Assembly (NCBI GenBank): GCA_000991135.1
Contig: LBST01000003.1
Span: 1-64,000, forward strand
Direction of reading: 5' to 3'
Source: Candidatus Roizmanbacteria bacterium GW2011_GWC1_37_12
Lineage (GTDB): Bacteria; Patescibacteriota; Microgenomatia; UBA1406; GWC2-37-13
Length of the DNA: 64,000 nucleotides
Both the position numbers and the translations under genes were made by a program. Within the stretch, counting starts at the first letter, position 1. The number at the start of each line of letters is the position of its first letter. Positions 1 through 64,000 of this stretch are shown here, piece by piece. Under the pieces are notes generated by a model, which was given only the letters and a program-made list of their open reading frames with translations, was not told the DNA's origin and made no database searches.

Positions 1-104
1 GGATACTTTAATCATACTAAAATTATGAAATATTAACTTTGGAGCATTATATCAATTTAAAGTAGTTAATTCAGACCCATTTTTTGAAACTTAAGCCTAA
101 ATAT

Positions 105-222
105 TAAACAGTTAAAAAAACTTATAAACGGTTAAGTATTAAACACAGAGAGAAATGTTTAACAGTTTAAGGTTTTAAAAGTTTGTTTAAACTTTAACCG
201 TTTAAGACTTAACTGTTTTATT
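105..222. repeat. AT-rich imperfect inverted repeat, family B3 (TTAAACAGTTAAAA / TTTTAACCGTTTAA)
   Basis: Left arm 'taaacagttaaaaaaacttataaacggttaagtattaaac' and right arm 'gtttaaactttaaccgtttaagacttaactgttt'; closely similar copy at 52116-52258. Confidence 0.75.
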
Positions 223-1114
223 CCTTAGTAGCGTATTCCGAAGACACCCAACCATCTGTAAAACTTCCCTCAACTAGACTATCTTTATTGTCATTAAACT
301 TAATCTTAAACCAGCCCGGTTTTTCCTCTAAAAACTCAAACTTCTCTCCTACTTTAACTTTTGCTGATTCTGTCGCGTCAATCGAGGCATCCTCCCTAAC
401 CCTCAACCAACCTTGAGGATTACTATTGATGGTAACAAAAGTCTTTCCCGAATCAACGGCGCTTTGAGTGGCTTCTTTTTCTACGTCGGCAAGTTGTTTC
501 TGACTTTGATCAAGAGCTAATTTAAAAGACGCATTAACACGATAGCCGGAATCAACATTGATCTTTTGAGTCCTCCGAAAGAACCCGGGCATAAAAACTG
601 ATAGTTCGTGATCACCTCTCAAGACGTCTTGAAGGACGAGCGGCGCGACGCCTTTTTCGTCATTGTCTAAGGTGACAATTGCCCCTTGAGGTTCGGTTTC
701 GACATAGATCTCGCCGAAGTTACTGTTTTTTGGCGGCTCCGGCATTTTCTGCGTCGTAAAAATCTCTCCAGCGGTAAATACGTCAGAAGATCCCAATTCT
801 CGGTTAACATAAGTCAACGCATTTTTATAGACATTAATTTTTCCATTCCAGGGAGCTGTTTCCGTCGCGGTTCCTTCGGGAATTAATTTCAGTAGGTACT
901 CGCCGACCTTGTATTTTTCCTCGTATGGAGTTTTACCCACCGCGGTACTATTGATAAAAACGCTCGCTGTCGGCGATGAGATTATTTTCAGTCTTCCGAA
1001 GGCGTTTTGCTTGTCCAAAATAAAAAACCTGACAACGACAAAACCGGCAAAAAGAAGAATTAAAATAAGAAGTAACATCAGCTTGCTTTTCATATCATTA
1101 TTATTGTATTCCAC
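218..1114 (-). CDS. PEGA-domain membrane-anchored protein with C-terminal SH3-like region
   Basis: ORF 298 aa; N-terminal TM; two PEGA-like segments (IISSPTASVFINSTAVGKTPYEEK, YVETEPQGAIVTLDNDEKGVAPLVL); C-term VKVGEKFEFLEEKPGWFKIKF SH3-like. Confidence 0.75.
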   Translation of the reverse strand: MEYNNNDMKSKLMLLLILILLFAGFVVVRFFILDKQNAFGRLKIISSPTASVFINSTAVGKTPYEEKYKVGEYLLKLIPEGTATETAPWNGKINVYKNALTYVNRELGSSDVFTAGEIFTTQKMPEPPKNSNFGEIYVETEPQGAIVTLDNDEKGVAPLVLQDVLRGDHELSVFMPGFFRRTQKINVDSGYRVNASFKLALDQSQKQLADVEKEATQSAVDSGKTFVTINSNPQGWLRVREDASIDATESAKVKVGEKFEFLEEKPGWFKIKFNDNKDSLVEGSFTDGWVSSEYATKE

Positions 1115-1127
1115 TTCAAAAAATAAT

Positions 1128-1997
1128 TCAACCCACCTTAATCAAAATCACCCCAAGAAGCATTATCAAACTCCCTATCCAGACTCCTTTTTTAGGTTTA
1201 TCACCAAATATCAACCAACCTAACAGTAATACGAAAAATACTTCAAGTTTCTTTACTCCGCTAACAAGAGCTAAAGAACCGTCTGTGATTCCATAAAGAT
1301 ACGACAAAGATAATATTGTATAAACAATCCCGCTAATAAATAAAATTCCAAGGTTCGATCTAAGATCTTTTAACCAAACAGTGTCTTTTTTTATCATATA
1401 TAAACTAATTATCACTGTTGAAATAATATTGCCAAATAAAAGATAAAGAGACTGATTTGCCGGATACATATTTATTATTGCAAATTTATCAAAAACAGAA
1501 CTTAAAACAAACATCGTCATGGCAATTAAATAAAATGATGCATTTTTATTAGTTAAGAGCAGTTTAAATGGCCTCAAGAAATCTTCTTTTGCTTCTTCAA
1601 TTTTTAGTAAATATCCTCCAATAATTATTAACAACAAACCAATAAGAGAAAAAGTTTTTAAAACTTCAGAGAAAAAAATTAATCCGAAAATATACTGAAA
1701 CAGAACACTAAAGAAGGCTAAAGGAACAATTTCAGACATAAGGCTGTTTTTTAACGATCTCAAGGCCAAGGTTTTTGCGAAAGAAAATAATATTGCTGAT
1801 CCAAAAGTTCCGATCCAAAACATAAAATTTAGTTTTGGAAAACCATCCTTAAATGACGGATAGATTAAAAATGGAATGGAAAAAGCAAACAAGGCCCATG
1901 AAACTAATGAAGAATTAATATTCTTTAAAGCCTTTTTGTTCAAAATTATAGATATTGAAGAAACAAAAGCTGAAAACGTCGCATACCAAAACCACAT
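1128..1997 (-). CDS. EamA/DMT-family transporter
   Basis: ORF 289 aa, about 10 hydrophobic segments, EamA-like C-terminus (GWLIFGDKPKKGVWIGSLIMLLGVILI). Confidence 0.75.
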   Translation of the reverse strand: MWFWYATFSAFVSSISIILNKKALKNINSSLVSWALFAFSIPFLIYPSFKDGFPKLNFMFWIGTFGSAILFSFAKTLALRSLKNSLMSEIVPLAFFSVLFQYIFGLIFFSEVLKTFSLIGLLLIIIGGYLLKIEEAKEDFLRPFKLLLTNKNASFYLIAMTMFVLSSVFDKFAIINMYPANQSLYLLFGNIISTVIISLYMIKKDTVWLKDLRSNLGILFISGIVYTILSLSYLYGITDGSLALVSGVKKLEVFFVLLLGWLIFGDKPKKGVWIGSLIMLLGVILIKVG

Positions 1998-2028
1998 ATA
2001 GTTTTTAATTTTACCAGAGAATCTCGCT

Positions 2029-2382
2029 TTAATCTAAGCTAACCGTAAATTTTTTTAGGTCTAAAATAAACCTGAGACCTGTTAAAAATTCTATTCCTAT
2101 TAATGCCTCCTTGCTTTTTGTAAAAAACCCGCTTACTACTTTATTAATATTTTTGTATCCAACTCTAATTTTATATAGTCCAACCGGCATAAGTGAACCA
2201 TCGGCCAATATAAATCTTTGCATAAAATTAGGTTTATCCTGAAAGTAATTTTTATATTTTATTGGTAAAATAATCCCGCCAGTAAATCCGGTATCTATAA
2301 AACAATCAATTACGAAAGATTCTTTTCCGTCAACTTTTACCTGAATATGAGGATTTTTCTGGATATCTAAATATGGATTCAT
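2029..2382 (-). CDS. retropepsin-like aspartyl protease (clan AA) family protein
   Basis: IDCFIDTGFTGGIILP matches the D-T-G motif of single-domain aspartyl proteases; 117 aa. Confidence 0.7.
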   Translation of the reverse strand: MNPYLDIQKNPHIQVKVDGKESFVIDCFIDTGFTGGIILPIKYKNYFQDKPNFMQRFILADGSLMPVGLYKIRVGYKNINKVVSGFFTKSKEALIGIEFLTGLRFILDLKKFTVSLD

Positions 2383-2383
2383 A

Positions 2384-2635
2384 TTAGAGACTCATCAGTC
2401 TACCCGCGAGTCTGCCTACTTGAGCTAAAAAGAATGTTGTATTAGGAAATTTCTTTTCTGCCTTATTCATAGCCTCAATTGGTGTTTTTCCAACAAAATA
2501 TTTCCCCGTTTTCACTTCAATTGTGACATAATAGCTTGGGTCGTATTTTTTTTCTATTAATGGCTTGATTCGATAATAAATCTTCTCTCCGCGATCTGCA
2601 ATTTGTTTCCCTTTTTTATCTATAGTGATTGACAT
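2384..2635 (-). CDS. small hypothetical protein, partner of the aspartyl protease gene
   Basis: ORF 83 aa, one base from the protease gene; DUF5678-like (YVTIEVKTGKYFVGKTPIEAMNKAEKKFP). Confidence 0.5.
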   Translation of the reverse strand: MSITIDKKGKQIADRGEKIYYRIKPLIEKKYDPSYYVTIEVKTGKYFVGKTPIEAMNKAEKKFPNTTFFLAQVGRLAGRLMSL

Positions 2636-2656
2636 ATGGAATAATTGTAGTATAAT
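2629..2656 (+). promoter_or_regulatory. consensus sigma70-type promoter (TTGACA-N16-TATAAT)
   Basis: TTGACA 2629-2634, TATAAT 2651-2656; overlaps the start of the divergent 83-aa gene. Confidence 0.75.
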
Positions 2657-2662
2657 GATTCC

Positions 2663-2801
2663 AAGTTTGCAATAAACTTATGAAAATACTATTCATTTCC
2701 AATTCGTCTTCAAGGAGACTCTTTGGGGAGGGTAGTATTTTTATGGCCTAAAGAGTAAAAAAAATTACCAATCCCCCGCCCGAAAAAAGGGCGGTTTTTT
2801 T
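2663..2801 (+). ncRNA. putative structured leader RNA / sRNA with intrinsic terminator, upstream of the 2.8-6.3 kb cluster
   Basis: Bounded by the consensus promoter and a terminator; 9-bp long-range helix AAAATACTA (2683-2691)/TAGTATTTT (2733-2741) enclosing hairpin GTCTTCAAGGAGAC (2706-2719). Also contains a 23-codon ORF (2680-2751). Confidence 0.45.
2776..2801 (+). terminator. Rho-independent terminator
   Basis: CCGCCC-GAAAAAA-GGGCGG followed by a T7 run. Confidence 0.85.
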
Positions 2802-2827
2802 ATGGTTATAAATTTAAAAAAATAAAT

Positions 2828-3172
2828 ATGGAACCAGGAGTTCATAAGAAAGGAAACGTATTATTAATTCACGTTCACGCAGATCAAAAGAATTTATCAC
2901 CTCAAGCGTTGCTTGGTGAAGGATATTCTTTTACACCTGAACCGTTAGGCGTATGGGCAATAGTAGCTTGTAATTTATTGACTACGATTTCCCCTCCAAA
3001 GAACTGGGGTAAAAAAATCGTTACTTGGTATCGCAAAATTCATGTTAAATATTACAAAAGCAGTTCTCAACATGAAATTGTTGATCCTCAAGCTCACGTT
3101 CAAGCTGCAGATATTTCATTCAAATTTGATAAATCCGTCGAAACTAGTTATGAACCTGGTGGAGGACGTTAA
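2828..3172 (+). CDS. hypothetical protein
   Basis: ORF 114 aa, first gene after the leader/terminator; no family recognised. Confidence 0.5.
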   Translation: MEPGVHKKGNVLLIHVHADQKNLSPQALLGEGYSFTPEPLGVWAIVACNLLTTISPPKNWGKKIVTWYRKIHVKYYKSSSQHEIVDPQAHVQAADISFKFDKSVETSYEPGGGR

Positions 3173-3189
3173 AAAAATTAAATAAAACT

Positions 3190-3345
3190 ATGGAAAACAA
3201 AAAATTTCAAATTAAAACAGAAAAAGTTAAAACAACGTTAAAAAAAATTGCCTTAATAGCTTTTGGGGCGTTGTTTTTAACAGCTTGTGAAATATCAATT
3301 AAATTGCCACCGAATGCTTGGAAGTTTACACATTTTGGCAGATAA
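3190..3345 (+). CDS. small putative lipoprotein
   Basis: 51-codon ORF MENKKFQIKTEKVKTTLKKIALIAFGALFLTACEISIKLPPNAWKFTHFGR; LTAC lipobox after a hydrophobic segment; absent from the ORF track. Confidence 0.5.
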   Translation: MENKKFQIKTEKVKTTLKKIALIAFGALFLTACEISIKLPPNAWKFTHFGR

Positions 3346-3348
3346 AAT

Positions 3349-5343
3349 ATGGATCGACAAAAACCAGAAATATCTAATTTTAACTTTAGCTTAAAACATG
3401 CGCTTTTAATTGGCGCTTATACTGGTATCGATCAATCACAAATAACTACGTTATTACCACAACAAAAACAAAAAATATATCTAGGTCTAGTTAAGCAGTT
3501 AGAATTAGTATCGTTTTTACATCAACCGAAACCTGACCAACCGCTACCAAAGGACGTTTTGAAAACGACTATAACTCATTTTACTAACACAAACCAGTTA
3601 TCTATAGATCAACTAATTGCTCAAGTAAATTCTATATTATTATTTGGAGAAGTTAGAGATATAAATGGCACCCCTGCTGAATCTTTACATAATGAGCTTA
3701 GTCACTTTTGGAGAATTCTAGGCTGGGAAGAACTCTCGGAGATAACAGAAAAATCAAAACATATACCAGGAACGCTTGATGATATTGAAGCTAATTGTGG
3801 TAATTTAATACGAACGATGACATTACTAAAAGAGTATTGGGAAGAATCAAAAATTGGACCAAAACTGGTTAATCCTGAAAAAAATATAAAAACGTCGATT
3901 GAGTCTACCGATGGATATGCTTTTGTAAGACAATTAAATTATCCTTATGCCTCGGCGATTGTTACCGGTCGGGACAAAGGTTATCCGAAGGCTAATGGAA
4001 AACAGGATTATAAAGAAAAAGCCCAATTATTAGAACAACTTTTATCTAAGTTTCCTGCCGAGTTTGCCTTTTTAGTTTTTGAATACTATGCCTTTACCAA
4101 AGGCTGGTCTACAGAAAATTACAATATAGCTGTTGCACAAGAATATATTGATCAACACGGAAATAGAAAAATAAAAGGTTACACAGTCGGTAGATTTGCC
4201 TTTTTGTTAACCCAAGACGCTGGGACTTCAATTATTTCTAACTCAGATAATCACGTTCCTGTTGGGTCTCCTGACAAAACAAGTGTTACTTCCTTTGACA
4301 TTGACGCTGAAGCAGGAAATGTTTTGTCAATTGTTCATGGAGAAACAGCTCGTTTTATTACAAGATTTCCAGATGTCTGTAATGTGCTCACAGGAAACAA
4401 AAACCAGTTAATTAACCTAACCAGTGCTTTAACAGTTGCTCACGAAAAAAAACCAATTGTTACTATTATTTTAGGAAAAGCAACAAAAAAGCAGGTTGTT
4501 GAAATAAATGAAGACGGAATTGACCAATCTCTTAGTAAAGTGGTGAAATTTTTGAGAACAAATAAAATAAACGTGGTTAGTTTAGAGGCTGGTCACATTC
4601 ATGCCGACCGAAAACCGACTAATTTACAAAAATTAGGTATAACAATTGGGGCAAAATTATACTCTCAACTTGAGCAAATGGGAATCAATGTCAAGAAACA
4701 ACCGATAATCGATGAAGACCATGTGATAAATAGTTTGGATTATGTAAGTTATCTAAATCTTATGTATTCTTTGGGGTACGACGCCGAAGAATTAATCTTT
4801 GAATCGTCACCTGTTATCCGAGAAATTGCTGTTGCTACAATAGTAACACTTTTATCTCAACAGCCCGAAAGCTTTTCTATGAATGGAAACGCATTAATAT
4901 TTAATGTTCCTGATACCGAGCTCCAAGTCGAGTTTATAAAAGATATAACCGAACCCGTGATTGAATTGGGTTGTGTTATTTTTGACGTTGGATTGAGTTT
5001 ATATAAAGCTTTTCCAGAACTTGAATATTTATATAGTAATGTTCCAGGTAAAAATATTCACCAAGAAATGTTAAAAATATATAATGAAAAGGTTTCTTCT
5101 GCTGAACGATCAAAGAGTTCAAAAGAAAAATTCCCTGTCAAAACTAAAACCTATAGCGAACTTGAAAGTCACGAAGGATTACCCCAATTACCAAGCAAAA
5201 ATATTGCTGTTTGTAATGTATTGGAAGGATTTTATGCGCCTCAGCAGGAAAAATTAAAAGCCGTACTCACTTCTCTTGGAATAGATTTAAATATAATTGG
5301 CATATCGATCACTGATCAAGGACTAAAAGTTAGTTTAAATTAA
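3349..5343 (+). CDS. large hypothetical protein of unknown family
   Basis: ORF 664 aa; no recognisable domain by eye; follows the small lipoprotein ORF by 3 bp and precedes the PLP-enzyme gene by 1 bp. Confidence 0.7.
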   Translation: MDRQKPEISNFNFSLKHALLIGAYTGIDQSQITTLLPQQKQKIYLGLVKQLELVSFLHQPKPDQPLPKDVLKTTITHFTNTNQLSIDQLIAQVNSILLFGEVRDINGTPAESLHNELSHFWRILGWEELSEITEKSKHIPGTLDDIEANCGNLIRTMTLLKEYWEESKIGPKLVNPEKNIKTSIESTDGYAFVRQLNYPYASAIVTGRDKGYPKANGKQDYKEKAQLLEQLLSKFPAEFAFLVFEYYAFTKGWSTENYNIAVAQEYIDQHGNRKIKGYTVGRFAFLLTQDAGTSIISNSDNHVPVGSPDKTSVTSFDIDAEAGNVLSIVHGETARFITRFPDVCNVLTGNKNQLINLTSALTVAHEKKPIVTIILGKATKKQVVEINEDGIDQSLSKVVKFLRTNKINVVSLEAGHIHADRKPTNLQKLGITIGAKLYSQLEQMGINVKKQPIIDEDHVINSLDYVSYLNLMYSLGYDAEELIFESSPVIREIAVATIVTLLSQQPESFSMNGNALIFNVPDTELQVEFIKDITEPVIELGCVIFDVGLSLYKAFPELEYLYSNVPGKNIHQEMLKIYNEKVSSAERSKSSKEKFPVKTKTYSELESHEGLPQLPSKNIAVCNVLEGFYAPQQEKLKAVLTSLGIDLNIIGISITDQGLKVSLN

Positions 5344-5344
5344 T

Positions 5345-6325
5345 ATGACTAAACAAAAATTAATCTGCATTAAATGTGGAAGAACTAATCCTAAAAAAAG
5401 TTTAAATTGTATATCTTGCAAAGGATTTTATTCTTTGTTAACAGTTGAATACTCTTCAAATAAATTACTTAACATTAAAGAACTCTATAACAATTATTTG
5501 CCCTATCATCTTTTTAAAGATAACGATTTCAAAAACTGTTCTTTAACTAAATTTAATAAAAATATATGGCTAAAAAATGAGGGAGAAAACGAAAGTAAAT
5601 CTATTAAGGAAAAAGATATTTTTGTTGGTTTGAAAGTCGCTTCTTATCTAGGCTATAAAAAAACATTATGCGTTTCAGGTGGAAGTGGAAAAAATGTTGT
5701 TAATTTTTTTCAAAAACAAGCTAACTTTCCACTAATAAAACTTTATTCTCCAAAAGGAGAAGACTACGAAAAAACTTTTAAACTTGCTTTGTATAACAAA
5801 AATAAAAACGTTTGGAATATTACTCCGGGTATAAACCCTTACTCTCAAGAAGGATCTAAAACTATAGCTTGGCAGATTATAGACTCAAAAATTGATTTTG
5901 AAACCATCCTTATTCCTTGTGGTAACGGATCTTCTCTTTGGGGAATATATAAAGGATTTTTAGAAGCTAAAGAACAAGGATTTGTCAAAAAAGTGCCCAA
6001 AATATTTGGAGTTGAACTAAAAAATGGTCCTATCGGAAAAAGTCTTAGAAGCGGTAAAATGGAAAAAAACGGAAAAATACTAAATTCAAAAGCTCATTCT
6101 ATCGATGTTAAAGAGAGTTTCAGCTTACAAAAAGCCGTAATGGTAATAAAACTAACAGCCGGAGGTATAATAAATGTTAGCGAAAAAGAAATTAATAAGG
6201 CTTATAAAGTACTCCATAAAAAAAAATATCTATCTAATTTTACAGCAGCAGCAGCATTGGCGGGTGCAAATAAACTCAAAAGATTTAATAAAATCTGCTG
6301 TATTTTAACCGCCGATGAGTTTTAA
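5345..6325 (+). CDS. threonine synthase-like PLP-dependent (fold type II) enzyme with N-terminal zinc ribbon
   Basis: CIKCGR..CISC ribbon; WLKNEGENESKSIKEKD (PLP-Lys region), SGGSGKNVV, IPCGNGSSLWGIYKGF glycine-rich loop. Confidence 0.7.
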   Translation: MTKQKLICIKCGRTNPKKSLNCISCKGFYSLLTVEYSSNKLLNIKELYNNYLPYHLFKDNDFKNCSLTKFNKNIWLKNEGENESKSIKEKDIFVGLKVASYLGYKKTLCVSGGSGKNVVNFFQKQANFPLIKLYSPKGEDYEKTFKLALYNKNKNVWNITPGINPYSQEGSKTIAWQIIDSKIDFETILIPCGNGSSLWGIYKGFLEAKEQGFVKKVPKIFGVELKNGPIGKSLRSGKMEKNGKILNSKAHSIDVKESFSLQKAVMVIKLTAGGIINVSEKEINKAYKVLHKKKYLSNFTAAAALAGANKLKRFNKICCILTADEF

Positions 6326-6361
6326 TAGTCTTTATTCCTATTTTTTGCTATCATAGTAACC

Positions 6362-8080
6362 ATGATTAAAAATAAAATTATTCAAAATTTAAAAACGGCT
6401 CTAAAAAAATCCGGCATTAAGGATGACTCCTTGATTGATCTTCAGCCACCAACCAATGCACAATTTGGTGATTACTCCACTTCAGTGGCCCTAAAGTTAA
6501 CAAAACTTTTCAAAAAAAATCCCATGGAAATTGCAGAAGAAATTAAGAAGAATTTTCCAAAGAGTGAATTTGTCGAAAAAATTGAGATTGTCAAACCAGG
6601 ATTTATAAATTTTTGGGTAAGTAACAATAATCTTCTCGACTTTGCTCAAAAAATAAACGAAGATAAATTCGAATTTCCGTCATTTCATCTAGGAAAAAAC
6701 AAAAAAATTATGGTTGAGTTTGCTCATCCAAATACTCATAAACTTTTTCATATCGGCCATTTGAGAAACATTTCTACCGGTGAATCAATCGTAAGAATTT
6801 TTGAAGCCGTCGGAAATAAGGTCATTCGAACAAACTATCAGGGTGATATCGGTTTACATATAGCCAAATGTTTGTATGGAATCCGTAATTCGCAATCCGT
6901 AATTAAAAAATTAAATAATTTACAGGAAAGGATTGAATTTATAGGTAAGATGTATACCGAGGGAACCAAAGCTTACGACAATCCAAAAGCTAAAGAGGAA
7001 ATCAACAAAATAAATAAAATGATTTATAATCAAGACCCGGAAATTCTCCCGCTTTGGCAGGAAACCAAGAAATGGAGCTTGGATTATTTTGACGAGGTTT
7101 ACAAACGGGTTTACAGTCATTTCGACCGTTTATATTTGGAAAGCGATGTGACAAAAAGAGGTCTGGAAATTTCCAAAGAAATATATAAAAAAGGGGTTCT
7201 TGAAAAAAGCCAGGGAGCGATCGTTTTTAACGGAAAAAAATACGGACTAGATATAAGAGTCTTTATCAACTCCCTTGGATTTCCCACCTATGAGGGAAAA
7301 GAGATGGGATTAGCAGAAAAAGAATTTTATGATTTTGGAGAACTAGATAAAAATATTCACGTCGTCACTCCAGAACAAACAAGTTTTTTTAAAATCACTT
7401 TTAAAGTCGAAGAGTTAATCAACGAAAAAAAATATAAAGGTAAGCAATATCATCTTATCTATGAATGGGTAAAACTTAAGGAAGGTAAAATGTCTTCCCG
7501 CGAAGGCAATATAATCGAGGCCAACTGGCTAATCGACCAAATAAAAACTAAAATCTTAGAAAGATTTAAATGCGATGAAAAAACTGCCGAAACCCTTGCT
7601 GTTGCGTCGGCTAAATATTCATTTCTAAAAAACAGTACGCAAACCATAATTCATTTTGATATCGACGAATCGATTGCTGTCGATGGAAATTCTGCGCCTT
7701 ATATCGTTTATACTTACGTCCGCTGCCAGTCGGTCCTCCGTCGTCATTCTGGCAAGGCCGAAGGCCGCGTCCAGAATCTAAACGACGATTCTGGAGTCGC
7801 TCCGCTCCCCAGAATGACAGAAAGTGAGTCTAATCTATTACGAAAACTTTATCAGTTTCCAGAAGTTGTTTTAAAATCCGCCGAACAATATTCGCCCAAC
7901 TTCATCGCCACTTATCTTTATGAGTTAGCGTCGCAATTCAATCTTTTCTATCAAAAAAATCCAATCCTCAAAGCCGAAAAAGAAACAAAGGAATTAAGAT
8001 TATTGATCACCCAAACAACGGCGAATGTTATAAAGAAAGGGCTGGAATTGCTGGGAATAAAGACGGTAGAGCGCATGTGA
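6362..8080 (+). CDS. argS: arginyl-tRNA synthetase (with in-frame repeat insertion)
   Basis: EFAHPNTHKLFHIGHLRN (HIGH), KEGKMSSREGN (KMSKS), NVIKKGLELLGIKTVERM C-terminus. Confidence 0.95.
   Translation: MIKNKIIQNLKTALKKSGIKDDSLIDLQPPTNAQFGDYSTSVALKLTKLFKKNPMEIAEEIKKNFPKSEFVEKIEIVKPGFINFWVSNNNLLDFAQKINEDKFEFPSFHLGKNKKIMVEFAHPNTHKLFHIGHLRNISTGESIVRIFEAVGNKVIRTNYQGDIGLHIAKCLYGIRNSQSVIKKLNNLQERIEFIGKMYTEGTKAYDNPKAKEEINKINKMIYNQDPEILPLWQETKKWSLDYFDEVYKRVYSHFDRLYLESDVTKRGLEISKEIYKKGVLEKSQGAIVFNGKKYGLDIRVFINSLGFPTYEGKEMGLAEKEFYDFGELDKNIHVVTPEQTSFFKITFKVEELINEKKYKGKQYHLIYEWVKLKEGKMSSREGNIIEANWLIDQIKTKILERFKCDEKTAETLAVASAKYSFLKNSTQTIIHFDIDESIAVDGNSAPYIVYTYVRCQSVLRRHSGKAEGRVQNLNDDSGVAPLPRMTESESNLLRKLYQFPEVVLKSAEQYSPNFIATYLYELASQFNLFYQKNPILKAEKETKELRLLITQTTANVIKKGLELLGIKTVERM
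7743..7818. repeat. in-frame palindromic element inside argS (GTCATTCTGG family)
   Basis: Outer arms GTCATTCTGG (7743-7752)/CCAGAATGAC (7809-7818); inner arms CCAGAATC (7771)/GATTCTGG (7787); related copy at 11689-11747. Confidence 0.85.
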
Positions 8081-8083
8081 AAA

Positions 8084-8192
8084 TTGACCTAATTAACCTA
8101 ATTTCTAATTAATCTAAATAATGACCAATTGTTCCCAATTGGGATTTGGATATTTTTTAGGTCAATTAGGTTAATTAGAAATTAGAAATTTT
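8084..8192. repeat. AT-rich imperfect inverted repeat, family B1 (TTGACCTAATTAACCTAATTTCTAATT)
   Basis: Left ttgacctaattaacctaatttctaatt, right aggtcaattaggttaattagaaattagaaatt; fills the argS-radA gap; similar copies at 12931-13057 and 39599-39707. Confidence 0.85.
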
Positions 8193-9488
8193 ATGGCGTT
8201 ATTTGTCTGTAAAAATTGCGGCTTCGGTTCAGCCTCATGGTATGGCAAATGTCCTGACTGTGGCAAATGGAATACTTTAACAGAACGACCCGACTTCGGC
8301 CCGCACAGCGGGCCTTCGGCGGGTAAAAAAGAATCCCTTAAAAAAATTTCCGTCACGCCTCTCAAGAAAATCAAAACCCAAGCAAAATCAAGAATTAAAA
8401 CAGGGCTTTTTGAATTTGACCGAGTGCTTGGAGGAGGTTTTGTTCCCGGGGAAGTCATTCTTCTAACAGGAGAGCCGGGTATCGGCAAATCAACTTTGAT
8501 CCTCCAATCTCTAAAAAATATCCGGACTCTTTATATCTCCGGCGAAGAATCAGGAGAACAAGTCAAAAACCGGGCGGATAGACTTGGTGTCGATCTAAAC
8601 CGATTTTTATTTTCAAGTGACCTTCAGGTCGAAGGGATAATCGAATCGGCAAGAGAGATGAAAGACGAAATCGACATCATCGTCATCGACTCTGTACAAA
8701 CAATCTACTCCAAAGAAATCGAAGGCGCCACTGCCAGTATCAGTCAGCTAAAAGAGGTAACAAAATTGCTGGTAAATTTTGCCAAAAGAAATAATGTTAC
8801 CATAATTTTAATAGGTCACATTACCAAAGAAGGTGAAATCGCCGGGCCAAAAAGCCTCGAGCACTTTGTCGACTGCGTCCTTAACTTTGAAGGAGAAAAG
8901 GTTTCTAATTACCGGTTGATTAGGGCTTCGAAAAATCGTTTCGGCGGTACCGATGAAATCGGCATCTTTGAAATGACAGGAAAAGGATTAAAGGAAATCA
9001 GCAACCCTCTGGTTTTCTTGGAGGAAAAAAAATCGCTTGAACCGGGAAAAGCCATCGTCGGTGTCACCGAAGGGCAAAGACCCCTTTTTTTTGAAATCCA
9101 AACTCTGGCCGTCCCTACGGTTTTACCGGTTCCAAGACGAGTCGTCAAAGGATTTGACTACAATAAAGTTTTACTTCTTCTGGCTGTTGTCAGAAAAAAT
9201 TTAAATCTAACACTCGATAATTTTGACATCTATGTCAACGTTGTCGGTGGCGTCTCGATAAAAAGCACCAGCGCGGATTTAGGATTAATAGCCGCTTTAA
9301 TTTCTTCCTTTAAAAACATTCCCCTTTCTCCGTCAACATTATTTATTGGCGAAGTCGGTTTATTAGGCGAGATAAGAAAAACTTATTTTGAAGAAAAAAT
9401 TATCTCTGAAGGAAAACGATTGGGGTTCAGAAAAATTTTCTCGAGTAAAAATTTAAACAGCGTTAAAGACCTAAAAAAAGTCATTTAG
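8193..9488 (+). CDS. radA: DNA repair protein RadA
   Basis: N-term zinc ribbon CKNCGF..CPDCGKW, Walker A GEPGIGKST, KNRFG motif, Lon-like C-terminal domain. Confidence 0.95.
   Translation: MALFVCKNCGFGSASWYGKCPDCGKWNTLTERPDFGPHSGPSAGKKESLKKISVTPLKKIKTQAKSRIKTGLFEFDRVLGGGFVPGEVILLTGEPGIGKSTLILQSLKNIRTLYISGEESGEQVKNRADRLGVDLNRFLFSSDLQVEGIIESAREMKDEIDIIVIDSVQTIYSKEIEGATASISQLKEVTKLLVNFAKRNNVTIILIGHITKEGEIAGPKSLEHFVDCVLNFEGEKVSNYRLIRASKNRFGGTDEIGIFEMTGKGLKEISNPLVFLEEKKSLEPGKAIVGVTEGQRPLFFEIQTLAVPTVLPVPRRVVKGFDYNKVLLLLAVVRKNLNLTLDNFDIYVNVVGGVSIKSTSADLGLIAALISSFKNIPLSPSTLFIGEVGLLGEIRKTYFEEKIISEGKRLGFRKIFSSKNLNSVKDLKKVI
8288..8324. repeat. in-frame palindromic element inside radA
   Basis: ACCCGACTTCGGCCCGCACAGCGGGCCTTCGGCGGGT encoding RPDFGPHSGPSAG in the linker after the zinc ribbon. 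Confidence 0.75.
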
Positions 9489-10113
9489 ACCTTTTTATAA
9501 ATACTTTTTCCACTTTTGACTTTCTTCCGTTGGCACCTGTTAATTCAATAGTCAATTTGTTTTCCCCATCATGGAGCGGAAAATCATACTCAAAAATGCC
9601 TTCTTTATTTTGATAGACCCGTGCTCCGGAAATCACGACCATGGCGTCTTTTTCTGTCTCTCCGATAATCTTTACTCTGTCTTCACGGAAAAAGCTTCTT
9701 TCCTTAGGAGCTATAATTGTCAATTTTGGCGGAGAAAAATAAAGCTTCAGCTGATACCCAAAATAAAAGACAAAAAAAAGAATAAGAATCATAAATCCCT
9801 GTTTTAAAACTTGTCTCGTTTCCGGAGTCAAATACCGTTGAGAAACTTTTCCTTTAAATCTAACTTCGTCTTTTTTTTCGTAGTCTCGTCGGAAGAAAGC
9901 GGAAATCTTTTTCTCGTCGAGACCAAGCATCTTTGAATAATTCTTGATTATTCCTGTTATGTAGATCTTTGAGGAAAAAAAATCCCATTTGTTTTCCTCA
10001 ATTGCACGAAGGTATTTTTCTCTGACTTTAATTTTTTTTTCGATGTCAAGAAGGGTTAGGCCTTTGTTGATTCGTTCTTTTTGTAAAATCTCACCGACTG
10101 TTGTCATACCCAA
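9481..10113 (-). CDS. RodZ-like helix-turn-helix membrane protein
   Basis: N-term HTH (LQKERINKGLTLLDIEKKIKVREKYLRAIEENKWD), TM segment, extracytoplasmic domain. Confidence 0.75.
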   Translation of the reverse strand: MGMTTVGEILQKERINKGLTLLDIEKKIKVREKYLRAIEENKWDFFSSKIYITGIIKNYSKMLGLDEKKISAFFRRDYEKKDEVRFKGKVSQRYLTPETRQVLKQGFMILILFFVFYFGYQLKLYFSPPKLTIIAPKERSFFREDRVKIIGETEKDAMVVISGARVYQNKEGIFEYDFPLHDGENKLTIELTGANGRKSKVEKVFIKRSK

Positions 10114-10677
10114 TTATACTCTCCCGGTATACTCGCCTGTTTCGGGGTTTACGGAAATAGTCTCGCCGACTTTGACAAAAAGCGGGACTAAGACAGTGGC
10201 GCCCGTCTCGACTTTAATGGCTTTTTTGGATCCGCCAGTCACCGTATCTCCTTTGACGGCATCTTGGGCCTCGACGACCTTAAGTCTGACACTCAAAGGC
10301 GGACGGATAGTAAGAGGTTTATCATCATAAAGGTAGACATATATTTTCTCACCTTCTTTAAAAAATTTATAAACGTCGCCGACGATGTTTAGAGGCAGGG
10401 AAAATTGATTATACGTCCTCTCGTCCATAAAATAGAGATTTTCATTATCATGATATAAATACTGCATCTCTATTGATTGGACGTCTAAAACTTCGACCTG
10501 CTCGTTTGACTTATAAGCGTATTCGATATTTTTTCCCGATACTAAATTTTTTATTCTCGCTTTCATCAGAGCCGATCCCTTGCCGGGCGAATAAAAATCA
10601 GCCTTTTGCACCTGCCAGACTTCTCCCTGATAATAAACGAATTCGCCTTTTTTTAAGTTTCCCGCATTAGTTCTCAT
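10114..10677 (-). CDS. efp: elongation factor P
   Basis: KOW-like N-term with SPGKGSALMKARIKNL modification loop; C-term VKVGETISVNPETGEYTGRV. Confidence 0.95.
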   Translation of the reverse strand: MRTNAGNLKKGEFVYYQGEVWQVQKADFYSPGKGSALMKARIKNLVSGKNIEYAYKSNEQVEVLDVQSIEMQYLYHDNENLYFMDERTYNQFSLPLNIVGDVYKFFKEGEKIYVYLYDDKPLTIRPPLSVRLKVVEAQDAVKGDTVTGGSKKAIKVETGATVLVPLFVKVGETISVNPETGEYTGRV

Positions 10678-11675
10678 TTGATGTTAATTAATTTTAACTT
10701 ATCAATTGATTTTACATTAGTTAAGGTCATCACTAATCTCTCAAACCCTATCCCCGCTCCTGTGCAATTCGGAAGACCATATTTTAATGCTTCAATGAAT
10801 CCTTTGTCAATCGAATGACTGACCATTTGTGAAAAAAACCTTTTTTCCTGCTCTTTATAATCATTGAGTTCTGTGCAAAAACCGCCGACTTCCAGTCCGT
10901 CGATATAAAATTCGCAACGCTCCGCGGTCTTTCTGTCTTTGGATAACTTTGCTAAAGAAGCTAACTGCTTGGGGTAGTCATACAGTAATGTCGCTCTTCC
11001 ATTTTTACCTAATTTTGGCTCGATCTCTGCTGCCAATATCTGTGAAAATAAATCTTCATATGTGGCACCTGTTATTTTATATCCTTTATTTTTGATTTTT
11101 TTAATAAATAATTTTTCATCGAATAATTCTTTTTTAGATATTTCGGCAAACTTTTCAAAAGCTTGTCCCACCGAATACTTTTCCCACCTGTCAAATTTTA
11201 ACTTTTGACTTGAACTTTTGCCTTTTAATTTTTGCCTTTTGACTTTACTGTCTATAAAACAAAGTAACTCCAGTACTTCATCAGCCATTTCCAAATAATT
11301 AACTCCTAGTTTATAAAACTCCAACATCGTAAATTCAGGTTGGTGCCAGCTCGAATTCGGTTCACTGTTTCTGAAACTCTTGCCTAAGTAATAACAATTA
11401 CCTACTCCTGCCATTAACAGTCTTTTTAAAAATAATTCCGGCGAAGGAGTCAGATAAAGCTTTTCCCTGCCTGCCGGCAGGCAGGTTTTTTCCCAAGATA
11501 ATCTAAATTCTGTCTCAAAAACTTCCAGATATGATTCAGGGATAAGTGCAGGTGACAAAACCGGTAAATCAACTTTAAGATATCCCTTCCTCTTAAAAAA
11601 CTCATACACTGCCTCTTCAACTTTAAGATATACTCTATAGTTTTCTAAATTTTCTAATGAAGTTCTAATTTTCAT
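10674..11675 (-). CDS. epmA: EF-P--lysine ligase-like class II aaRS (EpmA/GenX/PoxA type)
   Basis: Class II LysRS catalytic core without anticodon-binding domain; starts MKIRTSLENLENYRVYLKVEEAVYEFF; EALKYGLPNCTGAGIGFERLVM motif; overlaps efp. The ORF-track start (11888) is probably too far upstream. Confidence 0.75.
   Translation of the reverse strand: MKIRTSLENLENYRVYLKVEEAVYEFFKRKGYLKVDLPVLSPALIPESYLEVFETEFRLSWEKTCLPAGREKLYLTPSPELFLKRLLMAGVGNCYYLGKSFRNSEPNSSWHQPEFTMLEFYKLGVNYLEMADEVLELLCFIDSKVKRQKLKGKSSSQKLKFDRWEKYSVGQAFEKFAEISKKELFDEKLFIKKIKNKGYKITGATYEDLFSQILAAEIEPKLGKNGRATLLYDYPKQLASLAKLSKDRKTAERCEFYIDGLEVGGFCTELNDYKEQEKRFFSQMVSHSIDKGFIEALKYGLPNCTGAGIGFERLVMTLTNVKSIDKLKLINIK
11466..11485. 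repeat. in-frame 20-bp perfect palindrome inside the epmA-like gene
   Basis: CCTGCCTGCCGGCAGGCAGG, encoding CLPAGR between EKT and EKLYLTPSPE. Confidence 0.85.
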
Positions 11676-11688
11676 AATATCAACTAAC

Positions 11689-11747
11689 GTCATTCTGGCA
11701 AGTGAACAAAGTGAACGCGTCCCAGAATCGTAGTTTAATTCTACGAT
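11689..11747. repeat. palindromic element, GTCATTCTGG family, intergenic copy
   Basis: gtcattctggcaagtgaacaaagtgaacgcgtcccagaatcgtagtttaattctacgat; shares GTCATTCTGGCAAG...GCGTCC(C)AGAATC with the argS element. Confidence 0.8.
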
Positions 11748-11796
11748 GTTCTCCGCCTCTTGACAACTATTAATTACTTTAGTATTATTCACTCTG

Positions 11797-12045
11797 ATGA
11801 TTATAAAAGGGCGACTACATCGACCTAAATACGTTAAGTTAGGCGATCTTGTTACATTGAATTCTACGCTCACTGATATATCAGTCATTGCAAGGGTTAT
11901 ACAAGTATTAAATCGTAGCTTCGAACCTGTAGAAGGAAAAGTCGTATTTCCAAAAGAAGAATACGGGGAAATCGTCGAGTGGCCTTTAGGTAATATTTAT
12001 AAAGTTACTCCGAGTAAATATGACCTTTTACGAGGAAGAAAATAA
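11797..12045 (+). CDS. small hypothetical protein (possible GreA C-terminal-like fold)
   Basis: ORF 82 aa divergent from the epmA-like gene; KLGDLVTLNS...YGEIVEWPLGNIYKV weakly GreA_C-like. Confidence 0.4.
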   Translation: MIIKGRLHRPKYVKLGDLVTLNSTLTDISVIARVIQVLNRSFEPVEGKVVFPKEEYGEIVEWPLGNIYKVTPSKYDLLRGRK

Positions 12046-12060
12046 TTATTTAATATTCCT

Positions 12061-12930
12061 CTAAATTTCTGTCTCTAACTCTTCTAAAATCCTTTTCGCC
12101 TTAGAAGAAACGCGCGATGGAGTATTTATTTTAAAAACTACATACTGATCGCCTTTATTATAAGACTGGGGATGAGGGACACCCTGGCCGCGAAGTCGAA
12201 CAGTCGTTCCAGATTGAGTCCCCGGTCTGACTTTGAGTTTCACCATTCCGTTGACTGTTGGCACTTCAACCGCTCCTCCCAATACTGCCAATGAGTAAGA
12301 GATTTCTTTTTCAAAATATACATCCTGACCTTGTCTTTTAAAGTAGGCGTGCGGTTTGACATGAAGGAGCAAATCAAAATCGGAAAATCTAATTCTCATC
12401 CCTTCATCAACTCCTGCAGGGATTTTGATAGTCTTTGTCTCTCCTTTGACAACAACGTCTTTTTTCACGCCGTTGACTGCTTCCTCAAATGTCAAAGTCG
12501 CCTCATAAACGTCGCGACGCTGTTGACGTCTTCTCCCACCAAATGGCGACTGAAAACCGAAAAACTGCTCAAAAATTTCAAAAGGATCGGAAAATCCGCC
12601 AAAGTCAATATTTTCAAAAGGGTTTCCCTCACCTCCAAAATTAGTATAAACTTTAAACGGACCTTGCTGATAGTACTGTTCTCCTGCTCCACCAGGTGAT
12701 GCTCCTGGTCCGCCTCTTTGGAAAGCAGCTTCGCCGTACTGGTCATACATCTGTTTCTTTTGAGGATTAGACAACACTTCAAAAGCCTTGTTGATCTCTT
12801 TGAATTTGTCTGCCGCGTCCGTTGATTTATTACGATCAGGGTGCCACTTTAAAGCCTGCTTTCGATAAGCAGTTTTGATTTCTTGATCACTGGCATTTTT
12901 GGATACGCCAAGGGTTTCGTAATAATCCAT
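12061..12930 (-). CDS. dnaJ: DnaJ/CbpA-type co-chaperone lacking the zinc-finger domain
   Basis: J domain with HPD (LKWHPDRNK), GF region, C-terminal DnaJ domains. Confidence 0.9.
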   Translation of the reverse strand: MDYYETLGVSKNASDQEIKTAYRKQALKWHPDRNKSTDAADKFKEINKAFEVLSNPQKKQMYDQYGEAAFQRGGPGASPGGAGEQYYQQGPFKVYTNFGGEGNPFENIDFGGFSDPFEIFEQFFGFQSPFGGRRRQQRRDVYEATLTFEEAVNGVKKDVVVKGETKTIKIPAGVDEGMRIRFSDFDLLLHVKPHAYFKRQGQDVYFEKEISYSLAVLGGAVEVPTVNGMVKLKVRPGTQSGTTVRLRGQGVPHPQSYNKGDQYVVFKINTPSRVSSKAKRILEELETEI

Positions 12931-13057
12931 AAAAATTTCTAATTACTAATTTCTAATTAACCTAAAAAAATCCCAATGACCAATTTTACCAATTAATTGG
13001 TTCATTGGGACTTGGTCATTTTTTAGAAATTAGACCAATTAGATTAATTAGGTTAAT
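12931..13057. repeat. AT-rich imperfect inverted repeat, family B1
   Basis: Fills the dnaK-dnaJ gap; aatttctaattaacctaa ... aattagattaattaggttaattt. Confidence 0.8.
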
Positions 13058-14965
13058 TTAGTTAACAACCTCTCCTTCTTCAACTTTTCCCTTGTCCGCC
13101 GAAGCCTTGGCGGAGGCGGATTTTTTATCTTCAGATTTTTCTTCTGTTTTTTGTTCTCCACCTTCTGGTTTTTGATTCTGGTACATCGCCTGGCCAATTT
13201 TGGCTAACTCGTCAGACAGATCCTTTGTCTTTGATTCGATTTCCTCTTTTGTTCCTTTTCCGAGAGTTTCCTTTAACTCTTTAATCTTTTTTTCGACATT
13301 TTCCTTGACGTCTTTTGGTGCTTTATCTCCGGCATCTTTTAAGGACTTCTCTGCCACATAAATCATATTGTCTGCCTTATTTCTTACCTCGATTTTTTCT
13401 TTTTCTTCCTTGTCTTTCTCGGCATTTTTCTCTGCTTCTTCTTTCATCTTTTCAATTTCCTCCTTATTCAAACCAGTTGAGCCGGTGATTTTTATTCCTT
13501 GTGATTTGCCAGTGGCTTTGTCTTTGGCGTTAACCGACAAAATACCAGAAGCATCGATGTCAAAAGTCACCTCGATTTGAGGCACGCCTCGTGGCGCCGG
13601 CGGAATGCCGTCGAGAATAAATCGGCCCAATGATTTATTGTCTCGAGCCATCGGCCGCTCTCCCTGCAAAATGTGAATCTCTACCTGAGTCTGATTGTCT
13701 CCAGCTGTCGAGAACGTTTCTGTTTTGGCAGTTGGAATTGTGGTGTTTCTATTAATTAGGGGCGTCAATACGCCGCCTAAAGTTTCCACGCCCAAAGTCA
13801 AAGGCGTGACGTCGAGTAAAACGACGTCCTTGGTCTCGCCGGTTAAAACTCCAGCTTGTACCGCCGCCCCGACCGCCACCACTTCATCCGGATTAACAGA
13901 TTTATTTGGTTCTTTTCCAAAAAATTTCTTGACTTCGGAAACAACCAAAGGCATCCTTGTCATGCCCCCGACCAAAACAATTTCGTCAATTTTAGATACG
14001 TCAACTTTTGCGTCCTTGAGACATTTTTTCACTGGTTCAAATGATTTTTCAACTAATCCTCCCACCAAAGACTCTAGTTTGGCTCGAGTCAGTTTTGTGA
14101 CAAAGTGCAAGGGCTGGCCGTCTTTGACGGTGACAAACGGCAGGTTGACATCGGCCTGCATCGATGAGGACAGCTCGATCTTGGCTTTCTCCGCGGCATC
14201 GCGTAGGCGCTGCAAGGCTTGAGCGTCGTGACGAAGATCGATCCCATTGTCCTTTTTAAACTCATCGGCAAAGTAGTCTAGAATAACTTTATCAAAATCA
14301 TCACCTCCCAGATGGGTATCGCCGTTGGTCGCCTTAACCTGGAAGACTCCTTCTCCCAATTCCAAAATCGTGATATCAAAAGTCCCGCCGCCCAAGTCAT
14401 AGACGGCAATCGTGTGGGCGTGTTTTTTGTCTAAACCATAAGCGAGGGAGGCTGCTGTCGGTTCATTAATGATTCTTACTACTTCCAATCCGGCAATTTC
14501 ACCTGCTTGTTTGGTCGCTTGTCTTTGGGCGTCGTCAAAATAAGCCGGGACTGTAATAACAGCTTTTTCAACTTTTTCACCCAAGTGGGCTTCGGCATCA
14601 GCCTTAATTTTTTGTAAAATCATCGCGGAAATTTCCTGGGGAGTATAGGTCTTTCCTTCAATCTCGACATCAGCCATATTGTCCCTTCCTTCTTTTATCT
14701 TATAAGGAAGCCATTTCATATCGTATTTAACCGACTCGTCGGAAAATCTTCTTCCCATCAATCTTTTAATAGAGAAAATCGTGTTTTTCGGATTAACTAC
14801 CGTTTGTCTTTTTGCCACGTCACCAACGATCCTTTTCACAGGATCAACTACTGACGGAATGACATTCCTTCCTTCAGCTGAATAGATAACTTTGGGTTTT
14901 CCACCCTCCATAACTGCAACACATGAGTTGGTTGTGCCTAGATCGATCCCGATTATTTTTGCCAT
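13058..14965 (-). CDS. dnaK: molecular chaperone DnaK
   Basis: [33 protein letters not shown], full-length HSP70. Confidence 0.97.
13095..13120. repeat. in-frame palindromic element in the dnaK C-terminal tail
   Basis: TCCGCCGAAGCCTTGGCGGAGGCGGA encoding [10 protein letters not shown]; same family as 47004-47029 and 58698-58724. Confidence 0.8.
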
Positions 14966-14981
14966 ATTTGTTTTTTGAAAT

Positions 14982-15404
14982 TTATAATTTTTTTGATACT
15001 TTAACTTGTGCTACTCTCAAAATCCTATCTCCTAATTTATAACCCTTTCTTAATACTTCCACTACCACATCATCTTTGTCCCCTTTAACTATGTCTATCG
15101 CCTCACTTGTAACCGGATCAAATTGTTTATTCAGTACTTCTATTTCTTCAACTCCAACTTCTTTTAACATCTGAAAAAGATGATCTTTAGCCATTTTTAA
15201 TCCTTGATCTTTGACAAAAACTTCTGCTTTCTCTAAATTATCAAGAAAAGGCAATAATTTTAAAATCAAATTTAAATTGGCGGTTCTTATTAATTGATCC
15301 TTCTCTTCCCTGACTCTTTTTTCAAAGTTCTGATAGTCTGCCAAGGCTCTTAAATATTTATTTTTCCATTCGTCAATTTCTAGTTTCTTTGTTTCTTTTT
15401 TCAT
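14982..15404 (-). CDS. grpE: nucleotide exchange factor GrpE
   Basis: [20 protein letters not shown] and C-term [19 protein letters not shown]...[15 protein letters not shown]. Confidence 0.93.
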
Positions 15405-16141
15405 AAATTCTGCTCTTTGGCAATTGTTTCAATTAGATTAGAAAAATATTTTATCTGGGGGATAATTAAATCATAATACATTCTTTTTGAGCCAACTACC
15501 CCAATCATGCCTTTAATTTTTTTTCCTTCAAATTCTCCCCAAACGCTGGCACAAGCGTCAAAAGTAGCGTCGTGGAAATCTTCTTCTCCCAACATGCATT
15601 TAATTTCATCTTCGACTCCAACAAATTCGTCTAAAATTCTTTCCCAAAAATTGACTTCGTCCAGACGGCTGAACAAACTTCGAGACAAATTAAGATCCAA
15701 AAATTCCGGCTGCGTCAATAAATTGGCCATTCCAGAATAATATAAATCTCCATCATTTGTCGTCACAAGAGATAGAAGTCCTGTTCTCTGGGAAAGAACC
15801 TTGACAGCTTGTGAAAGCAGGCGATGACTTTCAGCTCTCTCATCCCAAATGCTGTTTTTGTAAGCGACTTCGTCAGTCGTCGATAGATCTTTCTGCTTCA
15901 TCAGATGTTTAATATAAAATCGAAAGCCTTTGGCAGAAGGGACTCTTCCTGAAGAAAAATGGGTTTTTTTGAGGTAGCTCTTTTTTGCCAACTCAACCAT
16001 TTCATTGCGGATGGTGGCCGGAGAGACGCCGAGTTTGTATTTTTTTTCCAGAATCTCGCTGCCAACGGCAACACCAGTTTCCGAATACTCTTTGATGATT
16101 GTTCTTAAAATGTCTACCTGTCTCTGCGTTAAATCCTCCAT
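15401..16141 (-). CDS. hrcA: heat-inducible transcription repressor HrcA
   Basis: N-term wHTH (VDILRTIIKEYSETGVAVGSEIL...VSPATIRNEM); position before grpE-dnaK. Confidence 0.92.
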   Translation of the reverse strand: MEDLTQRQVDILRTIIKEYSETGVAVGSEILEKKYKLGVSPATIRNEMVELAKKSYLKKTHFSSGRVPSAKGFRFYIKHLMKQKDLSTTDEVAYKNSIWDERAESHRLLSQAVKVLSQRTGLLSLVTTNDGDLYYSGMANLLTQPEFLDLNLSRSLFSRLDEVNFWERILDEFVGVEDEIKCMLGEEDFHDATFDACASVWGEFEGKKIKGMIGVVGSKRMYYDLIIPQIKYFSNLIETIAKEQNL

Positions 16142-16152
16142 AGTTAAATTTT

Positions 16153-16176
16153 ATCAGGTACCGAATGGTACCTGAT
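16153..16176. repeat. 24-bp palindrome, ATCAGGTACC family, in the hrcA 5' leader
   Basis: ATCAGGTACC-GAAT-GGTACCTGAT; copies at 28896-28919 and 60813-60836. Confidence 0.85.
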
Positions 16177-16202
16177 TAGCAATCATACATCACGTCTGCT
16201 AA
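16176..16202. promoter_or_regulatory. CIRCE operator (HrcA binding site)
   Basis: TTAGCAATC-N9-GTCTGCTAA versus consensus TTAGCACTC-N9-GAGTGCTAA, 35 bp upstream of hrcA. Confidence 0.9.
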
Positions 16203-16210
16203 CGTGTCAA
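16182..16210 (-). promoter_or_regulatory. hrcA operon promoter TTGACA-N17-TATGAT overlapping CIRCE
   Basis: Minus strand: TTGACA (16210-16205), TATGAT (16187-16182). Confidence 0.8.
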
Positions 16211-16349
16211 GGGCAATTTTTAACTAACAATTTATATACAAAATTGCCCGCACCCGCCAATAATTTTGGCACGAGGCGTGTTCGAATAGAACTGAAAAGC
16301 CAAGTGCGAAAATTAAGGCGGGAAGGGGTATTTTTGCTATAATTTAACC

Positions 16350-16763
16350 ATGCTTCAAAAATATCACGTCATCTTGGCAGTCGGCGCCTTTGTCATTAAA
16401 AACAATAAGCTATTAATTGTTAAGAAGTCCCCTCTTGAAAGGGTTGACCCTGGCCTCTGGACAATTCCCGGAGGAAAAATCGAACCAAACGAACCAATTG
16501 TCATCGGTTTAAAAAGGGAGGTTCTCGAGGAAGTCGGTCTCAGAATTAACTCTTTCAAATGGATTGGTGAAGATGTCTTTGAAAGTAACAGCTTTTACTT
16601 TCATGCCCAGCATTTCCTTTGTTACCCACTACACTCTAATATTAGACTAGAGAAAAATCTAGTCGACTTTCATTGGATGGAGAAAAAAGAAATCAATAAC
16701 TTTCAATTTCCAGTAAATATCAAAAAAAGAATTAAGGAAATCTTTGACTATAAGCATGAATAA
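16350..16763 (+). CDS. NUDIX hydrolase
   Basis: GGKIEPNEPIVIGLKREVLEEVGL Nudix box. Confidence 0.88.
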   Translation: MLQKYHVILAVGAFVIKNNKLLIVKKSPLERVDPGLWTIPGGKIEPNEPIVIGLKREVLEEVGLRINSFKWIGEDVFESNSFYFHAQHFLCYPLHSNIRLEKNLVDFHWMEKKEINNFQFPVNIKKRIKEIFDYKHE

Positions 16764-17442
16764 AAAACTAAACATTACTTACAACAAAAACAAAAAAATA
16801 ATCGGAAACCTTCATGTTAATGAAAAATCTAAAGACCTAATTATTTTGTGTCACGGATATAAAGATACAAAAGACCTTCACGTTTACAAAAAGATTTCTG
16901 AATTATTACAAGATAGATACAACGTCTATAGATTTAACTTTACAGATAATACTGAACCCAATCTTTTTGAAGAAGTAGACAATATCACCGTAATAACCGA
17001 ATACTTTTCTAAAAAATATAAAGAGATAATCATAATAGGAGCAAGTATCGGAGGACTGTCGACTATTTTAAACCTCGTAAGCAATTCTAGAATCAATAAG
17101 ACAATTTTTGTCAATCCTTTTATCTTTTTCTTTAAAAGAGTTGCCTGGCGCTTCAGAAAAATACTAATATCTATGTTGCTGTTTTATCCATTTATTAAAA
17201 GCACCAGAAACAATTTGAACTTTTATTTTAAGTTTCTCAAACCCCAACTCATTACAATACCTTCTCTACTAATAGTTGCTGAAAACGACGATAAAGTCGA
17301 CTCATCTCATGGAAAAACTTTCTATAATCAATTAAGCTCAAAACAAAAAAAACTAATTGTTGATGAAAATATTGACCATGGACTCACTAAAGAAGTCTAT
17401 ATAGAAACTGTAGTAAATTATATTATTGAGTGGCTTAAATAA
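16756..17442 (+). CDS. alpha/beta hydrolase
   Basis: LIILCHGYKDTKD, GASIGG nucleophile elbow, C-term DH. Start chosen at MNKKLNITY (ORF track 16744). Confidence 0.75.
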   Translation: MNKKLNITYNKNKKIIGNLHVNEKSKDLIILCHGYKDTKDLHVYKKISELLQDRYNVYRFNFTDNTEPNLFEEVDNITVITEYFSKKYKEIIIIGASIGGLSTILNLVSNSRINKTIFVNPFIFFFKRVAWRFRKILISMLLFYPFIKSTRNNLNFYFKFLKPQLITIPSLLIVAENDDKVDSSHGKTFYNQLSSKQKKLIVDENIDHGLTKEVYIETVVNYIIEWLK

Positions 17443-17463
17443 AAACTTTTTAAAGCTTTTTTT

Positions 17464-18129
17464 ATGATAAAAAAAACAGTCCTTAATAAAGTAAAACTTG
17501 ATTTACTAGGAGGAAGACCGATTATGCTTTTTGATTTTCCAAATAGAGAAAACGAAACTGATCTTGTTTATTATGGAAAAAACGTTAAACCGAATAGTAT
17601 AAAAGATTTAAGAATAAATGCAGGAGCGCCATTAACAGTATATATTGATTATGAGAGTGCTGAAAAAATTGGTATTACTACATATGTAAATCTTATTAGT
17701 AAAATTAAATCTAATAATTTTCTTACATATAAGGCTCTAATAAAAAATAAAAAAGAGATGATTGATGCACGTTTCTCATTAAGCTTTGATTATAGAAATA
17801 ACAAAACAGGTTGTTCACATTATGAAACTTCTATAACAATTAGGAAACTTGCCGAACTTATTAAGAAAAACAAATATAATGAATTTGGGAGAGTATTTAA
17901 AAGTCCAGGTCACGTGCCTTTAATCATATCTTCTAAAAGATTATTATTAGATCGGAGAGGTCATTCGGAGATGTTAATTAAACTTACAAGAATCTTACAT
18001 ATGCTTCCAATTGTGATTGCTTCAGAAATGATTCATCCTATTACATTAAAATCAATGAATTATTCTGAAGCAAAAAAATATGCTAGGAAAAAAAATATAA
18101 TTTTTCTTGAAGGAAAAGACTTATTATGA
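17464..18129 (+). CDS. ribB: 3,4-dihydroxy-2-butanone-4-phosphate synthase-like (archaeal-type RibB)
   Basis: GRPIMLFDFPNRENETDLV, SITIRKLAELIKKNKYNEFGRVFKSPGHVPL, RRGHSEMLIKLTRI...IASEMI. Confidence 0.8.
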   Translation: MIKKTVLNKVKLDLLGGRPIMLFDFPNRENETDLVYYGKNVKPNSIKDLRINAGAPLTVYIDYESAEKIGITTYVNLISKIKSNNFLTYKALIKNKKEMIDARFSLSFDYRNNKTGCSHYETSITIRKLAELIKKNKYNEFGRVFKSPGHVPLIISSKRLLLDRRGHSEMLIKLTRILHMLPIVIASEMIHPITLKSMNYSEAKKYARKKNIIFLEGKDLL

Positions 18130-18962
18130 TTAAACTCGGAGCTCATCAATCTATTGCTGGCGGTTATTCCGAAGCACTTAAGAGGATTAACAAAATTGGT
18201 GGAAACTGTTTGCAGATTTTTTCATCGTCGCCACGGGTATGGAATTTCGCAAAAATGAACGAAGGGGAAATAAAAAAATTCTTAATTCTTAATTCTAAAC
18301 TATTAATTCATCCTATTTATTTCCATGCTTCATATCTAGTCAATCTCGCCGATGAGAGTCGAATCGGCCACTTGTCTAAAATGTCTTTAATTGCCGAGAT
18401 GAATATTGCTCCCCTACTTAAAATCAAAGGCTCAATTGTTCATCTTGGATCATACAAAGAAGAAAAAACTAACTCTAAATACGATAGTCTCATTGAGAAC
18501 ATCAAGGAAATCTTAAAAAAAACACCCAAAGAGTCGTTGTTTATTATTGAAAACGCAGGCAACAGAAAAATTGGGCAAACCTTAGAAGAAATTGCTCAAA
18601 TCATTAAAGAACTCAACGACAAACGTATCCGGCTCTGTCTTGATACTTGCCATTTGTTTTCCAACTGTTACCGCTTTTCTAATGACAAAGAACTGGACTT
18701 ATTTCTTGAAAAACTAGACGGACTTGATTTACTCGATAAACTCGAACTCTGGCATGTCAATGACAGCCGCGATTCCTTTAACTCCGGAAAAGACAGACAC
18801 GCTAACATCGGCCAGGGGACAATCGGTACAAATGAATTTAAAACTCTTTTAAATCACCCAAAAACAAAAAACTACCCTTTCATCATCGAAACCCCGGGCT
18901 TCAACGACGAAGGGCCGGACAAAAAAAACTTAGATATCTTAAAATCTTTAATTTTAGTATAA
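18126..18962 (+). CDS. nfo: endonuclease IV
   Basis: GAHQSIAGGY, IENAGNRKIGQTLEE, RLCLDTCHLFS, HVNDSRDSFNSGKDRHANIGQGTIG. Confidence 0.93.
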   Translation: MIKLGAHQSIAGGYSEALKRINKIGGNCLQIFSSSPRVWNFAKMNEGEIKKFLILNSKLLIHPIYFHASYLVNLADESRIGHLSKMSLIAEMNIAPLLKIKGSIVHLGSYKEEKTNSKYDSLIENIKEILKKTPKESLFIIENAGNRKIGQTLEEIAQIIKELNDKRIRLCLDTCHLFSNCYRFSNDKELDLFLEKLDGLDLLDKLELWHVNDSRDSFNSGKDRHANIGQGTIGTNEFKTLLNHPKTKNYPFIIETPGFNDEGPDKKNLDILKSLILV

Positions 18963-19036
18963 TTCTAGAGCTTTATCACAGGCCGATCGGCAACCTCCGA
19001 GGTTGAGAACGACTCGTCAAAACAATCTAAATACCT

Positions 19037-19582
19037 ATGAAAAATGACTATATTTCACAGCTAAAAAAGGAAGTATTGAAGTTTAAGGGTAAAAAAGTCG
19101 ATATTAACCTTATTGAGAAATTTCTAAAAAAACTTTCTTCGACAGATAAAGTTACAAAAGAGCTAAACATTGACGAACACCTTTGTGCTTTCTTTATCCC
19201 TATCAATAAAAAAACCAAATCGATATATTTAGGTCATCATATTAAGGCAAATAGTTGGATCCCACCAGGAGGCCATATCAAATGGAATGAACACCCGATA
19301 AAAACTGTTATCAGAGAATTTGAGGAGGAATTAACCCACAAAATAAGTAAAACTCAAATACGGCTTTTCAATCTATCGATTACCAATGTCAAATCAAACC
19401 CTCGTCATCCTTGTAAAATTCACTACGATTTCTGGTATTTGGTCAATGTCCCAAAAGTCAAATTCGACTTTCTCAAAAAAGAATTCTACGATGCCTATTG
19501 GCACGATTTTGACGAAGCAATAAATAAAATAACGGTTCCCCACTATAAAAAGATTGTAACATCGGTGAAAGACGCGATATAA
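19037..19582 (+). CDS. NUDIX hydrolase
   Basis: PPGGHIKWNEHPIKTVIREFEEEL Nudix box. Confidence 0.85.
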   Translation: MKNDYISQLKKEVLKFKGKKVDINLIEKFLKKLSSTDKVTKELNIDEHLCAFFIPINKKTKSIYLGHHIKANSWIPPGGHIKWNEHPIKTVIREFEEELTHKISKTQIRLFNLSITNVKSNPRHPCKIHYDFWYLVNVPKVKFDFLKKEFYDAYWHDFDEAINKITVPHYKKIVTSVKDAI

Positions 19583-19589
19583 TTACTTC

Positions 19590-20915
19590 ATGAGCAAACT
19601 TCCCAAGTCAGTCATTGAATTCATAGAAAAATTCAGGAAAAACAAGTTTCAGATTTATATAGTCGGAGGAGCGGTCAGAAATTTGTTGCTCGACAAGCCT
19701 ATTATCAACTGGGACTTTACCACCAATGCTACCCCCGAACAAATTCAAAAATTATTCAAAGACGCTTTTTATAACAATACCTACGGAACGGTTTCCATTC
19801 CTGTCGATAATTTAATATTTGAAGTAACGCCTTTTCGAAAAGAAGGCAGATACAACGACTTTCGTCACCCGGAAAAGGTCGAGTGGGCGAAAACCATCGA
19901 AGAAGATCTCTCAAGGCGTGACTTTACAATCAACGCCATGGCATATGACGGATCAATGATTATTGATCCCTACGATGGACAAAAACACTTAAAAGAAAAA
20001 TTAGTCGTCGCTGTTGGAAATCCTGACAAACGCTTTTCCGAGGATGCTTTGAGGTTAATGAGAGGAATCCGTTTCGCGTCTCAACTTGGATTTATGATCG
20101 AGGAAAAAACCCGCAGATCTATCGAAAAAAATGCCGAATTGATTACCAAGATTTCCTGGGAAAGGGTGAGAGACGAGTTTTTGAAAATATTGGGAAGTGA
20201 TCATCCGTCTGAAGGAGTTTTATTTTTGAAAAATACCAGCCTTCTAACATTCATTCTTCCTGAAGTAGATATCTGTTTTACCATTCCTCAAAAGAGCCCG
20301 CTTCGCCACCATATCTATGACGTCGGCACCCATTTGGTGATGTCTTTGAAACACTGTCCATCAAAAGACGTAATTACCAGATTTGCGACTTTGATTCATG
20401 ATACTGGAAAGGCGCTTACGTTTAGGCGCGACGATAAAACCGCCCTTATCACTTTTTACAACCACGAGGTCGTCGGTAAAAAACTGGCGGAAAAAATCGG
20501 TGATAGATTCAAACTTTCCAATAAAGACAAAAACAAATTAGTCACATTGGTCCAATTTCACCAATTTACTGTCTCTGAAATCCAGACTGATAAAGCTGTC
20601 AGAAGGTTTATTAAAAATGTTGGTAAAGAATATTTAGAAGATATAATCGACCTTAGATTTGGAGACAGAATCGGATCGGGAGCAAAACCAGACTCTTGGA
20701 GGTTTGATCTGTTTAGGAAAAGATTGATCGAAGTCCAAAAACAACCGTTTCAAATCAAAGATCTGAAAATAGACGGCAACGACGTCATGAAAATCTTGAA
20801 ACTTAAGCCCGGACCTAAAGTCGGTGAAATCTTGGAAAAAATCTTTGACCAGGTTGTTGAAAAGAAACTTAAAAACGAGAGAAAAGAATTACTACATTCT
20901 ATTAATAGAATGTAG
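19590..20915 (+). CDS. cca: CCA tRNA nucleotidyltransferase / poly(A) polymerase family with HD domain
   Basis: IVGGAVRNLLLDKPIINWDFTTNA, RRDFTINAMAYD, HD motif TLIHDTGK. Confidence 0.92.
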   Translation: MSKLPKSVIEFIEKFRKNKFQIYIVGGAVRNLLLDKPIINWDFTTNATPEQIQKLFKDAFYNNTYGTVSIPVDNLIFEVTPFRKEGRYNDFRHPEKVEWAKTIEEDLSRRDFTINAMAYDGSMIIDPYDGQKHLKEKLVVAVGNPDKRFSEDALRLMRGIRFASQLGFMIEEKTRRSIEKNAELITKISWERVRDEFLKILGSDHPSEGVLFLKNTSLLTFILPEVDICFTIPQKSPLRHHIYDVGTHLVMSLKHCPSKDVITRFATLIHDTGKALTFRRDDKTALITFYNHEVVGKKLAEKIGDRFKLSNKDKNKLVTLVQFHQFTVSEIQTDKAVRRFIKNVGKEYLEDIIDLRFGDRIGSGAKPDSWRFDLFRKRLIEVQKQPFQIKDLKIDGNDVMKILKLKPGPKVGEILEKIFDQVVEKKLKNERKELLHSINRM

Positions 20916-20916
20916 T
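20891..20916. terminator. 26-bp perfect palindrome shared by two convergent gene ends (possible bidirectional terminator)
   Basis: ACTACATTCTATTAATAGAATGTAGT; encodes LHSINRM* on both strands. Confidence 0.6.
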
Positions 20917-21518
20917 ATATTTGTTTGTTCGTCTCTTATCGTTGTTTCTTCTCCGTGACCAGAGTAAACTACCGTATCTTTTGGTAATTTGCCTAATTTT
21001 ATTAAAGAATTTTTTAAATCTTTTTTATTGCAGTAAGAAAAATCATATCTGCCGATTGCCTCTTTAAATAAAGTGTCGCCGGTAAAGATTACTTTTTCTT
21101 TTTCTAAATAAAAACTTCTGCTTCCTGGAGTATGTCCTGGTGTTTCTAAAATTTGTAATCCGTAATTCGTAATTAAATAATTACTAATTTCTAATTTCAG
21201 ATTACTTTGTTTAACAATATCTGGTTTAAAACCAAGAAAGTATTCAGCCGTTTCAGATAATCGATCGATAAGAAATTGATCTTTTTTATTGATAAAAAGC
21301 GGAATGTTAAATGATAACTGAATTTCTCCTGTGGCCATAATGTGGTCGAAATGGCCGTGAGTTGCCAACATTCCCACGAGTTTTAGTCTCCTTCTTTGTA
21401 GCTCTTCGAGAATAAACGAGGCCTCATCCGCCGGGTCAATAATCAAGCATTCATTATCCTCAATTAAAAAATAACAATTCGCCAGAAGTTCACCAAGGGA
21501 AAATTTTACGATTGTCAT
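20892..21518 (-). CDS. MBL-fold hydrolase (glyoxalase II-like)
   Basis: ATHGHFDHI, ETPGHTPGSRSFY, FTGDTLF, SGHG motifs. Confidence 0.88.
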   Translation of the reverse strand: MTIVKFSLGELLANCYFLIEDNECLIIDPADEASFILEELQRRRLKLVGMLATHGHFDHIMATGEIQLSFNIPLFINKKDQFLIDRLSETAEYFLGFKPDIVKQSNLKLEISNYLITNYGLQILETPGHTPGSRSFYLEKEKVIFTGDTLFKEAIGRYDFSYCNKKDLKNSLIKLGKLPKDTVVYSGHGEETTIRDEQTNILHSINRM

Positions 21519-21576
21519 TAATATTATTTTAAACTACACTCTAATGTTACGGTGTAGTAATTAAATTTAGCTTGGT

Positions 21577-21831
21577 TTGACAAAAAAAAGAAGAAGAAGT
21601 ATAATTCATTCTTATATGGTAATTGAAACTGGAAGAATTGGGCAGAATATTGGACCACTAAGAAAGAAAGGTGATTTTTACATTGGTATTAGAAGAAATG
21701 TAAAGGATGGACCATTTGATGCGCCTCATTCAAAAATAAATTTCTTAAGTTTAAAAGAAATTGGCGTTGTACTTCTTACTTTGAGCCTGATTAGAGTTGC
21801 TATACCAATTGCACAAGCTTTATTACACTAA
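21577..21831 (+). CDS. hypothetical small protein
   Basis: ORF 84 aa, TTG start, one C-terminal hydrophobic segment. Confidence 0.35.
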   Translation: MTKKRRRSIIHSYMVIETGRIGQNIGPLRKKGDFYIGIRRNVKDGPFDAPHSKINFLSLKEIGVVLLTLSLIRVAIPIAQALLH

Positions 21832-21856
21832 ATCCATTAGTCCAAATTATTTATAG

Positions 21857-22324
21857 CTATAACCATTCGACATAGTCACAGCCAGTTGCTATTTTCTGTT
21901 GCGGATCCCACTTATTAGTCGAACATTTTTTTAATTTTTTTCCTGCCGCAGTTGTAAACAATACTAATTTGGAACCGCACTTTGGGCAGTCTTCATCGAG
22001 GGCTTCAGTCGTTCCCTTTATCCACTCGATATAGTCACAGCCCCCGGCTGTCTTGGTCTTTGGATCCCAAGTGGCTGTCGAACACTTTTTCATTTTCTTC
22101 CCAAACCTCGTCACCGCCATAAGCAAAGGAGCGCCGCACTTTGGGCATTTTTCATCAAGAACAGTAGGTTCAACTGGTAACCATTTGACAAAATCACACC
22201 CTTCTGTCTGCTTTGTTTCCGGATTCCATCTTCCAGTCGAACAACGCTGCAGTTTTCTGCCTGTCTTCGTCTCAAAAACTTCGCCTAACGCTGAACCACA
22301 TTTTGGACATTTTTTGTCATCCAT
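21857..22324 (-). CDS. stand-alone triple topoisomerase-type zinc-ribbon protein
   Basis: Three tandem CPKCGSxL...GRKLxxCS...W.P....GCDxVxW units. Confidence 0.8.
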   Translation of the reverse strand: MDDKKCPKCGSALGEVFETKTGRKLQRCSTGRWNPETKQTEGCDFVKWLPVEPTVLDEKCPKCGAPLLMAVTRFGKKMKKCSTATWDPKTKTAGGCDYIEWIKGTTEALDEDCPKCGSKLVLFTTAAGKKLKKCSTNKWDPQQKIATGCDYVEWL

Positions 22325-22360
22325 ATATTTATCTTTATAAACTTTATAACTTTACAAACT

Positions 22361-23161
22361 TTACGAACTCTTTTCCTTTTTTCTCTTTGCTAGCCACACC
22401 AGAATTGGCGTTGCTACAAATGGCGAGGAATAAGTACCGGTAATTGTACCAATAAGAAGAGTAATAATAAAGAATCTGATTGTCGATCCTCCAAGAAGAA
22501 CTAAGCTCAAAAGCATAAAGACAATCGTCATTGAATTATTGACAGACCTGACCATGGTCTCGGTTAGCGCCCGATTGGCAAAATGCTCGATGTCTTCTTT
22601 ACCTTCCGTCTGTAAGTACTCCCTGATTTTGTCGAAAATGACGATCGTGTCGTGGACTGAAAATGACATCGTCGTCAAGACTGCGGTAACAAACATAGTG
22701 TCGACTTCGGCGCCAAAAAAACGAGAAAGAAGAGAATAACTCCCGATAACAACCAAAAAATCGTGGATCATCGCTAAAATGGCGGCCATAGCATACTTGA
22801 ATCCTTTAAAGGCAAGACTCATATAAATCAGAATTCCTGCAACCGCCAACAGTGAAGCTATCACTGTTTTATTTATAGTTTCTTTTCCTAAAGTTGCCCC
22901 AACTGTTTCCAAACGGAGAACTGTCACTTTCGCCTTCATTTTTTTCTCGAGTGTTGATATTAATTTATCCTGCTCTTTCTGATTAAGAGTTTTTTCTCTT
23001 AAATTATAAGTCTTATCTCCTATTCTATATTCCAAATATGTTCCGCCGACAAAATCAATAGAATATCGATAACCCCATTTGACTATGGAAAATAAACCGG
23101 CGCTAATGACCAGAAAAGAAATTAAAAAATATATTAATCTATATTTTAAAAAGTTAAACAT
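22361..23161 (-). CDS. secF: protein translocase subunit SecF
   Basis: YSIDFVGGTYLEYRI; SFSVHDTIVIFDKIRE. Confidence 0.93.
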   Translation of the reverse strand: MFNFLKYRLIYFLISFLVISAGLFSIVKWGYRYSIDFVGGTYLEYRIGDKTYNLREKTLNQKEQDKLISTLEKKMKAKVTVLRLETVGATLGKETINKTVIASLLAVAGILIYMSLAFKGFKYAMAAILAMIHDFLVVIGSYSLLSRFFGAEVDTMFVTAVLTTMSFSVHDTIVIFDKIREYLQTEGKEDIEHFANRALTETMVRSVNNSMTIVFMLLSLVLLGGSTIRFFIITLLIGTITGTYSSPFVATPILVWLAKRKKEKSS

Positions 23162-23262
23162 ATTTTTAAGTCAAAATTCAAAAATCAAAAGTCAAAAATT
23201 CAAGTAAAAAGTTAAAAGTAATTGAATAAAAACTTTTTAATTTTGACTTTAACTTTTGAATT
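23162..23262. repeat. AT-rich inverted repeat, family B2 (CAAAAGTCAAAAATTCAAGTAAAAAGTTAAAAGT)
   Basis: Fills the secD-secF gap; similar copies at 32859-32977, 49137-49250, 54900-55016. Confidence 0.8.
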
Positions 23263-24582
23263 CTAACTTTTGACTTTTAACTTATAAAAAGCATTAATCA
23301 ATCTTTTAGTAATTACTACTCCGGTAAAAAGGCTTGTTGCCACTCCGATTGCCAAAGTCAAAGCAAATCCCCTCACCATGCCAAACTGCGGTAAAAACTC
23401 CCAGTTTAAAGGATTAAACAAAATAAAAGCCACAGTCAAAGTCGTCACATTGGCGTCTTTAATAGCATCGATCGCCCGGCCAAATCCCAATCTAACAGCG
23501 ATATCAAACTCTCTCCCCTTTCTCAACTCTTCTTTTATCCTCTCAAAAATTAAAATGTTGGAATCAACTGCCATGCCAATCGAAAGAATAAATCCGGCAA
23601 CCCCGGGAAGAGTCAGCACAACCGGAATGGTCCTGAAAATCGCCATCGAGATCAACCCGTAGATAATCAGCGCCAATGAGGCAATCAAGCCCAATTTTCC
23701 GTAATAAAATATCATAAACAGCAAAACCGCTGTTAAACCAATTAGTCCGGCATAGACGCTTTTTTTCACTTCAGAAGCGCCAAGAGTCGGCCCGATATTT
23801 TTTTGTTCGACGAGTTTTATAGACAAAGGTAATGCTCCGGAATTGATGGCGATTGCCAGTTTTTTTGCTTCGTCAACGGTAAAGTTTCCTGTAATGACAG
23901 CGCTGCCATCCAGAATCGCCTGTTGGACTGTCGGCGCCGAAACAAGAAAATTGTCAACGACTATGGCTAAAGGTTTACCAATATTTCTTTTTGTGATGTC
24001 GCCAAAAAGCTTGGAGCCCTCGCTATTAAAAGACAGGCCGACTTGAGGTTTACCATCTTGCTGGTTAAAGTCAACATTGGCTTTTTTGATGTGTTTTCCC
24101 GTCAACCCTGTTTCGACAAGTACTGGTGTCGGGCTGGCGACTTTCTCGTCAAGAATTTTTTCTTCCCTGAAAGTCAGCTGGGCTGTTCTGCCTATAAGAG
24201 CAATCGCTTCGTCTACTTTTTCAACTCCAGGTAAATCGACACCAATTCTATAGTTACTTCCCGACTTTAAATTTTGCACCGTCGGTTCGGAAACGCCAAA
24301 AAAATTAACTCTCTTTTCTATGATGTCCCGAGCTGAAGATAGAGCATCTTGCAGATCTTCTGATTTGACTTTTTTAGTATCAGCTTCAAACACCAAATGG
24401 CTGCCGCCTTTAAGGTCAAGTCCGAAACTCGTCTTGAAATCTTTTCTTATTTTTAGTCCAAAAAAACTAAAGTTCAATGAAGAAGTAATCTTATATTTAC
24501 TCCTGATAATTTCTGGCAAATCGATCCAGATAATGGCGGCAATTATAAAAAGAAGAAAAACAATCTTTAAAAACTTCGTCAT
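23263..24582 (-). CDS. secD: protein translocase subunit SecD
   Basis: GLDLKGGSHLVFEAD; SIGMAVDSNILIFERIKEELR. Confidence 0.94.
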   Translation of the reverse strand: MTKFLKIVFLLFIIAAIIWIDLPEIIRSKYKITSSLNFSFFGLKIRKDFKTSFGLDLKGGSHLVFEADTKKVKSEDLQDALSSARDIIEKRVNFFGVSEPTVQNLKSGSNYRIGVDLPGVEKVDEAIALIGRTAQLTFREEKILDEKVASPTPVLVETGLTGKHIKKANVDFNQQDGKPQVGLSFNSEGSKLFGDITKRNIGKPLAIVVDNFLVSAPTVQQAILDGSAVITGNFTVDEAKKLAIAINSGALPLSIKLVEQKNIGPTLGASEVKKSVYAGLIGLTAVLLFMIFYYGKLGLIASLALIIYGLISMAIFRTIPVVLTLPGVAGFILSIGMAVDSNILIFERIKEELRKGREFDIAVRLGFGRAIDAIKDANVTTLTVAFILFNPLNWEFLPQFGMVRGFALTLAIGVATSLFTGVVITKRLINAFYKLKVKS

Positions 24583-24585
24583 AGG

Positions 24586-25185
24586 TCACTTTAAAAGTTC
24601 GTCTTCTATCCCGACTAACATTATTTTGGGTTGTTTTAAGAAACGCCAGATAAAAGGGTCGCTGTTTTTTTTTCTAAAAATAAATTCATCTTCTGTCATG
24701 GCCGTATAGTTAATTGCTCGTCCGAAGCTTTTTTCTGCTTCGGCAATGATCGATTCAACTTCGGCAACGACAATTATTCCCACCATTAAAAGATAAATCT
24801 CATCTTCTTTAATCGGTAAATTTTTAGAAAATTTAGTGGAAAGGGCGACAAACTTTATCTTGCCAATTTTTGACAGATTTTTATGAATTGAGACGGGAAG
24901 AAGTCCTGTTTTGGTAAATATTCTTAAAAATTCATCGTAAAAAAGATAATTTTTGTTTAGAGTGTAATAAACTTTGTTTAGGCGCTTTTCCCTAAGAAGA
25001 AGTTTTTCCTCGGCAAGAATGTCTAACTCACGCTTCACCGCATTAACCTCTTCTATTGTCTCTCTGACAACTCTTCTCAAATAATAATTCTCACTAGGAT
25101 GATGAAAAAATAATTCTAGAATCTTTCTCCTCGCTTTTGATGGAATGATGTGCTGCAACATTTTAATAAGTAACCTTATTGCCAA
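24586..25185 (-). CDS. winged-helix regulator with nucleotidyltransferase-like domain
   Basis: HTH KARRKILELFFHHPSENYYLRRVVRET...VKRELDILAEEKLLLREK. Confidence 0.55.
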   Translation of the reverse strand: MAIRLLIKMLQHIIPSKARRKILELFFHHPSENYYLRRVVRETIEEVNAVKRELDILAEEKLLLREKRLNKVYYTLNKNYLFYDEFLRIFTKTGLLPVSIHKNLSKIGKIKFVALSTKFSKNLPIKEDEIYLLMVGIIVVAEVESIIAEAEKSFGRAINYTAMTEDEFIFRKKNSDPFIWRFLKQPKIMLVGIEDELLK

Positions 25186-26329
25186 CTGGTAGTATTTCTA
25201 CCCATATCTGTCCCCGCACCATCGATATTTCTTCGTCGGCGCTATCAAAAAACTTTACCTGATCTTCTTCCGTTTCTTTAGACCATGTTCCTTTGATTAC
25301 TTTTCCATCATGGAAAATCAAGGCGTCGCCGCTTCCGACGACTTTATAAAGGATGTGACCGCCCTCATAACCGTCATTAGCCGGAGATTCTTTAGCAAAC
25401 ATAACTATGACATTTTTTGACTCTATAGTTTTACCAGTATTTTTATCAATGTGGGGTGAACCGCCGTTATTTCGTTTATAGCTATTGGTGCTTTTATCAT
25501 AATTCCAAATGACATTAAAATCAGAGGCCAAATTGTCCCAAAAACCAAAATCTATTTTTGCTGTTGTACCTCTTTCTTCTAGTTTTGCATCGTCTTTAAA
25601 TTTCCAAGAAGAATAATTTTTGTCCCAAGCTTTCCCATCCTCATCAACATTAGTCAATTTTCTTTTATCCTTGGCATACTGCCAAAGTTTGCTGGTTGCG
25701 GAATAAACCGTATGCTCTGTCGCTCTATTAGGTAGTCTCTCGTAGTCTCGCCAAAAATAAGGAAAAGGAACAGAAAATTGATTCATATCATTATAAGAAG
25801 ACCACTCTAGTTCTTTTATATAGCCGAGGGCGTCGGCTGGACCAGGAGTATTGGCTCCACCGACGTGAACATATAGGGGATTTTTTCCAAAACCTTCAAG
25901 TAACCTTATAAAATAAATTCTCGCCGACCGTACCGGACCGACATAAGGAGCATCCTGACAGTAAAATAAACTTAAGAAACGCGTGATCCCGCCTTCGGCG
26001 ACCGCCTCAAAAACGACGTCAGCCGAGGACAATCCTGATTGTGGCCGAGCCTCGGTATGATTTTCTATCATTATTCCCATCGGTCGCCTTTTCTGCCATT
26101 TAGCCTCTTGAACCTTTGAATAAAGAGCGCCGTTTATAGAACATTCTTGAGTTTTTGGCTCGTTGTCAACAACCGCCTGGCCGTTGCCATTTGATTTGGG
26201 GGGTTTATAGTTTGACAAAGGAGATAGAATTCCTTGATCAACATTTCCGGAAAAAACCGAATAGGAAATAAAACCAGAAAATAAAAATATAAAAATAAGA
26301 AAAATAAAAGTCAATTTCTTACCAATCAT
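25163..26329 (-). CDS. DUF3048 domain-containing protein (YerB-like)
   Basis: PMGIMIENHTEARPQSGLSSADVVFEAVAEGGITRFLSLFYC...VGPVRSARIYFI. Confidence 0.85.
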   Translation of the reverse strand: MIGKKLTFIFLIFIFLFSGFISYSVFSGNVDQGILSPLSNYKPPKSNGNGQAVVDNEPKTQECSINGALYSKVQEAKWQKRRPMGIMIENHTEARPQSGLSSADVVFEAVAEGGITRFLSLFYCQDAPYVGPVRSARIYFIRLLEGFGKNPLYVHVGGANTPGPADALGYIKELEWSSYNDMNQFSVPFPYFWRDYERLPNRATEHTVYSATSKLWQYAKDKRKLTNVDEDGKAWDKNYSSWKFKDDAKLEERGTTAKIDFGFWDNLASDFNVIWNYDKSTNSYKRNNGGSPHIDKNTGKTIESKNVIVMFAKESPANDGYEGGHILYKVVGSGDALIFHDGKVIKGTWSKETEEDQVKFFDSADEEISMVRGQIWVEILPVGNKVTY

Positions 26330-26342
26330 ATTAACTAAATAA

Positions 26343-26822
26343 CTAATAACTTTTTTCTATCGCTTTCTTTTCTTCGTCTGAAAGATCATATTCTTCGCCT
26401 TTGCCTTTTTTTACTTTTTTAGTATAGACTCTCAACCCGTCTCTCGTATATATAAAGTTTAAAATTATACCACTATTTTCCTTATCAAGAAAAGCGGTAA
26501 CAAAACTTTGTTCGCCACCCATTCTCTCAAATGGATTAAATCTAATCAAGCCAACTTTTTGTAAATGGAGTTGTGACAATTCAATCTGTCTTTTTAATTC
26601 TGTCTTAATCAAAGAAATCTCTTGAGAGTTTTTCTTGTTTTCATTTAAAAGCAAATCTAAAATCTCGTCGAGTTTTTCCTTTTTCGTTCTTGAGGTCAAA
26701 TTGTAATAGTGGTTTCTTAGTTTGAAAACGATAAAACTCAAAAATAGAAGCCAGACAAACGCCAAAATAACTAAATAAGTGACCATTAAATACATTCTAT
26801 AAAGTTGCAATCTGACTGTCAA
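26343..26822 (-). CDS. DUF4446 family protein
   Basis: TM + KVGLIRFNPFERMGGEQSFVTAFLDKENSGIILNFIYTRDGLRVYTK. Confidence 0.8.
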   Translation of the reverse strand: MTVRLQLYRMYLMVTYLVILAFVWLLFLSFIVFKLRNHYYNLTSRTKKEKLDEILDLLLNENKKNSQEISLIKTELKRQIELSQLHLQKVGLIRFNPFERMGGEQSFVTAFLDKENSGIILNFIYTRDGLRVYTKKVKKGKGEEYDLSDEEKKAIEKSY

Positions 26823-26843
26823 TGTGATTATAATAACAAAGCT

Positions 26844-27110
26844 ATGCCCAAAAAGACTAAAAAAGAAAAAATTTTGGCGGCGTATAGAAAAAAACTCCGT
26901 TTACTCGAACAGTCAAACATTAAATCTCCCCCCTCGTTAACCTCCGAGGTTAACGTAAGGACGACCAACACTCGAACCTCGGAGGTTAAACAAACAGAAA
27001 AAATCGCTCCTCCAAAATACTTTTTTCTTGATTTAAGAAAAAGTCTGATTTTGGTATCAATTATCATTGCTGTTGAAATTGGCTTATATTTTGCTAAGCT
27101 GATTAAGTGA
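26844..27110 (+). CDS. small membrane protein carrying an in-frame repeat
   Basis: MPKKTKKEKILAAYRKKLRLLEQ..., C-term TM; contains element 26939-26987. Start chosen within ORF 26805-27110. Confidence 0.55.
   Translation: MPKKTKKEKILAAYRKKLRLLEQSNIKSPPSLTSEVNVRTTNTRTSEVKQTEKIAPPKYFFLDLRKSLILVSIIIAVEIGLYFAKLIK
26939..26987. repeat. in-frame ACCTCCGAGGTT element
   Basis: AACCTCCGAGGTT...AACCTCGGAGGTT, encodes TSEVNVRTTNTRTSEVK. Confidence 0.85.
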
Positions 27111-27129
27111 GAGGAGGTGAACTCTAAAT

Positions 27130-27273
27130 ATGGCATCAATGTACTGTGTAAAATGTAGAGCTAAAAGAGAAGATCCAAAAGCTGTAAAAGTTACCATGAA
27201 AAACGGTAAGCCAGCTATGAAAGGTAAATGCCCAGTCTGCGGCACCGGTATGTACAGAATCGGCGCAGCCTAA
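27130..27273 (+). CDS. DUF5679 small zinc-ribbon protein
   Basis: MASMYCVKCRAKREDPKAVKVTMKNGKPAMKGKCPVCGTGMYRIGAA; AGGAGG SD upstream; missed by the ORF track (47 aa). Confidence 0.85.
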   Translation: MASMYCVKCRAKREDPKAVKVTMKNGKPAMKGKCPVCGTGMYRIGAA

Positions 27274-27302
27274 TATTTTGTTTAAACAGGATATTTTTTT
27301 AT

Positions 27303-27335
27303 AAGGACAGCCCCGACTAAGTCGGGACTGTCCTT
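27303..27335. terminator. bidirectional Rho-independent terminator
   Basis: AAGGACAGCCCCGACTAAGTCGGGACTGTCCTT followed by T-rich tract; convergent genes. Confidence 0.85.
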
Positions 27336-27340
27336 TTCTT

Positions 27341-27883
27341 TTATTCTTTAAGAAGATTAAACACTGCAAGTTTTCTATATAAGGGTTTTTTTCCGTACAA
27401 AATGCTTTCAAAAAGAACCACTCTCTTAACAGCGAAAGATATATCAATATCAATCTTCTCCAGCCTTTTTTTTAAAACAAAATACTGTTGCTTTGAAGAC
27501 CTCGGACCGCGGGCTAGCGTCAGATGAGAAACAAATTTTCTTTCGTTAACTGAATTAACATCAAAGTTGCTTTTAATCTTTTCTGCCAACCCTTCTATTT
27601 TCTTTTCCCTTCTAAAAGTCAAGTAAACGACCAATTTGTGGTTGGCAAAAACGTCGGCATCAAAAGAATATAAATAAAATCCAGTCTGATCCCAAAGAAG
27701 GTCTTTTATCCTCTTTTTTATTTGCTCTACCTTATTAGTTTCGCCGAAAAAATGAATGGTAATGTGAAAGTTTTCCTCGCTCACCCAGTTAAACTGCGGG
27801 TATTCTTTTTTAAAATCAGAGAGCTGTTCGTCCAGTTGTTTCTTGACTTTTACCGGTAGATCAACCGCCAAAAATAATCTCAT
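27341..27883 (-). CDS. thpR: RNA 2',3'-cyclic phosphodiesterase (2H family)
   Basis: MRLFLAVDLP; ENFHITIHFFGE and FVSHLTLAR HxT motifs. Confidence 0.88.
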   Translation of the reverse strand: MRLFLAVDLPVKVKKQLDEQLSDFKKEYPQFNWVSEENFHITIHFFGETNKVEQIKKRIKDLLWDQTGFYLYSFDADVFANHKLVVYLTFRREKKIEGLAEKIKSNFDVNSVNERKFVSHLTLARGPRSSKQQYFVLKKRLEKIDIDISFAVKRVVLFESILYGKKPLYRKLAVFNLLKE

Positions 27884-28365
27884 AATTTTTCTTTAATTTT
27901 GCTAAGATCTAACTCCTCACGAATATCTATAAAATTTCCACTGATATCGCTGTCGCCGTTTATCCAAATTTTTTCCGGAGTAAATCGATAGACTCGCCTT
28001 GGGAAATGAGTCAAAAATTCTTTTATTGCTCTCATTTTATGTTTTTCTCTTTTATAAATAACAGTTATGCCTATCAGCATTTCTGCAGGATTAATTAACT
28101 CCTTTGCTTTTCCAGAAAAATAAAGACCCACTCCTGTACCAGCAGGGGTTGTCGAATCATAGATCGTGACAAAAACGTTTCCGTTGTTTCTAACATTAAT
28201 TGAGTGCTGATTTTTCTTCCAAGAAAGCCAATAAAAATTAAGATTTTTGTCAAAGGACGTATAAACTGGAGTATTCCAAGGCATTCCTTCGGGTGTGATC
28301 GACGCAATATTAATATATTCAATCCTTTTAATAATTTTTGCTGCCGTCTCTATTTTTTTATTCAT
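27880..28365 (-). CDS. pyridoxamine 5'-phosphate oxidase family protein
   Basis: YINIASITPEGMPWNTPVYTSFDKNLNFYWLSWKKNQHSINVRNN. Confidence 0.8.
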   Translation of the reverse strand: MNKKIETAAKIIKRIEYINIASITPEGMPWNTPVYTSFDKNLNFYWLSWKKNQHSINVRNNGNVFVTIYDSTTPAGTGVGLYFSGKAKELINPAEMLIGITVIYKREKHKMRAIKEFLTHFPRRVYRFTPEKIWINGDSDISGNFIDIREELDLSKIKEKL

Positions 28366-28407
28366 AGCCTATTTTACAATATTCGTGCCTAGACACCCGT
28401 AGGGTGA

Positions 28408-28884
28408 CTAAGAAAATTCGTTGATAATTTTTCTCGTCGAGTATTTTTTTAAGAGCGGTGTTACGACTTTTAACTGTCCGCCGATTTCCTTTATTTGTTT
28501 TCTTTTATTTTTCAATTGTTTATCGCCTTCGGTAACGGCAACAATTTTAGGTCTGATTGTTTTCACCATGTTGAAATATTCTTCATTACTTGAGAAATAT
28601 GGTAAAAGAACTATTATGTCAATCATATTGAGTGATGACAAAATCTCGGCCCGTTCTTCTTGATTGTGGATGGGAACTTCCCTCTTGTTTTTTCTGATAA
28701 ATTCATCTGATTCCAAAACCACTATCAGATAGTCACCATTTTCTTTAGCTTTTTTCAAAAACTGGAGATGACCAAAATGAATTAGGTCAAAACATCCCCC
28801 GACCAAAACGGTTTTTTTGTCTCTGAATATTTTTTGATAATCTTTCGCCTTTGAATAAGGAATGGTTAATGCTGTTTTTTTCAC
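28408..28884 (-). CDS. cytidylyltransferase-like nucleotidyltransferase (RfaE/TagD type)
   Basis: VLVGGCFDLIHFGHLQFLKKAKENGDYLIV (HxGH). Confidence 0.85.
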   Translation of the reverse strand: MKKTALTIPYSKAKDYQKIFRDKKTVLVGGCFDLIHFGHLQFLKKAKENGDYLIVVLESDEFIRKNKREVPIHNQEERAEILSSLNMIDIIVLLPYFSSNEEYFNMVKTIRPKIVAVTEGDKQLKNKRKQIKEIGGQLKVVTPLLKKYSTRKIINEFS

Positions 28885-28895
28885 GCTATAATTAT

Positions 28896-28919
28896 ATCAG
28901 GTACCGTCCGGTACCTGAT
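28896..28919. repeat. 24-bp palindrome, ATCAGGTACC family
   Basis: ATCAGGTACC-GTCC-GGTACCTGAT between a TATAAT box (28887-28892) and the downstream ATG. Confidence 0.85.
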
Positions 28920-28925
28920 TATACT

Positions 28926-31103
28926 ATGAAATTCGAAACCGAGATCGTAGAGGAAAAACAAAAAGCTCTCATCGTTTCAAAACATCACTTCGATTTTATC
29001 GATATCTTAAAAAAAAGATTAAAGGCGAATTCCGTAGAACCGTTTTTTTCGTCCATTGCTCCCAAAAATGTTAGAGCCTTTGATTACTGTTTTTTTATTT
29101 TTCTGAAAAATAAAAACTTACAAATTCAAATAAATAAACATCACAATACAAAAACAGTTGATATTACAGGAAACACTCTTTCGGAGTCAGATTTGGACAA
29201 AATTCTTTGGTTTGCTTTTTCTAAAACGAAAGAGCCTCACTTAAAAATCAAATCCCAGTCTCATGTAGTTCCTAGCGAGCCAAGGAATCCTTTCAAGAAA
29301 CATTTCACTAAAAAAAACCTTGTCTACTTTTTTGTCGCTTCTTTTGCTTTTTTCCATTTTATTTTTATTCCTTTTATTTTTATGTCGTCTTTCTTTATCT
29401 TTAGAGGTTACTCCGATTTGAGAAAAAAAGAACTTACCCGCGCCCGGACAGACGTTTTTATCGGAAGCACTCTTAATAATCTGGGGGAAAAACTCTACCT
29501 GCCCGTCAGGTCGACTTATCTTCTTTTTGGAGTAGCTCTATGGTCGGACAATCTTATCGAAATCAACAAAAACGGTATAAAAACTATTCTCAAAACAGAC
29601 GACATTCTAAATAACGCCAAAGAAATTCAAAAATTGATCTTTGCAAAAAATAAGACTAACTCCGAGAAAGATAATTTGCGCCTTCGCTTCAAAAAATTAA
29701 ACCAATCTTTGGGAGATATCAACGACAGTCTGGCAATTATCAATCAAAAACTTAATCTATCTTTTTCTTTTATAAAAAAACTAAAAAATAACTTGGTCGA
29801 AACTTCAGACCTTTTAGAAAAATCAAGAAAACTGCTCGTCTATGGTGAATCTATCTTGTCTCAACCGGAGGAAAAAAAGTATCTCGTCTTTTTCGCCAAC
29901 AATATGGAGCTTAGGCCGGGCGGAGGATTCATCGGTTCATTTGCCATCGTTAAAGTCAAAGACTACGAGATTCAGGAAATAAAAGTGGAGGACGTCTATG
30001 ACGCCGATGGTCAACTGACCGCCCACATCGATCCACCGCTTCCAATTGAAAAATATTTAAACATTCCCCATTGGTTTTTACGGGATTCAAATTTTTCTCC
30101 TGATTTTTTAGAAAATTATGAGAAAGGATTATTTTTTTTGGAAAAGGAATTGGGTCTAACCAATTTTTCCGGAAGCGTACTTTTGACGACGACCGCGGTA
30201 GAAAACATTCTTACCGCTTTTGACAATCTATATTTGTCCGACTTTAAAGAAAACATAAACTCAAAAAATTTTTATCTAAAAACCCAGTTCTATTCCGAAA
30301 AGAATTTTTTCCCCGGATCTATCCAAAAAAAAGTATTTCTTTCTTCGGTCGTCCAGCAAATCCTCCTTAACTTAAATGACGTTTCTACTGAAAATTTTTT
30401 TCTTGCCTTGAAAAAATCTCTTGACGAAAAACAAGTCGTCGTCTATTTAGAAGATCCAACGGCCCAAACTCTCTTTGACACTTCTTTTTGGGCCGGACGG
30501 GTAATCGAACCTAAGTGCCTGTCAGGATCTTCTTGTTTATCTGATTATTTGTTTCCATATGATGCCAATGTCGGCGCCAACAAGGCCAATTTTTTCATCA
30601 ACCGTTATTTTTATCTAAAAACCGCCATTGACCAACGGGGCAAAATAAACCATTTGCTCTCGATTCAATATCAAAATAATTCTCCATCAGAGATTTTCCC
30701 AACCGGCGTGTATAGAAATTACTTACAGATTCTTTTACCAAAAAATTCTCTTGTTGGAAAAGTTACCAAAGACGGAGTTTTGATTGAGGACATCGACCAA
30801 AAAGACGATCGTTTTAAACTAGTCGGTTTTTACTTCGAAGTTCCTCCCAAAAAGTCTGTCGAAATAAAAATCAACTATGAGCTTTCGGAGGAAATTAAAG
30901 ACAGCCGGGCAGTCTATCAATTGATTTTCCAAAAGCAGATCGGTGCCAATAATTCTGACCTTATTTTAGACTTTAACCTAAATAAAAACATTTCCTTGAT
31001 CAATCAAAATTTTTCTCCCCTTGTCAAAGACAATCAGATTCTTTATAATACAAGCTTGTCGACCGATAAAATATTTTTTGTCGAGTTGAAAAAAGAAATA
31101 TGA
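28926..31103 (+). CDS. DUF4012 domain-containing membrane protein
   Basis: YLVFFANNMELRPGGGFIGSFAIVKVKDYEI...DVYDADGQL motif; start MKFETEIVEEKQKALIV. Confidence 0.85.
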   Translation: MKFETEIVEEKQKALIVSKHHFDFIDILKKRLKANSVEPFFSSIAPKNVRAFDYCFFIFLKNKNLQIQINKHHNTKTVDITGNTLSESDLDKILWFAFSKTKEPHLKIKSQSHVVPSEPRNPFKKHFTKKNLVYFFVASFAFFHFIFIPFIFMSSFFIFRGYSDLRKKELTRARTDVFIGSTLNNLGEKLYLPVRSTYLLFGVALWSDNLIEINKNGIKTILKTDDILNNAKEIQKLIFAKNKTNSEKDNLRLRFKKLNQSLGDINDSLAIINQKLNLSFSFIKKLKNNLVETSDLLEKSRKLLVYGESILSQPEEKKYLVFFANNMELRPGGGFIGSFAIVKVKDYEIQEIKVEDVYDADGQLTAHIDPPLPIEKYLNIPHWFLRDSNFSPDFLENYEKGLFFLEKELGLTNFSGSVLLTTTAVENILTAFDNLYLSDFKENINSKNFYLKTQFYSEKNFFPGSIQKKVFLSSVVQQILLNLNDVSTENFFLALKKSLDEKQVVVYLEDPTAQTLFDTSFWAGRVIEPKCLSGSSCLSDYLFPYDANVGANKANFFINRYFYLKTAIDQRGKINHLLSIQYQNNSPSEIFPTGVYRNYLQILLPKNSLVGKVTKDGVLIEDIDQKDDRFKLVGFYFEVPPKKSVEIKINYELSEEIKDSRAVYQLIFQKQIGANNSDLILDFNLNKNISLINQNFSPLVKDNQILYNTSLSTDKIFFVELKKEI

Positions 31104-31834
31104 ATAAAGTTAAACTTGTTGTCAAATCAAGAGAATTGACAGGAAAAAAAGCTCATAAATTGAGAAGAGAGGGATTAGTCTTAGCTAATGTTTATGGCCC
31201 AGAATTTAAATCTCAATCTGTCAGCGTCAACTTAAAAGACTTCATTCATACCTATAAAACAGCTAAAGAAACTGGCGTCGTCTATCTTTCTTTAGACAAG
31301 CAAGAAATACCTGTTCTTATAAAGAATATTCAAACTCACCCCGTGTCCGATGTTATTCTCCACACAGATTTCAGAAAGATCGATTTAAAAAAGAAAATTC
31401 AAACAGAGGTTCCGATCAAAGTCATCAATTCTTCAGAAGCAGTCTCCCAAAAAGCCGGCGTTCTTTTAATCCAATCAGAGACGCTGCTTGTTGAGGCCTT
31501 TCCTCAAGACATCCCTCACGAAATTGAAATTGATATTTCTTTAATCAAGGATATAGGTCAGGAAATTAAGGTCGGCGATTTGAAAAAGACGGAAAAATAC
31601 GAGATAAAAACTCCTGCCGAAAAAGTGACCGTCTCGGTCGTCGCCCATAAGGAAGAAAGCGTTACCCCAGATACGACAGCCGCTGCTGCTCCCGAAGTCA
31701 TTACCGAGGCTCCAAAAGAAGGGGAAGAAGCTGCGGAAACGACACCTACGAGCGAAGCCAAAACAGAAGTAAAAGACAAGTCTTCTAAGCCTGAAGGAAA
31801 ACCAGCCGAAAACAAGCCGGCAACTCCTACCTAA
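31100..31834 (+). CDS. rplY: 50S ribosomal protein bL25 (CTC/TL5 form)
   Basis: RELTGKKAHKLRREGLVLANVYGPEFKSQSVSV; IKNIQTHPVSDVILHTDF; acidic C-tail. Confidence 0.92.
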   Translation: MNKVKLVVKSRELTGKKAHKLRREGLVLANVYGPEFKSQSVSVNLKDFIHTYKTAKETGVVYLSLDKQEIPVLIKNIQTHPVSDVILHTDFRKIDLKKKIQTEVPIKVINSSEAVSQKAGVLLIQSETLLVEAFPQDIPHEIEIDISLIKDIGQEIKVGDLKKTEKYEIKTPAEKVTVSVVAHKEESVTPDTTAAAAPEVITEAPKEGEEAAETTPTSEAKTEVKDKSSKPEGKPAENKPATPT

Positions 31835-31865
31835 AAGAAATAAAAATTTGCTAAAATAAATACTT

Positions 31866-32858
31866 ATGACGATTATTAAAACTGAATTTGCTTTGGCCTT
31901 AAATCAAGTGGCGACCGAACGAGGCATCTCGCCAGATGACGTTATCGCATCGATTGAAGCTGCTGTTATTGCCGCCTATAAAAGAGAATATCCTGAATCA
32001 GTTGATGAAGAAATCGCTGCTAAAATTAATAAAGACAGCGGTGAGACCAAAATTGTCAAAGACGGCAAAGATATAACTCCTCCTGGATTTGGAAGAATAG
32101 CCGCTCAAACCGCCAAACAGGTCATTTTACAAAAAATCAGAGAAGTCGAGAAAAAAACCGTCGCCAGCCACTATAAATCTCAAGTAGGCACGATTATTAA
32201 GGGTCGGGTAATCCGATATGATGGATACAATGCCTATCTTGACATTGGCCGAGCTGAAGCTCTTCTTCCGAGAGAAGAACAGATCAGATCCGAACAATAC
32301 CAAGTCAATGACAGTTTAATCATCTATTTAAAAGAAATTGCCGACGACAAATTTGGCAATCCGAGGATAATTGTTTCTCGATCCGATTCTCGCTTGATTG
32401 AAGAACTGTTCAAGCGCGAAGTTCCGGAAATTGCCAATAATACGGTCGAGATAAAAAAGGTAGCCCGCGCTCCTGGCGAAAGAGCTAAGATCGCTGTTTT
32501 TTCATCCCAAGGCGGAGTTGACCCGGTCGGCGCTTGCGTCGGTCAGAAGGGCGTCCGCGTCCAGACGGTCACTGACGAGCTTGGAGGGACAGAAAAGATC
32601 GATATTATTCAATGGAACCAAGACGAAAAATTATTTCTGATGGCAGCCTTGTCACCGGCTAAAATTCAAGCCGTCGAAATTGACCAAGCCGCAAAAAGAG
32701 CTAAAGTAACAGTAGATGAAAAAGAAGCTCCCCTGGCAATCGGAAAAGGGGGCATCAATGTCAATCTAGCTTCACAACTAACTGAATTTGAGATAGACAT
32801 CATTCAAACTAAACCACAAGAAGAAAAAATAACTATTGAAAATAAATCTGTTAATTAA
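31866..32858 (+). CDS. nusA: transcription termination/antitermination factor NusA (short form)
   Basis: N-terminal domain, S1, KH domains: DPVGACVGQKGVRVQTVTDELGGTEKIDIIQW. Confidence 0.93.
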   Translation: MTIIKTEFALALNQVATERGISPDDVIASIEAAVIAAYKREYPESVDEEIAAKINKDSGETKIVKDGKDITPPGFGRIAAQTAKQVILQKIREVEKKTVASHYKSQVGTIIKGRVIRYDGYNAYLDIGRAEALLPREEQIRSEQYQVNDSLIIYLKEIADDKFGNPRIIVSRSDSRLIEELFKREVPEIANNTVEIKKVARAPGERAKIAVFSSQGGVDPVGACVGQKGVRVQTVTDELGGTEKIDIIQWNQDEKLFLMAALSPAKIQAVEIDQAAKRAKVTVDEKEAPLAIGKGGINVNLASQLTEFEIDIIQTKPQEEKITIENKSVN

Positions 32859-32977
32859 GTTAAAATTCAAAAAGCAAAAGTCAAAAATTCAAGTCAAAAT
32901 TAAAAAGTTTTAATACTTTTGACTTTTTACTTGTACTTTTGACTTCTAACTTTTAACTTTTGAATTATAATTAATCC
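32859..32977. repeat. AT-rich inverted repeat, family B2
   Basis: Fills the nusA-infB gap; arms gttaaaattcaaaaagcaaaagtcaaaaattcaag / acttgtacttttgacttctaacttttaacttttgaatta. Confidence 0.85.
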
Positions 32978-34432
32978 ATGAATCAAACTCGTCCTCCCAT
33001 CGTCGCAATTTTAGGCCATGTCGATCATGGCAAAACCACTCTATTAGACTATATTAGAAAAACCAATCTCACTGAAAAAGAACACGGCGGCATTACTCAA
33101 AAAATCGGCGCCTATGAAATTACTACTAGTTTTAAAGACTATAAAACCAATAAAATCACTTTTATCGACACCCCTGGCCACGAAGCTTTCTCTTTATTGA
33201 GAGCTAGGGGGGCTAACGTAGCCGATATCGCCCTGCTTCTTATCGACGGAAAAGACTCGGTCATGCCCCAAACCGTCGAATCCATTTCCCATATTAAAAC
33301 GGCAAAAATACCTTTTATCGTCGTCATTAATAAGATCGACCTAGCGGAAACCGATCCGGAAAAAGTAAAGATTGACCTTTTAAAACACGAGGTATTAGTC
33401 GAAGGCAAAGGCGGTCATGTCCCAGTTGCCCTCGTCTCCGCCAAAACCGGCAAAGGCATAAAAGAACTACTAGAAACAATCTTGTTAATTTCCGCGGACT
33501 TAAATCTGACTTATAATCCGGAAAATCCAGTTCAGGCCTATATAATTGAAACTAAAAAAGACCGCCGAGGCATAGTTGTTTCAACCGTGATAAAAGACGG
33601 AAAAATAAAAACCGGCGACGTCCTTTATGCCCAGAACAAAAAAATCAAAGTACGATCAATCTATAACGATCGAGGTCAAACAATATCAGAAGCTGTCCCT
33701 TCAACTCCGTTTGAACTTTTGGGTTTTGACGAACTACCAGAGGTTGGCAGAACCATTCAAAATCAACCAACCTCTGACCAAAAACCAATGGTCGGAAATA
33801 AAAAAATAAAAAATGAGTTTACTCTTGAGAGCATTCTTGATACTTCAAAAAAGGAAAAAAGACTCTCTATTGTCATCAAAACCGATTCTCAAGGAAGCTT
33901 GGAGGCGATCCAAGAATCGATCAAAAATAATAAGGATATCGAGGTCATCCTCCAAGCCGTAGGCGAAATCAACAAGTCAGATATTTTCTTGGCTAAAGCA
34001 ACTAAATCGATCATTATCGGTTTTAACGTAAATCCCTCGCCAGAAGCCAAAGATTTGGCCAAACAAGAAAAAATTATCATTAAAACCTATCAGATTATAT
34101 ATGAACTGCTTGACGAAATCACCGAGGTTGCCAGTCTGATTAAGGAAAAAGAGGAGAAAGAAAAAAACCTCAAGGGCGAAGCTAAAATACTAGCCAACTT
34201 CACTATCGAGAATGAGGTCGTCTTTGGAGTCAAGGTGGTTAAAGGCAAGATTAATCTAAATGATCCTCTCGTTTGTCACCGGGAAAATAAACTTATAGGA
34301 AAAACTAAACTGGTATCTTTAAGGGTTCGCGCCAAAACTGTTTCCGAGGTAAAAAAGGGTCAGGAAGCGGGAATGATGTTTTATCCGGCTCTTGACATTA
34401 GGATAGGTGATGTGGTAAAATCTATCCTATAG
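32978..34432 (+). CDS. infB: translation initiation factor IF-2 (short form)
   Basis: ILGHVDHGKTTLLDYIRKTN, TFIDTPGHEAF, VVINKIDL. Confidence 0.95.
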   Translation: MNQTRPPIVAILGHVDHGKTTLLDYIRKTNLTEKEHGGITQKIGAYEITTSFKDYKTNKITFIDTPGHEAFSLLRARGANVADIALLLIDGKDSVMPQTVESISHIKTAKIPFIVVINKIDLAETDPEKVKIDLLKHEVLVEGKGGHVPVALVSAKTGKGIKELLETILLISADLNLTYNPENPVQAYIIETKKDRRGIVVSTVIKDGKIKTGDVLYAQNKKIKVRSIYNDRGQTISEAVPSTPFELLGFDELPEVGRTIQNQPTSDQKPMVGNKKIKNEFTLESILDTSKKEKRLSIVIKTDSQGSLEAIQESIKNNKDIEVILQAVGEINKSDIFLAKATKSIIIGFNVNPSPEAKDLAKQEKIIIKTYQIIYELLDEITEVASLIKEKEEKEKNLKGEAKILANFTIENEVVFGVKVVKGKINLNDPLVCHRENKLIGKTKLVSLRVRAKTVSEVKKGQEAGMMFYPALDIRIGDVVKSIL

Positions 34433-34434
34433 TT

Positions 34435-35346
34435 ATGAATAACAACCAACAGACCTTAAGTCGCATCCTAGAAATCGTCAATAAAGGAAAATCAGGCGTA
34501 ATCATCATTCCTCCAAATTCAACTGTCGATGCCGTCGCCGCTTCAACTTCACTCTATCTTGGTTTGACTAAAATGGGTAAAAATGTTTCTCTCGCCTGTT
34601 CTCAAAAACCTACCACTGATTTAACCGCCGGAGATAAGTTCCAAAATATCATTGGTTCCGGAGGAGATTCGTTGATGATCTCCTTCCCCTACACAGACGG
34701 ATCAATCGACAAAGTCGACTATAATATCCAGGGCGAATCTTTTAATTTGGTCGTTACGCCTCGACCTGGTTTTCAAAAGCTCAACCCCTCTCAAGTCAAC
34801 TATTCTTATACTGGAGGCGTTGTCGACTTTATCATTGTTGTTGACGCCCCGACTCTTAATAGCCTTGGAGAAATTTATACCGGAAATCAGAATCAATTCA
34901 CCGGGCGCGATATTATCAATATCGACCGTCATCTGACTAATGCTTATTTTGGTACTGTCAACTTAGTCAACAAAACCATCTCTTCTATTTCCGAGCTGAT
35001 TTTATCTGTCCTCCAAAGCTTGAAAATTGAAATCGACCGTGACGTAGCTACTAATTTATATGCCGGAGTCGCATCCGCAACCAATAATTTCACTTCTTAC
35101 TCGACCAATGCCGACACTTTTGAAAACATCGCCACTTTGCTTCGAATGGGGGCTGTGAAAAAAACCTTTAAAAAACCAGCACCGGTTATGCCAAGAGTTA
35201 TCCCACCGACACCTCGACCGATTAAACCTAATTTTGCCCCATCAGTCGAATCCCAACCAGTGACTCCGATTGAAGATGTAGAAAAAGAAAAAAATCCACA
35301 AGATTGGCTCAAGCCAAAAATCTTCAAAGGCGGGGGCTTGATCTAA
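34435..35346 (+). CDS. NrnA-like DHH phosphoesterase homolog with degenerate motifs
   Basis: DAVAASTSLYLGLTKMGKNV, VDFIIVVDAP, IINIDRHLTNAYFGTVNLVN, DVATNLYAGVASATNNF; follows infB. Confidence 0.65.
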   Translation: MNNNQQTLSRILEIVNKGKSGVIIIPPNSTVDAVAASTSLYLGLTKMGKNVSLACSQKPTTDLTAGDKFQNIIGSGGDSLMISFPYTDGSIDKVDYNIQGESFNLVVTPRPGFQKLNPSQVNYSYTGGVVDFIIVVDAPTLNSLGEIYTGNQNQFTGRDIINIDRHLTNAYFGTVNLVNKTISSISELILSVLQSLKIEIDRDVATNLYAGVASATNNFTSYSTNADTFENIATLLRMGAVKKTFKKPAPVMPRVIPPTPRPIKPNFAPSVESQPVTPIEDVEKEKNPQDWLKPKIFKGGGLI

Positions 35347-36398
35347 GTAAGAAGCTTATTTGATGATGAGTCTTCGATTTTGATTTTATCTATAGACCTT
35401 GTCAGTTGATTACTTCTGGTCGAATTAACCACGTTATACTGTTTTGACAGCGAATCTATTCTTTCGCCGATCTTTAAAAATTCTTCGTTATATTTGACAA
35501 ACTCTACTTCAAAGTTCTTGATATAACCGATGATCTTTTGGACATTTTTCTGATATTTAAAGTTGTCATATGCTTGGCGGACGAGGCGAAGAATCGCCGT
35601 AAAACTAAAAGGACCTGCTAAAACTACCTTTTGTTTCATTGCTTCAACCCAAAGATCATTCATTTTTTCATAGATATAGGAAAAAATCATTTCATTGGGA
35701 ATAAACATGACGACAAAATCGACCGTATCCCCCTCCGGATTTATATATTCGCGTCCTGTTACCTGTTTTATCTTCTCCCTGACATCTCTTTCAAAAGTCT
35801 TTTCCAGCTCGTTTTTTGTCGCCTTATCCTGGGTTTCCGTCATCTTCTGTAAGCTTTGATAAGGAAATTTCACATCAACATTTATTTTGATTTTATTTGG
35901 TAAATAAATTACAAAGTCCGGCCTAGTCCCCGAAGATTTTTGTTCTTTATTAAAATCATAGTCAACTCCTTTGACAAAACCGCTCATTTTGAGTAGATTT
36001 TCTGCCACTTGTTCTCCAAATTGACCGCGCATCTGGTTATTGGATAACACTCTTTTTAAACTTTCTGTTGTTACTGACAGTTGTTCTGTCACTTTGGCCT
36101 GATTCTCAATTGCTTGCTTTAACTGTCCAAAAGACCCTATTCTTTCTTTGTCTGTTTTCTCAATTTTGTTTTCTGTTTTTTCGACTAGCTCTTTTATGTC
36201 TCTGGCAATTTTCTCAAAGGCAGATTTTTTATTATCCAGATCAGTCTTAATATCTTGTTTCTCCGCGCCAAGCTTTTCATTACTCATCTGAACGAGCTGT
36301 TCAATGGCTTTTTTTGTTATGTCGGGAAGGATAAAACGGAAAGTGACAAATATTAAGGCTAGTGCGATAACAACCGTAACAATGATATAAACAATCAT
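35343..36398 (-). CDS. rmuC: DNA recombination protein RmuC
   Basis: N-term TM + coiled coil; RGQFGEQVAENLLKMSGF...RPDFVIYLP...VDVKFPYQSL. Confidence 0.9.
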   Translation of the reverse strand: MIVYIIVTVVIALALIFVTFRFILPDITKKAIEQLVQMSNEKLGAEKQDIKTDLDNKKSAFEKIARDIKELVEKTENKIEKTDKERIGSFGQLKQAIENQAKVTEQLSVTTESLKRVLSNNQMRGQFGEQVAENLLKMSGFVKGVDYDFNKEQKSSGTRPDFVIYLPNKIKINVDVKFPYQSLQKMTETQDKATKNELEKTFERDVREKIKQVTGREYINPEGDTVDFVVMFIPNEMIFSYIYEKMNDLWVEAMKQKVVLAGPFSFTAILRLVRQAYDNFKYQKNVQKIIGYIKNFEVEFVKYNEEFLKIGERIDSLSKQYNVVNSTRSNQLTRSIDKIKIEDSSSNKLLT

Positions 36399-36424
36399 AT
36401 GATATATAATAACAAATATTTATT

Positions 36425-46060: not shown

Positions 46061-47377
46061 TTATACCAAAAATTCCCTTTTCCGAAGATACAGGTGGTAT
46101 TTTTTGGCGAAACGATGCGACTCGTCCCTGATGAGTCTTATAATATTAAAGGCTTTATTTGTTTGGGGAAATCTGATCGTCGAATAACCATCGGTTCCAA
46201 TTACCAGTCTGTCAGGATTTTTAGCGATCCCCAAAACAGGGATTTTTTGATTGATTTCTTTTAGCGTTTCCATGACAACCCTTACTTGTGGTCGACCACC
46301 GTCAACGATGATCAAATTAGGAAGCTGCCAGGCGTTTTTAAAACGGCGCCGAATAACTTCTTTTAATCGATCGAAGTCGGATTTTAACCCTTGATCCTTG
46401 ATCCGAAAACGTCGATATTCGTCTTTGTCGATAACTCCTTTTGTTAAAACGACCATTGAACCGACCTGATTTGACTTTTGCAAATTGCTGATGTCATATG
46501 CTTCAATTCTATCTAATCTCTCCAGCGTTGGGAAATATTTTTTTATTTCTTTTAAGAAAATCGCCAGATGATTTTCCTTCTGTAGAGACAATTCATGAAT
46601 TGTCTCTACGTTTGATGTCGGATGGTTAATCAGTCTTTCTAACCTAAAAATTTTATTCCTGATAAAAATTGCTTCTTCATATTTTTTTTCTTTTGTCAAA
46701 GACTTTAGCTGTTTATAGAGATTGTTTAGAATGTCTGTCACTCCTCCATGTAAGACCTTAACCACGCGCCTTATATTATTGCGGTATATTCTTTTTAGGA
46801 CAGGTCGCGACCTGTCCCTACAATTGTTGATAAAATTTGGGCAAGGTTGACAAAGGCCAATCTTTGAATAAAAACAGGAAGATCTAGAAAGATTTTTTTC
46901 TGTGCAAAAAGGGACAATGTGTCTAATGTCGTCCAGCAAAGATTCAGCGACTTTGGTTGAAGAAAAAGGTCCAAAATATAGGGATTGACCATCATTTTCC
47001 TTGCCCGACGAAGCCTTGGCGAAGTCGGGTTTGCGAGATAATAATACCTTTGGATAATCCTCTCTCGTCGTTATTTTAATATAAAGATAGCTCTTGCCGT
47101 CTTTCCAGACGACATTATACTTCGGGTGAAATTTTTTAATCAGCTGCGATTCAAGAATCAATGCCTTAAATTCGTTTTCAACGACAACGGCCTCGATCCG
47201 ATCTGAACTCTCAACAATTAAAGATTCTTTTCTGTCAAGCTTCGCATTTTCCAAATGAGATCTCACTCTGGCCTTGATATTGACTGACTTGCCGATATAG
47301 AGAACTTTGCTGTCTTTCTTAAAAAAGTAGACGCCTATATTCGAAGGAAGATTATCAATCTCATTTTTTTCTATCAT
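46061..47377 (-). CDS. uvrC: excinuclease ABC subunit C (with three in-frame palindromes)
   Basis: GIY-YIG N-term (GVYFFKKDSKVLYIGKSVNIKARVRSHL), UVR motif, VDGGRPQ C-terminal nuclease. Confidence 0.93.
   Translation of the reverse strand: MIEKNEIDNLPSNIGVYFFKKDSKVLYIGKSVNIKARVRSHLENAKLDRKESLIVESSDRIEAVVVENEFKALILESQLIKKFHPKYNVVWKDGKSYLYIKITTREDYPKVLLSRKPDFAKASSGKENDGQSLYFGPFSSTKVAESLLDDIRHIVPFCTEKNLSRSSCFYSKIGLCQPCPNFINNCRDRSRPVLKRIYRNNIRRVVKVLHGGVTDILNNLYKQLKSLTKEKKYEEAIFIRNKIFRLERLINHPTSNVETIHELSLQKENHLAIFLKEIKKYFPTLERLDRIEAYDISNLQKSNQVGSMVVLTKGVIDKDEYRRFRIKDQGLKSDFDRLKEVIRRRFKNAWQLPNLIIVDGGRPQVRVVMETLKEINQKIPVLGIAKNPDRLVIGTDGYSTIRFPQTNKAFNIIRLIRDESHRFAKKYHLYLRKREFLV
46582..46609. repeat. 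in-frame 28-bp perfect palindrome in uvrC
   Basis: GTAGAGACAATTCATGAATTGTCTCTAC (VETIHELSL). Confidence 0.92.
46798..46817. repeat. in-frame 20-bp perfect palindrome in uvrC
   Basis: GGACAGGTCGCGACCTGTCC (RDRSRPV); same family as 46582-46609 by GTAGRGACA...TGTCYCTAC flanks. Confidence 0.88.
47004..47029. repeat. in-frame palindrome in uvrC (AKASSG family)
   Basis: CCCGACGAAGCCTTGGCGAAGTCGGG (PDFAKASSG). Confidence 0.88.
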
Positions 47378-49227
47378 CTTTTCTTTTTTTTCAAAATTAG
47401 TTTTCCAAGAGAAAAAATGGCAAAAATAACTACCAACGACGATGCACCTATTGCGACTACAAAATAAGTAAAAGGAATGACTTCCGTGGTCTCCTCTAAT
47501 AATTTGTTGTTGAGGACAAAGATCTTGATCTTTCCTTGATTTTTTTTGTTTTTACTTGACGACGAATATTTAAAATTAATTTCTTTTTCTTCATATGGCG
47601 CCAACGAAGCCACGATGGTCTTTTGTCGGTCAATTTTTATATTTTCTCCTTTTATTTCAACCGGAATCCCCAAAAGATAAACATTGCTCTTATTTTTAAT
47701 AGAAAATTTTCCCTGGTAGTCTTTGTTGTCAGAAATCCTAGATGATAAATTGAAATTTTCAATGCCAACGGATTTTTTTTCTATAGGAGTTTCTGTCGTC
47801 GCTTTAATAGAAATGTCTTTAGAATCGCCTGTTTTATACATACCTGCCGGTAACGGATAGTCAGATTTTCTTCCGTGAATGGCAAGGACAATGTGGTTTA
47901 AATCAAACGAGGTAAAATAATCGATCCCTGATGTATTTTCCCAGGTCGGATCAATCGGCACCCAAATATTTTTTTCTATATCATAAAATTCTGGCCAAGC
48001 ATGAAGGACATCGGAAACCAAAGACAGCGGCTGTAATTGAGGATCGTAAGAAAAACCATAACCTTCAATCTCGCGGGCCATGATTCCTTTTTCTCTTGAA
48101 ATACCGACAAAAAGATCGGTAAACTCCATGCAGACGGCTTGATCAGGTTTTGATAAAACCGCTTCTGCTCCAAGCCTGGCGTTATCCGAATCAATTTTAT
48201 CGTAGTTATATTTTAATTTTCCAACGGTAAAATCATAGATCTCCTTGGCACTATTAAGCCCATTAATTTTTTCCAGGCTGTTGATCGTCCAATACTTTTG
48301 TTGACTCAATAAATAATTTTTTTGAGAAGAAATCTTATTTTCTACAACACCCAACATCTCTTCTCTTGGTCGTGAAGAAACTTGAATCAGTCCTTTGAAT
48401 ACGACTGTTTTTGATTCGAGGGATTTTAATAAATATTTACCAAGATAGTTGCCGTCTTCGTCTTGATATACATTTACCGGCTCCGGGCTGATCGATTCGA
48501 TGAATATTCTTTGATAAAGGCTATCTGGAGGAAAAGCCACTTCGGTGATTACAGGAAAAATTTCGTTATTTTTTAAATGAAAGTTCAAAATCGCTTTATA
48601 AATCTGGTTTTCACCGAAAACGGCATAAATAGTTTTTGTCTGTGGGTTATCCCAGACAATCTGATTTCCACTAACTAAATCGGGTTTTGGTTTAGAAATC
48701 GAGATTTTTTTGTCTGTCCCCGTTGGAAGCGTCACAACAACTTTGTAATTGTCTTCTTTATTTTCAATCACCGGTATCGCCACCTCCCAGACATTGCCGT
48801 TGACTTTAAAAAGATTGATTTGGTCAAAACTGAGGTAAAAATTGTTCACCGAATCTCGACCGATATTGGGATTAGAAAATTCCATTTCGACTTTAGTATT
48901 ATCTGCATCAGCAATAACCTTTGGTGAAATTTCGCCGTGGTCATCGGAGACTTTGAGATTACTTATGGCGAACGATTTGGGAAAACTTATGGCAAATTTA
49001 TTGACGTAGACATCTCCTCTTAAGTTGGTAATTCTTATGTTAAACCCGACATTCGAACTTAAATTTTCTCTAAATTTGGAAAGGTTGTATTCGACTTGAT
49101 AGTCAGTTTTGAAATCAGCAGCACCGACTTCAGAAGGAGTCAAAAGTAAAAAGGCAAAAGTCAAAAATACAAGTAAAAAGTTAAAAGTTTTAAAAAAAAA
49201 TTTTAATTTTGACTTTAACTTTTGCAT
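47374..49227 (-). CDS. transglutaminase-like domain membrane protein
   Basis: Signal peptide, CMEFTDLFVGISREKGI...HAWPEFYD...WVPIDPTW transglutaminase core, C-term TM. Confidence 0.82.
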   Translation of the reverse strand: MQKLKSKLKFFFKTFNFLLVFLTFAFLLLTPSEVGAADFKTDYQVEYNLSKFRENLSSNVGFNIRITNLRGDVYVNKFAISFPKSFAISNLKVSDDHGEISPKVIADADNTKVEMEFSNPNIGRDSVNNFYLSFDQINLFKVNGNVWEVAIPVIENKEDNYKVVVTLPTGTDKKISISKPKPDLVSGNQIVWDNPQTKTIYAVFGENQIYKAILNFHLKNNEIFPVITEVAFPPDSLYQRIFIESISPEPVNVYQDEDGNYLGKYLLKSLESKTVVFKGLIQVSSRPREEMLGVVENKISSQKNYLLSQQKYWTINSLEKINGLNSAKEIYDFTVGKLKYNYDKIDSDNARLGAEAVLSKPDQAVCMEFTDLFVGISREKGIMAREIEGYGFSYDPQLQPLSLVSDVLHAWPEFYDIEKNIWVPIDPTWENTSGIDYFTSFDLNHIVLAIHGRKSDYPLPAGMYKTGDSKDISIKATTETPIEKKSVGIENFNLSSRISDNKDYQGKFSIKNKSNVYLLGIPVEIKGENIKIDRQKTIVASLAPYEEKEINFKYSSSSKNKKNQGKIKIFVLNNKLLEETTEVIPFTYFVVAIGASSLVVIFAIFSLGKLILKKKKR

Positions 49228-49250
49228 TTTGACTTCTAACTTTTAACTTT
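49137..49250. repeat. AT-rich inverted repeat, family B2, overlapping coding ends
   Basis: agtcaaaagtaaaaaggcaaaagtcaaaaatacaagtaaaaagttaaaagttttaaaa ... ttttgactttaacttttgcattttgacttctaacttttaactttt. Confidence 0.8.
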
Positions 49251-52115
49251 TCTTAAGTATTGCCCTGTATATGATTCCTTCACCTTCATTATACCCTCAA
49301 TTTCTCCCTGATAAATCACCTTGCCGCCTTTATCTCCTCCCTCCGGTCCAAGATCGATAATGTACTGGCAGTTTTTTATGACGTCTAAATTGTGTTCGAT
49401 AACAATAACCGTATTGCCTCGATTGACCAATTCCTGAAGCGTATGCAATAATTTTTCAATGTCATAAAAATGAAGGCCAGTCGTCGGCTCGTCGAGAATA
49501 TAGACTGCCCTGCCGGTTTCCCGACGAGATAATTCGTTGACCAATTTTAATCTCTGGGCTTCTCCCCCTGATAGAGTCGGCGCCGGCTGACCCAATTCCA
49601 GATAACCGAGTCCTGTTTTTTTCAAGAAATCCAATTTGGAAAAAATTTTAAAATGGTTTGTAAAAAAATCGGCTGCTTCATCAACCGTCATTTTCAGGAT
49701 CTCATAAATGCTTTTGCCTTTATATTCAATTTCTAGCGTCTCTTTGTTATAACGCCTGCCTTCGCAGACATCACAGGTCACGTAGACGTCTGACAAAAAC
49801 TGCATCTCGATTTTTAAGAGGCCAGCTCCTTGGCATTTTTCACAGCGGCCACCCTTAATATTAAAAGAAAACCGTCCTTTTTTAAATCCGGACATTCGCG
49901 CGTCAACAGTGGTCGCAAAAATTTCCCTGATTTCGTCAAAAAAACCGACATAGGTCGATGGATTTGATCGAGGAGTACGGCCGATCGGTGACTGATCAAC
50001 TAAGTAAACTTTATCAATGTATTGATGGCCTTCAAGTTTTTCGAATTCGCCGATTTTTTGATTGTAATATCCATCGAGATAATACTTTAAGGCTGGATAG
50101 ATCGTTTCTGTTATCAAGGTCGATTTGCCAGATCCGGAAACGCCGGTAACCGCGATTAAATTGCCCAAGGGCAACCTGATGGTGATATCCTTTAGATTGT
50201 GTTCCTTGGCGCCTCTTATGATTATTTCTCCGTTATTTTTATTTAATTTTTTTTGCCTCAATTCTATCTTTTTTCTGCCCGACAAAAATTGTCCCGTTAA
50301 AGACGAAGAATTTTTTTTAATTTCCGACAACGTTCCGCTGAAAACTACTTTTCCTCCATGTTTGCCGGCATTAGGACCCAATTCTATCAAGTAGTCTCCT
50401 GACTCGATTGTCTCCCAATCGTGTTCAACGACAATCAAGCTATTACCCAAATCTCTTAACTTTTTCAAAGTGGTTATTAAAGAAAAAACATCTTTAGGGT
50501 GAAGGCCGATCGACGGCTCATCCAAAACGTACAAAACCCCGGTCAAACCAGTCCCAATCTGGGAAGCCAAACGAATTCTCTGCAACTCTCCTCCAGATAA
50601 AGTCTTGGCGGTTCGACCGACTGACAGATAAGACAATCCGACATTGTTTAAAAAATTAAGACGAGAGATTATTTCTTTAACAATTGGTTTGGCTATTTGT
50701 TTTTCGTATAAAGATAGAGTCGGCGGCAAAACTGTTTGAAAATAATTGGTCAAAAAATCAATGGAATAAGTGGATAATTGAGCGATATTTTTTTTGTCAA
50801 TCGTAACAGAAAGTATCTCTGGTTTTAATTTGTCTCCCCTACACTTAGGGCAAGTTTCTTCTTTCATATACTTTTGAATCTCAAAACTACTATAGTCGCC
50901 TGTTGATTCAAAGTATCTTCGTTCCAATTCAGAAATAATTCCGGAAAATTTTTCGTAAATAACAGTCGATTTTCCAAATCTATTAGTCCCTGGGACTCGA
51001 TAGACCTTATCAGTTCCGTAAAGTAAAATGTTTATTTGTCTATTTGAATATTTGTTTATTTGTAGATTTAAGTCTATCCCTTCTTCTTCTGCCATTTGTT
51101 TGATCAATCTCATATACCAAGTTTCATGAAAAAAGAATCTATTGAATGGTAAAATACCCCCTTCTAGAATGCTTAAATTTTTATTTAAAATCAGATTTTT
51201 ATCGACGGCGAAAATCGTCCCAATGCCCTTGCACTGTTCACAAGCGCCAAGAGGCGAATTGAAAGAAAACATCCTCGGCTCCAATTCTGATAAAGAAATA
51301 TTATCTATCGGACAAGAAAATTTTTCCGAATAAAGATGACTTTCTTTTCCAAAATCAACGACTACTAAACCATCAGAAAGATTTAGCGATTGTTCAATTG
51401 TTGTTGTCAACCTCGATCTAAAATTGGACATGAAGACTTTATCCCTTGATTGTTTTAAGTTAAAAGAAAAACTGTCGACAATAACCTCAATGTCGTGTTT
51501 ATTCGTCTTTATTAGATTGATTTCTTCACTGGTATTTTTTTCTTTTCCATCAACTCTAATCTTAGAAAAACCTTTGGCTGAAAGATTGTCAAAAAGATCT
51601 TTAAACTCTCCCTTTTTTGACCGTACCACAGGTGAAAGAATAACGAATTGGTGAGGTTTAACCTTGTCTCCCTGAACCTTGTCCTGAACTTGTTTTAGGA
51701 TCTGATCAATAATTTCGTCGACTGACATTTTACTAATTTCTCGACCGCATTTAGGACAGTGAGGATGGCCGACGCGAGCAAAAAGAAGACGAAAATAGTC
51801 ATATATTTCCGTGATTGTCCCGACAGTTGATCGGGGGTTGTGAGAAACGGTTTTTTGGTCGATAGAAATCGACGGCGACAGACCCTCAATAAGATCGACG
51901 TCTGGTTTATCCATAATCCCTAAAAATTGACGGGCATAAGCCGAAAGCGATTCAACGTAGCGCCTTTGTCCCTCGGCGTAGATCGTGTCAAAAGCCAAAG
52001 ACGATTTCCCCGAACCCGATATGCCGGTAATTATTACTAATTTATTCTTTGGGATATCTAGATCAATATTTTTAAGATTGTGCTGACGAGCACCCTTTAT
52101 ACGAATGTAATCCAT
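49236..52115 (-). CDS. uvrA: excinuclease ABC subunit A
   Basis: [37 protein letters not shown], zinc fingers, two ABC signatures. Confidence 0.96.
51671..51702. repeat. probable in-frame element in uvrA (KQVQDKVQG)
   Basis: TCCTGAACTTGTTTTAGGA imperfect palindrome, followed on the minus strand by a direct GTTCAGG repeat; encodes [12 protein letters not shown]. Confidence 0.5.
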
Positions 52116-52258
52116 AATAAAACAGTTAAATATTAAAACTTAAACAGTTAAAAAAAACTATTAAACGGTTAAGTATCAAACAAAACATTTTGTTCTATGT
52201 TTAAAGTTTTAATGTTTAATAAGTTTTTTTAGGTTTTAACCGTTTAACTGTTTAACTT
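52116..52258. repeat. AT-rich inverted repeat, family B3
   Basis: Fills the uvrB-uvrA gap and runs into the uvrB 3' end; aaacagttaaatattaaaacttaaacagtt ... ttttaaccgtttaactgtttaac. Confidence 0.85.
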
Positions 52259-54224
52259 TTTCTCTTATCTTAATTGCCAATTCAAAATTCAATTCCTCCG
52301 CCTGTCTTTTCATTTCTTGTTCTAATTTCTTAATGGTTTTTTTCTTGTCATATGGAGTCAAAGACTCTGGTTTAAGATTTTTTAGATAATCGTGGTCAAA
52401 CGGCCGATCAAATAATAAAGCCTCTTGCTCCTTATCGATAATCCTTTCTCTTATTGGTTTATAAATAGTCCTTGGGGTGATATTATGTTTTTTGTTATAG
52501 TCCGTTTGATACCGCCTTCTTCGTTCGATCTCACTAACTGCTTGTTTAATTGACTTGGTAATTGTATCGGCATAAAGGATCACTTGACTAGTAATATTTC
52601 TCGCCGCCCTCCCCATGGTCTGAACAAGAGAAGTTTTTGATCTTAAAAACCCTTCTTTATCAGCGTCCAAAATTGCCACCAACGATACTTCAGGAAGATC
52701 CAATCCCTCGCGGAGCAAATTTACACCAATCAATACGTCGAATTCGCCTTTTCTTAGATTATCTAAAATATCAGATCTTTCTAATGTTTTAATGTCTGAA
52801 TGTAAATATGAGGCTCGAATATTTTTTTCTTTCAAATAGCTAGAAAGATCTTCGGCAGTTTTTTTAGTGAGCGTGGTTACTAAAACTTTGTCTCCTTTTT
52901 TCGCCCTGATTTCAATTTCTTTTACGAGGTCGGGAATTTCTCCAGTTGCTTTCCTTATGATTATTTGAGGGTCGATTATTCCCGTTGGTCTGATTAATTG
53001 CTCCGCCACTTGCGATCTTTTTAGCTCCCATTCGTCAGGCGTGGCAGAAACATAAATCATTTTTGACGCCATTGGATAAAATTCTTCGAACTTCAGCGGC
53101 CGGTTGTCTAAAGATGCCTTTAACCGAAAACCAAATTCTATTAAAGTTTTTTTTCTTGAATGATCGCCATTATACATTCCTCGAAGTTGCGGAACCGTCA
53201 TATGGGATTCGTCAATGAACAAGAGCCAGTTGTCTTTATAGGTCTCTTTAAAATAATCAACCAAAGAATAAGGTGGATCACCGATCGATCTTCCGTCAAA
53301 ATAACGCGAATAGTTTTCTATACCGTTGACGTAGCCGACTTCTTTGATCATCTCCAGATCATAATTTACCCTTTGAATCAATCTCTGCATTTCAATCAGC
53401 TTATTTTGTTTTTTCAGCTGTTCCGACTCTTTTTTTAAATCGCCACGAATCTGTTGCTCGACGGATCCAAAAACATCCGGATCCATCATATAATGCTTGG
53501 CGGGATAGATTATTAATTTTTGTACATTAGTTATTCGTCCACCGGTTAACGGATCGAACTTTTCAAACTTTTTAACTTTACTACTGTCTATTAATACACT
53601 GTAGCCAAAGTCTTCATAAGCCGGATAGATGTCAATTCTCTCTCCTCTAACTCTGAATGTTCCCCTTTTAAACTCAAACTCGCTTCTTTCATACTGGAGT
53701 TCTGTCAATCTCTTAAGAATACTTTTTTGATCAACTTCCTGGCCGACTTCCAATTCAAGGATGAACTTTCCATATTCAGCTGGCGAACCGATATTATAAA
53801 TACAAGAAACCGAAGCAACGACAATTACGTCTTTCCTTGTCAAAATATTGGTCGTCGATTGTAACCGGAGCTTATCGATTAACTCATTTATCTGGGCTTC
53901 TTTTTCAATGTAGGTGTCGGTCGTCGGGATATAGGCTTCCGGCTGATAGTAGTCATAGTAAGAAATAAAATAAGATACGGCGTTTTCTGGAAAAAAATCG
54001 CGAAATTCTTGGTAAAGCTGACCAGCTAAAGTTTTGTTGTGGGAGATAATCAAAGTTGGTAGTTGGGTTTTTTGGATGACATTGGCCATGGTAAACGTCT
54101 TCCCCGACCCTGTCACTCCCAAAAGCACTTGATTCTTCAGTTTTTTTTCAATACTCTTAACTAATTTCTCAATCGCCTGCGGCTGATCACCTGTTGGTAA
54201 AAATGATGAAGTTAATTTAAACAT
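52236..54224 (-). CDS. uvrB: excinuclease ABC subunit B
   Basis: GVTGSGKTFTMANVIQ, YYDYYQPEAYIP, INLLREGLDLPEVSLVAILDADKEGFLRS. Confidence 0.96.
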   Translation of the reverse strand: MFKLTSSFLPTGDQPQAIEKLVKSIEKKLKNQVLLGVTGSGKTFTMANVIQKTQLPTLIISHNKTLAGQLYQEFRDFFPENAVSYFISYYDYYQPEAYIPTTDTYIEKEAQINELIDKLRLQSTTNILTRKDVIVVASVSCIYNIGSPAEYGKFILELEVGQEVDQKSILKRLTELQYERSEFEFKRGTFRVRGERIDIYPAYEDFGYSVLIDSSKVKKFEKFDPLTGGRITNVQKLIIYPAKHYMMDPDVFGSVEQQIRGDLKKESEQLKKQNKLIEMQRLIQRVNYDLEMIKEVGYVNGIENYSRYFDGRSIGDPPYSLVDYFKETYKDNWLLFIDESHMTVPQLRGMYNGDHSRKKTLIEFGFRLKASLDNRPLKFEEFYPMASKMIYVSATPDEWELKRSQVAEQLIRPTGIIDPQIIIRKATGEIPDLVKEIEIRAKKGDKVLVTTLTKKTAEDLSSYLKEKNIRASYLHSDIKTLERSDILDNLRKGEFDVLIGVNLLREGLDLPEVSLVAILDADKEGFLRSKTSLVQTMGRAARNITSQVILYADTITKSIKQAVSEIERRRRYQTDYNKKHNITPRTIYKPIRERIIDKEQEALLFDRPFDHDYLKNLKPESLTPYDKKKTIKKLEQEMKRQAEELNFELAIKIREKVKQLNG

Positions 54225-54281
54225 AAAAGTAACCTTTAATTTTACCTCACTTTATACCCAATTAACAACTATAATAGTAAG

Positions 54282-54950
54282 ATGGAAGTCTTGAACTACC
54301 TTGTTGATTTTATCATTCATATCGATGTTCATCTCGGCCAATTAATCTCAACCTACGGACTGCTTACTTACTTAATCTTATTTCTTATCATCTTTATGGA
54401 AACCGGTTTGGTTTTTACCCCTTTTTTGCCAGGTGACTCTCTTCTTTTTGCAACCGGCGCCTTTGCCGCTTTAAATTATTTAAATGTTTGGTTGGTTTTT
54501 CTTCTATTATCAACCGCGGCCATACTCGGAGATACGGTTAATTACTGGATCGGTCACTTTTTTGGAAAAAAAATTGTTGCCCATCCTAAAATTCCGATTG
54601 ACGAAACTCACATCATGGAAACTCAAAAATTTTTCCATACTCACGGAGGTAAAACGATTATATTGGCAAGGTTTATGCCTTTCATCCGTACCTTTGCTCC
54701 ATTTGTAGCAGGCATCAGTCGTATGAAATATGATCGATTCCTTTTTTATAATGTCATCGGCGGTTTACTTTGGGTGGCGATCGGGGTTTTTGCCGGTTAT
54801 TTTTTCGGTAACTTAAAATTTATCAGGGAAAACTTTTCTCTAGTTATTATAGGAATAATAATAATCTCTCTAATACCAATTGCTGTCGAAATAATTAGAA
54901 AAAAGTTAAAAGGCAAAAGTCAAGATTCAAAAGTTAAAGTAAAAAGTTAA
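54282..54950 (+). CDS. DedA family membrane protein
   Basis: FMETGLVFTPFLPGDSLLFATGAFA; ARFMPFIRTFAPFVAGISRMKY. Confidence 0.9.
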   Translation: MEVLNYLVDFIIHIDVHLGQLISTYGLLTYLILFLIIFMETGLVFTPFLPGDSLLFATGAFAALNYLNVWLVFLLLSTAAILGDTVNYWIGHFFGKKIVAHPKIPIDETHIMETQKFFHTHGGKTIILARFMPFIRTFAPFVAGISRMKYDRFLFYNVIGGLLWVAIGVFAGYFFGNLKFIRENFSLVIIGIIIISLIPIAVEIIRKKLKGKSQDSKVKVKS

Positions 54951-55016
54951 AAGTTTTAATACTTTTTAATTTTTATTTGTATTTTTGACTTTTGATTTTT
55001 GAATTTTGACTTAATA
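54900..55016. repeat. AT-rich inverted repeat, family B2
   Basis: aaaaagttaaaaggcaaaagtcaagattcaaaagttaaagtaaaaagttaaaag ... tttgacttttgatttttgaattttgactt; extends into the DedA C-terminus. Confidence 0.8.
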
Positions 55017-55697
55017 ATGTTATATATAGTCTCTACCCCTATCGGAAACCTCGACGATCTATCAATTCGTCAAGCAAAGACTCTTATATCATCCGACATT
55101 ATTCTTGCTGAAGACACGAGATCTGCTGCAATATTGTTAAAAGCTTGCGCAGCAAATTTTAAATTTCAAATTACAAATTTCAAATTAATATCATATTACA
55201 AAGAAAAAGAGTTTGAAAAACTTCCAGAAGTGATTGAATATCTAAAAGAAGGAAAGAACGTCTCTCTTATCTGCGAGTCAGGCACTCCTCTTATCTCTGA
55301 CCCGGGATATCTATTAGTCAAAACCTGCATCAAAAAAAATATTCCCTTTACTGTCATCCCTGGTCCATCAGCAGTAATCAGTTCAATGGTCCTTTCTGGA
55401 TTTGACCCATCGAAATTTATGTTTCTTGGATTTTTGCCAAAACGAGAGAATGAAAAACTTAAACTTTTCAAGAAACTTCTCTCAATCAAAGAAATTTTTC
55501 CAGAGATGTCTTTTGTCTTTTATGAATCTCCCAAACGAATTAATGAAACACTACATTATATTAATAAAATGGGGTGGAATCCTGATGTAGTGATCTGCCG
55601 CGAAATCACCAAAAAATTCGAAGAAGTCATCCGAGGAAAGGCAGAAGATTTAATGAACAAACAATATAAGGGAGAAATAACTATTATTGTTAAATAA
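55017..55697 (+). CDS. rsmI: 16S rRNA (cytidine-2'-O)-methyltransferase
   Basis: LYIVSTPIGNLDDLSIRQAKTL, AEDTRSA, SLICESGTPLISDPGY, VIPGPSAV; start corrected from 54999. Confidence 0.93.
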   Translation: MLYIVSTPIGNLDDLSIRQAKTLISSDIILAEDTRSAAILLKACAANFKFQITNFKLISYYKEKEFEKLPEVIEYLKEGKNVSLICESGTPLISDPGYLLVKTCIKKNIPFTVIPGPSAVISSMVLSGFDPSKFMFLGFLPKRENEKLKLFKKLLSIKEIFPEMSFVFYESPKRINETLHYINKMGWNPDVVICREITKKFEEVIRGKAEDLMNKQYKGEITIIVK

Positions 55698-56607
55698 ACT
55701 TCTTTAAAGTCTCAACCGATTTTTTCATCATTTTTTTCTCTTCATCAGATAGGCCGAGTTCGATGATTTTTTCGACGCCATCTTTCCCCAGGACACACGG
55801 AACGCTTAAAGAAACTTCATTAAATCCATACTCGCCTTCAAGGGGTACGGAAACAGGAAAGATTCTTTTACTGTCGTTAAGACAGGTCTGCACCAATTGA
55901 TCAACGACAACTGCAATAGAATAATAAGTCGCGCCCTTACCGGCGATGATTTCATAGGCGGCATCTCTGGCTTTTTTATAAGCTTCCATTACCATATCTT
56001 TTGAATAACCTTTGAGTGCCTCAATTAATTCTCCTCCGACGTTGGCTGTTGACACAGTCGGAAAGGAGCTGTCTCCATGTTCGCCCAGTATATAACCGTG
56101 AATATTGATCGGGCTGACTTTCAAAGACTCTGATAAATAATAACGAAAACGGGCCGTATCAAGGGTCGTCCCCGATCCAAATATTTTTCCTCTTTTTACT
56201 TTTGCTAATTTATAGGCTTTATAGGTTAAGATATCAACTGGATTGGCAACGATGATAATCGTGCTATTTGGAGAATGACTCAATATTTCCGGGAGAGTTG
56301 ATTTCAAGATCTCCGTATTTTTTTTTACCAAATCCAGCCGGGTTTCGCCGGGTGCTTGAGCCGCTCCCGCCGCATGAACAATGACATCGCTGTCTTTTAA
56401 ATCCTCTGGGGAGTCGGCGACCTTTACTTTGGTCGTTCCCAAAAAAGATAGGCTGTGCAAAAAATCTAAGCGTTCGGCGGCGATTTTTTCTTTATCCCGA
56501 TCATAAAGAAAGATTTCGCCGATGTTATTTTTCAGATACATCGTATAAGCAGCCGTAATCCCAACCCTGCCGCAGCCGACGACCGACACTTTAGTTTTAT
56601 TTCCCAT
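55690..56607 (-). CDS. ldh: L-lactate/malate dehydrogenase family
   Basis: VVGCGRVGITAAYTM, HAAGAAQAPGETRLDLVKKN, VANPVDILTYKAYK, GEHGDSSF. Confidence 0.88.
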   Translation of the reverse strand: MGNKTKVSVVGCGRVGITAAYTMYLKNNIGEIFLYDRDKEKIAAERLDFLHSLSFLGTTKVKVADSPEDLKDSDVIVHAAGAAQAPGETRLDLVKKNTEILKSTLPEILSHSPNSTIIIVANPVDILTYKAYKLAKVKRGKIFGSGTTLDTARFRYYLSESLKVSPINIHGYILGEHGDSSFPTVSTANVGGELIEALKGYSKDMVMEAYKKARDAAYEIIAGKGATYYSIAVVVDQLVQTCLNDSKRIFPVSVPLEGEYGFNEVSLSVPCVLGKDGVEKIIELGLSDEEKKMMKKSVETLKKFI

Positions 56608-56610
56608 AAA

Positions 56611-64000: not shown

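Follow-up and report, generated by a model that had tools for sequence, protein, structure and literature searches.

A head-to-head dimer of CGTC/TGTC-tagged palindromic units read in frame within the arginyl-tRNA synthetase gene of a Candidatus Roizmanbacteria genome

In the window (the whole stretch of DNA that was analysed, 64,000 nucleotides), the gene of an arginyl-tRNA synthetase (ArgRS) contains a palindromic element made of two units. The features of this locus are the following:

6362..8080, + strand: argS, arginyl-tRNA synthetase, 572 aa, host gene of the element; Pfam Arg_tRNA_synt_N, tRNA-synt_1d and DALR_1.
7743..7818, no strand assigned: whole element, 76 bp; two REP-like units arranged as a head-to-head dimer; in-frame reading RHSGKAEGRVQNLNDDSGVAPLPRMT, residues 461-486.
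7743..7777, + strand: unit A, GT-CATTCTGG-CAAG...CGCGT-CCAGAAT; YGTC tag (CGTC from 7742); inner hairpin GGCC/GGCC.
7778..7787, + strand: spacer CTAAACGACG; the spacer type of the family is CTNNACAACG.
7788..7818, - strand: unit B, in opposite orientation, GT-CATTCTGG-GGAGCGGAGCGACT-CCAGAAT.

An earlier note on this DNA, made from the letters alone, had described a 76-bp nested palindrome lying in frame within argS, and we found the sequence at 7743-7818 to be as it claimed: GTCATTCTGG...CCAGAATC / GATTCTGG...CCAGAATGAC, with the outer arms GTCATTCTGG and CCAGAATGAC mutually complementary too. Translation of ORF 6362-8080 gives R461-T486, RHSGKAEGRVQNLNDDSGVAPLPRMT, as the insert peptide. The strand folds well beyond its shuffles (-36.7 vs -22.1 kcal/mol; z -4.45; 0/200), and zero matches to CATTCTGG-N4-30-CCAGAATS were found in 100 shuffles of the window. 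A chance or artefactual origin of the palindrome is ruled out by these shuffles, together with the genome-wide copies and the orthologs described below.

The host enzyme has intact HIGH and KMSK-type motifs and no second full-length ArgRS match was found in the window's own genome (G000), so that it is presumably functional, as far as can be judged from its sequence. Its predicted fold is that of an ArgRS, and its named relatives belong to Candidatus Roizmanbacteria, Microgenomates group, Patescibacteria. The CATTCTGG element is absent from 34 of 35 ArgRS orthologs of the Roizmanbacteria family, the closest of these being at 76-78% identity. Alignment with relatives thus bears out that the insert is lineage-specific, since orthologs at 70-78% identity lack the insert residues. 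However, the 26 extra residues announced by the earlier note are an overstatement, and as a net gain the figure is wrong: the loop that separates SVL[KRN] from LLRK has 31 residues here vs 19-29 in 35 family relatives, which indicates that the element for the most part took the place of the native loop. In an AlphaFold2 model of the enzyme (41 sequences; mean pLDDT 91.1), values fell below 50 only at residues 466-472 and 474-480. These residues form the core of the insert and lie between helices 445-465 and 487-497. The insert is therefore predicted to be a disordered, flexible surface loop.

The one exception among the orthologs belongs to a more distant relative, G006 (L109), where one unit of this family stands at the same codon and the loop has 23 residues. 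In an ArgRS tree built without the loop, whose deep support is weak, G006 stands apart from the window's lineage with insert-free lineages between them. Independent insertions in G006 and G000 are therefore likely, though not proven from these sequences, and shared descent is disfavoured by the intervening insert-free lineages, with the same reservation on tree support. The loops of other relatives contain other palindromes. The sister sequence L096 (G009) has two, TGTCACCC...GGGTGACA and ATCATGGTGAGCTCGACGAACCATGA, and the loop peptide SVIPSKVEES of L128 resembles GTCATTCC...GGAATCT, the DNA being deduced here from the peptide.

We searched the window's own genome (994,505 bp, 18 contigs) with the pattern CATTCTGG-N4-34-CCAGAAT and found 41 units at 24 places, well beyond the copy at 11689 that the earlier note had named; the reversed-pattern control gave 0 matches in the same 994,505 bp. 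A rigid 37-base pattern of the element had no matches, because the inner parts of the units vary. The unit scheme of the family is (Y)GTC-ATTCTGG-[variable inner hairpin]-CCAGAAT-C. In G000, GT precedes 41/41 units (CGT 26, TGT 12) and C directly follows 40/41, the next base being T, G, C or A. Over all fetched loci, C or T stands ahead of GTC at 69 of 74 dimer ends. The inner parts fall into the types GGAG...CGACT, CAAG...CGCGT, TAAG...CGCAT, CACC...ATTGT and short CTTGT, and over 125 distinct inner sequences the longest inner stem has a mean of 4.0 vs 3.0 in shuffles. Units occur singly, in a few cases tail to tail, and most commonly head to head with a spacer of ~10 nt (for example CTAACAACG); the fetched loci contained 37 complete head-to-head dimers.

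The genomes compared are metagenome assemblies, one per species, and gene calls are open frames. Among them the distribution of the family is patchy: units were present in 9 of 38 near relatives, with 0 to 43 copies each, and 28 of the 192 genomes sampled from the class contained a stricter form of the unit, some of them with 40-65 units. The phage sequences searched gave no match to the family, and a search of Rfam matched no family, its sole hit being an implausible sub-threshold snoRNA.

A second place of the family lies within the window, near a neighbouring synthetase gene:

10674..11675, - strand: gene of a LysRS-like class II synthetase; 404-aa ORF with Pfam tRNA-synt_2 over residues 80-397.
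11689..11729, + strand: single unit GTCATTCTGGCAAGTGAACAAAGTGAACGCGTCCCAGAATC, outside the stretch of the neighbouring gene that is likely to be coding.
11729..11747, + strand: small hairpin CGTAG-TTTAATT-CTACG, adjoining that unit.

The earlier note had seen at 11689-11747 a truncated relative between genes. The copy is real and lies upstream of the likely LysRS-like start, but it is a monomer next to a separate small hairpin and not a truncated dimer. The true start of the LysRS-like gene is likely the ATG at 11675, a choice of start made by inference, which leaves the 11689 copy upstream. The gene is probably EpmA-like, since it adjoins an EF-P-like ORF (10114-10677) and no N-terminal domain was seen. 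The palindrome CCTGCCTGCCGGCAGGCAGG at window positions 11467-11486 is read in frame in the LysRS-like ORF; in a different genome, G187, it recurs as the inner hairpin of a CATTCTGG unit, indicating that palindrome families nest in each other.

In G000, 19 of the 24 places are interior to an ORF (150 aa or longer, with 20 or more residues to either side of the place). The 11689 copy was excluded from the intragenic count, given the probable start of the LysRS-like gene at 11675, which leaves 18/24. Each of these 18 copies keeps the frame of its gene and contains no stop, and no copy was seen to break the frame of a conserved gene. The genes with an insert are argS, tsaD (two inserts) and those of a P-type ATPase, an AsnB-like asparagine synthase, thymidylate kinase, prepilin peptidase, a DUF2207 membrane protein, a cytidylyltransferase-DUF359 protein, prephenate dehydrogenase-dehydratase, a Wzy-type ligase, a DUF2298 protein and several membrane proteins. 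One Pfam domain spans the element in ArgS, TsaD, the P-type ATPase, pilD, DUF2207, PDT and DUF2298; in TsaD, 335 residues are covered by a 263-position profile. Most intragenic dimers are read in the frame that gives RHSG...RMT or ...SQND, which makes a hydrophilic peptide, and ~44% of the frames through such dimers are stop-free. The intragenic share of 75% exceeds the 0.35 expected at most under neutrality (p=8e-5), a bound calculated with simple assumptions: random insertion with every in-frame insertion tolerated, one third of insertions in frame, 44% open frames and an ORF-based coding fraction. This share differs strongly by species, being 7/30 in G024 (same family), 10/17 in G209 and 4/4 in G100; for 13 genomes taken together, it is 66 interior places out of 136.

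We also located strong hairpins (each arm 9 bp or longer) in 36 ArgRS orthologs and observed that they lie mostly at residues 79-95 and 460-490; the 460-490 loop has a strong palindrome in 5 of the 36, of which four are perfect and reach this arm length and one, in G006, is imperfect. In 18 P-type ATPases nearly all strong hairpins are found in three loops, around 323, 402 and 460. Their families differ: the window's own genome has CATTCTGG, and relatives have TGTAGGGGCG..., GGTCTGACC..., GAAGACTGTCTTC... and others. Unrelated palindromes are likewise concentrated in two loops of TsaD. These loop windows were all defined after the hits were seen, so that nominal p-values for this clustering should not be read literally. 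Simple AT-rich repeats also occupy the loops. It is conceivable, and we put it forward tentatively, that a few surface loops in essential proteins, namely ArgRS 461-490 and loops of TsaD and the P-type ATPase, act in Roizmanbacteria and in the class as exchange sites, where unrelated mobile palindromes repeatedly land and replace the prior loop sequence, so that the loops would turn over by insertion rather than by point mutation at roughly constant length. The finding of different palindromes in the same loops of many species makes it a testable question how far small mobile DNA drives the evolution of protein loops.

The window contains several other repeats. AT-rich AAAGTCAAAA / TTTTGACTTT arrays lie at 11190-11257, 23161-23295, 32854-32978, 49138-49261 and 54890-55024, and repeats of this kind also fill P-type ATPase loops in G004 and G011 and the ArgRS loop of a distant relative, L157. 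A GC-rich palindromic stretch, CCCGACTTCGGCCCGCACAGCGGGCCTTCGGCGGG, at 8283-8325 is in frame in a radA-like ORF (8193-9488) and is possibly another family of protein-coding palindrome. Repeats of the CCGCCGAAGCCTTGGCGGAGGCGGA type are present at 13081-13123, 46990-47032 and 58685-58727, one copy being in frame near the C-terminus of DnaK. Finally, a long intergenic repeat, TTGACCTAATTAACCTAATTTCTAATT ... AGGTCAATTAGGTTAATTAGAAATTAG, palindromic over ~110 bp, occurs in near-identical form at 8079-8193, directly after argS, and at 39594-39706.

Taken together, the argS element is in all likelihood a non-autonomous REP-type mobile palindrome, a head-to-head dimer of CGTC/TGTC-tagged units, which was inserted in this lineage into a loop of ArgRS, displaced most of the native loop and is translated as a flexible surface loop. 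The insertion would have taken place between two helices of the anticodon-binding (DALR) domain, at the expense of most of the native loop. The element would then be transcribed and, as its open frame suggests, translated, adding a flexible loop at the surface of the enzyme. Its movement probably proceeds through single-stranded DNA and in trans, with an enzyme encoded elsewhere. We infer this mode from the absence of direct repeats, from the absence of CATTCTGG units at 40 Y1 loci and from the same missing transposase link in CGTC-tagged REPs of other phyla. Selection would purge insertions that break the frame or fall in structured parts and keep in-frame, stop-free ones in tolerant loops. 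We propose that the element persists in ArgRS because it has a stop-free frame and nearly any sequence will do in the loop as long as it is hydrophilic, and not because the enzyme needs it.

The mobilising enzyme could be one of the genome's own Y1 (IS200/RAYT-type) transposases, which would make the element a classical REPIN; we consider this sub-case of the preferred explanation possible but rather doubtful. G000 has six Y1 genes, and target-site duplications are missing, as Y1 transposition predicts: no direct repeats of 2-9 bp above shuffles were detected at the 37 complete dimers. In addition, Y1 genes are present in 9/9 relatives with the element vs 19/29 without it, a weak co-occurrence (p=0.04). 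However, 0 of 40 Y1 loci (132,658 bp) contain a CATTCTGG unit, and the hairpins of the Y1 genes themselves, of the CCTCCGAGG, CACCC...GGGTG and GGACTGTCC types, lack the ATTCTGG-family stem. A Y1 gene at G000:C6:52737 with GTC-tagged hairpins on both sides was considered as a lead to the mobiliser and rejected, the hairpins of its relatives having other stem ends and no Y1 locus holding CATTCTGG.

Other hairpins of the genome lie close to Y1 genes. The Y1 gene L320 (G000:C6:52542-53204) is flanked by CGTCACCC...GGGTGACG and TGTCACCC...GGGTGAC, and a hairpin with a core like that flanking L320 is also found in the ArgRS loop of G009. Repeats with the core AACCTCCGAGGTT, at window positions 18984-19010, 26933-26993, 37031-37093 and 37472-37528, are probably linked to Y1 transposases, since they match hairpins flanking Y1 (IS200-like) genes at C1:21447 and C10:17007, with a similar one at C12:32800.

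Alternatively, the argS palindrome could be kept for a role at the RNA level, its hairpin slowing ribosomes at a domain boundary or protecting the message, in which case any hairpin would do. The strong folding of the strand and the recurrence of unrelated palindromes at the same loop in other species agree with such a role, but we judge it improbable, as only 5 of 36 orthologs have a strong palindrome at this loop, the same hairpins stand in unrelated genes and between genes, and simple AT-rich repeats fill these loops too. It is less probable still, and quite unlikely, that a cut-and-paste (DDE) transposase moves the element as a MITE: the element is indeed short and multi-copy, with terminal inverted repeats and no coding capacity of its own, but the absence of direct repeats around the complete dimers disfavours such an enzyme, and single units also stand alone. 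The proposal that the element is an intervening sequence, bypassed by ribosomes or removed from the RNA so that the 26 residues would be missing from the protein, has a precedent in hairpin-rich coding inserts that are bypassed, the mitochondrial byp elements, but is very hard to credit when 18/18 intragenic copies are in frame and stop-free with only 44% of frames open, which a bypassed insert would not need, and when no copy was seen that breaks the frame of a conserved gene.

We then compared the preferred reading, a translated REP-type mobile palindrome, with known systems. MITEs are likewise small and non-autonomous with inverted repeats, but the present element is without target-site duplication. 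REPINs consist of two inverted REP units that form one long hairpin, are non-autonomous and are associated with RAYT transposases (PMC3116915). The argS element shares the two inverted units, the long hairpin and the lack of autonomy; unlike REPINs, it has no GTAG tag and no adjacent RAYT, no Y1 gene is flanked by its units, and its copies are often within genes rather than extragenic. G000 is thus a genome in which copies of the REP type, 'extragenic' by name, mostly sit inside genes.

The Rickettsia palindromic elements (RPEs), first reported as ~150 bp long, are palindromes in frame in unrelated conserved genes, where the fold of the protein is expected to accommodate them (PMC3733652, PMC10969869). 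The resemblance to RPEs suggested by the earlier note holds at the functional level: the present element is multi-copy, inserted in frame in many unrelated conserved genes (18/24 places), lineage-specific and located in a surface loop. Descent from RPEs is not supported by this comparison, which was made on published descriptions. The host is Candidatus Roizmanbacteria and not Rickettsia, the element has 76 bp, and its architecture is that of the wider superfamily of CGTC-tagged REPs. In this sense, protein-coding mobile palindromes, best known from Rickettsia, are extended to Patescibacteria.

A 2013 survey described CGTC-tagged REPs as having a CGTC or TGTC tag and forming mostly head-to-head heterodimers, with a stem of 8 or 9 bp starting A-T, T-A, a loop of 4-5 nt and a short unpaired tail, mostly CCA (PMC3733652). 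Some copies are inside ORFs and encode 20-30 residues, tRNA synthetases being among the genes hit; RPE-4 and RPE-6 of Rickettsia are counted within the group; no link to transposase genes was found; and five phyla were reported, Patescibacteria not among them (PMC3733652). The family described here shares with them the terminal CGTC/TGTC tag, AT at the first two stem positions, the predominance of head-to-head dimers, copies within ORFs and, as far as the 40 Y1 loci show, the lack of a link to transposase genes. It differs in its stem of 7 bp (ATTCTGG/CCAGAAT) vs 8-9, which places the element outside families CGTC-1 to 4, in the long loop with its own variable hairpin of most units vs 4-5 nt (only the CTTGT type has 5 nt), in a tail of C plus variable bases vs CCA, in its host phylum, Patescibacteria, and in having three quarters of its copies intragenic in this genome. 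A second testable question is which enzyme moves CGTC-tagged repeats, for which the 2013 survey found no transposase link (PMC3733652). Full-text literature searches, of incomplete coverage, returned no earlier report of such elements in Patescibacteria. From sequence comparison, our best reading is that the element is of a kind already known and would represent a new family of the CGTC-tagged REP type, in a new phylum and unusually intragenic.
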